Part shown: positions 1-50,896 of the stretch, in pieces | How the letters are laid out: the number at the start of each line of letters is the position of its first letter | How positions within the stretch are numbered: position 1 is the first letter of the stretch | NCBI GenBank assembly: GCA_015654525.1 | Contig: JAATGT010000061.1 | Coordinates: 1 to 50,896, forward strand | Direction of reading: 5' to 3' | DNA length: 50,896 bases | From: Bacteroidales bacterium | Lineage (GTDB): Bacteria; Bacteroidota; Bacteroidia; Bacteroidales; Paludibacteraceae | The notes under the pieces: model-generated | The model's input: the letters and a program-made list of their open reading frames with translations, nothing else | Told to the model about the DNA's origin: nothing | Database searches by the model: none | Translations under genes and position numbers: made by a program

Positions 1-142
1 ACGGTTGTAATTTCAAGTCCCCTTCAGGGGATTTAGGGGCGGTATTAAAGTCTATTTTTCGCCCCAAGCCCCTAAAGGGGATGTTAAATAGTATCGTCTT
101 TGAAAAATTAAAATGGTACATTATATTCATTCCATTACTTAA
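1..142. repeat. MITE-like repeat, left copy (cut by the window edge), inverted relative to 27138-27286
   Basis: acggttgtaatttcaagtccccttcaggggatttaggggcgg...gccccaagcccctaaaggggatgttaaatagtatcgtctttgaaaa is the near-complement of 27138-27279; contains internal hairpins (TCCCCttcaGGGGA, CCCCtaaaGGGG). Confidence 0.85.
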
Positions 143-177
143 GTCCTACGGACTATTTTTTCAACGACTGATTGGCA

Positions 178-366
178 TTAGTTGAGTAGTTGTATGTTCT
201 GCAATTCCGGTTTATATTGCACAAAGGCTTCCATGTCTTCGTAGGAGGCAAGCCCCGGGCTGTTGTACAGTCTGGCTGTTGCCTGATTTCGTTCTTCGGC
301 ACGTTGCCAGAATAAGCGTTCGTCGTTGCCCGGGAATGGGGCACTTTCCATTTGTGACTGGTGTCT
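178..366 (-). pseudogene. 3' fragment of the NagB/PIG-L fusion gene
   Basis: Minus-strand translation HQSQMESAPFPGNDERLFWQRAEERNQATARLYNSPGLASYEDMEAFVQYKPELQNIQLLN* nearly matches the C-terminus of the 24185-26173 protein. Confidence 0.85.
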
Positions 367-378
367 CTCTGTTTTTGT

Positions 379-1560
379 TTAGTCTATTGATTGCTTTGGC
401 TGCACTGTAAATGCACAAAAGAGTAGATAAACTGCACTTAGTAGAATAATCAGTACTGAACCAACCTGAGAGCCTAAAGCATCGGAGGTAAGTCCCATAA
501 TAAAAGGAATAACTGCACCGCCAAAAACGCCGGTGATCATTAATCCTGAAATTTCATTTGCTTTATCGGGCTTTGACTGAATGGCTATTGAATAGATGAT
601 AGAGAAAATGTTAGCTATTGAAAAGCCAATGACCGAAAATAGTATAAACACCGGGATTTTATCTGCAACAAAGATCAGTGCGGTCAATGCTAAGACTGCA
701 AGAACGGTACTTATCTTAAAGAACTTTCCGACGGAGACGTGGGCTAACAATACAGCACCTACAAATGCACCTACAGTACGAAATACAAAATATACACTCG
801 GTCCGTAACCTGCATCCGTGGAGTTCATTCCACAGCGTTCCATCAAAATTTTGGGAGCAACCGTGTTTATACCTACATCTACACCTACCACGAATATAAT
901 ACCCAAAAATAAAAGAAGAATGGTTTTATCTCTCAATAAGCCAAATACCTGGCCAAACGAACTGGCTTTATCCATGCTGGTTTCCATCGGGATAGGGGTA
1001 ACCATTAGCCAGAGGGTGGAGAGCAGGGTGATCAGAGCGTAAATAGGAAAAATATACTGCCAGCTGCCCAATGTGGCAGCAGCAAAAGCGGCAATAAACG
1101 GACCGCTGAAAGAGGATATTGCTTTCACAAATTGTCCAGCGGTAAGGCTGGAAGTCAGCTTATCTCCCTGTACCACGTTTGTCAGTAGCGGGTTCAGCGA
1201 TACCTGCAAAATGGTGTTGGCTATTCCTAACAGAGCAAAGGCTAGTAACGACATGCTAAAGCTGTATTCGATTAATGGAATAAACAGAGCCAGCATGGCA
1301 ATAAAGTTACTCAGAAGTACTGTTTTTTTACGACCAATCTTATTCATCAGCATACCTGTTGGTACCGAGAAGATCAGGAACATGGAGAATAATGCTACGG
1401 GTATCAGGTTGGAGAGCGTGTCCCTGAACTCGAGACTGAAATTGCCCAATAGGTCTTCTTTGACATGCATAGAGCTTATGCCAACCACGTCGCAAAAGCC
1501 CATTATAAAGAATCCAAACAGCACCGGTGAAATTTGAGTAATTGATTTTTTGTTTTTCAT
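379..1560 (-). CDS. MFS sugar transporter
   Basis: ORF of 393 aa with many hydrophobic helices and MFS-like motif (MNKIGRKKT). Confidence 0.85.
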   Translation of the reverse strand: MKNKKSITQISPVLFGFFIMGFCDVVGISSMHVKEDLLGNFSLEFRDTLSNLIPVALFSMFLIFSVPTGMLMNKIGRKKTVLLSNFIAMLALFIPLIEYSFSMSLLAFALLGIANTILQVSLNPLLTNVVQGDKLTSSLTAGQFVKAISSFSGPFIAAFAAATLGSWQYIFPIYALITLLSTLWLMVTPIPMETSMDKASSFGQVFGLLRDKTILLLFLGIIFVVGVDVGINTVAPKILMERCGMNSTDAGYGPSVYFVFRTVGAFVGAVLLAHVSVGKFFKISTVLAVLALTALIFVADKIPVFILFSVIGFSIANIFSIIYSIAIQSKPDKANEISGLMITGVFGGAVIPFIMGLTSDALGSQVGSVLIILLSAVYLLFCAFTVQPKQSID

Positions 1561-1727
1561 ATGTGAATGTAGAGATAATAGTTACAAGATAATAGTTACA
1601 AGTGATTAGGTATAAGTCACCTTACTGTGAATATTATTGTTTGCCTGGTATAAGAGTTCCGGTTTAAAAAGAACAATAGCTTTATTTGTGTCTATCACAG
1701 GTCGCTTTGGCTGGCAAAGCTTTTGTT

Positions 1728-3197
1728 TTATTGAATACTGTTTAATAGGTTCAATTTACCATCGTCAATCAGTTTGATAATCAACTCTCCAAACAATGTA
1801 TTCTGCCAGGCAAACCAGGGGCGTGTATAATTGCTTGCGTCATCTTTATGGAAGGACTCGTGCATAAAACCCGTTCCGGCATCGGTGTTCAAAAGCATGT
1901 TGATACAGGTTTTGATTTCTTCATCGTTTGTGCTGGTAAAAGCTCTCATCATAATGCTCATAGGCCATATCATATCATATCCTACGTGAGGTCCACCAAT
2001 GCCTTCGCCTGCTTTTCCTTTGAAGAAATAGGGGTTGTCTTTGCTCCAGACAAATTTGCGGGTGTTTTGATAAATTGGGTTATTCACCCGGAGGTCGCCC
2101 ATATAGGCCAATCCCAATAAGCTGGGTACATTGGCATCGTCCATGAGCAACTGATTGCCAAAACCATCTACCTCGAATGCATAAATCTTTCCGTATTTAG
2201 GGTGATTGTAGATAGCATATTTGTTGATTGCTGCCTCCACTTCTTTTGCCAGGCTGTTACATTTAGCCGACAAAGCTGTGTTTTTGTTGACCGTGGCCAG
2301 TATTTCGGCAGCTTTTCTCAATGAAGTAACCGCAAAGAAATTGGATGGTATAAGAAACTGAAAAGTAGTTGCATCGTCGGACGGACGAAAGGCGGAGGCA
2401 ATCAACCCAACCGGATTTACCGGATTGCCCAGCCCATTGTTGGAGTTTGTGTCCAACTGGCGATCTGTTTTACGTTGAAATTTATAAGGTCCTACTCCGT
2501 TTTTCCGTTGTTGCTCGGTAAAGGTTTTCAGCACCAATTCAATTGCCTTAAGCCAATCGTCTGAAAACACACTGGTGTCGCCGGTTTCTTTCCAGTATTC
2601 GTACGCCAGCCTTATGGGGTAACAAAGCGAATCTATTTCCCATTTTCGTTCGTGAAGATCGGGTTTCATATCCGTCATGTCCGTCATCCATTCTCCTCCG
2701 GTAGGTCCGTCATTAAATGCATTGGCATAGGGATCAATACCTATACATTTAAACTGTCGGCGAATAACTCCCGCCAACATTCTCTTCAGCTTCGGGTCTT
2801 TATTAGCAAAGCGTATATAAGGCCATACCTGTGCTCCTGAGTCGCGAAGCCACATGGCATGAATATCACCGGTGTACACAAAGGTATCGTCTTGTCCATC
2901 TATTTCACGGAAATGAACAGTCGTATCCAGTGTGTTGGGAAAACAGTTCTCGAACATCCAGGCAAGTCGGGGATTCCTTAATACGCGTTTTATTGCAGCT
3001 ATCTTAGCTTCTACTTCGGGAGAAACAAACAAGCGGTCTTCCATGTTGGGTCGGTGCGAGGCGAATACTCTTGTGTTGTCGCTCACTGCGGTTACGCTAC
3101 TTTGCGAAGTGGCATTTACGCTGCGGATGCTCCCAAAAGCCAGAAAGAGTGATGCAACCATCAATCCGGCAGGGACAAAGTTCTTATTTCTTTTCAT
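1728..3197 (-). CDS. GH125 family exo-alpha-1,6-mannosidase
   Basis: ORF with signal peptide; GH125-like TGDIHAMWLRDSGAQVWPYI and GGEWMTDMTDMKPDLHERKWEIDSLCYPIRLAYEYWKETGD. Confidence 0.9.
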   Translation of the reverse strand: MKRNKNFVPAGLMVASLFLAFGSIRSVNATSQSSVTAVSDNTRVFASHRPNMEDRLFVSPEVEAKIAAIKRVLRNPRLAWMFENCFPNTLDTTVHFREIDGQDDTFVYTGDIHAMWLRDSGAQVWPYIRFANKDPKLKRMLAGVIRRQFKCIGIDPYANAFNDGPTGGEWMTDMTDMKPDLHERKWEIDSLCYPIRLAYEYWKETGDTSVFSDDWLKAIELVLKTFTEQQRKNGVGPYKFQRKTDRQLDTNSNNGLGNPVNPVGLIASAFRPSDDATTFQFLIPSNFFAVTSLRKAAEILATVNKNTALSAKCNSLAKEVEAAINKYAIYNHPKYGKIYAFEVDGFGNQLLMDDANVPSLLGLAYMGDLRVNNPIYQNTRKFVWSKDNPYFFKGKAGEGIGGPHVGYDMIWPMSIMMRAFTSTNDEEIKTCINMLLNTDAGTGFMHESFHKDDASNYTRPWFAWQNTLFGELIIKLIDDGKLNLLNSIQ

Positions 3198-3240
3198 AAA
3201 ATCGATTATTCTTTATTCAACAATTAAATTTGATTTTTCT

Positions 3241-4164
3241 TTATTTTGCATACTCCAGCACCACTTCTACCGGAAAATGATCGGATGGAACACGAGCCAG
3301 ATATTGTTGTAATGAAACTTCAGATGGAAAGTTTGCCGATTTAATTTCTTTTGCATTATCCACCTTTATCCGGTAGGTATCCGTCAACACGCCATAACGC
3401 ATTACGTGTAGGTCGGATGTAACAAAGATATGATCAATACGACTATCAGTTTTTAAATTGGGATCGAAGTTATTGAATGTTCCGTTGGGTGCATAAAGTA
3501 CTTTCGCCAGCTTGTAGGCGTCTTGCAGTTTGCCCGAATTCTGAATCAGTGCGTAGCTTTCGCTTTGCTGATCCACATTAAAATCGCCGGTCAAGATAAC
3601 CGGGTCTTTACCGCACATTTCTTTGATTTTGTTTAGTACCAGTTTTGCGCTTTGTCTCCGGGCTTCTACTCCAATATGATCCATGTGGAGGTTGAAAAAC
3701 CAAAAGCGAAATCCACTCTTTTTGTCCTGAAAATTTCCCCAGGTACAGATGCGGGGCAATACAGCATCCCATCCTTTGTTGGGTTTATCTGTTACTTCCG
3801 ACATCCAGAAATGCCCCGACCGGAGAAGTTTAAATTTGTCGGTTTTATAAAAAACGGGTGCATATTCTCCTTTTTCTTTTCCATCGTCGCGTCCTACTCC
3901 GATATATGCATAGCCGGGTAAGGAGCTTAGTAGGTCTGTCAATTGATGCTGTAAGACTTCCTGTGCTCCAAAGATATCGAAATCGTGAAACTGAATAATT
4001 TTACAAATAACCGGACAACGTTTTTCCCAACCATTGCCGTTGGACAGGTCGCCGGCATTTTCATAACGAATATTATAAGTGGCTATGGTTAGTTTTTGTG
4101 CATGTAAGGCAGCTGTGCAAAGCAACATACCTACAACCAAAAAGCCTGAAATTGTTTTTTTCAT
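3241..4164 (-). CDS. Endonuclease/exonuclease/phosphatase (EEP) family secreted protein
   Basis: Signal peptide; IATYNIRYEN, GAQEVLQHQL, LTGDFNVD, SDHFPVEVVL motifs. Confidence 0.88.
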   Translation of the reverse strand: MKKTISGFLVVGMLLCTAALHAQKLTIATYNIRYENAGDLSNGNGWEKRCPVICKIIQFHDFDIFGAQEVLQHQLTDLLSSLPGYAYIGVGRDDGKEKGEYAPVFYKTDKFKLLRSGHFWMSEVTDKPNKGWDAVLPRICTWGNFQDKKSGFRFWFFNLHMDHIGVEARRQSAKLVLNKIKEMCGKDPVILTGDFNVDQQSESYALIQNSGKLQDAYKLAKVLYAPNGTFNNFDPNLKTDSRIDHIFVTSDLHVMRYGVLTDTYRIKVDNAKEIKSANFPSEVSLQQYLARVPSDHFPVEVVLEYAK

Positions 4165-4200
4165 TTAGATTACAATTTAAGCAGTGATTAAACTGAATAA

Positions 4201-4243
4201 AATGTGAGTTTTTTCTGAACAAGGCTCAGAAAAAACTCACATT
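4201..4243. other. Perfect 18-bp stem, 7-nt loop intergenic hairpin
   Basis: AATGTGAGTTTTTTCTGA-acaaggc-TCAGAAAAAACTCACATT. Confidence 0.9.
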
Positions 4244-4251
4244 GGGTTATA

Positions 4252-6534
4252 CTATTTTCTCAGTTCTGTAGAGAAAGAGTAGGGGAAATCGGTCTCTTTT
4301 GTACCACGCTGCTTGTTGGGAAGGTCCGACATCTGAAACCGGATTTTAGCTCCTTGTGTCAGGAGTTCCTGAGTCAGATAATTTTTCGGAAAAGGACTTT
4401 CGTTCACAGTCATCGAGGAGATATATCTATTGGCTTTTGAATTATTCTCTGTTTCGATAGTTACCTGTTTTCCATTTTCAAGATGGAGTTTTACACTTTT
4501 GAACAGGGGAGAGCCTAACACATACTCATTACTTCCGGGACATACTGGATAAAAGCCAATGGCCGAAAAAACGTACCAGGCAGATGTCTGACCATTATCT
4601 TCGTCGCCACAATAGCCGTCGGGTGCCGATGTGTATAGTTTGTCCATCACTTCGCGAATCCAGTACTGTGCTTTCCAGGGTTCGCCCGAATAATTGTATA
4701 AATAAAGCATGTGCTGTATGGGTTGGTTACCGTGGGCATATTGTCCCATATTCATGATTTGCATTTCACGAATTTCGTGAATAACTCCGTGGTAATAACT
4801 GTCGTCAAAAGCAGGTGACATAACAAATACTGAATCCATCATGCGGTTAAAGTTTGCTTTTCCTCCCATCAGATTAATCAGTCCTTGTGGATCGTGGAAT
4901 ACCGACCAGGTATAATGCCAGCTGTTTCCTTCGGTAAAGGCATCCCCCCATTTCAATGGATTGAATGGCGACTGAAAGCTGCCGTCCTGATTTTTACCCC
5001 GCATTAGTTTCTGTGTGGGGTCAAACAGGTTTTTATAGTTCAGGGCACGTTGGGCGTAAATGCCGATTTCTTTTTCTGATTTTCCTAATTTTTTCCCTAA
5101 CTTGTAGATGCACCAGTCGTCGTAGGCATATTCCAGTGTTCGCGCTGCATTTTCTTTGATATTTACATCGTACGGTATATAACCAAGTTTGTTGTAATAC
5201 TCGTATCCTAAACGTCCGGTTGAACTGATTTTCGGATGTACTGCATTGGTTCCATGCACAACAGCTTTCCATAATGTTTCAACATCATATCCCCTTATCC
5301 CTTTCAGATAAGCATCTGCCACAATGGATGCCGAGTTATTTCCAACCATACAACCTCTGTGCCCCGGACTTGCCCATTCGGGAAGAAAGCCACTTTCTTT
5401 ATATGCATTCACCAGACCTTCCTGCATTTTTGCATTCATCGATGGATACATCAGGTTGACAAATGGAAACAGGCAGCGAAAAGTATCCCAAAAACCACTG
5501 TCGGTAAACATGTAGCCGGGTGATACCTGTCCGTTGTAAGGACTGTAGTGAACCGCTTTGCCTTTAGCGTCAATTTCGTAGAAGCTCCGTGGAAATAATA
5601 CCGAACGGTAAAGGCAGGAATAGAATGTGCGTAGATTATCGATGTTACCATCTTCTACCTCAATTTTACCTAATACCCTATTCCATTCTTTCCTGCCTTT
5701 TTCTTTTATCTGGTCAAATGAGTCGTTGCCAAGTTCTTTTAGATTAAGTTCTGCCTGTTCGAAACTAATGAATGACGATGCCACCCGTGCATGAACAACT
5801 TCCGCTTTTTTGGTAGAAAAACCGATGATAGCTTCTGCATGTTTGTTCTCGGTTTCCAACCGGTTTTGCTTCATCTCGTTTTCACTAACAGTGGACTTAT
5901 AAGTAAACGGTTTATCGAAAACAATCACAAAGTAATTTTTAAAATTATCCGGTACCCCACCGTTGTTTTTAGTTGTGTACCCGATAATTTTATTCTCGCC
6001 GGGGATAATCTTCACATACGATCCTTCATCCAGGGCATCCACCACAATAAACGATTTCTCGTTTTGTGGAAATGTAAACCGGAATATTGCTGCACGCATG
6101 GTGGGTGAAATCTCGGTTAATACATCATGATCCGTTAGGTATACACTATAATAATACGGTTTTGCAATTTCGGCTTTGTGTGAAAACCAACTGGCTCTTT
6201 TTTCCTCATCAAATTTGGGCTCACCGGTTACGGGCATAATTGCAAATTGCCCGTAATCGTTGATCCATGGACTTGGTTGGTGGGTTTGTTTGAACCCTCT
6301 TATTTTGTCGGCATCGTAGGTGTATGCCCAACCATCGCCCATCATGCCGGTTTGTGGCATCCAAAAGTTCATGCCCCAGGGCAAAGCTATGGCGGGATAC
6401 GTGTTTCCGTTCGACAAAATATGCTTGGACTGCGATCCAACCAAGGTGTTTACATAATCCACAGGTGTGATAGCCTGTGTTCGTAAACAGTTAACTAATA
6501 AAACAACAACAAATATTATCTGAATCTTTCTCAT
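4252..6534 (-). CDS. GH92 family alpha-mannosidase
   Basis: 760 aa; VDYVNTLVGSQSKHILSNGNTYPAIALPWGMNFWMPQTG, TDSGFWDTFRCLFPF, GYCGDEDNGQTSAWYVFSAIGFYPVCPGSNEYVLGSPLF. Confidence 0.93.
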   Translation of the reverse strand: MRKIQIIFVVVLLVNCLRTQAITPVDYVNTLVGSQSKHILSNGNTYPAIALPWGMNFWMPQTGMMGDGWAYTYDADKIRGFKQTHQPSPWINDYGQFAIMPVTGEPKFDEEKRASWFSHKAEIAKPYYYSVYLTDHDVLTEISPTMRAAIFRFTFPQNEKSFIVVDALDEGSYVKIIPGENKIIGYTTKNNGGVPDNFKNYFVIVFDKPFTYKSTVSENEMKQNRLETENKHAEAIIGFSTKKAEVVHARVASSFISFEQAELNLKELGNDSFDQIKEKGRKEWNRVLGKIEVEDGNIDNLRTFYSCLYRSVLFPRSFYEIDAKGKAVHYSPYNGQVSPGYMFTDSGFWDTFRCLFPFVNLMYPSMNAKMQEGLVNAYKESGFLPEWASPGHRGCMVGNNSASIVADAYLKGIRGYDVETLWKAVVHGTNAVHPKISSTGRLGYEYYNKLGYIPYDVNIKENAARTLEYAYDDWCIYKLGKKLGKSEKEIGIYAQRALNYKNLFDPTQKLMRGKNQDGSFQSPFNPLKWGDAFTEGNSWHYTWSVFHDPQGLINLMGGKANFNRMMDSVFVMSPAFDDSYYHGVIHEIREMQIMNMGQYAHGNQPIQHMLYLYNYSGEPWKAQYWIREVMDKLYTSAPDGYCGDEDNGQTSAWYVFSAIGFYPVCPGSNEYVLGSPLFKSVKLHLENGKQVTIETENNSKANRYISSMTVNESPFPKNYLTQELLTQGAKIRFQMSDLPNKQRGTKETDFPYSFSTELRK

Positions 6535-6536
6535 AC

Positions 6537-9026
6537 TTACTTCAACTTATTTTCAAGCATTTTAATAAAATATCCACCGACTACTGAACGTGCCTGAAAT
6601 CCGCGTTGATTTGGCTTGTCTGTAAATATCCAATCGGACATGGGAACGCGGTCGCTTGTTTCGTTCATAAACAGATACACGGGATGGATGAATTGTTCAA
6701 AAGTGGCCTGATCATTAGCCAGTGTTGCAGTCCACATAATCCAGTCGGTTTTGGTGTAAGTTTCTCTGTTATCTAAAGGCAAACCGTATTTATTTTGTTT
6801 GGTCAGATAGTATTTTATTTCTTTTTCTGCAATTTGGTTCGGGAAGATATTTGTCTTTAAAATTTTATCCCAAACCAGATTGTATTTCTGACTCCAGGTA
6901 TCCTGTTTGTCGAAGGTCAAACGATAGTGATCGCCATCATTTGCTAACTTTTCCCATTCGGTTGCCATGTCTTTGGCTTTTGTGTAGTAGGCTTTTGCCT
7001 GGTCTTTTTTGTCCAACATATCGGCCATATAGGCATACGATGCAACTCCCATGATGGCTTTGATAGAAAGATTGGTATTGTGTGCGAAATGCCCTGCAAA
7101 ATCATCGGTACAAAGTTGGTTTTCCGGGTTAAGTCCTTTCTCAACCAGATAATCGGTCCAGGTGGTTAGTACGTTCCAGTGTTTCTCTGCATATCTTGCA
7201 TTTCCTTCTGCTGCAGCTATTGCCGCTGTCAGAACAAGCATGTTACCACCTTCTTCAACCGGCATATCGCCACCGTAAGTCTGTCCGTTGCCAATAGGAT
7301 AAGTACCTATGTCATGTGCAGGGAATGGCTTAGTCCATTTACCACTTTCGCTATAATAATAAATGAAATTTATCAATCCTTTGGCCAGTTCCGGATTGTA
7401 ATATAAGAACAATGGGGATGATGGATAAGTTACATCCACGGTTCCGATAGATCCATTGCTAAAGTTTTCTTTAGAAAGGAACAATAAATCACCGTTTGGA
7501 GCTTCTGCCAGTTTATGAGCTGCAATTGCCTGACGATATGCAGCAGCACATAGCGCAGCATACTCTTTACCACCCGATTGGGTTGCATCTGTTATCAACT
7601 TTCTATCAAATGCATTGCATCTGCCAATTAATGATTTATATTCCTGATTTGCTTTCTGAAACTGCCCTACTATTGTCTGGTCGTTGGTGGAATTCCAATA
7701 AGGACGAAGGTTTTTGCCAAAATACTGAACGGAATAAATATCATCGTAACCAACCATGATTTTTCCGGCAACAGCTTTGTTGACATTACCCAACGATTGC
7801 GTCAGCGATAAACGATCGGTAGCGCTTTCGCGTTTAGTGATCATCTCTTTTTGTTTCCCGTAGATAAATCCTTTTCTTAAGTCATAACTATCGCCAATGG
7901 CGTGAATCATATTTTTTTTGTCGCCGACCAGGTAGAAATACCCCCAGTCAATTCTCAGATCATCTCCTTTTTTAGCCAGAATCTGTTGGTCCGCGCTTCC
8001 GGTTTTGAGAAAAAACAGATCTCCGTCGGTAAAACCTTCCAATTTCGATTTTTGCAGCGGTTTGTCTAATGCCCATGCCGTTGAAGCTTCGAAATAGATG
8101 CTCACCTCGTGGGCTTTTCCATCGTTAGACACAGCTTCATAAGAGATGTAATTTACCGGACGGGAGAGAAGTTTCAGGTCATCCATAAAGAGTGGTGCCG
8201 AAAAAGTCAGTTTTAGATTAACACCCCCGCATTGGAATACGTAATGTGTCTGTGTAGCCTGAACATCTACTGATTTTTGTACTGCAGTTTGTGGCATTAA
8301 CTCCTGATTTTCTTTTTCAACGACTAAACCAAAATCAAGTAACCCGTTTCCTACTCTGTTGCGGCAATATCCGGCAATAACATTTTCTCCTTTTTTCAGT
8401 GTAGCCAAAACCTCAGGGGATAATGGCTGAAGAGCATTTTTTTTGCAGGTATTTCCGGTGTTTACCACTTCTATTCCGTTGATGTAGATAATCGCATCAT
8501 CGTCGTGTGAGAATTCCAGAAATACTTTTTTACCGGCCAGATCTTTGTTCAGATTGATGGTACGTCTGACCCAGATAAATTCAGATTGCCAGTTTGTTTT
8601 GGCTGTAAATTCATTCTCGGTTGTACCAAAAGCGCCCGAACCTTCTTTCCAGCCCGTATCGTCAAAATTCTTTTTTGTCCAGTTGTCTGCAGGTTGTGTG
8701 GTTGTATATTTTCCAACCCATTTTCCCTGTTCCGAAGTTGGTATTAGGGTGAGTAAGGTGACATCTTCCGTCCCCATAAAACGATATACTTTTTTATCCA
8801 CTTTGATGGCACCCAGTAAAGGAAAATCTTTTCCCGTCCAGTGTTTTACACTGCCATCATAGAGCTTATCGGTGAATGCCCATCCACTTGTGTAAGGATC
8901 GATTGTAATCAATGGATAGGCTGATGGCCTGAGATTGTTTTTTACGACATTAAAATCTTCTCCACGTGCAATGCCTGCAAATAGAAAGACTCTTAGTGAG
9001 AATAGTGTTATTAGTTTCTTAATCAT
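6537..9026 (-). CDS. DUF5127/DUF4965/DUF1793 (glutaminase A-like) protein with inserted carbohydrate-binding-like domain
   Basis: 829 aa, signal peptide; ARYAEKHWNVLTTWTDYLVEKGLNPENQLCTDDFAGHFAHNTNLSIKAIMGVASYAYM; extra beta-rich segment WTKKNFDDTGWKEGSGAFG...VRRTINL...FSHDDDAIIYINGIEV. Confidence 0.82.
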   Translation of the reverse strand: MIKKLITLFSLRVFLFAGIARGEDFNVVKNNLRPSAYPLITIDPYTSGWAFTDKLYDGSVKHWTGKDFPLLGAIKVDKKVYRFMGTEDVTLLTLIPTSEQGKWVGKYTTTQPADNWTKKNFDDTGWKEGSGAFGTTENEFTAKTNWQSEFIWVRRTINLNKDLAGKKVFLEFSHDDDAIIYINGIEVVNTGNTCKKNALQPLSPEVLATLKKGENVIAGYCRNRVGNGLLDFGLVVEKENQELMPQTAVQKSVDVQATQTHYVFQCGGVNLKLTFSAPLFMDDLKLLSRPVNYISYEAVSNDGKAHEVSIYFEASTAWALDKPLQKSKLEGFTDGDLFFLKTGSADQQILAKKGDDLRIDWGYFYLVGDKKNMIHAIGDSYDLRKGFIYGKQKEMITKRESATDRLSLTQSLGNVNKAVAGKIMVGYDDIYSVQYFGKNLRPYWNSTNDQTIVGQFQKANQEYKSLIGRCNAFDRKLITDATQSGGKEYAALCAAAYRQAIAAHKLAEAPNGDLLFLSKENFSNGSIGTVDVTYPSSPLFLYYNPELAKGLINFIYYYSESGKWTKPFPAHDIGTYPIGNGQTYGGDMPVEEGGNMLVLTAAIAAAEGNARYAEKHWNVLTTWTDYLVEKGLNPENQLCTDDFAGHFAHNTNLSIKAIMGVASYAYMADMLDKKDQAKAYYTKAKDMATEWEKLANDGDHYRLTFDKQDTWSQKYNLVWDKILKTNIFPNQIAEKEIKYYLTKQNKYGLPLDNRETYTKTDWIMWTATLANDQATFEQFIHPVYLFMNETSDRVPMSDWIFTDKPNQRGFQARSVVGGYFIKMLENKLK

Positions 9027-9087
9027 ATTTTTGTGTTTTCATTAAACATTATAGACTTTCTAAATATCTGAAAAACAGAATTGTATT

Positions 9088-11289
9088 TTAATACCTAATT
9101 GTAACTATAATACCTTCCGGATTGTTATCAAAAACAACGCGGGAGGTTTTACTGTTTTTATCCCAATCGCATGAAGCATTCTTCTGAATGTTTCCACCAA
9201 GATCTTTTATGCTGTACGATACGGGCTCTGATGGTAAGAGGATCCGCATGATATTGGTTGTATTTACAGGACTTTTTGCTATAAAAGAATATTCACGGGA
9301 GTTGATCTTTTCTTTATAGATACGTGCAGCTGTAGCCAATACCTGAGGTCTGTTTTTATCAGTTACCTTTTTGATGTCATATAAAAAGGCTTGTGATCCG
9401 GGCTCAATAAGTTTTTTATTGACTATGGATAATTGAGGGTCAAACAGATCAACAAACATACCTGTCAATATATAAGGATTGTTGTTTACGCTTTCATTCA
9501 TTACAGATACCAGCTGATAATTTCCTCTTTGCAGGGAGAAGTTGTTTTTGAAAATAAGTTTTCCTGCTTTTGCCTTTCGCTCGTATAGCTGTTTCACAAT
9601 ATTCACAAGTTCTCTATCGCCCTGATTTGCCAATACATATTCTTTTGGGTCGTGGCGGAATACATATACGGTTCCTTTTCCGTAAGTGTATTCTCCTTGC
9701 TCGGGAGTAGGTCCGATATTCATTTTTCCGAAAAGATGATCGGACGGAGCAGCGTATTTATTCTCTCCAGTGTTCCACCATTCCTGAACGGTTTGATATG
9801 GATCGTTATCACGGGCACTATAAACAATTATTCCTCCATTCTTTACCCATCCGGCAAGGCATTCATGTGCTTTTGCCGACAGAGGTTTCATGTTGGAATA
9901 AGTCATTAATAAGATCTTAGTGTCCTTCAATGTCTCATCCAGCGATAGATTTTCAATATGTACGGTTTTTATCGGAATACCCCGTTTTAGAAAAGGTAAA
10001 GCGAGACCGTAAAAGTTAGACAACTGCGGATCTTCGTAACCATTGTGAGTGGGATAGCGTTGAAACATCAACGAATTGGCTAATAATACTGAAATACCTT
10101 GCGATCCGGAGACTTTATTTGTCGAGACTGATATGTCATTCAACGCATTAGTCATGACCTGCATTTGTGTTGAATAGTGTCGGGGAATTCTTATCCGTTC
10201 TTCACTATCTTTGCTTTTGCGATACATTCCTTCGTATATACGTTCAGGCCAGGGCATGATCTCATAATTGGCAATATTTGGATAGAGCAATTGAGCGGTA
10301 AATGTTGCTTCGTAATTTCTCTTATAGTCAACCCAATCCTGTGAACGATCTTCTATTGGGTCGGTCAGGAAAAACATTTTACGTCCGGTGGGAGCGGTCA
10401 TAGACTCCATGGAGCCGTATTCGAGAAATGCTGTTTCGAACACTCGTTCTTTAGCCAGACCATTGTAGTAGTTTGGTTCACGCGAGGTTCCTGTCCAAAT
10501 TTGTGCGATATAGCCGTCTACACAGGTCATTGATGCTAAACTGGCTTCCGGACTCACAATCATCCACTGCGAATAATTAATCAGTGAGTGTGTTGGTACA
10601 TAACAACGAACATTCATCCCTTTGCTTTTGCCATATGCTTTAGCGTAAGTAAAAACATCTTCCAGTGCTTTGTAGTACAGTTGATATTTTAATTTATTGG
10701 ATAGATAGGTGTTTTCCGGAGATTCATGCTGAGGACGCCAATCGAATCGGTAATATTTTTTCCATTCTTTTTTGAAAGCATCGCTATACCCAGAACGTGC
10801 CCAAAACTCAGGTTCTTCGAGGTATATTGCATCTATTCCGGCATCTATTACCCGCTTAATATGTACTTCTTTCAGGTATTTCAGGAAATTTTCGGTAGGA
10901 ACAATATAGGGAACCAAATGACCGTGCCAAATTGTGTCTCCGTTTTGCTGTACTTGTCCTTCATCTAAGTGAGTTTTTCCATCCCATTGTCCGGTGAAAT
11001 AATCTTTATATTCACCCCAGGCTATACCTGTCATAAAGTGAGTGGAATAACCTTGCTGTTGCCAGGACTTGACTCTTTCTTCAAATCGAAGTTGTTTTTT
11101 CTGGTCAGATGGATTCCCTCCAGTACCATAGATGATTGCTACGTCGCCACGATTATCGATAGACGGTCGCCATGGCTGTGAAGTTTGAAATGCTGTTTTT
11201 TCAGGCTTCTCCTTTTTTATGGCGGATTGACAAAAAAGAGGAGTGGAAAGAGTTGTAAAAACTAAAAAAATAATGCTTTGTTTTCTCAT
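9088..11289 (-). CDS. Secreted protein of unassigned family; candidate TIM-barrel glycoside hydrolase with amidotransferase-like and C-terminal beta domains
   Basis: 733 aa, signal peptide; RVIDAGIDAIYLEEPEFWARSGYSDAFKKEWKKYY and trimerisation-like segment KILLMTYSNMKPLSAKAHECLAGWVKNGGIIVYSA. Confidence 0.6.
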   Translation of the reverse strand: MRKQSIIFLVFTTLSTPLFCQSAIKKEKPEKTAFQTSQPWRPSIDNRGDVAIIYGTGGNPSDQKKQLRFEERVKSWQQQGYSTHFMTGIAWGEYKDYFTGQWDGKTHLDEGQVQQNGDTIWHGHLVPYIVPTENFLKYLKEVHIKRVIDAGIDAIYLEEPEFWARSGYSDAFKKEWKKYYRFDWRPQHESPENTYLSNKLKYQLYYKALEDVFTYAKAYGKSKGMNVRCYVPTHSLINYSQWMIVSPEASLASMTCVDGYIAQIWTGTSREPNYYNGLAKERVFETAFLEYGSMESMTAPTGRKMFFLTDPIEDRSQDWVDYKRNYEATFTAQLLYPNIANYEIMPWPERIYEGMYRKSKDSEERIRIPRHYSTQMQVMTNALNDISVSTNKVSGSQGISVLLANSLMFQRYPTHNGYEDPQLSNFYGLALPFLKRGIPIKTVHIENLSLDETLKDTKILLMTYSNMKPLSAKAHECLAGWVKNGGIIVYSARDNDPYQTVQEWWNTGENKYAAPSDHLFGKMNIGPTPEQGEYTYGKGTVYVFRHDPKEYVLANQGDRELVNIVKQLYERKAKAGKLIFKNNFSLQRGNYQLVSVMNESVNNNPYILTGMFVDLFDPQLSIVNKKLIEPGSQAFLYDIKKVTDKNRPQVLATAARIYKEKINSREYSFIAKSPVNTTNIMRILLPSEPVSYSIKDLGGNIQKNASCDWDKNSKTSRVVFDNNPEGIIVTIRY

Positions 11290-11351
11290 GGATTTATTTG
11301 CGGTTTTAATCGTGGTAAACAGTTTTAAACTTGCTCACTTATAACATGGTG

Positions 11352-11398
11352 CAAATATGTGAAAACAGGATTATTTTTAAGGTTATTTTCCGGTTATT
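11352..11398 (-). promoter_or_regulatory. Candidate promoter and direct-repeat operator of the leftward PUL-1 arm
   Basis: Coding strand AATAACCGGAAAATAACCTTAAAAATAATCCTGTTTTCACATATTTG; matches 14291-14337 with identical block spacing; CATATTTG resembles the Bacteroidetes TAnnTTTG -7 box. Confidence 0.6.
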
Positions 11399-11463
11399 TT
11401 TGATGTAATTTCATTAACCAGTGCTGAAATAAGAGATAAAATTATTTTAGGCACTAAACAATA

Positions 11464-14043
11464 CTATTTTTTTTGAGTTCGTTTCTTTCCGCCTGATAGT
11501 TCAGAGAATGATACAGGATATTCTTTTCCCATCATTTTCCTGTATTCCTTTACAAAAAGGAAATAACGTTTTTTTGCATCGTTTTCAAGTCTTAGTTTCG
11601 TTAAGGCATGAATGATGTAATAAACTGCATCATCGTTTATCGGATCAATATAAAACAGAGCGTCACACAGTATAATGGTGAGATTATAAGCTTCGTTATT
11701 AAAGGCCTTTTCAACGTTAATTAATAATGCCGGTTCTAGTATTTTTTCCATATTCTCTTTGAATGTGTCAAAATCAGGCATATCAATTGATTTTAGAAAT
11801 TTTCCCTGTTTTATTATATTGATAAATTCCAAACTGTTCTGTTCTATTGTATCAGTCTCGATAAGTTCAATGCACCGCATATAATCACAGTAACATAAAG
11901 TAGGAATAAGAACAATCTTAAATAATCCTTTTTCATAAACAAGTTCGATTCCATCCAGCTCTTTCATTATTCTTCTCAGATGATTGATTGTCACGCCTCT
12001 TGAATTTTTAACCTTATCCTCAGGTTTGTCAGGCCAAAGTAATTCGCTCAATCGTTGAGAAGAGATACCTTCTGTTAAACTGTATTGCAGTATAGTCAGA
12101 AAGGCTTGCTTTAATTTGGAACTGAACATGTATGTAATGTCTCTGTTTTTCCTATCTAAAACTCGAAATTGGCCGAACAGGTAGATACTGTTTGGCTTTG
12201 GAGCTACACTTTGAATCTGCGTAGCTTTGTTCGGAGTATTTTCATGAGTATTCAGATAGACTATTTCTTCTTCTTCTCGCAATTGCCCTTTTTTGCGTTT
12301 CACAATTATGAATGCTGCTATTGCACCCACCAACAGAAAAGTAAATACTGAGATTATCATGAGCATATTGATGCCAGAGGACGATTCTAATGAGGTCAAT
12401 TCCTGATGACTGATTGGAGGAAAAGCTAATGAATACACCTTAATACACGAAGATATATCGTAATTGTCAAATTCCTGAACAACGGCAAATAAGCAGTTCA
12501 TGCTGGCTGAATAATATATATTTGCTTTTGTTTTTATTTTTTCGGATCGAATAGGAATTGAGTTTCCTAAAATTTTATACGAACCATCTTTAATAGAAAA
12601 CTGGTATAGCTTAAGGAATGTTTTTGAAAAATGTTCAGGATAGCAAAGCGTATAAAAACAGGAGTCATTCTGAATAATCATTTCTCTCACGGGAACGATA
12701 TTTTCTTTGCTCCAGGGTAATTCCCACAGTTTAGTGACCGTATTGTTTTTTAGGTTGATTCTGTGCAGGTCGTAAAAATAACGGCGTCCTACTATCTGTT
12801 CGCCGGATTCATTCCCCATACCACCGAATATATAAAGTGAATTGTTGTCTTTTCGGTAACCCATCGATGAAAAATAACGAGGATTAATCTTGTTTCCACT
12901 CAATTGCAATGAATCCCATTTGTTAGTCTTAAAGTTGTAGGAGAACAGGCTCTTGCTGTATTGCATATTTCCAAAGCCACCGAATCCACCTAATCCACCA
13001 AAAATGAAATAGCGCTTATTTTCAGAATCGAAACAAGTGCTGTGATGATGTAGTTGCATATAGATTGAAACATAACTCACAATATTCCATTTTTTTGTTT
13101 TTAAGTCAAGAACGGCTACGTTTGGTCCTTTCTCTTTTTTCTCATTACATACCTCGTAGACATATAATTTTTGCGCATTGTTGTCTAAGAAATTTGTCCC
13201 TAGAAATATATCGACCGGACATTTTTCCTGAAATGCTTCTGAAGTTTTACTTCCGGTACGCAGGTTGTAAGTTATGAGAGAATCTCTGTTAAAAACGTAT
13301 AGATTGTCTGTTTTATTGTCGAAGTTACAACCGGCAATTCTGGCAGATTTGAATGCCTGTTTATATGTCCAGTAATAAGCGTCATTGATAAGCCATACCG
13401 GATTGGTTATGTGACCAAAGCTTTCTCCTTTTATATTATGGGCAACATTTCCTTTACTCTCTTTGAGTGGAAACATGTAAGTGTGTTTTTTGTCGGATAC
13501 CGATAGCTGTTTGATTGCAAATGAAGGTACATCGATTAAATATTCGCTTCTTCCAAAGCAGATGTCAGGCCTCCAGACTTGAGGCAAATTGATATTGGTT
13601 ACTTTGAATATTTGATTGTTAAGAGCTAATGACAATGAATGCTTCTTAGAATCAAAAGCAATAGAAACTCTGAACCAATGAAGTTTTTGTAATTCTTCAT
13701 TCCGCAATCTTACTGTAATCAGATTTTTTCCACCTTCTTTATTGAATTTAAACAATGTAAAAGAGCCGTCAATGTAATAGGATAGATTATATGTTTTATT
13801 AGCCTCATTGTTTTTGATTCGGACTATATAACCGAAGTGAGAAGGCTCAAGCAGAGAGATGTCAAAGCTTATATCAAGTTTTTCAGAGAACAAGGGAGAT
13901 TTATGGCTGAATACATCATAAGATGTTCGCTCGTCAATAAGATGTTCACTACCATTAAATCTCAGCCCACTAGCAAATGTGTTTGTGTTTAATAATAGAA
14001 AATAAATAAGAAGGAATCCGCTATAATGGAAGTGTAATTTCAT
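11464..14043 (-). CDS. Membrane-anchored transcriptional regulator: LamG-like + kelch-like periplasmic region, TM helix, SARP-like wHTH + BTAD
   Basis: Signal peptide MKLHFHYSGFLLIYFLLL (the ORF-track start at 14076 is TTG; ATG is at 14043); YFIFGGLGGFGGFGNMQYSKSLFSYNFKTNKWDSL and LYIFGGMGNESG kelch repeats; TM MLMIISVFTFLLVGAIAAFIIV; IYLFGQFRVLDRKNRDIT...LLWPDKPEDKVKNSRGVTINHLRRIMKELDGIELVYEKGLFKIVL. Confidence 0.8.
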   Translation of the reverse strand: MKLHFHYSGFLLIYFLLLNTNTFASGLRFNGSEHLIDERTSYDVFSHKSPLFSEKLDISFDISLLEPSHFGYIVRIKNNEANKTYNLSYYIDGSFTLFKFNKEGGKNLITVRLRNEELQKLHWFRVSIAFDSKKHSLSLALNNQIFKVTNINLPQVWRPDICFGRSEYLIDVPSFAIKQLSVSDKKHTYMFPLKESKGNVAHNIKGESFGHITNPVWLINDAYYWTYKQAFKSARIAGCNFDNKTDNLYVFNRDSLITYNLRTGSKTSEAFQEKCPVDIFLGTNFLDNNAQKLYVYEVCNEKKEKGPNVAVLDLKTKKWNIVSYVSIYMQLHHHSTCFDSENKRYFIFGGLGGFGGFGNMQYSKSLFSYNFKTNKWDSLQLSGNKINPRYFSSMGYRKDNNSLYIFGGMGNESGEQIVGRRYFYDLHRINLKNNTVTKLWELPWSKENIVPVREMIIQNDSCFYTLCYPEHFSKTFLKLYQFSIKDGSYKILGNSIPIRSEKIKTKANIYYSASMNCLFAVVQEFDNYDISSCIKVYSLAFPPISHQELTSLESSSGINMLMIISVFTFLLVGAIAAFIIVKRKKGQLREEEEIVYLNTHENTPNKATQIQSVAPKPNSIYLFGQFRVLDRKNRDITYMFSSKLKQAFLTILQYSLTEGISSQRLSELLWPDKPEDKVKNSRGVTINHLRRIMKELDGIELVYEKGLFKIVLIPTLCYCDYMRCIELIETDTIEQNSLEFINIIKQGKFLKSIDMPDFDTFKENMEKILEPALLINVEKAFNNEAYNLTIILCDALFYIDPINDDAVYYIIHALTKLRLENDAKKRYFLFVKEYRKMMGKEYPVSFSELSGGKKRTQKK

Positions 14044-14290
14044 AACATATTGAAAAAGGTGTTTTACAGATTGCAAAAATAATCAATAATACGGATAGAA
14101 GAGTTCGAAATAAGAAAAATGCGATGAAAGTAATCGTTCTCCAAGGATATAAAGGTTCATGATTGTTTCTGATTTTTTCATAAAACAAGGCAAAGTAGAA
14201 TGACTTAAATGAACTGTAATGTACATAAAATGAATACTATAAAATATTTTATATATTTGCTTTGATGTGATTAATGTTTTTTTGTTGGTC

Positions 14291-14337
14291 AATAACCCGT
14301 TTTTAACCCATTAATTAATCACTGGAGCTGATATTTG
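14291..14337 (+). promoter_or_regulatory. Candidate promoter and direct-repeat operator of the rightward PUL-1 arm
   Basis: AATAACCCGTTTTTAACCCATTAATTAATCACTGGAGCTGATATTTG; same layout as 11352-11398. Confidence 0.6.
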
Positions 14338-14533
14338 AAGAAAGTTTCAAAAAGATAATGGATATTACTGGAATTTCACATACACGTATCTGTTCAATTA
14401 TACTTAATCTTGATTTTTGTAGAGCAAAAACTCAAAGATTAATTTAATCAGAATAACAGAGCACTCATTTATAATTGCAATAATAATTCTCAATATAAAT
14501 AATAATCCTTAAATTAAAAAAGTTATTTTACGT

Positions 14534-16342
14534 ATGAAACAAGCAAAAAAATGGCGGACTTTTTTGTTCGCAGTCTTTGGAGTTACTTTAATGCTTATAT
14601 TCAATTCCTGCGATAGAAATGATCCTTCTGGGAAAGATCTAGGCACAGTAGTGGGTATTGTTACTGATGAGCTAGGAATGGCTGTGTCAGATGTTAAGGT
14701 CGTGATTCCTGGAGTTGATGGCTCAGTAAGCACTGCAGCAGATGGTAAATATGTAGTAAAAGATGTGTCTATAGACTCACATGCTATTGTATTTTCTAAA
14801 GATGGTTACAAAACAACCAGTGCCACTGTTACAGCCTCAAAGTTTAACGCAAATGAGCAGGCAACAGTAAACATTTCGCTGATAGATGCGCCTGCAAGAA
14901 TTGTAGGAACTGTGATTGATGCCCGAAATGGGAATGCTCCTCTTGCAGGGGTGAAAGTAAGTGTCAGTGCGAATGATACAGCAATAACAGGGGCTGATGG
15001 CAAGTATGAAATCAAAAATTTGCCTGTCAGCGATTACATCGTGACATTTAGTAAACCCGATTACGCAACAATTACTAAAACACTCTCAAAAGACAATTTT
15101 TCAAATAATGTAGTGACACTGGATGCGAGAATGGGTGGTGTTGAGCTATTGCCTGGACTGATCGTTGAAGACTTGCAGAAAGCAGATAAATGGTATTATA
15201 ATGAGTATCGCGGTGGACGTAACGGAGATTCTTATCCTCACTGGGATTGGTCAACTGACTATATGTGCGCCTTGGATCTGAGAGGTGCCTGGGATGAACA
15301 GAATGAAGGTACTACACTTCAAATCCGCAATAATGGAGTTGAACAAAGTAATCCCGCTGATCTTGACCATTTCGATTCATTTATTTATGGAAGTAAGAAA
15401 ATTACTGCCGATAATAAAATTCTCTCGATAAGATTGCGAACCCACGATGCGGACGCTACTTCGCCGGCTTATTTTGGGGTTCAAGTGATAGATCTGTCAG
15501 CTTCAAATCCAACAACTGTAAAAATAGGGGACACAAAAACTTATGGATCGGGAGATTATGCCGATTTCGATTTCGATCTAAGTGCATATATTGGTAAAGA
15601 AGTTATTGTTGTCATTGGAATTTACCGCAAAGAAACTGGTGATTACTGGAAACAACTTGTTCTTCGTGCAATTCGTTTTGCAGACAGAAAAGTTGAAGGT
15701 TGGAGTTGGTTACCAGGTACAGAAGTAATAAATAACTGGAAACTGACAAAGGAAATGGTGCGTTCAACTATGGTACAAACGAAAAAAAACTTTACAGGTA
15801 TAAGTCCTGTCAGCGGAAATCGTGATAACTATAAAGATGCATACCGGTCGTGGAGAACAGTGAATCATGTACTTGCTGAATGGTCTTTTGTTCCTTTAAA
15901 CAAAGATCCGGAAGTATTCCCGTCAGAGGGTTATTTGATAAAGACCCGCGGTAATACAGCCGTTGATACTCAAACGCCTGAATCTTATTTGTATGCAAAG
16001 TTTGCAATTGCTTCAGGAAATAATAGATTGATATTTAAAACGAGAAATTTTGGCAGTAATTACACCTTTTTTAAAGTTACTGTAATACAAGAGGATGGTA
16101 CGGTAACGCATATTGCTCCGTCCTCTAATACAGCTCAGGACGCTTCGGCATCTGCCAATGGTTGTTGGAAATTTAAACATAACAATGGTGGAGCTGATAA
16201 TCCGGATGGATATGCTTCTTTTGTATATGATCTGTCGCAGTTTAATGGAAGTAATGTCGTTGTTGCACTTGGAGTATATAAGGGTGAATCAACAAATACG
16301 GACGAAAATAAACTCGTTATTTATAGCTTAAATCTAAACTAA
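14534..16342 (+). CDS. Surface lipoprotein with two carboxypeptidase-regulatory-like domains and two C-terminal beta domains (possible glycan-binding protein)
   Basis: Lipobox-like LIFNSCDRN; GTVVGIVTDELGMAVSDVKVVIPGVDGSVSTAADGKYVV and RIVGTVIDARNGNAPLAGVKVSVSANDTAITGADGKYEI. Confidence 0.75.
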   Translation: MKQAKKWRTFLFAVFGVTLMLIFNSCDRNDPSGKDLGTVVGIVTDELGMAVSDVKVVIPGVDGSVSTAADGKYVVKDVSIDSHAIVFSKDGYKTTSATVTASKFNANEQATVNISLIDAPARIVGTVIDARNGNAPLAGVKVSVSANDTAITGADGKYEIKNLPVSDYIVTFSKPDYATITKTLSKDNFSNNVVTLDARMGGVELLPGLIVEDLQKADKWYYNEYRGGRNGDSYPHWDWSTDYMCALDLRGAWDEQNEGTTLQIRNNGVEQSNPADLDHFDSFIYGSKKITADNKILSIRLRTHDADATSPAYFGVQVIDLSASNPTTVKIGDTKTYGSGDYADFDFDLSAYIGKEVIVVIGIYRKETGDYWKQLVLRAIRFADRKVEGWSWLPGTEVINNWKLTKEMVRSTMVQTKKNFTGISPVSGNRDNYKDAYRSWRTVNHVLAEWSFVPLNKDPEVFPSEGYLIKTRGNTAVDTQTPESYLYAKFAIASGNNRLIFKTRNFGSNYTFFKVTVIQEDGTVTHIAPSSNTAQDASASANGCWKFKHNNGGADNPDGYASFVYDLSQFNGSNVVVALGVYKGESTNTDENKLVIYSLNLN

Positions 16343-16348
16343 TAAATT

Positions 16349-17779
16349 ATGAAAAAAATAATTTTCACTATTCTATGTCCTTTACTTGTTTTTAGTGCTT
16401 GCGGTAAAAATTCCGATTCGGACAATGGAGGAGGAAATGTCACCGAAAGTCTTGCCAAACAAAATCTTCTACGCGCAATACAGATTGTGGATAATGCTAT
16501 AAATTGCCATTTTACAGGAGATGGTATGGCCATGGCTAGATATTACAATCCTTATACTGGTATTCGTTCCGAAGAAAAAGGAAGTGTCTGGATGTACACA
16601 AGTTCTATTGAAGCAGTAAATGCAATATTGCATGCGCTTCAGACTCAAAAAGATCATGGAGATACCGAACTTTATGATTTGCATTTTACTAAGTATACGC
16701 AATTGCTCAATAAACTTTATGAAAACGCAGCTTACTACAAAGGAACTTTTACATTAACATCATATACGCAAACCAGGAAGTGGTCGGTGTATGGCGTTGA
16801 TAGAGGAGGTTCTAAAGGATCTGCATTTGTGGAAGGAATTCATAACGTGTACGACGATCAGCAATGGCTGATAAGAGAATTGGTGGAAGCTTACAAATTG
16901 ACCGGGAATAACATTTACCTGACAGAAGCCGAATATCTTACCGATTATGTGCTTGATGGTTGGGATTGTGTGCCTGATGCCAATGGCAAAGAATATGGAG
17001 GCATCACCTGGGGACCTGGATATGTAACAAAACATTCGTGTAGCAATGGTCCTATGGTAAGTCCTTTGGTCTGGTTATATGAACTCTACAAAGAAAAAGA
17101 TGACCAGATAACATATCGTTATATCAGCACTGATGGTAGTCGAAAAACAATGAATATGAAAAAAAGCGACTATTATCTGAAATTTGCAAAAGCTGTATAT
17201 GATTGGCAGAAGAATAATTTAATGCGATCGGATGGAGTGTATTATGATATGATGGGAGGGTGCGATCCAACCTGTGATGTTGTCTATGAAACGGTGAATG
17301 GAGTTCAATATCGCCAACATGTCAATTTACGGGATAAAGTTGGAACAGCCTATTCTTATAATACAGGTACGATGCTTTCCGGAGCCGCAGACCTTTATCG
17401 GGTAACAGGTATCAGTACGTATCTGGATGATGCTTCAAAGCTGACAAAAGCAAGTTTTGGGTGTTTTGCTAAGAAAGATGCTACAGTGAGTGGATATTAC
17501 ACTTACGAGTTGAGTGGTTTCAATAACTGGTTTAATGGAGTGTTGATGCGTGGATATATAGATGTGTATCCGATATTCAAAAACGCATCAGTGTGTATTG
17601 GCAGTTTTCAGCAGAATCTAGACTATGGATATGAGAAATTCCTTTACAAGGGATTTTTGCCTACTAATTTATTACTTGGTTGGAGTCATGACAACAGTAA
17701 TAATAGTATGGAGGGAATGTTCACATTTGCTTTTGCTGCAGAGTATGCTACATTAGCTCGCTATGAAATTGAAAAATAA
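16349..17779 (+). CDS. GH76 family alpha-1,6-mannanase lipoprotein
   Basis: Lipobox LVFSACGKN; GH76-like YDDQQWLIRELVEAYKLTGNNIYLTEAEYLTDYVLDGWD and YNTGTMLSGAADLYRVTG. Confidence 0.88.
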   Translation: MKKIIFTILCPLLVFSACGKNSDSDNGGGNVTESLAKQNLLRAIQIVDNAINCHFTGDGMAMARYYNPYTGIRSEEKGSVWMYTSSIEAVNAILHALQTQKDHGDTELYDLHFTKYTQLLNKLYENAAYYKGTFTLTSYTQTRKWSVYGVDRGGSKGSAFVEGIHNVYDDQQWLIRELVEAYKLTGNNIYLTEAEYLTDYVLDGWDCVPDANGKEYGGITWGPGYVTKHSCSNGPMVSPLVWLYELYKEKDDQITYRYISTDGSRKTMNMKKSDYYLKFAKAVYDWQKNNLMRSDGVYYDMMGGCDPTCDVVYETVNGVQYRQHVNLRDKVGTAYSYNTGTMLSGAADLYRVTGISTYLDDASKLTKASFGCFAKKDATVSGYYTYELSGFNNWFNGVLMRGYIDVYPIFKNASVCIGSFQQNLDYGYEKFLYKGFLPTNLLLGWSHDNSNNSMEGMFTFAFAAEYATLARYEIEK

Positions 17780-17800
17780 AACCAATTTAAATTTAACAGT

Positions 17801-20800
17801 ATGATAAAAAAACAACATGTAAAAAAGATGAAATCATTACGCTTTCTGAACATGTTACTCTTACTTGTTTCCGTTTTCCCGTTGTCTGTAATGGCTCAGG
17901 AAAAATTAGTGACAGGTCAGGTAACTGATCAAAACAATGAACCGATTATCGGAGCTAACATCATCATAAAAAACACGACTAATGGAACAGTGACAAACAT
18001 CGATGGACGATTTTCCATAAATGCTCCGGCAAATGCAACTTTAGTATTCAAGTATGTGGGGCTCACAACTCGTGAGGAAAAAATCAACGGACACTCCGTT
18101 GTTAATGTGGTAATGACCGAAAATAACACATCGTTAGAAGAAGTTGTCGTTGTAGGCTACGGTGTACAAAAGAAAGTAACTTTAACAGGAGCAGTCTCCG
18201 GAGTAACTGGTGAGGATTTGATTAAAACCAAGAATGAAAACCCTCAAAACATGCTTACAGGTAAAGTTGCAGGGGTTCGCGTATGGCAAAAAAGTTCAGA
18301 ACCTGGATCGTACAACGATAACTTTGATATTCGAGGCATGGGATCTCCCCTTGTAGTTATCGACGGAGTTCCACGTGAGGTTGCAGATTTCCAAAGATTA
18401 AACACCAATGACATTGAAGATATATCTGTTTTAAAAGATGCTTCAGCCGCGATTTATGGTGTACGTGGAGCTAACGGAGTTGTTCTTGTTTCCACTAAAA
18501 AAGGATCCACTAATGGTAAGTCTAAAGTTACGTATAACGCATCTTTTACGCTTCAGCAACCAAGCAAGATGCCGGAACTTGCCAATGCTTATCAAACCAT
18601 GACGTTGTACAATGAAAAATCGATGAATAACATAAACGGCGGGAGTCTAACTTATACAAATGCTGATTTTGAGTCTTTTAGTAATGGGAGCCGCCGTTCT
18701 ACAGACTGGAATTCATTAATATTTTCAAGTTATGTACCCCAAACACAACATGATATTAGCATTTCCGGCGGAAATGAGAAAACTCAATATTATGTGAGCA
18801 TGGGCTATCTTTCTCAGGCTGGATTTTTCAAATCAGGAGATTTAAATTATAACAAAACTAACTTGCGTAGTAACATTGACTCAAAAATAGCCCCCGGATT
18901 AAGGTTTAACTTAAACGTAGCTGGTATGCTCGACCAACAAAACAATCCTTATTCTACATCTACAGATATTATTCGTAATTACTGGAGACAAGGAGTGTTA
19001 TATCCTGCATATGCAGATGACGCCAATACTATGTTGAATTACGAAGGACTTGATCTAGAAGAAAACACAGTGGCTAAAATGACTGCCGACATTTCAGGTT
19101 ATAGAAAATATACTCAGAAAAATTTACAAACATCGGCTACTCTTACATATGATTTCGAAACAGTCTCACACACCTTGAAAGGGTTATCAGCTAAATTTTT
19201 ATATAGTTTTGACTACAAAATGTATGACAACACTGCATATCGCAAAGAATATTATCAATATGCTTATAGCAGCATAACAAATTCATACGATAAAAAACTA
19301 TATAATTCCAGTTCTCCAAGCCAATTAAGCAGATCATTCTACAGTAAACAACAGAATCTATGGCAATTCTTATTAAATTACAATCGTAGTTTTGGCCAAC
19401 ATAATCTGACTGGTGTTTTTGGTTTTGAAAGCCAAAAACGGGTTGGGGATAATTTTTATGCTCAAAGAAATCTGGCTTTCTCAACCCCATATCTTTTTGC
19501 CGGTGAGGATGAAAATCAATTAGGCGGGATGTCGACATCTTCATCTGATTTATATGATCTCGCTTATGCATCTAGGATCGGAAGGTTAAACTATACATAC
19601 GGAACAAGATATATCGCCGAAGTTCAATTTCGTAACGATGGTTCTTCAAAATTTGCTCCCGGACATCAATGGGGATTTTTCCCATCTGCCTCTTTAGGCT
19701 GGCGCATATCTGAAGAGCCATTGTTTAAAAGTATCGACTTTCTTTCATTTACCGATCAGTTAAAACTCAGAGTTAGCTATGGAGAAATGGGGGATGACCA
19801 GAATGCAAACTCTTATGGTTGGATATCCGGATACACTTATCCTGCTACTAATAGCAATTCTGCCAGTGGCTATTACAATCAATGGGCTCCTGGTTATATA
19901 TTCAATGATCAGTTTGTATCTGCCGTTAGCAGATCTGCCCTACCAAACACATCAACAACTTGGATGACATCCAAAACATTTGACTTTGGAGTTGATTTCG
20001 AAGGCTGGAATGGCTTATTTGGATTTACTTTTGACTATTTTGACCGTCATAGAAGTGGAATATTTGCTCAAAGTTCAACAACATTACCGACAGTAGTTGG
20101 TGCTGAAGCTCCACAAGAAAATTTAAATAGTGACCGTTATTTCGGTATCGACTTAGAGTTAACCCATAAAAATAAAATTGGTGACTTGACATATAAAGTA
20201 AAGGCTATAGGAACCATTACCCGTCAAATGTATTTAACGGCTGTACAAAATGGAGGTTATGGTAATTCTTATGATAAATGGCGTAACGACAATCTTAACA
20301 ACCGTTACCAGGGTATTGTTTGGGGATATGGAAGTGCTGGCCGTTATACTAGTTGGGAAGATATTCGTACGTATAATGTATATAAAGAAAATAATGTGCT
20401 TCCCGGAAATTATAAATATGTTGACTGGAATGGCGATGGAGAAATTAATAGTCAGGATGTTCATCCAACAACATATGACCAAACGCCATGGTTAAACTTT
20501 AGTTTAAGTTTTGATGGAACCTATAAAAGATTTGACCTTAGTGTATTGTTCCAGGGATCAGCTCTCGGTTCAATGACTTATCAAGAGCCTCTTTACTCCA
20601 TATGGGGTAGCAATGGAGGTGGTGCCCTCACTCAATATCTTGATCGTTGGCATCCGGTAGATCCAAACGCAGATCCCTACGATCCGAACATAAAATGGGC
20701 AAGTGGTTATTATGGTTATACAGGAAATTATCCTTATAGCAATTCTGAATTTAATACTGTAAACACTACTTATTTACGTCTTAAAAGTGTTGAAATAGGC

Positions 20801-20980
20801 TACACTTTACCCAAGAGTAAAGCACTTTCATCCATGAATTTGAGGGTTTTTGCAAATGCCTATAATTTATTGACATTAACCAAAGTCAAATTTGTTGATC
20901 CAGAACATCCGAGTGACGATCTTGGAAGGTTATATCCTCTTAATAAAACCTATACGTTAGGTCTGTCTCTTTCATTTTAA
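17801..20980 (+). CDS. SusC/RagA family TonB-linked outer membrane protein
   Basis: 1059 aa; carboxypeptidase-like domain, EEVVVVGYGVQKKVTLTGAVSGV, IDGVPREVADFQRLNTNDIEDISVLKDASAAIYGVRGANGVVLVSTKKG. Confidence 0.97.
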   Translation: MIKKQHVKKMKSLRFLNMLLLLVSVFPLSVMAQEKLVTGQVTDQNNEPIIGANIIIKNTTNGTVTNIDGRFSINAPANATLVFKYVGLTTREEKINGHSVVNVVMTENNTSLEEVVVVGYGVQKKVTLTGAVSGVTGEDLIKTKNENPQNMLTGKVAGVRVWQKSSEPGSYNDNFDIRGMGSPLVVIDGVPREVADFQRLNTNDIEDISVLKDASAAIYGVRGANGVVLVSTKKGSTNGKSKVTYNASFTLQQPSKMPELANAYQTMTLYNEKSMNNINGGSLTYTNADFESFSNGSRRSTDWNSLIFSSYVPQTQHDISISGGNEKTQYYVSMGYLSQAGFFKSGDLNYNKTNLRSNIDSKIAPGLRFNLNVAGMLDQQNNPYSTSTDIIRNYWRQGVLYPAYADDANTMLNYEGLDLEENTVAKMTADISGYRKYTQKNLQTSATLTYDFETVSHTLKGLSAKFLYSFDYKMYDNTAYRKEYYQYAYSSITNSYDKKLYNSSSPSQLSRSFYSKQQNLWQFLLNYNRSFGQHNLTGVFGFESQKRVGDNFYAQRNLAFSTPYLFAGEDENQLGGMSTSSSDLYDLAYASRIGRLNYTYGTRYIAEVQFRNDGSSKFAPGHQWGFFPSASLGWRISEEPLFKSIDFLSFTDQLKLRVSYGEMGDDQNANSYGWISGYTYPATNSNSASGYYNQWAPGYIFNDQFVSAVSRSALPNTSTTWMTSKTFDFGVDFEGWNGLFGFTFDYFDRHRSGIFAQSSTTLPTVVGAEAPQENLNSDRYFGIDLELTHKNKIGDLTYKVKAIGTITRQMYLTAVQNGGYGNSYDKWRNDNLNNRYQGIVWGYGSAGRYTSWEDIRTYNVYKENNVLPGNYKYVDWNGDGEINSQDVHPTTYDQTPWLNFSLSFDGTYKRFDLSVLFQGSALGSMTYQEPLYSIWGSNGGGALTQYLDRWHPVDPNADPYDPNIKWASGYYGYTGNYPYSNSEFNTVNTTYLRLKSVEIGYTLPKSKALSSMNLRVFANAYNLLTLTKVKFVDPEHPSDDLGRLYPLNKTYTLGLSLSF

Positions 20981-20998
20981 TAATAAATACTGATACTT

Positions 20999-23077
20999 AT
21001 GAATATAAAATTGATAAATATAAAAAGAATATTTTTTCTGCCTTTGATAAGTGTGATATTTTTTACCGGCTGTTACGATTTAGACATTCAGCCTAAAAAT
21101 ACAATTACAGATGAAGATTTAATGACCAATGAAGCGGGGATGGATATTTATATGGCACGTATGTACAGTTATATGCCATTCGAAGATTTTAAATATATGG
21201 CGCAATGGGGAATTACTTATAATGCCTGGCTGGGAGCATTTGGAATTGAAGGTACAGGCGAAGCATTGAATCGTGATGGTATATGTACAGCCTTTACAGG
21301 CGAAGATACTCCATATTGGAGTCAGGCTTTTTCTTTAGTGAGAGATGCAAATTACCTTCTGGAAAATTTGCCGAAATATAAAAACAACTTTAAGGAAGAA
21401 ACTTATAATCATTATTTAGGTGAAGCTTATTATGTCAGAGCTACAGTTTTTTATGCTATGGCAAAAAGATTCGGAGGAATTCCACTTGTAACTAAAGTAA
21501 TTAAATATCCTGCAGAATTGGATAATTTGGAAGTTCCGCGTTCAAGCGAAAAAGAAACTTGGGATCAGATTTTAGCAGATTATGATAAGGCTACTGAATT
21601 TATGCAAACTACCAGTCCTAAGACCGGGTATTCAAACAAGTATGTGGCTTTGTCTTTCAAATCGGAAGCGATGTTATATGCTGGATGCGTTGCTAAATAT
21701 AATGAAACTGTTTCTGGACGGTTGACTGGTTTTGGATTAAAGACAGGTGTTCGTGTAATGGGCTTTGCAGATAATGAATGGCAGGACGCTTCTAAAAAAT
21801 ATTTTACAGAAGCTTATAAAGCCGCTAAAAAAGTGATGCAAGATGGAAAATATTCTCTTTATAAGAAAAAATGGTCGCCTACTGATCGTGAAGCGCAGTA
21901 TCAGAATATGGTGGATATGTTTAGCGATCTTACGAGCCCTGAGAATATATATGTAAAAGAATACCAGTATCCGACAATGACTCATGGATTTGATGCGTAT
22001 AATGCTCCTTTTATTTTCCGCGCACCTCTGTCCTCTGGAACTTGTCCTACTCTCGATTTTATGGAGTTGTTTGATGGGTTCAATCGTTATTCTGATGGAA
22101 CAATAAAGGTTACAGATGGGACTTCAAATACAAATGGTAATTATTTGATGTATGATACTCCTCTTGATTTCTTCAAAAATGCTGAACCTCGTTTACGTGC
22201 GTATGTAATTTTTCCCGGAGATGTATTTAAAGGAAAAGAAATTGAAATCAGAGATGGGGTTTATACAGGTTCTGCTCCTGTTAAACCATTGTTTACAGAT
22301 TATTCTTATGCAAATGCAGGGACTCTTTATCAGCATTTGAGTTCGTATAAAAGTTCGCCTAAAACTTTATATCTTAGCCCTAACTCTGGTACGAGCCAGG
22401 AATTAGTGGTCTATAATGGAGATACAATTACTGCTTCGGGTGCCAATGGCCCATTTTATGCGAATGGAGAAGCCTGTTTAACCGGATTATATTGTCGTAA
22501 ATGGTTAAATCCTGATCCTTCATTTGAAGCGGGAGAAGGTAAATCCGCTCAACCATTTATTCTGATGCGTTATGCTGAAGTGTTGCTTAATGCAGCTGAA
22601 GCAGCCGTGGAGTTATCGCTGGCTGGAGTTGCATCACCAGATGGTGATGATCTTTTGCAAGTTGCAACCAACGCTGTAAATCAAATCAGAGAAAGAGCAG
22701 GGGCTTCATTGCTTACAAGTAGTATTACTTCTAATGAAATCGGACGTAACATTGTTCGTAAAGAACGTCGTAAAGAACTTGCACTTGAACATAAAACGAA
22801 ATGGGATTTAAGACGCTGGCGTGTATGGCATTATGATGGGCGTGATGGATTTTGGGGTGAAGTTAGAAATAAAGATTTATACAGTAGTAGCTCTAGTTTC
22901 AGATTCCGTGGTTTGTATCCTTTTTTCTCGACGGCAACAAATAAATACTTCTTTGATGCACATTTTCAGGCTGTAAGTCAGAAAACATTTTCTTATAATA
23001 TACTTGATTATTACTTTGCAATCCCCAGTGGTGAAGTCTCTAAAAGTGCTGTTATCGATCAACAACCTAACAGATAA
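20999..23077 (+). CDS. RagB/SusD family outer membrane lipoprotein
   Basis: Lipobox FFTGCYDLDI; YYVRATVFYAMAKRFGGIPLVTK; RKERRKELALEHKTKWDLRRWRVW. Confidence 0.96.
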   Translation: MNIKLINIKRIFFLPLISVIFFTGCYDLDIQPKNTITDEDLMTNEAGMDIYMARMYSYMPFEDFKYMAQWGITYNAWLGAFGIEGTGEALNRDGICTAFTGEDTPYWSQAFSLVRDANYLLENLPKYKNNFKEETYNHYLGEAYYVRATVFYAMAKRFGGIPLVTKVIKYPAELDNLEVPRSSEKETWDQILADYDKATEFMQTTSPKTGYSNKYVALSFKSEAMLYAGCVAKYNETVSGRLTGFGLKTGVRVMGFADNEWQDASKKYFTEAYKAAKKVMQDGKYSLYKKKWSPTDREAQYQNMVDMFSDLTSPENIYVKEYQYPTMTHGFDAYNAPFIFRAPLSSGTCPTLDFMELFDGFNRYSDGTIKVTDGTSNTNGNYLMYDTPLDFFKNAEPRLRAYVIFPGDVFKGKEIEIRDGVYTGSAPVKPLFTDYSYANAGTLYQHLSSYKSSPKTLYLSPNSGTSQELVVYNGDTITASGANGPFYANGEACLTGLYCRKWLNPDPSFEAGEGKSAQPFILMRYAEVLLNAAEAAVELSLAGVASPDGDDLLQVATNAVNQIRERAGASLLTSSITSNEIGRNIVRKERRKELALEHKTKWDLRRWRVWHYDGRDGFWGEVRNKDLYSSSSSFRFRGLYPFFSTATNKYFFDAHFQAVSQKTFSYNILDYYFAIPSGEVSKSAVIDQQPNR

Positions 23078-23097
23078 TTAATGAATAGAATTTAATA

Positions 23098-23931
23098 ATG
23101 TATATCGAAAATAATATGAAAAAAATAGCATTTTATATCTTACTATGCGGGCTGTTTTCTTTTAGTTCCTGCAGTTTGTTCGAAATAGACAATTATGATG
23201 CTCCTTCCGAAACACTAAAAGGTGAGGTAGTAGATGTTGCCACAGGAGATCCTGTGCAAACAGATCAGGGCAGTGAAGGAATTCGTGTCCGTTTAACAGA
23301 ACTTAGTTATGGAGATAACGTTACGCCTAATCCAGATTTCTTTTGTATGCCAAATGGGTCATTCCAAAATACAAAATTATTTAAGGGAAAATATAACATT
23401 CGTATTGATGGACCGTTTATTCCGCTTATCCGAGAGGATGAACGTGGTGTGCCTCTTGCTGATGAGACTAAAACAACCGATATAAGTGGACTCACTAAAG
23501 TTCGGTTTGAGGTACAACCTTTTTTGAAAGTAGAGTTCGTAAGTGAGCCAACAGTAATGAATGGTAAAATTACAGCAAAGGTGCGTGTGTCGCGAGCTGT
23601 ATCAGAAAACGATTTTCAGGCAAAGATAGAACCAATGGGAGGGTACAGCGCAAGTTTTCTTAATGTGACAGATGTGCAACTGTTTGTAAGTTACTCTTCA
23701 AGTGTTGGATACCGAGCACGCGATGATCGTTGGTCCAGTAAAATTGAATACTCAGGTTCTACATTTGGTTCATTGCTGGGTAAAACGATCACGATAGAAT
23801 CAAACGGAGCCATTCCTTCGGGGCGTACTGTTTTTGTACGAGCTGCATCACGTATTAACTATGATACTCCAAAGGGTAGTGGAACTCGCCGTTGGAATTA
23901 TAGTGAACCAGCAGAGGTGGTAATTCCTTGA
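23098..23931 (+). CDS. DUF3823 domain lipoprotein
   Basis: Lipobox FSSCSLFEIDNYDAPSETLKGEVVDVATGDPVQTDQGSEGIRVRLTE; downstream of SusD. Confidence 0.85.
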   Translation: MYIENNMKKIAFYILLCGLFSFSSCSLFEIDNYDAPSETLKGEVVDVATGDPVQTDQGSEGIRVRLTELSYGDNVTPNPDFFCMPNGSFQNTKLFKGKYNIRIDGPFIPLIREDERGVPLADETKTTDISGLTKVRFEVQPFLKVEFVSEPTVMNGKITAKVRVSRAVSENDFQAKIEPMGGYSASFLNVTDVQLFVSYSSSVGYRARDDRWSSKIEYSGSTFGSLLGKTITIESNGAIPSGRTVFVRAASRINYDTPKGSGTRRWNYSEPAEVVIP

Positions 23932-24121
23932 TGTCTGTTAGTCACCAGTAAGTTATAAAAAGATCTATAAAAGTTGTTTCATTAGCTTTTGTAGATTCTT
24001 TTTTATTAGGCAATTCTGAAATATGCATTGAATTTTTATCTTAGAAGATGATTTTATCTTTTACAGGATAATGGCAAAAGCAACTCAGATTATTAACTTT
24101 ACCTATATGTTCAGTGTACAA

Positions 24122-24159
24122 AAAAGTCCCGTTGAATTTATTGATTCAACGGGACTTTT
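24122..24159. terminator. Bidirectional intrinsic terminator
   Basis: Perfect 16-bp stem AAAAGTCCCGTTGAAT-ttattg-ATTCAACGGGACTTTT between convergent genes. Confidence 0.92.
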
Positions 24160-24184
24160 AGTTAGTAGTGTATTTGATAACGTT

Positions 24185-26173
24185 CTACAATTCCGGTTTA
24201 TATTCCACAAAGGCTTCCATGGCTTCGTAGGAGGCAAGTCCCAGGCTGTTGTATAATAAGGCTGTTGCCTGATTTCGTTCTTCGGCCCGTTGCCAGAATA
24301 AGCGTTCGTCGTTACCCAGAAATGGGGCACTTTCCATTTGCGACTGGTGTTTCAGGACGGAGTTCCGTTTTTTGCGAAGTTGTTCCGGACTGATAGGCAC
24401 TGCCATCTCGATATGGTCTATTTCCCATTCGGCCCAGGCACCACGGTACATCCAGATACGACATTCTTTCATCCATGCTTTGTCTCTCAGTTCGTGAATA
24501 GCAGCCAATGCAGCATCCAGACAGACTTTGTGTGTTCCGTGCGGATCGGCCAGGTCGCCTGCAACAAAGATCTGATGTGGTTGCACTTCGTCTAACAAAG
24601 CGATAACTTTGACGATATCGACATCCGACAGTTTTCCTTTTTGTACCTTACCCGTTTCGTAGAAGGGAAGATCGAGAAAATGCACGTTCTCCGGTTTGAT
24701 ACCGATAAATGTACAGGCTGAGCGTGCTTCTTCGCGTCTGATCTGTGCTTTGATATAGAGCACATCTTGCGTATCGCAATCGCCTACCTGTTTGGTATCT
24801 TTCAGGAAGTGAAGGATGCCGGCATATTTTTCTCTGGTGCTCTCGTTTTGGGGATCAAACCTGTCGAGTACATTCAGCATCAGAGACACATAACGAATCA
24901 CCTCTTCATCGCCCACTGCAATGTTTCCCGAAGTCTGATAAGCCACATGTACATCATGATCCTGATCGACCAGTCGCTGCAGAGTGCCACCCATCGAGAT
25001 TACATCGTCATCAGGATGCGGACTAAATACCAATACACGTTTGGGGTAAGGGGTTGCCCGTTCCGGACGATTGCTATCGTCGGCGTTGGGTTTACCGCCC
25101 GGCCAACCGGTAATGGTGTGTTGCAGGTCGTTGAATATTTTGATATTGACATTGTATGCCGAACCATACTGGGCTAAGAGCTCATCCAGTCCGTGCTGGT
25201 TATAATCCTTATTGGTCAACTTTAAAATAGGTTTATCGGTCTGAACACAAAGCCACACAATGGCGCGACGGATAAGCATATCATTCCACTCGCAAGGACC
25301 TACCAACCACGGATGGCTGATGCGGGTGAGTTGCTGTGCTGCGCTCAGATCAATAGCCGCCATGGCGTTTTTGTGCAACTGAAGGAAAGATGCCGGCACA
25401 TTATCGTCCACTTTTCCTTCAATAATTTCTTTCAGAATGCTCGATTTATGTTCGCCCCAGGCCAGCAATACCACCTGTTTGGCATTAAGTAAGGTGGACA
25501 GCCCCATGGTTACCGCGCTGTCGGGAACTTCGGAAATGGAACTATAATAATGTTTCAAATCCCGTTGTGATTCATTGTCGAGCAGCATAAGTCTGGTGAG
25601 TGTACTAACCTGAGATCCGGGTTCGTTGTAGGCAATGTTTCCTACCAGTCCCACGCTGACCAACACTAAATCCAACCCATCATTTTGCTCAATCAGTTCT
25701 TCGTAATGCCGGCAAAAATCATATACATTGCTGCGGTTCACTGTAGAATCGGGTGTATAGAAGTTTTCGGCATTAAAGTCTACCTTGTCCAGTAGGTGTT
25801 TCCGTATCAATCCGGCATTGGAGTGCATCTCCCGATCGTGAATAGGGAAAAACTCGGAGACATTAAATACCACCACATCGGCAAAGCTCAATCCCTCTTC
25901 TTTGTGCAGGCGCACCAGCTCATCGTACACACCCAGAGGTGAGAGTCCTCCCGATAAACCCAGTATACAGCGTTCGCCCTGTTTCTCTTTTTCACGAATC
26001 AGGGTAGCTATGTTTTGTGCAATAAAGCTTACCCCTTCGTTTGCTTCCGCAAAAATCTTGGTACGCAGTTTTTCATATCGTGTTTGTCGAAGACTTTCTA
26101 TCATGTCATTCGATCGGTAGTAACGTTCCGGAGTGCGTTCCAGCGTTATCTTTGAACTTAAATCGTATTTCAT
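24185..26173 (-). CDS. NagB-like domain fused to LmbE/PIG-L deacetylase domain
   Basis: 662 aa; N-terminal GLSGGLSPLGVYDELVRLH and VGNIAYNEPGSQ; C-terminal VFSPHPDDDVISMGGTLQRL and DLADPHGTHKVCLDA. Confidence 0.92.
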   Translation of the reverse strand: MKYDLSSKITLERTPERYYRSNDMIESLRQTRYEKLRTKIFAEANEGVSFIAQNIATLIREKEKQGERCILGLSGGLSPLGVYDELVRLHKEEGLSFADVVVFNVSEFFPIHDREMHSNAGLIRKHLLDKVDFNAENFYTPDSTVNRSNVYDFCRHYEELIEQNDGLDLVLVSVGLVGNIAYNEPGSQVSTLTRLMLLDNESQRDLKHYYSSISEVPDSAVTMGLSTLLNAKQVVLLAWGEHKSSILKEIIEGKVDDNVPASFLQLHKNAMAAIDLSAAQQLTRISHPWLVGPCEWNDMLIRRAIVWLCVQTDKPILKLTNKDYNQHGLDELLAQYGSAYNVNIKIFNDLQHTITGWPGGKPNADDSNRPERATPYPKRVLVFSPHPDDDVISMGGTLQRLVDQDHDVHVAYQTSGNIAVGDEEVIRYVSLMLNVLDRFDPQNESTREKYAGILHFLKDTKQVGDCDTQDVLYIKAQIRREEARSACTFIGIKPENVHFLDLPFYETGKVQKGKLSDVDIVKVIALLDEVQPHQIFVAGDLADPHGTHKVCLDAALAAIHELRDKAWMKECRIWMYRGAWAEWEIDHIEMAVPISPEQLRKKRNSVLKHQSQMESAPFLGNDERLFWQRAEERNQATALLYNSLGLASYEAMEAFVEYKPEL

Positions 26174-26262
26174 ATCTTTTTAATTTTGTCTATCGTCTTT
26201 AATCTTTACTCTTTGTTCTTTTGTCTTTGTTCTCTCCTCTTTTGTCTCTTCAAATCTTCTCA
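26168..26262. repeat. Low-complexity pyrimidine-rich spacer with degenerate tcttttgtctttgttc units
   Basis: ctttttaattttgtctatcgtctttaatctttactctttgttcttttgtctttgttctctcctcttttgtctcttc. Confidence 0.6.
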
Positions 26263-27035
26263 ATCTCTTTAAAATACCGGTACGTTCCGACTTTTAATTC
26301 ATAGGTTGAAGCTTCGTCGCATACAATGATGCCCCGCTGGTGTAACTGTAAGGCTGTGATGGTCCACATATGATTTACCGAACCTTCTACAGCTTGCTGA
26401 ACAGCCAGTGCTTTGTTGTGTCCGTTAACCATAATCAGTACTTCATGTGAGTCCATAATGGTTCCGACTCCTACTGTCAGTGCCAGCTTGGGAACCAGGT
26501 CCACATCGTTATTGAAAAACCGGGAATTAGCGATGATGGTATCTTGCGTCAAAGTTTTTATGCGGGTGCGGGAGTGTAAGGACGATCCCGGTTCGTTGAA
26601 AGCGATATGACCATCAGCGCCAATACCACCCAAAAACAGATGAATTCCACCCAACGATTTTATTTTCTGTTCATAAGCTTCACATTCAGCTTCCAGATCG
26701 GGGGCATTACCATCCAGTAGGTGTGCATTCTCTGGAAGGATATCAATATGGCTAAAAAAATTATCCCACATAAAACTGTGGTAACTCTGAGGATGAGCTT
26801 TGGGAATGCCAACATATTCGTCCATATTAAAGGTAACTACATGTTTGAACGAAACCTGTCCCAGATTATACATCTCGATGAGCTTTTTATAAGTGCTCAG
26901 TGGGGTAGATCCGGTTGGCAAGCCTAATACAAACGGACGTTCGGCTGTAGGGGCAAAACTCCGTATCTTGGTGGCAAGGTAATTGGCCACCCAGGTAGAT
27001 ATTCCTGAATAATCAGGTTGGATTATTAATCGCAT
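26250..27035 (-). CDS. nagB: Glucosamine-6-phosphate deaminase
   Basis: [57 protein letters not shown], all catalytic residues present. Confidence 0.95.
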
Positions 27036-27137
27036 CTTATTTTATTTAAATAAATTAGTTCGAAAAATGAAAGCCTTTGTTTTGACGACTTCTAAGTAAT
27101 ACAAATCAGGTGTTGCAGACATATAATATTCGATTGT

Positions 27138-27286
27138 TTAAGTAATGGGACGCATATAATGTACCATTTTTAATTTTCAAAGACGATACTATTCAACATC
27201 CTCTTTAGGGGCTTGGGGCGGAAAATATAGTTGAAAACCGTCCCTAAATCCCCTAAAGGGGACTTAAAATTACAACCGTATCGTCT
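27138..27286. repeat. MITE-like repeat, right copy
   Basis: Inverted match to 1-142; core 27181-27286 bounded by perfect 9-bp terminal inverted repeats AGACGATAC...GTATCGTCT. Confidence 0.85.
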
Positions 27287-27357
27287 AACGTTTTTTGAAG
27301 AAGGAGACTATTTACTTCCTACTATTTATCTATATCCTTTAACACTCCTTGTAAGGC

Positions 27358-28782
27358 TTATGTTCTCCAAAACCATTTAATTCGGGTAAAAAACATGGTA
27401 ACCAATACGGCAATAGCTGTGAGAATAATACCCCGCAGAAAGCCCAGTCCCACATTCAGACTAAGGTATTTGAGTAAGGGGGTTATTCCCAGTAAACCTG
27501 CAATAGGCATAATAAACAAATCGCCGGCCACATAAGCAATCATGGGGTTTTGCCCCGACATGACTAAAAACTTAGTACTACGCACACATCCATAAAAGTC
27601 GCAGATGATATTCAGTGCCAACAGCGCCATAAATGCGAGCCCCGAAGTTACAAAATAATAGCTATAACTCGGTGGATCTTTTTTTATTCCTCCTTCGTAT
27701 GATTCAAAACAAAGCCCGAGGAACAACAAATAAGCCCCGGCATAAAATAAATTCTTCCATAATTGCTGGTTGAAGCCCTCTTCTTTGTGAAGAAGAAAAT
27801 AACCGATACCCAATAGCAAAGCGGTAACCACTAAGTTGGCAACCAACAATCGACAATACAGAAAATAGAGGTTTGACACAATAAGGATAATAGTCAATAC
27901 CAATAAAAGTCCCGACAGTTTGCGGTCATTTTTAAATTGGATGCCTCCTCCTGTATTGCGTTGATTCATCCATTCCAGCAGATATTCTCCGGCAAAACTA
28001 CCGGGTATGACAATAAAGAGGTATTTCAGATAGGTGAATTTATACATCCACGGAAAGGGTGTGAAATTGAATAGTGCCTGAGCCCATGAGCTTTCTACGC
28101 TTGATGATAGTAAAATAGCCATTAAGCAAAAGAGCACTGCAATGCGCGCCCAGCGGTTCTTTTTGGTCAGGGTATAAACGATAGAACCAAAAACAGCCAT
28201 GTTGGCAAGTAGCAGAATGATGATATTGCTGGAATCCAAACTCCAGGTTCTGCCTCCGGCATATTGTACGGTTATCATAAGCAGAAAAGCCAAACCGTAG
28301 GCTGATAGTTTAATGACCCTGTGTGCCCATACCGGCATCTTCAACGGAATACGCATAAACATGGGAAAAAGCAGTGCAAAGGCTACTATGGCAAGACCCC
28401 ATGCACGTGGATCCTGAGGGGAACTTAGCATGTAAGGATAAAAGTGCTCGATAAAAATGGCAAAGAACGTGAGTTGCAATCCGCGTAATACAGCATCCCA
28501 AACCATTCGAAACCGGCTTTCACCTCTCTCCATCTTTTTACCAATGGAAAAAGGAAATGCAGCTCCCATAGCAAAAAGAAAAAAAGGAAAAACCAAATCG
28601 ACCCACGTAAGCCCCGACAAAGCAGCATTGTAAATATGTGTTGGAGGGGGCGTTTGGGTATGATACATCCAGCCCGGAAGTATTTCGGGCGCAACGGTTG
28701 CCGATAGTACCATCGTAATGATGGCGTATCCACGCAAAGCATCCAGCGCAAAAGCCCGTTGACTTGTTTCTTTATTTTTCAT
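27358..28782 (-). CDS. DUF5009 / heparan-alpha-glucosaminide N-acetyltransferase-like membrane acyltransferase
   Basis: Polytopic; RAFALDALRGYAIITMVLSATVAPEILPGWMYHTQTPPPTHIYNAALSGLTWVDLVFPFFLFAMGAAFPFSIGKKMERGES. The ORF-track start (28803) is TTG; ATG at 28782 (MKNKETSQ) is preferred. Confidence 0.85.
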   Translation of the reverse strand: MKNKETSQRAFALDALRGYAIITMVLSATVAPEILPGWMYHTQTPPPTHIYNAALSGLTWVDLVFPFFLFAMGAAFPFSIGKKMERGESRFRMVWDAVLRGLQLTFFAIFIEHFYPYMLSSPQDPRAWGLAIVAFALLFPMFMRIPLKMPVWAHRVIKLSAYGLAFLLMITVQYAGGRTWSLDSSNIIILLLANMAVFGSIVYTLTKKNRWARIAVLFCLMAILLSSSVESSWAQALFNFTPFPWMYKFTYLKYLFIVIPGSFAGEYLLEWMNQRNTGGGIQFKNDRKLSGLLLVLTIILIVSNLYFLYCRLLVANLVVTALLLGIGYFLLHKEEGFNQQLWKNLFYAGAYLLFLGLCFESYEGGIKKDPPSYSYYFVTSGLAFMALLALNIICDFYGCVRSTKFLVMSGQNPMIAYVAGDLFIMPIAGLLGITPLLKYLSLNVGLGFLRGIILTAIAVLVTMFFTRIKWFWRT

Positions 28783-28808
28783 TCCTCGTGTTTTAGTAAT
28801 CAAAGGGC

Positions 28809-28841
28809 TGTATCAAAAGTCATTTGCGTGCTTTTGATACA
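28809..28841. other. Intergenic hairpin
   Basis: TGTATCAAAAG-tcatttgcgtg-CTTTTGATACA, perfect 11-bp stem. Confidence 0.8.
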
Positions 28842-28852
28842 AGCTCTGACAT

Positions 28853-30214
28853 TTATTTTGTGCTACTATTACTTTTGGAAGCGGGTTTCAAAGCACCTCC
28901 GGCAATCATGCCTTCTTCAATTTCTTTCCACAAATTTTTGTTGATAATATGTACGATATCAAAGACCATCAGACCATCGGAAGCTTTCAGATTCATTTCA
29001 ATAGCTTTCGGTAGTTTGGCCGGATTTGAGTAAAACTGATCAACAAGAATACCACCCATAAATTTATTGTCTTTCAGAATGGTTCTTAAATGTGCACATG
29101 AACCTTCTACACAATACCAGGTGCCGGATTGAGCCTGACTATCGGTTTCATTCCAAATACTGTGGTTGTTTTTATGATACTCTTCAATGGTAATGTCGGT
29201 ATAATAACTTCCGGTCATATAAAAGTCGAGCAAATCGCCGTAAGCATAGTTTTTATAGTTTGGTGTTGCCCAGTCAAAGTCTTTGCTCGGATCGTATTTG
29301 TTGCTGGCAAAGTTTACACCCACTTCGTAATACGAAGGATACCACGCTCCTGTATAAGTTCCAAATGAAATGTTTTTATTCACCGATTTTACTTCTTTAC
29401 GAGCCAATGCAAAAAAGTCGTAAATGTTCTTGGTGCGCCATTCCACCCATTTCAGGAAATACTTTCCGCGTTCAGGAACATATTTACCTGCATCATTTTT
29501 CTTCCAGGTAAAGATGTCGGCAGGAAAATTAGCCACCTTCTCGCCAATATATTCTTCAAATTTGCTTCTCGACAAATCGGAGAAATCGGCACTGATTCCA
29601 TCATAACGGGCACGATCCAATACAATCCCATCCAGCTTCGGGTATTTTGTAACAATCTCTTTCATGATGTTCAGAATGTATGTTTGAAACTCCGGGTTGA
29701 TCGGGTTTACCATGGCACCGTATTTTTGTTTTTCCTGCGTAATAGGAATAATTCCTTTTTCGGGGGTATATACCATAGAAGCCCATTCAGGATGTTTTGA
29801 ATAAATAATTCCACGATCGAAATAGTTATGACCGCCTACAAACACATTGAGTTCTGCCTGAACTTTCAATCCTAATTCATGACCTTTTTTGATAAAGCGA
29901 CCCAGATAATCAAAATTGCTTCGTTTTGCGCCCTGCCATTCTTCCATGCGGGGAGCATAAGCACTTTCGTAAAGCACTTCGCCGGTGATAGGGCGAACAT
30001 CAACAATGACCTGCGTAAAACCAAGTGATTTTAATTTGGTCAGGTAAAAATCGATGGTATCCGGACTACTGAACCGGGCAAAATTGGCTTCGCCGTCAAT
30101 CCACATGATTGATTCTTTATTTTGCGTTACTCCTTTTTTCTTTGCTGCGTGAGAGCTGAGTGATATGGTGAATAATATCGCCATTAAAAATACTAGTTTT
30201 TTCATATTTGTCAT
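28853..30214 (-). CDS. GHL10-like (glycosyl hydrolase-like 10) secreted protein
   Basis: Signal peptide; MWIDGEANFARFSSPDTIDFYLTKLKSLGFTQVIVDVRPITGEVLYES, LDGIVLDRARYDGISADFS; paralog of 35467-36882. Confidence 0.8.
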   Translation of the reverse strand: MTNMKKLVFLMAILFTISLSSHAAKKKGVTQNKESIMWIDGEANFARFSSPDTIDFYLTKLKSLGFTQVIVDVRPITGEVLYESAYAPRMEEWQGAKRSNFDYLGRFIKKGHELGLKVQAELNVFVGGHNYFDRGIIYSKHPEWASMVYTPEKGIIPITQEKQKYGAMVNPINPEFQTYILNIMKEIVTKYPKLDGIVLDRARYDGISADFSDLSRSKFEEYIGEKVANFPADIFTWKKNDAGKYVPERGKYFLKWVEWRTKNIYDFFALARKEVKSVNKNISFGTYTGAWYPSYYEVGVNFASNKYDPSKDFDWATPNYKNYAYGDLLDFYMTGSYYTDITIEEYHKNNHSIWNETDSQAQSGTWYCVEGSCAHLRTILKDNKFMGGILVDQFYSNPAKLPKAIEMNLKASDGLMVFDIVHIINKNLWKEIEEGMIAGGALKPASKSNSSTK

Positions 30215-30247
30215 TCTGTTTTTTTATTTATACTTGTTTTTGTCATT

Positions 30248-31669
30248 TCATTTTAATATTGCCCGAAAAGGTGATGCAGGAATGCCTGTATTATTGCATA
30301 GATTTCCTTCTTTGTAATTGCGAAAACAATAGCGAACTTCTTTGGGGGCTGCAATGGTTTCGTTCCAGACTTTCACGATGGAGGAACCACCAATGATTTC
30401 GGCATGTGCGGGAATAAATTTCCCATCGGCTCCGGCAATTTCGAATCCTTTCAGCTCTTCATTCTCGGGTGTCATACCATCTTCGCCATAGTCGAACTGA
30501 ACTTCTACTGTTTTATCATTCAGCTTACAACTATTGTAAATAGGTCCGCTGTATGCAATTCCTTCCACACCATAAGTTTTGGCCAAAGCCCAATAAGCCA
30601 ACCGTTCGCCAACCTTTATTTTGTAAGGTGGGTGAATAAAGATTTCACTTCCGGCATCGGTGGTGGTAACCATGCCTACATTCGGCACTTCTTTCATCAA
30701 TTCCAGTTGCGCCTGACGAAACCACGCCCAGTCCAACTCGTCTTTGTTGCCCGATTGCCAGGGTGCTATTTGCACATAATAAAAAGGCAGATCGGGTGAG
30801 CGGAAAAACCTTCTCCATTGTGCAACCAGTGCTGGGAAAAGCTTTTTGTACAATGCCGGTTCGTTGCTGTTGGCCTCGCCCTGATACCACAGTACCCCTT
30901 TGACGGGAAAGCCTTCGAGCGGTTGTACCATTGCATTATGGAGTAGGGTAGGAGTTCCGTTGGGATAACCGAATTCTTTATTTTTCAATACCGAAAGATC
31001 CACTTCCGGAATACCTACCAGCGTTTCTTTGTCCATCCAGGCTTCAATCTTGGAAGCACTCCAGGAGCAATGCACCAGTCCGACAGGAACGCCTAAGATT
31101 TTCTGTAACATATTTCCGAAAAAATAGGCTGTAGCACTAAAGGTGGAGACTTCTTTGGGCGAGCTCAGGCTCCAATGCCCCTCTACATCTTCTTTCGGCG
31201 TAGTACTCCAGTCATTCTTTACGGTAAATAATCGTAGCGGACGATTGGGATCGGCGGAAGCAATATAGGGTTGAGAACCAAAGACCGGTTGACCGCGAAA
31301 TCCTTTGACGGGCATTTCCATGTTCGACTGTCCGGAGCAAAACCATACTTCGCCAATGAGAATGTTTTTCAATTCAAGTGTTTCACCGTCGGAAATAGAA
31401 ATACTAAACGGACCACCGGCAGCCGGTGTCCGAATTGCTGCATTCCAATGTCCGGATGCATCGCTCTTTGTTTTAATACTGTTTTTACTCCACGATGCAC
31501 TCAGCGTAACAGCTTTTCCTGAAGTTGCCTTTCCGTGAAAATAGACTTCCGATTGTTGCTGCAATACCATGTTATCACCCCATATAGATGGAAGTGTTAC
31601 TTTGGCTTGCGTAATGCCTGTGCAAAGTAAGCATGCAATGATTAGTCTTGTTTTATTTCTGTTATTCAT
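30248..31669 (-). CDS. Sialate O-acetylesterase (SGNH) family protein
   Basis: VTLPSIWGDNMVLQQQSEVYFHGKATSGKAVTL; IGEVWFCSGQSNMEMPVKG; GVLWYQGEANSNEPALYKKLFPALVAQWR. Confidence 0.92.
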   Translation of the reverse strand: MNNRNKTRLIIACLLCTGITQAKVTLPSIWGDNMVLQQQSEVYFHGKATSGKAVTLSASWSKNSIKTKSDASGHWNAAIRTPAAGGPFSISISDGETLELKNILIGEVWFCSGQSNMEMPVKGFRGQPVFGSQPYIASADPNRPLRLFTVKNDWSTTPKEDVEGHWSLSSPKEVSTFSATAYFFGNMLQKILGVPVGLVHCSWSASKIEAWMDKETLVGIPEVDLSVLKNKEFGYPNGTPTLLHNAMVQPLEGFPVKGVLWYQGEANSNEPALYKKLFPALVAQWRRFFRSPDLPFYYVQIAPWQSGNKDELDWAWFRQAQLELMKEVPNVGMVTTTDAGSEIFIHPPYKIKVGERLAYWALAKTYGVEGIAYSGPIYNSCKLNDKTVEVQFDYGEDGMTPENEELKGFEIAGADGKFIPAHAEIIGGSSIVKVWNETIAAPKEVRYCFRNYKEGNLCNNTGIPASPFRAILK

Positions 31670-31718
31670 TCTTTGAACTTATATTTTCTTTTATCAATAT
31701 CCGCTTTGTTACCTAATA

Positions 31719-31840
31719 GCACGCAAATAACGCAAAATGCGCAAATTAACGCAATCTCATCAAATTGGAATTCTGCAAATAATATTCTACTTTACAAATC
31801 TTATTTGCGAAAATTTGTGTTGTTTGCGTTTTTTGCGTGC
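31719..31840. repeat. Long imperfect 29-bp inverted repeat in the intergenic region
   Basis: gcacgcaaataacgcaaaatgcgcaaatt (31719-31747) vs aatttgtgttgtttgcgttttttgcgtgc (31812-31840). Confidence 0.8.
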
Positions 31841-31905
31841 TTTTGACACAGCCACTTTGTGATCCTTTTGTGGTTTTATCTTTTGAGTAGTGAAATAAAG
31901 GATAA

Positions 31906-33345
31906 TCATATTTTATTCAGATACACCTGACCAAACCGATCAGTTACTTTAATCTCTATTCTAGCTCCTTTTTTCTGTGGCGTGGCGCGGAACAAATGAT
32001 CGGTTGGGTTAATCGTGATCCAATCGTATTTTACCTTTTCTCTGTCGGCACACAATGCTTCGGCTTTTGGGTCATTGCCCGTATAGTGAATCATCTCACC
32101 TTTGTTTACGCCGTCTTCTATCCATTCTACTTTCCAGTTTTTATCCCAGTTCCACACATTGGCTATTACGTCGTTCGGATATTGAGATGAAGCTCCCACC
32201 GGATAGGTGCGCACCTGATATTCTTTAGCATACCCCGCACTTTTATAATACCATTTAACCTGATTTCCATCTACTTCGTAGACTCCATATCCACGGGGTG
32301 TTCCGTCTAAACCGATATCGCCTCTCCACCAGATTCCACATACTGCACCGGTGATATGTTCCATCAGGTTGGGCGAATAAACCAGATTCCGGTTGTAATG
32401 CATGTGACCGGAAATGATATGCGCCTGATAAGGTTTCAATATTTCATGAAATGCTCCGGCATTTACCATCTGGTCGGCAATCGCACTGTAGTTATATTCA
32501 AAAGGAACCTGCTTTTCCTGTAATTGCGAAGGAATATGCATCACCACAAACACCGGTGAGCCTTTGGCAACATACGAAAGATCCTGCTCTAACCAATGAA
32601 ATGTTTTCTCGTCGATATAGCCCATATAGAAATAGTCTCTACCTAGAAAAAAGTTGTCGTTCAAAATAATATAATGCGCCTTGCCTTTATTGAAGGAATA
32701 GTAGGTCGGACCAAAATACTTCTCAAATGTTTTGTACGATGTTTCAAATGTCCGTCCGTAATAATCCATATCATGATTACCGATGGCCCGGTAAACCGGA
32801 ATGTTCAAAACACTTGCCGCTTTGATATAACCGGGGTATAAGGCAGGTGTATCGCCCACCATATCGCCGCAGTCGACACTGAAGACATCCTTGCTTTTTG
32901 ATTCTTGGTTGATAAGTTCGGCACAATCGGGCAGCATTTTTTTGTATGTTTCCAGACAATCGTTGTCGGTCAACTGTACGTCGGCTTGTGCCAGAAATAC
33001 ATGTTTCGTGTCGTCCTTTGTATTCTTTTTAAGTTCGAAATTATATGTTCCGGTATCTGGGTCAATGCTTTGATAAAAAACAGGAATGGAATTCTCTACC
33101 CGGGTCAGATAACCTGCCGGCGTGGAGATATAAATAAAAGCAGCCTTGTTCGCAAAGAGTTTATAATTACCTGCCGCATCTGTTCGGGTACAACTGATGC
33201 CATCGCTCACAACTACATTGGCTATCCCTTTGCCGTTGCATGTCACCTGTCCGTTCAATTCCCGCTGCTGTGCCAACAAACTTCCGGTTGTCAGCAGGCA
33301 TAAAGAAACGAAAGTCAGAATTCTTAGTTGATTAATATGTTTCAT
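31906..33345 (-). CDS. Calcineurin-like metallophosphoesterase with N-terminal beta domain
   Basis: DVFSVDCGDMVGD, RAIGNHDMDYYGR, FVVMHIPSQ, HIISGHMHYNRN. Confidence 0.88.
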   Translation of the reverse strand: MKHINQLRILTFVSLCLLTTGSLLAQQRELNGQVTCNGKGIANVVVSDGISCTRTDAAGNYKLFANKAAFIYISTPAGYLTRVENSIPVFYQSIDPDTGTYNFELKKNTKDDTKHVFLAQADVQLTDNDCLETYKKMLPDCAELINQESKSKDVFSVDCGDMVGDTPALYPGYIKAASVLNIPVYRAIGNHDMDYYGRTFETSYKTFEKYFGPTYYSFNKGKAHYIILNDNFFLGRDYFYMGYIDEKTFHWLEQDLSYVAKGSPVFVVMHIPSQLQEKQVPFEYNYSAIADQMVNAGAFHEILKPYQAHIISGHMHYNRNLVYSPNLMEHITGAVCGIWWRGDIGLDGTPRGYGVYEVDGNQVKWYYKSAGYAKEYQVRTYPVGASSQYPNDVIANVWNWDKNWKVEWIEDGVNKGEMIHYTGNDPKAEALCADREKVKYDWITINPTDHLFRATPQKKGARIEIKVTDRFGQVYLNKI

Positions 33346-34925
33346 TTGTCACTTGTTTTATATGCTATTATTCTCTCGATATAGAGTTTATTGCCCGATG
33401 AATGTACATTCTTATCTTCCGAAACAATGACTTTCAGGGTATGTTTTCCATTCTTCAATTCGAACTGATGAAACAGGTAGGCCCTGTTTACATCGTATTT
33501 CCCGGCTTCTTCGCGGTAGTAGGTATCGATCTCTTTTATAAACCGATTGTCGATGTACACTTTTGCTTTGCCGGCATCTACGTTCCAGCTTCCAAGTAAT
33601 GATACGCCTGTTCCTGTGAAATCAATTTCTACTGTAGCTCCGGGCCTGGTGGCTAAGGCATATAAATCATTATCGCCATCTCCGTACACAAAGTCTTTCC
33701 AGTTGCTATCGAATTTCCAGTTGCCTTTGTCTTTTACCTGTACCTGATAGTTCATTCGGATGTTTCTGAACCCTTGTTCAAGCTTGGGTGCTACCGGTTT
33801 TTGTGACTTTATAAAATAAGAATCGCTAGCAACCGAGCCTCCGTTATTCTTTACGTTTTCGGCTATAAAAACCAAAGTTTGTTGTACCGCTTTACTGTAC
33901 GAATAGCTGGTGTACAAAAAGTTTTTATCTGCAATTTGAGGAATATAGGATTTCAACTCATCGGGAATGGCTTTGTATCCGTGGATCAAACCCAACACCG
34001 CTGCGGCGTTAGATGTGTTACAATCGGTATCCTGTCCGGACCGGATGGTTATTTCCATTGTTTTCCTAAAATCGCCACCTCCATAAAGCATACCGATGGT
34101 TACGAAAGCTCCATTCAGTTTTGCATCAATGTCGAAAGTATGATAAGGTGCACAAATATCTATATCGCCCCATCTGTGTTGAATTTTCTCCCAGGCTTTT
34201 TTCCAGTCGGTAGAATCCTGATGGTAAGCGGCAAGTACATCTTTTATACACAAGGCATAGGTGCTTTGCTGCGGAATAGACTTCAGTGCATTCGTTATTA
34301 TACTTTCAATATTATCATTATTATATGCCAGAGCGTGTATAGACGAAAGATACATGCCACCGTACATGCCGTCGCCGTATGCCATAATGGAACCAACTCT
34401 GCGACATAGCTTATTGGAAGACTGCGGCATGCAGGGATTGATAAACCCAATAAAGTCCGACTCTATCTGAAAGTCAATATCATCAGCATGCATATTGTTT
34501 TCCTGCTTTCCGGCTTCTCCGACCGGAATATGATCAAAATAATTCTTCCGGCTTTGCAGGTTGGCGTGGCACAAAGGAAAACCGGCATTCGCAAAGTTCT
34601 TGACCAAAGAATCAACAGGGGCATTCAGTCCGAGTTTTTCCATAGTCATCATAAAGCTTAGCTGACCATAAATGTCATCTTCCAGCAATGATTTTTCAAC
34701 CTGTTGCGGAGTCCATAATATATCTCCAGTGTACATCACTCCGGTGGCTTTGAACTCCATTGCCCGTCCGTACATTACCCCGATCATTTTACCTGCCCAG
34801 GCTCCACGCACTTTATCTTCCACTTTTTCTTTCGATAGAGTGACAATCTGTTGAGCTTCTACAACCGAATAACTCGTTGCAACCAGTAGGAAGATAAAAA
34901 CGGATAATATTTTAAATATTTTCAT
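33342..34925 (-). CDS. Secreted ADP-ribosylglycohydrolase-fold protein with C-terminal carbohydrate-binding-like domain
   Basis: KVEDKVRGAWAGKMIGVMYGRAMEF; ADDIDFQIESDFIGF; SGQDTDCNTSNAAAVLGLIHG; C-terminal VEIDFTGTGVSLLGSWNVDAGKAKVYIDNRFIKEIDTYY. Preferred start MKIFKILSVFIFLLVATSYSVVEA at 34925. Confidence 0.82.
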   Translation of the reverse strand: MKIFKILSVFIFLLVATSYSVVEAQQIVTLSKEKVEDKVRGAWAGKMIGVMYGRAMEFKATGVMYTGDILWTPQQVEKSLLEDDIYGQLSFMMTMEKLGLNAPVDSLVKNFANAGFPLCHANLQSRKNYFDHIPVGEAGKQENNMHADDIDFQIESDFIGFINPCMPQSSNKLCRRVGSIMAYGDGMYGGMYLSSIHALAYNNDNIESIITNALKSIPQQSTYALCIKDVLAAYHQDSTDWKKAWEKIQHRWGDIDICAPYHTFDIDAKLNGAFVTIGMLYGGGDFRKTMEITIRSGQDTDCNTSNAAAVLGLIHGYKAIPDELKSYIPQIADKNFLYTSYSYSKAVQQTLVFIAENVKNNGGSVASDSYFIKSQKPVAPKLEQGFRNIRMNYQVQVKDKGNWKFDSNWKDFVYGDGDNDLYALATRPGATVEIDFTGTGVSLLGSWNVDAGKAKVYIDNRFIKEIDTYYREEAGKYDVNRAYLFHQFELKNGKHTLKVIVSEDKNVHSSGNKLYIERIIAYKTSDK

Positions 34926-35059
34926 GAATCTTGTAATTTTTAATGCCAACTTAAAGTCGGATACGTGCTTAAAATAAATAGTTCTGAGTTTCATTTATAA
35001 CTTAAACTGTTTTTCCTTAAACTGAAACAGGCTTTAGTAGAACTGCATGAACCGGAAAA

Positions 35060-35247
35060 TAAACTAAACCAATAAGAAAAAAAACTAAACCTATAGGAAA
35101 AGTAACTAATCTGATAGGAAAAGATATTAAACCTACAGGAAAAGATATTAAACTTATAAGAAAAGTGACTAAACCGATAGGAAAAATTATTTATCCTACA
35201 GGAAAAGGTACTAATCTGATTGGAAAAGGAGCTGAATCAATGGAAAA
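35060..35247. repeat. Degenerate 21-bp tandem repeat, 9 units
   Basis: Consensus about gtaactaaacctataggaaaa: eight units at exact 21-bp period starting at 35060, then a 20-bp unit. Confidence 0.92.
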
Positions 35248-35298
35248 TTGAATAAACTCTTTTATAATCAGACAAAAACCATATTGAATAGACCCATT

Positions 35299-35458
35299 GA
35301 TAACCTCTGCTATCTGTTCGTATCCTAGAATTAGAACAAAACTAGCTTACATTGATACAATTCAGGTTAGAATTGGAATAAAACTAGTTAGAATTAGAAT
35401 AATGCTAACCACAGTTGGAAAATAAATGACCGATAACCTCTGTTATCTGTTTGTATCC
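35299..35458. repeat. 27-bp direct repeats flanking a second 21-bp-period mini-array
   Basis: gataacctctgctatctgttcgtatcc (35299-35325) and gataacctctgttatctgtttgtatcc (35432-35458); units ctagaattagaacaaaactag (35325), ttagaattggaataaaactag (35367), ttagaattagaataatgctaa (35388). Confidence 0.88.
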
Positions 35459-35466
35459 CCAATAAT

Positions 35467-36882
35467 CTATTTCTTATAAGCACTAATCGTTGTTTTTATA
35501 TCATCATACAGTTGCACGCCGAACTGATTGTATTGTGGATCATCAATATGTACTAAGTCGAACAACATGATACCACCCGTATGATTTAAAATAGTTGAAA
35601 TGGCGGTGGTCATATTGCTTTTGTCAGTCCATTTGGTATTTCCCATATCCACACCTCCGTAATATCGCGAAGCTAGCAGGCCTGTTGCACTCTTCAGCAC
35701 TATGTCCGTTCCCGATAATTCTCCGTTTACCGTCCACCAACCTGTTCCACTTATGGTACTGGTGTAATTTCCGGTATAAAACTGATCTAACTCTTCGGCA
35801 TATCCGGTGTTCTTATACGTGGAAGTTGCCCATTCATAATCTTTGGATGCATCGTAATTGCTACTGGCCCAATTCACTCCCACAGTATAATACGAGTCAT
35901 ACCATGCTCCACTGTAGGTGCCGAATACGATGTTTTGTTTCACGGCTTTTAGGTCTGTCCGCATCTTATGCACAATACTTTTGATATTCGATGCTCTCCA
36001 TTCAAGCCACTGGCGTCCGTACGTTCCTATTTCTTTTACTCCTGTGCCCACATTGTCGGCTGCGGTGTTTCTTTCCCACGATTTCACAATATCCGAAGGA
36101 GTGGGGGTGGTAGAAAGATTTGCCCAGGTTTTAAACTGTTCCAGTGAATAGCTGGAAAAATCGGAAGATATATCGTAGTACCGACAATAATCCAGAATAA
36201 TACCGTCGATATCATAGTTTTGTACTACTTCTTTTAGCAACGATATTTCATAATCATATACTTTTGAGTAAATAGGATTCATAAATACTGCACCGGAAGC
36301 ATTGGGCATGTCTGCCATCTTTTTGACTGTTACGTCGGTTCCGTCGCTGTTGTTTACCTGAATAATCTGTGCCTGCATATTCATAAAATCTGCATTTGTA
36401 TAAGCCAGTCCACGACCACCATAACCTTCGGTCATAATACTCATGGAGGCATAAATGTAGAGATTGTTCTTTCTGGCAGCTTTTACCATTTCACCTAAAT
36501 AATCCAACGACTCGGGTTGGGTCATACCATTACTTTCTTTCAGATGTCCGGCAATACTACTATTGTATTGTACCAAGCCGGTCATTCCTTTTACTTCAAC
36601 AATGATTCCGGTAGCACCCATCGCTTTTATTTTAGCCAAAACAGTATTCATCTTGTCTGCAGAGTTCAGCCGTTCGAAATTGGCATTGCCTTCTATCCAT
36701 ACGGTGATATTATTTTTTGTTATAATGTCAGCCACCACGGTGTTTGTATTGGCATTGGCTGTTCCGTCACCAGGTTCAGGGGCAACTACATCCGGTAATT
36801 CCGTTGAGCTGCTTTTGCATGACAATAGCAATGCGATGACAAAAACCAGTATGAGAGAAAAAAACAATTTAGATGTTTTCAT
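35467..36882 (-). CDS. GHL10-like lipoprotein
   Basis: Lipobox LLLSCKSSS; VWIEGNANFERLNSADKMNTVLAKIKAMGATGIIVEVKGMTG; VFGTYSGAWYDSYYTVGVNWASSNYDASKDYEWATSTYKN. Confidence 0.8.
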   Translation of the reverse strand: MKTSKLFFSLILVFVIALLLSCKSSSTELPDVVAPEPGDGTANANTNTVVADIITKNNITVWIEGNANFERLNSADKMNTVLAKIKAMGATGIIVEVKGMTGLVQYNSSIAGHLKESNGMTQPESLDYLGEMVKAARKNNLYIYASMSIMTEGYGGRGLAYTNADFMNMQAQIIQVNNSDGTDVTVKKMADMPNASGAVFMNPIYSKVYDYEISLLKEVVQNYDIDGIILDYCRYYDISSDFSSYSLEQFKTWANLSTTPTPSDIVKSWERNTAADNVGTGVKEIGTYGRQWLEWRASNIKSIVHKMRTDLKAVKQNIVFGTYSGAWYDSYYTVGVNWASSNYDASKDYEWATSTYKNTGYAEELDQFYTGNYTSTISGTGWWTVNGELSGTDIVLKSATGLLASRYYGGVDMGNTKWTDKSNMTTAISTILNHTGGIMLFDLVHIDDPQYNQFGVQLYDDIKTTISAYKK

Positions 36883-36897
36883 AATCTGTCAATTCAA

Positions 36898-37920
36898 TTA
36901 TTTAAAAGAAACGGCAGTAACTACTTTTCGTTGTGTTCCATCGCTGGGCTTGATAGTTTCTTTCCCATTTATCAGCATACACGAAGATCCGCCACCATCA
37001 AGATTTAGCGCTTCCACACAGCCTATGCTTTGAAGTATTTTTGTTTCTTCGGCCAGTGTAAAACCGGCTACACCCGGGGTCATGTTTCTACCTTCGCAAA
37101 CAAAAAATATCATGAAGCCTTTTTTTGTAATGCCAATAGATGTTCGGGGAGCATTTATTTCGGGTTGTATGCCACTTTCATCGTCAAATAATTCCTCTGA
37201 AAACGAATTAATTGCTTTTCCATCTTTTATCAGCACCGGACCGGCACCAATAGCTGTTTTAGCTTTCCACAATGTAGCACCTGCAGGGAACGAAGCTGAG
37301 GGCATAGCCAGAGGCGTTGTTCCGCTTTTGTTTTCTGCCGGAGCAGGGTATGAATAAGTCACGTCGTTATTTGTATAAATCCAGTTCACTTTATACGTTC
37401 CATCCGTCATCAAACCAAATGCTCCTCGGGTAGGGTAATAAAGCACTGTGGCATTCGATCGGTATTCTATTTGATTGTTTGGACAAATCACTTTGCTATC
37501 GCGGCACAACATGCTCAACGAACTTCCATCCCAGAAGTATCCTCCGTTGATTATAATCGGGGCATTGTCCGCATTATAAAAATCGGTAGGCGTTGACAAA
37601 CCGGATGCTTCACCCAACACATTGAATGTAGCGCTTTTATTCATGTCTGCCACTGCAATATAAGCTATAGCACTTTTGTTTAATAATGTGGCGGATGATT
37701 TATACACTTTTATATATGAGGATAAATTGCCAAATCCTGTTTGGAGCTTCCAGCCCTGAGCCAGAATTGTAGAATCGATACTCGCACTGTCGCTAATGGG
37801 GTCATCCCACTCCCATGCAGGGGTATTATTCCCATTATGGCTGCATGCTGAAAGTGTTTGTATAAATACAAACCCAAAGGCAATGAGTAGATTCGATGTT
37901 TTACATTTTATTTTGTACAT
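36898..37920 (-). CDS. Phosphodiester glycosidase (NAGPA) family lipoprotein
   Basis: Lipobox TLSACSHNG; INGGYFWDGSSLSMLCRDSK; RTSIGITKKGFMIFFVCEGR; GCVEALNLDGGGSSCMLINGKE. Confidence 0.88.
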   Translation of the reverse strand: MYKIKCKTSNLLIAFGFVFIQTLSACSHNGNNTPAWEWDDPISDSASIDSTILAQGWKLQTGFGNLSSYIKVYKSSATLLNKSAIAYIAVADMNKSATFNVLGEASGLSTPTDFYNADNAPIIINGGYFWDGSSLSMLCRDSKVICPNNQIEYRSNATVLYYPTRGAFGLMTDGTYKVNWIYTNNDVTYSYPAPAENKSGTTPLAMPSASFPAGATLWKAKTAIGAGPVLIKDGKAINSFSEELFDDESGIQPEINAPRTSIGITKKGFMIFFVCEGRNMTPGVAGFTLAEETKILQSIGCVEALNLDGGGSSCMLINGKETIKPSDGTQRKVVTAVSFK

Positions 37921-37961
37921 ACTAAAATGAGTTATTTATGAAAATCTATCAAAGAAAGTTC

Positions 37962-37994
37962 CGGCAGCCCTTATTAATTCTAATAAGGGCACCG
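37962..37994 (-). terminator. Strong hairpin after the SusCD/DUF5018 genes
   Basis: CGG-ca-GCCCTTATTA-attc-TAATAAGGGC-a-CCG between the 38012 stop and the 37920 start. Confidence 0.75.
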
Positions 37995-38011
37995 AAACCA
38001 GATCTTTTTTT

Positions 38012-39685
38012 CTATTTTTTTAAACAATCAAACTGATAAGCACCAAGTGTCTTACAATTGTTATCGATATAATACAAAGTTAATGTATAACCATCAGCTG
38101 AAGGTACCAACAAGACATCGCCGGTTGCCGATACTCCGTCTGTACTGTTGTAAGAAGTGATAGTCGGATTGAAGGTAAGTGCCGGGGACACATCAACTGT
38201 TCCTGTAAATTGAGCCATACTTGTTACATCATACAGATAGAGCTGTGTATTTACACTCCATTGAGGAAATTGTGAAATACAGCATAATGATAGGTATTTA
38301 GCACCGTTGAAAGCTTTTACATCCAAACAATTGTTATTATAATTACCAGCATTTACTTGTCCAGTTAAACCAGCTTGGCTACTTGTTCCTTTCATATATT
38401 GTAATACATCAGCATCATAGAAAGATGTAAAATATCCATCCGAGGTATTCGTGGTAGGATAAACAATATCGCCAATGGTAGCATATGTATTCCAACCTCC
38501 AATACCAGTCATAGTAATTACTTCGGGTGCACCAACAGTTCCTCCGCTTACAATCCAGCGAACATAGCTACTTGAACCGTTAGCATTTTCAAGTTCTGCA
38601 CTGATAATGGCATCTCCATCAATGCTGCCCTGTACCGACATTTTCCGTCCCAGTATAGATCCGGTAGAATTGCTGTAAGAAATAAATACAGAAGGGGCTG
38701 TGGTTACCGATTTTGTTCTGTAAATCCTGAATGTATTACCATCTGCAGCATAGTTACACGTTAAGAGGTTTCCATTCAAATCGTTTGTTACGCAGCCTGC
38801 CGCGCTAGTCGACCCTAAGGTTATTTCACCAATTTTTGCTCCGGTAATTCTATTGAAATAAATTGGTGTAGTACCATTTCCCATATTTACAATCAGGTTA
38901 TTCCCTATAGATGCCAACGATGCATTATTTGTACCGTCCCATGCAAAGCCTTTAGTTGTAAAGTCGAACGACCATAATAAGGTTTCACTGCCCGACCGAT
39001 AACCGTAAGAAATCTTTTCGGGAGCTGCTTTGCTTACTGTATAGGTACTGGTGCTACCGTCTTGGGCGGTTACGGTAAACTGTGTACTTACGTTCAGATT
39101 CATAACAGTTGTTTTTGGGTCTGGCGAAATAATAGCATGTGGCGACAATTTGTAATCTACATTCACAGCTGAAAGATCATCGACGGTAATTAGTGAAATT
39201 ATCTTATTATCCTGATCAATAGTCCCTGTTACACCTGCAAAACCTGTTGCGTCATTTGCAGGTACAGAAAAGTAAGTAATCTGAGTACCGCTCAACTTTT
39301 TGATAGCTCCGGTAATACATATTTTTTTTGTCTCACCCTTTCCATTTGTGTAGTTGAAATAATTCTTTTGAGTCAGATCCAAAATTCCTAATTTTGGAGA
39401 AAGACTGCAATTGTCGTCCATCGAAGCAATCACTCTCATTGCAGTGATTGTCGTTGTAGTATCGGTTTCTTCCGGATAATAATATGGAATATTAATGACA
39501 ATATCGGAAGTAATGTCTGTCACAGTTGTTTTAAATGCTGCAGAAGTATGACTGCCTGTTGCAAAATAAGTAGTGAGACTGTTTAACCCGTCGCTGTTGG
39601 TTGATGAAATAAGATCATCGGGCGATTGACAACCCATGAACAGTCCCACCACAGCTGTTATAATACTATATATATACTTTTTCAT
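38012..39685 (-). CDS. DUF5018-type surface lipoprotein
   Basis: Lipobox LFMGCQSPDD; LTTYFATGSHTSAAFKTTVTDITSDIVINIPYYYPEE; directly downstream of SusD. Confidence 0.75.
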   Translation of the reverse strand: MKKYIYSIITAVVGLFMGCQSPDDLISSTNSDGLNSLTTYFATGSHTSAAFKTTVTDITSDIVINIPYYYPEETDTTTTITAMRVIASMDDNCSLSPKLGILDLTQKNYFNYTNGKGETKKICITGAIKKLSGTQITYFSVPANDATGFAGVTGTIDQDNKIISLITVDDLSAVNVDYKLSPHAIISPDPKTTVMNLNVSTQFTVTAQDGSTSTYTVSKAAPEKISYGYRSGSETLLWSFDFTTKGFAWDGTNNASLASIGNNLIVNMGNGTTPIYFNRITGAKIGEITLGSTSAAGCVTNDLNGNLLTCNYAADGNTFRIYRTKSVTTAPSVFISYSNSTGSILGRKMSVQGSIDGDAIISAELENANGSSSYVRWIVSGGTVGAPEVITMTGIGGWNTYATIGDIVYPTTNTSDGYFTSFYDADVLQYMKGTSSQAGLTGQVNAGNYNNNCLDVKAFNGAKYLSLCCISQFPQWSVNTQLYLYDVTSMAQFTGTVDVSPALTFNPTITSYNSTDGVSATGDVLLVPSADGYTLTLYYIDNNCKTLGAYQFDCLKK

Positions 39686-39792
39686 ATTGTTTTTATTATT
39701 AAGTAATAATCTTTAATGGTCTGTTTTCTGAAAGCAAAATTCAGATAAACAGTCTTGTAACTCGTAACTATTTACTTGTAACTTCTTACGTG

Positions 39793-41454
39793 TTATCTCC
39801 ATTCTTCATACTGTTGAATTGCTGTATTGTTTGTCAATTCATCTTGTGGAAGAGGAATACGATAAAGCTTTGCGGGGAAATAGCGATCTTGTTTATCGGC
39901 GTCGACATAAGTGTATGTGAAAGATCCATCAAGATTTTTAATGATCTTTAATCCATGTACCCGGTATCCGGTATATTGAGTTGCTGCTAATTGCCAGCGA
40001 CGCATATCCCAGAGCAGAAGTCCTTCGTAAGAAAGTTCTACTTTTCGTTCCTGACGAATGGCAGCCATTAATTCTGTTCCGCTTTTGCTTGTATAAGGTA
40101 GTCCGACTCTGTCTCTGATTGCTTTTACAGCTATATTGGCACTGTCTGTATTCCCTGTATGGTAACATGCCTCAGCGAAGTTTAATAATACTTCAGCATA
40201 ACGAATAGAAATCCAGGGTTGGATACTACTTGTTCTGGCTGACAGGTCGTGCGTTTCATCGACAAGTTTTCGTAAGTAATAACCGGTAGTTGTACGTCCA
40301 GCCGGAGCAGGGTCGTCACTATACTGACACCAACCATCGGTACCACTTACAAATGGTTCAATTGTACGTCCTTTCCATGAAGCTCCGTTGTATAAAATTG
40401 AAGCCTGAAAGCGTGGTTCTAATTTATCATAAGGAGGAGTAGTAGTTGTACCGGTACTGGTGTGCCATTCCGACCAATCCAGAAAGCCACCTGTTCCTGC
40501 TAATTCATACGATTCTACCATCTCCTGAGTAGGAGTTCCCAATCCGCCTTGTTGAATGCCGGTATCACCTCCGGGCGAAAATTCATCGTCAAAATTGTGA
40601 TAAACTCCGCTTACACTGTAATTGTATTCGAGAATAGCTTCTTTATTGCCTGTACTGCCTGATTTGAATGCATTTGCATAGGAGGTTGCCAGTGCATAAT
40701 TCCCCGAATTCATAACTTTGGAAGCTGCACTCTGAGCAACATCCCATCTCTCGGCATAAAGCATTGCCCGTGACAGTAATGCATAGGATGCTCCACTTGT
40801 AATCCGTCCAAAATCACTTGTTACCCAGGTGGCAGGGAGGTTTGCACCGGCAAAATTCAAATCGGCTTCTACCATATCCCAGCCTTTTGCTTCTGTACTG
40901 ATTGGGGTGTTTGCACTTATCTTATCAAGATTTTCATCGTACAAGATCACATCTTTGTAGCGTTTCAATAATTCGAAATAGTAATATGCGCGGAAAAAAC
41001 GAAGTTGACCTGCAAAGTGAGCCGTAGTTTCACTATCAAAAGAACTATATTTATTCATGTTACTGAGCGCTTCATTTACTCTACGAATCCGGGTATATAA
41101 GTCGCTCCATGCTCCCAAATCGTACGATGCCAAGCTGGCTGACATAACACTGGAAAATACGAACAGATTACATCTGTCCATATGAGTAGCATTGGTTTTA
41201 GAACCATATTTCAGAGTTTCAGTAAATCCTTCGGTCAGACCATCTATCGATTGATTTGTTCCAAAACTACCGTATAAATTGATCGAATTGTAAAAATCAT
41301 TTATGGCTAATTCTGCCAAATCCGATTGACTCCAAATTAATTTATCTGAAACTTCATTTGTAGGTGTCAGGTCAAGATAATTACTACACCCTATAAAGCT
41401 AAGTGAGCAACATATTATTACTACACTTACTATTTTTTTATTTATACTTTTCAT
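39793..41454 (-). CDS. RagB/SusD family outer membrane lipoprotein
   Basis: Lipobox FIGCSNYLDLTPTNEVSD; LRFFRAYYYFELLKRYKDV; RQERKVELSYEGLLLWDMRRWQLA. Confidence 0.96.
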   Translation of the reverse strand: MKSINKKIVSVVIICCSLSFIGCSNYLDLTPTNEVSDKLIWSQSDLAELAINDFYNSINLYGSFGTNQSIDGLTEGFTETLKYGSKTNATHMDRCNLFVFSSVMSASLASYDLGAWSDLYTRIRRVNEALSNMNKYSSFDSETTAHFAGQLRFFRAYYYFELLKRYKDVILYDENLDKISANTPISTEAKGWDMVEADLNFAGANLPATWVTSDFGRITSGASYALLSRAMLYAERWDVAQSAASKVMNSGNYALATSYANAFKSGSTGNKEAILEYNYSVSGVYHNFDDEFSPGGDTGIQQGGLGTPTQEMVESYELAGTGGFLDWSEWHTSTGTTTTPPYDKLEPRFQASILYNGASWKGRTIEPFVSGTDGWCQYSDDPAPAGRTTTGYYLRKLVDETHDLSARTSSIQPWISIRYAEVLLNFAEACYHTGNTDSANIAVKAIRDRVGLPYTSKSGTELMAAIRQERKVELSYEGLLLWDMRRWQLAATQYTGYRVHGLKIIKNLDGSFTYTYVDADKQDRYFPAKLYRIPLPQDELTNNTAIQQYEEWR

Positions 41455-41464
41455 ATCTTCAAAT

Positions 41465-44400
41465 TTAGAACGTGAGGGTAATACCTGTCATAAATGTTTT
41501 CTGTTGAGGATAGTATCCGTTATTTACACTTGGAGATTCGGGATCGATACCCTGAGGTAATCCGGATAATGTAAATAAGTTAGATCCCTGAACATAGATT
41601 CTCGTTTTGGTGATTCCTACTTTCCTCATCAATGAAGTTGGTAGTGTATAACCAATCTGGGCTGATTTCATACGAATATATTTTCCATCCCGAAACCAAA
41701 ATGTAGAAGCTAATCCATTGTTATTATGTGGATCATTGACCGTTAATCGTGGGTATGTTCCGCTTGTATTATCCGGACGCCATGCGTTTTCAACCAAATA
41801 AACGGGTGAATTTGCTCCATTGTTAAATGTCTTTGTGTAGATTGTGTTGTCGTCATATCCATTATAATAGGTACCTGTAAGCGAGACTTCGCAACTGGCA
41901 GCACCTGTAAATTGGACATTGAAATCGAAACCACGCCAATCTCCGAAAAGATTTAAACCAGCAACAAATTCTGGTTTGTTCGATTTTCCAACGTATGCTT
42001 TATCTTGATAATCAATAATTCCATCTCCATTTAAGTCTTTATATTTAATATCACCAAGACGTGGCTTTTCTCCGAATGGCCATGCTGAATTATCAATTTC
42101 TTTTTGTGTTTGGTAAAGTCCTTCAGCAACCCACCCATATAGAGTGCCAACAGCTTTTCCTGTTAGTTTTGCGTAATCAGGGGTATTTGGGCTATCGGGA
42201 TATCGCAGCCAACGGGTTTTGGCATAAGTAAGATTGAAACTACTACCAAAATTAAAGATGTTTTTACCTGTTCCAATATGGTTTCGGTGGGTCAGCGTAA
42301 CTTCGATTCCTTTACTATCTGTTCTTTCGTAGTTTTTGTATGTTGGATAATAACCCCCCATTGAGGGTGGATAGTTTGAACCCATGGTGGTAAGAATGTC
42401 ATAGGTGAAATTATAGAATGCATCAAATTCTACTCCTAGTAAGCCTTTCCACATAGTGAGATCGAAACCTCCATTGTAAGATAATGTTCGTTCCCATGTC
42501 AAGCTATTATTTGCATAGCCTGTTGTCGACATTGCGTTTACAAGATTTCCCCCGATATTTACTGCATTTGAAGTAGTGTAAGTGCTCAAGTAGGAATAAG
42601 CCGGAACTCCATCGTTACCGAGCATACCAACTGATCCGCGAATTTTCAGATTATCGATACTCTTAATATCTTTCATGAAATCTTCTCCAGATGCTCTCCA
42701 TCCGACTGAAAGCGAAGGGAAAAATCCCCAACGTTTTCCACCGACATTTCCTGAAAATTTATACGAGCCATCATAACGTCCGGTAAATTCAGCGAGGTAT
42801 TTATCGCTATAGTCGTATTTTGCACGGAAAACATAACCAAGACTTCTTGTTTCATCGCTAGAACCTGAAATAGGACTATCAGCAGATTGAGCATAGCTTA
42901 GTTCCGGTAATGATGGAAATACGGCACTTGTGCTTTTACCATAGGCTGCTAAACTATTGGTTTTGTAATCGCGAATTTCTGTCAAAATCATAGCGTCAAT
43001 GTGATGCTTCTGAGCAATTGTGGTTGTGTAGTTTATACTTCCCTGTCCAACTAACTGAGTATACTCAGTGTCACCTTCGCCTAATGAATAATAGGTATTT
43101 CCACGAGCATCAATAACTTTGTCATATGTAATATCTGAAGTCGAAGAGTCTGGAATTCTAGCCATCGATACATAATAAGGAGTGCTTAGATTTTTATTCC
43201 TTGAAGTCTCAAAGTCATAAGATCCTGTAGCTTTAAAATTCAAACCTTTTAGCCAGGGTGCATTGTATTGTAAACTAACGTTTGATTGTAAATCCAGACT
43301 ATTAGTTTTGTATGTGCCTGATTCGTTTATTGCGGCTAAAGGACTATTCGCCTGATTGCTACCATTTGGCGTTGCTACATACAGTCCGTTGTATGTTTCA
43401 GGAAGGTAGGGATGACTTGAGATCGCCTGATTTACGATGGTCATCCATGAATCACCATCTGTACCTGATGAACCTGCTTCATAGCCAGGTCGTTGTTTCC
43501 GACCAACCTGACCGGCTAAACCAAGCGAAAATTTCCAGTTGTCTGAAATATCGGCATCAATATTAGAGCGCAAGTTGTAGCGTTTGTAGGTATAATTTTT
43601 AATATTTCCTTCTTGATCAAGGTAGCCTAAGGATGTAAAATATTTCAACTTCTCGGTACCACCTTGTACTGTTACACTGTGCTGCTCATTTTTTCCTGTC
43701 CCAAATATTGCGTCCAACCAGTTGGTGTTTCCCCAACCATCGGAGTCATCGCCATTGGTCATTTTTGCAATTTGAGATTTGGTAAAAACGGGACTGCTTC
43801 CGTCCATTTCCAGAGCCTTATTATAGTAATAGGCATAGCTGGGTCCATCCAAAAATTTTGGAAAGTTTGCATTTACCGAAATTCCTACTGAACCGTTATA
43901 GGTAATCTGCGACTTACCCACATGTCCTTTCTTCGTGGTAACGATAATTACTCCACCGGCTCCTTTTAATCCATAAACTGCAGCTGCAGCTCCATCTTTT
44001 AAAACGGATATTGTCTCAATATCATTCGGGTCGATGTCGTTGATAGATCGTGGCATACCGTCGACAATATAGGTGGCACTATATATTGAACCGCGAATAG
44101 TTAATGCTGCCTGATCTTCACCAGGCTGACCAGAAGTTTGCACGGACTGGATACCGGCTACCCTACCTCCCAATAAACTCGAAACATTGGTTGATGGGGT
44201 TGTCAGTAATTGATCTCCCTTGATCTGAGAAACAGATCCGGTTAATGTGCTTTTCTTTTGGGTGCCATAACCTACCACCATCACTTCGTCAAGAAGTGCA
44301 TTATCTTCTTGCATAACGATTGTAAGTTCTTTATTTGTTCCAACCGGAACAAATTGCTTAACATAGCCTACAAATGAAAAGGCCAATACGGACTTTTGAT

Positions 44401-44623
44401 TTGTTGCTTTAATGGAGAAATGACCGCTTGCATCGGTAATTGTTCCAACTGTTGTACCTTTAACCATTACGCTAAGTCCTATAAGTGGCTCGCCATTGGT
44501 ATCTTTCACTTTTCCCTGAATGTTTATTTGTGCATTTATTATAAATGCACAACACAACATCCATAGCAGAACGAGACATCTATTGCCTCGTAGGTGCAGT
44601 TTTGATAAGTTGAAGTCTTTCAT
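41465..44623 (-). CDS. SusC/RagA family TonB-linked outer membrane protein
   Basis: 1052 aa; DEVMVVGYGTQKKSTLTGSVSQIKGD; VDGMPRSINDIDPNDIETISVLKDGAAAAVYGLKGAGGVIIVTTKKG. Confidence 0.97.
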   Translation of the reverse strand: MKDFNLSKLHLRGNRCLVLLWMLCCAFIINAQINIQGKVKDTNGEPLIGLSVMVKGTTVGTITDASGHFSIKATNQKSVLAFSFVGYVKQFVPVGTNKELTIVMQEDNALLDEVMVVGYGTQKKSTLTGSVSQIKGDQLLTTPSTNVSSLLGGRVAGIQSVQTSGQPGEDQAALTIRGSIYSATYIVDGMPRSINDIDPNDIETISVLKDGAAAAVYGLKGAGGVIIVTTKKGHVGKSQITYNGSVGISVNANFPKFLDGPSYAYYYNKALEMDGSSPVFTKSQIAKMTNGDDSDGWGNTNWLDAIFGTGKNEQHSVTVQGGTEKLKYFTSLGYLDQEGNIKNYTYKRYNLRSNIDADISDNWKFSLGLAGQVGRKQRPGYEAGSSGTDGDSWMTIVNQAISSHPYLPETYNGLYVATPNGSNQANSPLAAINESGTYKTNSLDLQSNVSLQYNAPWLKGLNFKATGSYDFETSRNKNLSTPYYVSMARIPDSSTSDITYDKVIDARGNTYYSLGEGDTEYTQLVGQGSINYTTTIAQKHHIDAMILTEIRDYKTNSLAAYGKSTSAVFPSLPELSYAQSADSPISGSSDETRSLGYVFRAKYDYSDKYLAEFTGRYDGSYKFSGNVGGKRWGFFPSLSVGWRASGEDFMKDIKSIDNLKIRGSVGMLGNDGVPAYSYLSTYTTSNAVNIGGNLVNAMSTTGYANNSLTWERTLSYNGGFDLTMWKGLLGVEFDAFYNFTYDILTTMGSNYPPSMGGYYPTYKNYERTDSKGIEVTLTHRNHIGTGKNIFNFGSSFNLTYAKTRWLRYPDSPNTPDYAKLTGKAVGTLYGWVAEGLYQTQKEIDNSAWPFGEKPRLGDIKYKDLNGDGIIDYQDKAYVGKSNKPEFVAGLNLFGDWRGFDFNVQFTGAASCEVSLTGTYYNGYDDNTIYTKTFNNGANSPVYLVENAWRPDNTSGTYPRLTVNDPHNNNGLASTFWFRDGKYIRMKSAQIGYTLPTSLMRKVGITKTRIYVQGSNLFTLSGLPQGIDPESPSVNNGYYPQQKTFMTGITLTF

Positions 44624-44726
44624 AAATTTGAATTAATAATAATTATTTAAAGGAAGTTTATTTTTATTCTTCTAATTCGCTAATACCAACACTTAAATCT
44701 GCTTACAACCTTTTATCTTTTTTGTT

Positions 44727-45893
44727 TTATTGTTTTATTTTCTCGAGTACCTGCCAACATTGGTACATCCCACGTGGTACATGGAAGCAACCTTTCCATT
44801 TTCCGCCTTTTAAATTCAGTAGTACTTCACCTTGCCGATTCAGATAACCAAACCATTCCGGATTCTCCTTATCCTTAAAGTGCGACCATGCATAATCATG
44901 GATTTTTTCGAACCATTTCAAACATTCTTCCGAACCTGTCAGCTGATAACCCTTTATCATTGTTATCATTGTTTCTATGTGAACCCACCAAAGTTTCTGA
45001 TCCCATTCCAATTGCTGGGGTGGATAACCTTTTCTGTCCATGAAATAATAAATACCCCCGTATTTTTCATCCCAACCGTATTTCACCATTTTCAAAGCAA
45101 TATAGGTTGCTTTCTGAATCAATTCCGGGCGATGTAATCGTTCTCCTAAATCCATAATAAACCACATAGCCTCGATAGCGTGCCCCGGATTTAGTAGCCG
45201 TCCTTCAAATGTGTCAGAGAGTTCACCATCAATAGTTACATTTTCAACGATCAGGCCTAGTTCGGGACGATAAAATACTTCGATTACTTCATGTATACAG
45301 GTTTCAATGGTCTCTAATAGAAAATCTTTATCTAATAAATATTCAATTTCTAATGCCAGATTACAAAGAATCATAGGTAGTGCAAAATTCTTTAAGTTGC
45401 GAGTACCAGTATGTGCTTTATTCCAAATCCCTTTAGGATTGTCTACTTTCGAAAGTATTTTTTCGAATGTGATTTTTGCAATTTGTTCATACTCTTTGTT
45501 CCCAGTAGCTAGGCCTAACTGTCCGAAAGCCATAGATGCAAATGCGTAGGAAAAAATATTATACGGATCTACCAATGCCTGCCCTTCGCGTGTAACTGAA
45601 AAATACCAGTTGTAATTGCCATCATGCCCATATTTTTTAAGAAACTCTCCACCTTGTATTGCGCAATCTAACCACTCCTGACGTTTTTCAACCTTGTTGT
45701 ATAGCATGGCAAACATCCAAACCTCTCGACCTTGTAGCCAAATGAATTTATCTGTATCAAAGACTTTTCCGGTGTCGTCTAAACAACTAAAATATCCACC
45801 AAACTTTTCATCCTGCGAGTTCTCGAGCCAAAATGGCAATACATTATTCAGTAATTCATCTTTGTATTGTTCTGCTAATCTCTTAAAATCCAT
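44727..45893 (-). CDS. AGE family epimerase/isomerase (N-acylglucosamine 2-epimerase-like)
   Basis: FDTDKFIWLQGREVWMFAMLYNKVE; LNPGHAIEAMWFIMDLGER; KLWWVHIETMITMIKGYQ. Confidence 0.9.
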   Translation of the reverse strand: MDFKRLAEQYKDELLNNVLPFWLENSQDEKFGGYFSCLDDTGKVFDTDKFIWLQGREVWMFAMLYNKVEKRQEWLDCAIQGGEFLKKYGHDGNYNWYFSVTREGQALVDPYNIFSYAFASMAFGQLGLATGNKEYEQIAKITFEKILSKVDNPKGIWNKAHTGTRNLKNFALPMILCNLALEIEYLLDKDFLLETIETCIHEVIEVFYRPELGLIVENVTIDGELSDTFEGRLLNPGHAIEAMWFIMDLGERLHRPELIQKATYIALKMVKYGWDEKYGGIYYFMDRKGYPPQQLEWDQKLWWVHIETMITMIKGYQLTGSEECLKWFEKIHDYAWSHFKDKENPEWFGYLNRQGEVLLNLKGGKWKGCFHVPRGMYQCWQVLEKIKQ

Positions 45894-45907
45894 ATTTATC
45901 TCATGTT

Positions 45908-46855
45908 TTATTGTTCAATATATTCTCGATACCTATTATACAAATGTCCGGCTTGTAAATAGGCCGATTGGGGACTCATAAAATGTGAGAACTCGAAAGT
46001 GATTGCATTCTCGATACCGGCTTCAGCTGCTAGTTCTAATTTCAATTTTAATTTTTCCCACTTAATTGGTAAAAATTTGATAGGCATGTCCCGGTCGAAG
46101 GTTTCAGAATTGGTCCAACAAGCTAAACCGTACTTGTCGCACAAACGCTTGTTTATTTTTAGAAAATCTACCAGTTCATCGTATTCTACATGACCATCTT
46201 GAAATGCTACAATATCTACAGCTCCTTGTATTCCGGCAAATATTTCGTCCCATTCTTTTTCATGACTTTGAAAAGTGACTGCTTCGGTCCGCGACGTTTC
46301 ATTGGTATATTGGCTGATATTCTTTTTTCCATCGATATAGGGTGAAATAAGTACAGGCAACCCGGAAGAGACATTCTTGCAATATCGCCCCAGCTGAGCA
46401 AACATTTCTATTATTTTACCATTGTTGCGGCTACATTCTTGCGACAGATACCATCCTGCAAATGACTTGTGATGTCCGTATGTGCTCCATACCTCATCTA
46501 TAAGTTCTTTATTTACTTCTACTTCTCGTTCATAATTTCCATCTACCCAAAATTCAGAATCAACCCAATATCTACCTGAGTCATATAGCCCAAAGTAAAA
46601 TTGCATTCCGTACTTATCACTAAGGCTTAGGAAGAGCTCTACCAAATCAATGGGTGGTGTATAACACTTCTCTCTTTTGCTAAGCACCTTCGATGGAAAT
46701 GTTTGCCAACGCTTGTAGCCAGATCGAATTAGAACGACCATTTCTATGCCGATGTCTTTCATGTATGCGAAATCAGCATCCCATTCTTTTGAACCCCAGT
46801 TTTGGTGAGGTATATCATGACTGATTTCATCTAAAAATGTGGCTTTGATTTTCAT
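45908..46855 (-). CDS. DUF4434-like putative glycoside hydrolase, cytoplasmic
   Basis: ATFLDEISHDIPHQNWGSKEWDADFAYMKDIGIEMVVLIRSGYKRW; FAGWYLSQE; no signal peptide. Confidence 0.7.
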   Translation of the reverse strand: MKIKATFLDEISHDIPHQNWGSKEWDADFAYMKDIGIEMVVLIRSGYKRWQTFPSKVLSKREKCYTPPIDLVELFLSLSDKYGMQFYFGLYDSGRYWVDSEFWVDGNYEREVEVNKELIDEVWSTYGHHKSFAGWYLSQECSRNNGKIIEMFAQLGRYCKNVSSGLPVLISPYIDGKKNISQYTNETSRTEAVTFQSHEKEWDEIFAGIQGAVDIVAFQDGHVEYDELVDFLKINKRLCDKYGLACWTNSETFDRDMPIKFLPIKWEKLKLKLELAAEAGIENAITFEFSHFMSPQSAYLQAGHLYNRYREYIEQ

Positions 46856-47252
46856 TTCTTTTTGTATTTGTTATATGGTTAAATGTCGAATTAATGTAAA
46901 TACAGAATAATATCCGCTGATTTTTTTTGTCTGGTACAACATGTCTTTTCTAGTTCCGTAAAGCATGAAATTGAATTTGTTGATTTCTGATTCATTCTCA
47001 TTTTTTTTTATAACAAGAGTCTGACGTAAGATCAAATAGAATGTTTGAATTAAGAGTTTGTTTAAAAATGTTGTTTTGATTGATTAATCCCTAAATCATA
47101 ATATTATTTTATCAACGAAGCAAAAGTAATTAAAATATTTTACTAACTATCGTGTTTTTACAAAATATTTTTCGTATATTTGTAACCTATTGATTTTATG
47201 ATATGTATTTATCTTTAGTCGGCAAATTAAACTTCAATCTTGAATTTATTTG

Positions 47253-47282
47253 TTTGTAATTATTAAAAATGAATTATATTTG
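47253..47282 (+). promoter_or_regulatory. Bacteroidetes-type promoter of the ROK gene
   Basis: TTTG (47253-47256) then TATATTTG (47275-47282), 18-bp spacer, 26 nt upstream of the ATG; another TATATTTG at 47175. Confidence 0.6.
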
Positions 47283-47308
47283 CACGTTCATTAAAAAATA
47301 TATTATCT

Positions 47309-48516
47309 ATGAAACACACATTTATTGAAGAAATTGAACTTGGATCGAAGAGTGCCATATTCAAAATTAATATTATACGCTACTATATTAATAATGGCGA
47401 GAATACTTTGGCCGATTTAGGAAAAGAAATGGATTTAAGTGTGCCTACAGTTACTAAGTTAGTTGGTGAACTGATAGATGAAGGTTATGTGGTTGATTTT
47501 GGCAAACAAGAAACTAATGGTGGGCGTCGCCCTAATGTATATGGAGTTAACCCTGACTCTGGTTATTTTTTGGGTGTTGATATAAAGCGTTTCAGAATTA
47601 ATATCGCTTTGATTAATTTCAAAGGCGATATGGTTGAATCGAAATTAAGTATCCCATTCTATTATGAAAATACACAGGATAGTTTTGACAAACTTTGCGT
47701 TATAATTAATAATTTTGTTGATAATGTCTCTGTACCCAAACCTAAAATATTAAGTGCTGGCGTAAATATGTCCGGAAGGGTTAACACGGAAACCGGACAC
47801 AGTTATAGCCTTTATTTCTTTAATGAAAAACCATTGACTGAGATATTTCAGGAGAGGCTTGGTATGCATGTGACGATAGATAATGATTCGCGTTCAATGG
47901 CTTATGGTGAATATATAAATGGAGTGGTGAATGGCGAGAAAGATATCATCTTTGTCAATGTTAGTTGGGGTTTAGGCTTGGGGATATTTATAGATGGCAA
48001 ATTGTATTATGGTAAGTCTGGATTTGCCGGTGAATTTGGACATTTAAATGCATTTGACAACGAAATTATTTGTCATTGTGGTAAAAAAGGTTGCCTTGAA
48101 ACTCAGGCTTCAGGCTCATTTATTCATCGTCGATTTTTAGAGAAAATTGCAGAAGGTAATACCTCTATTCTCGAAGAGCGAATAAAAAAAGGTGAAACTA
48201 TTATCCAAGAGGACATAATTGAAGCAGCACTAAAAGAAGATATGCTTGCCATTGAGCTTGTTGAGGAAGTCGGTAATACATTGGGCAAGCATATAGCAGG
48301 GCTCATAAATTTATTTAATCCAGAACTTGTCATTATAGGTGGGGTGGTAGCTCTGACTGGAGATTTTTACTTTTACCTATTAGAAGTGCTGTAAAGAAAT
48401 ATTCATTAAACCTAGTAAGTAAAGATACTTCGATAAAGTTAAGCAAACTTGGTGATAAAGCCGGGGTAGTAGGAGCATGTATGCTGGCGCGTGCCAAGAT
48501 GCTTGGATTAATATAA
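47309..48516 (+). pseudogene. ROK family transcriptional regulator with apparent frameshift (ORF 0 stops at 48394; homology continues to 48516)
   Basis: N-terminal HTH; FVNVSWGLGLGIFIDGKLYYGKSGFAGEFGHLNA, CHCGKKGCLETQASG; after GATTTTTAC the shifted frame reads LLLPIRSAVKKYSLNLVSKDTSIKLSKLGDKAGVVGACMLARAKMLGLI*. Confidence 0.85.
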
Positions 48517-48520
48517 AGGC

Positions 48521-48554
48521 GAATTTACAATATAAATAGGAGTAATGTAAATTC
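48521..48554 (+). other. Inverted repeat downstream of the ROK gene
   Basis: GAATTTACA ... TGTAAATTC (9-bp arms, 16-nt loop), flanked by aaaggcgaa direct repeats. Confidence 0.5.
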
Positions 48555-48670
48555 AAAGGCGAACTAATTTTTTTTAATGTGGAATACCCAAAAAAATAGT
48601 GTGGAATAATCTTTCGGCTAAATATATAAAAGGCTATTTTTTATTATAATTACCAATTTACTCATTTTTA

Positions 48671-49972
48671 ATGAATACAGAAAAAAAACAAAAACAGCAT
48701 CCTGCTAAATGGGTACCGTCGGTTTATTTTGCGATGGGGCTACCCTTTGTTGCATTGGCTTCAGCCTCATCTTTAATGTTTAAGAATTTAGGAATCTCTG
48801 ATTCAAAAATAGCATTCTGGACATCGCTAATTATGCTACCTTGGACGCTTAAACCTTTGTGGAGTCCTCTTCTTGAAATGTTTAAAACCAAGAAGCATTT
48901 TGTAGTGGCTACTCAAATGATAACCGGAATCACTTTTGCATTGGTTGCTTTTTCGCTGCATCTGCCAGATTTTTTCACTTACTCAATCGCTTTTATGGCA
49001 ATTATTGGTTTTAGTGGTGCAACCCATGATATTGCGACGGTTGGAATCTATCTCAATGAACTTTCACCAATAGATCAGGCAAAATATGTTGGCTGGCAGG
49101 GTGCCTTTTATAATATTGCTAAAATTTTATCAGGAGGTGCTTTGGTTTATTTGGCAGGTGAACTTGAGCAAAAGTTTGGTGTAGTGAATGCTTGGACAAT
49201 TGTTATGGGTATATATGGAGCTATAATGGTCCTTTTGTCTTTTTATCACTTTAAAATGCTGCCAACCGGCGGTTCATCAAATGATGTAAAATCATTAAAA
49301 GATGGTTTGAGTACATTAGAGGATGTGGCAATTACATTTTTTCAGAAGAAAAATATTTTAATGAGTATTCTTTTTGTGATTTTTTACCGCTTTGCAGAGG
49401 GATTTGCAATAAAAATAGCTCCGTTATTTTTCAAAGCGGCTAGGGAACAGGGAGGACTTGGACTTAGCACTTCGCAAATCGGACTTGTTTACGGATTATT
49501 CGGAGCTATAGCTTTTGTATTTGGATCTATCTTAGCCGGATACTATACTTCTAAAAGAGGTTTAAAAAAGACATTAAAGGTGCTCTGTTTTTGCTTTAAT
49601 ATTCCCTTCGCTGTTTATTGTGTGTTGGCAATCACTCAACCCGAAAGTCTTTTTGCCATTGGAGCAGCTGTTGTTCTCGAATATTTTGGCTATGGTTTTG
49701 GTTTTGTAGGGCTTACTCTTTATATTATGCAACAAATCTCTCCTGGAAAATATAAAATGGCTCATTATGCTTTTGCTGATGGCATTATGGCGCTCGGTTT
49801 TATGATTCCATCTATGTTGAGTGGCTATATCAGTGATTTCTTAGGGTATAAACTATTTTTCATTTGGGTCTTGGTAGCGACAATTCCATCATTTCTGATT
49901 ACGTTTCTGGCTCCTTTTACTAATGCCGAAACCAGTGAGGAGGCGGGTTTCTCAGAAAGCCAAGCAAAATGA
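48671..49972 (+). CDS. MFS transporter, AmpG-like
   Basis: PSVYFAMGLPFVALASASSLMFKNLGISDSKIAFWTSLIMLPWTLKPLWSPLLEMFKTKKHFVV. Confidence 0.85.
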   Translation: MNTEKKQKQHPAKWVPSVYFAMGLPFVALASASSLMFKNLGISDSKIAFWTSLIMLPWTLKPLWSPLLEMFKTKKHFVVATQMITGITFALVAFSLHLPDFFTYSIAFMAIIGFSGATHDIATVGIYLNELSPIDQAKYVGWQGAFYNIAKILSGGALVYLAGELEQKFGVVNAWTIVMGIYGAIMVLLSFYHFKMLPTGGSSNDVKSLKDGLSTLEDVAITFFQKKNILMSILFVIFYRFAEGFAIKIAPLFFKAAREQGGLGLSTSQIGLVYGLFGAIAFVFGSILAGYYTSKRGLKKTLKVLCFCFNIPFAVYCVLAITQPESLFAIGAAVVLEYFGYGFGFVGLTLYIMQQISPGKYKMAHYAFADGIMALGFMIPSMLSGYISDFLGYKLFFIWVLVATIPSFLITFLAPFTNAETSEEAGFSESQAK

Positions 49973-49989
49973 AACTGTCATTTAACGAC

Positions 49990-50022
49990 AAAAAGCCACT
50001 TCTGAAATTGAAGTGGCTTTTT
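49990..50022. terminator. Bidirectional intrinsic terminator
   Basis: AAAAAGCCACTTC-tgaaatt-GAAGTGGCTTTTT between convergent MFS and ssb. Confidence 0.95.
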
Positions 50023-50037
50023 GTATTGATCTAAATA

Positions 50038-50457
50038 TTAAAAAGGAAGATCATCTTCGGCATGAGGAGGAGCCAGATTGGTTTCGGTTGGCGTTGCAAC
50101 CGTATTAATAGCATCGTTGCTTTCAGCTTTTTTCCCAAGAAGCTGAATGGTGTCGGCATAGATTTCAGTTGTATAACGTTTGATTCCATCCTTTTCCCAT
50201 GAGCGGGTTTGAATTTTTCCTTCGATGTACAATTGACTTCCTTTTCGAATGTACTTCTCGCTTAATTCGGCAAGACCCCGCCATGCAACAATGTTGTGCC
50301 ATTCAGTACGTTCGGGAACTTGTGTACCATTTTGCATAGTAAAAGCTCTTTCTGTAGTTGCTAATGTGAAATTGGCAACTGCCACATTTTTGTCTAAATA
50401 GCGAACTTCGGGATCTTTCCCGGCATGACCGACTAAAATTACTTTATTCACTGACAT
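50038..50457 (-). CDS. ssb: Single-stranded DNA-binding protein
   Basis: [71 protein letters not shown], acidic DDLPF tail. Confidence 0.97.
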
Positions 50458-50530
50458 AGATTTTGTTTTTTTTTAGAGTTAACAGCTAAAATTAATTGGC
50501 GTAAAAATAAATATTTTTTTTCGTATAACA

Positions 50531-50584
50531 AATAAGAGTTGTCAAATATTTTAATTTGGATTAAAATATTTGACAACTCTTATT
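50531..50584. other. Perfect 25-bp stem hairpin
   Basis: AATAAGAGTTGTCAAATATTTTAAT-ttgg-ATTAAAATATTTGACAACTCTTATT. Confidence 0.95.
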
Positions 50585-50648
50585 ATAACCGTACCATTTA
50601 ATTTGTTGATAATGAAATAGGTATTTTATTTAGCGAAGATAAAAGTAA

Positions 50649-50896
50649 TTAAACTTCGTAATCAACAGCAGCGCGGGATGTTCTTACTTTTCCAATATAA
50701 GAAGCTACTTTTTTATGTGCCGGATGCTCTTGGTAGATATCAAGTGTTCCCATGTTATCAAATTCGGCATATAATGCTATATCAAAATTTGTTTTTGGGG
50801 CATTTGGAATATTGATCCCCACTTCAATTTTTTTGATTTCGGGTATTGAATGAATTAGATTTTCCAGTTCATATTTGATAATTTTGGCATTTTCAT
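50649..50896 (-). CDS. Dabb family stress-responsive alpha/beta-barrel protein (partial)
   Basis: Minus-strand ENAKIIKYELENLIHSIPEIKKIEVGINIPNAPKTNFDIALYAEFDNMGTLDIYQEHPAHKKVASYIGKVRTSRAAVDYEV*, runs off the window. Confidence 0.85.
   Translation of the reverse strand, partial: ENAKIIKYELENLIHSIPEIKKIEVGINIPNAPKTNFDIALYAEFDNMGTLDIYQEHPAHKKVASYIGKVRTSRAAVDYEV

Follow-up and report, generated by a model that had tools for sequence, protein, structure and literature searches.

When two arms of a PUL diverge from the gene of a putative regulator, as they do in the window (the whole stretch of 50,896 nucleotides analysed here), a question arises as to what protein, if any, reads the promoters of the two arms, and whether both arms respond to the same one. 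The locus (Table 1) encodes glycoside hydrolases of families GH76, GH92 and GH125, a combination that we take to indicate alpha-mannan. Each arm is preceded by an element of 47 nt, and both elements read, letter for letter, as the sequence-only reading had given them, with TAACC, TAACC, TAATC and ATATTTG at the offsets that it had noted. In both operators, the repeats are spaced by 11 bp and then by 12 bp, and an 8-nt box, correctly recognised as similar to the Bacteroidetes -7 box, lies 9 nt past repeat 3. The half-sites are common to the two arms; the intervening letters mostly differ. While the three direct repeats stand as described, the operator is larger than was claimed, because an inverted half-site upstream belongs to it too.

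Table 1. Coordinates of the operator elements and genes in the window
Feature	Position	Strand	Remark
Right element, 47 nt	14291-14337	+	precedes right arm
Right operator, inverted half-site GATTAA	14269..14274	+	reverse complement of TTAATC; 24 nt upstream of repeat 1
Right operator, direct repeat 1 TAACC	14293..14297	+	
Right operator, direct repeat 2 TAACC	14304..14308	+	11 bp on
Right operator, direct repeat 3 TAATC	14316..14320	+	12 bp on
Right operator, -7-like box GATATTTG	14330..14337	+	5/6 to consensus TAnnTTTG; 9 nt after repeat 3
Left element, 47 nt	11398-11352	-	precedes left arm
Left operator, inverted half-site GGTTAA	11414..11419	-	23 nt upstream of repeat 1
Left operator, direct repeat 1 TAACC	11392..11396	-	
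Left operator, direct repeat 2 TAACC	11381..11385	-	
Left operator, direct repeat 3 TAATC	11369..11373	-	
Left arm, -7-like box CATATTTG	11352..11359	-	5/6 to consensus TAnnTTTG
Regulator, 859 aa	11464..14043	-	encoded between the arms
Left arm gene 1, 733 aa	9088..11289	-	without Pfam match; begins 62 nt past the -7-like box
Left arm remainder	1728..9026	-	four genes after the 733-aa gene
GtaA-like, left arm	6537-9026	-	
GH92, left arm	4252-6534	-	
Endonuclease/exonuclease/phosphatase family, left arm	3241-4164	-	
GH125, left arm	1728-3197	-	
Right arm gene 1, 602 aa	14534..16342	+	CarboxypepD_reg domains
Right arm remainder	16349..23931	+	four genes after the 602-aa gene
GH76, right arm	16349-17779	+	
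SusC, right arm	17801-20980	+	
SusD, right arm	20999-23077	+	
DUF3823, right arm	23098-23931	+	
Isomerase-deacetylase fusion and adjoining isomerase gene	24185-27035		
Second PUL-like cluster	27358-46855	-	
Second SusC/SusD-like pair	41465-44623 and 39793-41454	-	
ROK/NagC-like gene	47309-48394		after the second PUL-like cluster

An RNA element was rejected since the window has no Rfam match and the -7 box comes only after the repeats. The window also holds a second PUL-like cluster, with a GHL10-type hydrolase, a SASA esterase and a SusC/SusD-like pair, in which no triple-repeat operator was found and which is followed by a ROK/NagC-like gene. Elsewhere in the window, a glucosamine-6-phosphate isomerase domain is fused to a PIG-L deacetylase domain, and a second isomerase gene adjoins.

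How specific is the array for this locus? Across the 4.16-Mb assembly, TAACC-N6-TAACC-N7-TAATC is matched exactly at two places, both in this locus, never with one mismatch and six times with two mismatches (reversed-pattern control, 19), so that the genome scan proposed as a check by the sequence-only reading found no unrelated exact match. The array was found in 25 of the 26 regulator-bearing genomes searched, where the fixed-spacing pattern yielded 36 matches, 28 at the PUL and 8 elsewhere; the latter are at the background level (control, 9). Among 100 relatives, six matches form pairs in three genomes with close orthologues of the regulator and 11 are scattered (control, 19), which is to say that the array is at the background level in relatives that lack the regulator. 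In a sample of the order, the 602-aa first gene was found in 8 of 393 genomes, seven of which hold a close regulator orthologue; the eighth (G536) is a fragmented assembly that matches the regulator more weakly, and here, too, the array stands upstream of the 602-aa gene (L176). Two more canonical arrays (L168 and L170) in the genome of Algoriphagus terrigena (that of L099) are not beside homologues of the window's PUL genes, and it is possible that they mark extra members of the regulon.

The conservation of the array was followed through 80 regulators with named records, spanning Bacteroidales, Sphingobacteriales and Cytophagales. Orthologues are also encoded by two culturable relatives, Dysgonomonas mossii DSM 22836 and Bacteroides xylanisolvens XB1A (L077 and L115). 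A strict three-repeat array lies within 3 kb of the regulator gene in 53 of the 80 loci, with the reversed pattern occurring 0 times in 458,131 bases, and relaxed versions are seen in four further loci (L108, L112, L117 and L136). Thus, the comparison of orthologous intergenic regions shows the array to be kept beside the regulator in all three orders. What is kept in the relatives is the repeat spacing and the distance to the box, not the spacer letters: the spacing between repeats 1 and 2 is 11 bp in all 66 operators collected (search window, 10-12 bp), that between repeats 2 and 3 is 12 bp in 60 of them (search window, 10-13 bp), and the best TAnnTTTG starts 9-10 nt past repeat 3 in 51. Several relatives (Sphingobacterium, some Chryseolinea) have a degenerate -7 box, and a T-rich spacer stands between the inverted half-site and repeat 1 in most. 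As to the target genes, 54 of 56 operators directly precede a same-strand alpha-mannan PUL gene, 53 of the 54 within 250 nt, several operators coming from closely related species, so that these counts are of non-independent events. The first gene past the operator is an orthologue of the 602-aa gene in 23 of the 56 cases, plus 14 Cytophagales-type genomes, and an orthologue of the 733-aa gene follows the operator in five loci.

Variations on this arrangement were seen as well. In ten operators, a fourth direct repeat precedes the other three, at a spacing of 11 or 12 bp. Several four-repeat operators (L082, L090, L096, L097, L101, L109 and L120) were inspected, and most of them again have an inverted half-site at a similar distance, about 24 nt, ahead of their first repeat. 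In very remote relatives, at about 25% identity, the arrays are looser or missing. At the locus of the closest orthologue (81% identity), the regulator and the left operator are separated by about 1.8 kb devoid of long ORFs (L066, 10580-12379); here, the operator has remained next to its target gene rather than the regulator. Paralogous regulators (L049, L050, L056 and L063-L065) adjoin PULs of other content, such as GtaA-like proteins with TIG proteins or a GxGYxYP hydrolase with LamG, and most of them have similar arrays, which suggests that SARP-type regulators form a family serving PULs for several substrates. The window's own genome encodes another paralogue (L004, C169:2064-4607; 27% identity), whose recognition helix differs (NNLSVNIVRLK); its 4.9-kb contig shows no clear operator.

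The loci without an array are mostly of the Cytophagales type, in which a convergent PUL abuts the end of the regulator gene, the promoter of that PUL falling beyond the 8 kb analysed. Could these be counter-examples that use another motif? Their recognition helix is essentially unchanged, so that the array would be expected upstream of the first, distant gene of the PUL. Indeed, 14 of the 17 Cytophagales-type genomes scanned have it immediately before their orthologue of the 602-aa gene, with no match at the expected place in the other three. Hence, these loci were rejected as counter-examples: with the same recognition helix, the operator is at the far end of the operon. The suggestion that both arms form one regulon likewise fits the finding of two operators per genome, one at each arm, in the window's genome and in two relatives of the same genus; in a fourth relative, from the window's family, the right arm is on a separate contig and has retained the operator upstream (L206).

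Further evidence comes from the inverted half-site. The hexamer GRTTAA, which is the reverse complement of TTAAYC, is found 23-24 nt before repeat 1 with at least five of six letters in 51 of 57 three-repeat operators, and perfectly in 35, as compared to 6-11 of 57 at six other offsets. A possible link between this operator and the protein is offered by residue 688 of the recognition helix, which is His in 62, Asn in 16, Lys in one and Tyr in one of the 80 regulators, and Arg in a separate clade (L008/L232, L009/L231, L015/L234 and L233). In the Arg688 clade, repeats 1 and 2 read GTAAYC instead of TTAAYC (G in 7 of 8 half-sites versus 0 of 122), and the inverted half-site reads RTTAC instead of RTTAA. 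The two kinds of half-site thus vary in concert, which is what recognition of both by a single protein would predict; the covariation is that of a single clade, which counts as one evolutionary event. His versus Asn at this position shows no clear separation against C or T in the half-sites. Aligned by eye, residue 688 appears to correspond to Arg92 of AfsR, which contacts one base in each repeat (PMC10936776).

What kind of protein is the regulator? The full-length model comprises, in this order, a signal helix, a LamG-like beta-sandwich (residues 27-213), a beta-propeller (226-540), a membrane helix (about 558-580) and a SARP-fold module (617-838); the model would place the SARP end in the cytoplasm. 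Pfam recognises only Kelch families, within the propeller, and no family at all for residues 620-859 at E values up to 10, neither Trans_reg_C nor BTAD. A profile search of PDB sequences with the cytoplasmic part found no SARP; most of its matches aligned the C-terminal helices with TPRs. The AlphaFold (AF2) model of the cytoplasmic part, built with 54 homologues as input, has a mean pLDDT of 95.6 and shows an OmpR-type winged helix followed by an all-helical BTAD module. In a Foldseek search of the PDB, the only matches with E<1e-3 were AfsR (8hvr, 8k60) and EmbR (2fez, 2ff4), with E of about 1e-6 over 247-253 alignment columns at a sequence identity of about 15-18%. The earlier description of a SARP-like wHTH plus BTAD output domain is therefore borne out by the structure comparison and not by Pfam, where no model reports SARP or BTAD. 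Since the sequence searches give no SARP match, homology to SARPs rests on the predicted fold.

Could the array be read by some other, unlinked factor, such as a hybrid two-component regulator, an ECF sigma factor or a global regulator, with the Kelch-SARP protein being a mere neighbour? Binding of the array by the regulator is a prediction, and the alpha-mannan PULs of B. thetaiotaomicron have been assigned to hybrid two-component systems (PMC3878776). We nevertheless consider this possibility improbable: the array tracks the regulator through genomes and drops to background without it, accompanies paralogous regulators at PULs of other content, and changes its half-site along with the recognition helix. 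In addition, the motifs predicted for HTCS and SusR are pairs of sites, spaced by about 21 bp or 67-77 bp (PMC3878776), and differ in this from three repeats at 11 and 12 bp.

Taken together, these data make it very probable that both elements are operator-promoters of one regulon under the regulator encoded between the arms, and that the two arms are switched on together. The original proposal, that the elements are putative operators of this regulator, is well supported in silico by the genome scan, the conservation and the fold. From the operator anatomy, its conservation, its association with the regulator and the fold, all of which were computed, we infer binding, activation, mannan sensing and sigma adaptation, which can be envisaged as follows. 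The periplasmic LamG and Kelch sensor would bind an alpha-mannan oligosaccharide, and copies of the cytoplasmic module would line up next to each other along the same face of the DNA, each contacting one half-site through its recognition helix; at the inverted half-site, an additional copy would be bound, facing the other way. In its complex, AfsR occupies 11-bp repeats at -40 to -30 and -29 to -19 with two adjacent protomers, on which sigma region 4 rests in place of the -35 element (PMC10936776). If TAnnTTTG is placed at about -12 to -5, repeats 2 and 3 would fall in roughly the registers of AfsR, with repeat 1 and the inverted site further upstream. The two promoter-proximal copies would then sit roughly at the positions of the AfsR protomers (about -40 to -19), where the -33 element should be, and the bound copies would offer sigma region 4 a docking surface on a promoter without a -33 element ("sigma adaptation"). 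The GH76-SusC-SusD and 733aa-GtaA-GH92-GH125 arms would thereby be activated jointly. At the -33 position, taken as 17-24 nt ahead of the -7 box, 0 of 59 operators showed a TTG, so that the promoters look activator-dependent.

A regulator bound in this place might also repress, by occluding the -33/-7 region until mannan releases it, and the third repeat does cover the would-be -33 region, which makes occlusion geometrically possible. Repression appears very unlikely to us, as the SARP fold of AfsR is that of an activator, with extensive contacts to RNA polymerase (PMC10936776), as SusR, a PUL regulator of like membrane-sensor design, activates (PMC3878776), and as a weak -7 box without the -33 TTG is the mark of a promoter that needs help, not silencing. 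The likelihood that the elements reflect chance, or a recent duplication of one arm's promoter, is vanishingly small: although the local intergenic DNA is AT-rich, the half-site is short and looser patterns do match at random (control, 3 matches), chance is rejected by the whole-genome, reversed-pattern and offset controls, which range from 0 in the 80-locus scan to background levels in the genome scans, and duplication is rejected by the spacer letters, which differ between species and between the arms, where few letters between the half-sites are common, while the spacing is kept across orders.

Where, then, does a putative membrane-bound activator of this kind belong? Among membrane one-component regulators, those of the ToxR/CadC type similarly tie an OmpR-type wHTH to a periplasmic sensor by one membrane helix; unlike the present regulator, they have the DNA-binding domain at the N-terminus, no BTAD module and other sensor domains. 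In Bacteroidota, PUL control is usually described via SusR-like proteins, HTCS and ECF/anti-sigma pairs (PMC3878776). SusR-like proteins (BT3705 of B. thetaiotaomicron and its paralogues) are single membrane proteins with a periplasmic sugar sensor and a cytoplasmic DNA-binding end, and activate adjacent susCD operons (PMC3878776). This layout, including the adjacent susCD target, is found here too, with the membrane orientation taken from the model. However, the DNA-binding end of SusR-like proteins is reported to have no similarity to other DNA-binding domains, and the operators predicted for them are pairs of sites spaced by 67 or 77 bp (PMC3878776), a spacing not seen here. With HTCS, the regulator shares a membrane sensor that controls a neighbouring PUL, direct-repeat operators and alpha-mannan as the substrate class, but HTCS are built with kinase and AraC-type domains, and their motifs comprise two sites separated by about 21 bp (PMC3878776), whereas the present protein shows no histidine kinase, receiver or AraC-type HTH, its Pfam matches being to Kelch families only and its cytoplasmic part having the SARP fold only.

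The likeness to SARPs (AfsR, DnrI, ActII-ORF4 and PimR of Streptomyces, EmbR of Mycobacterium) lies in the fold, a wHTH with a helical BTAD, and in the operators, which in published cases are two or three direct repeats (three in several) of about 11 bp, roughly one helical turn, on one face of the DNA and usually overlapping the -35 region of a weak promoter (PMC10972967, PMC5930380, PMC10936776). Here, too, the repeats are of about 11 bp and, by the predicted position of the -7 box, the promoter-proximal ones overlap the -35 region at a fixed short distance. As fold, repeat geometry and promoter position agree, the regulator, as modelled, works like a SARP. There are also clear differences: SARPs are soluble and control antibiotic clusters, whereas the module here is C-terminal, behind a membrane helix and a periplasmic LamG-Kelch sensor, and is directed to sugar PULs; its half-site is TTAAYC, with a Bacteroidota -7 box; and the 11+12 spacing and the inverted fourth half-site are absent from the published operators compared, which have direct repeats only (PMC10972967, PMC5930380, PMC10936776). 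Because the curated sequence models give no match and the operator has an inverted half-site, we do not file the protein as a member of the SARPs.

On balance, we favour, with less assurance than for the regulon itself, the view that the regulator represents a fourth class of PUL regulators, widespread in Bacteroidota: membrane-tethered SARP-type activators with an asymmetric four-half-site operator, sigma adaptation and a residue-688 code. The operator would consist of one inverted and then three direct half-sites, and there is a hint that His or Asn at position 688 reads TTAAYC and Arg reads GTAAYC. Among open-licence papers, none was found that joins SARP/BTAD or Kelch to a Bacteroidota PUL regulator. 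A separate regulator class with a defined operator would make PUL promoters and regulons readable from sequence, at least for this class, and the compact operator could become a mannan-inducible promoter part. It would also make testable whether sigma adaptation by a SARP fold works with a Bacteroidota sigma factor, and whether one membrane sensor acts directly, without a phosphorelay. Thus, a well-studied activation mechanism of Actinobacteria would be linked to the sensing of sugars at the membrane in another phylum, whose promoter code differs.
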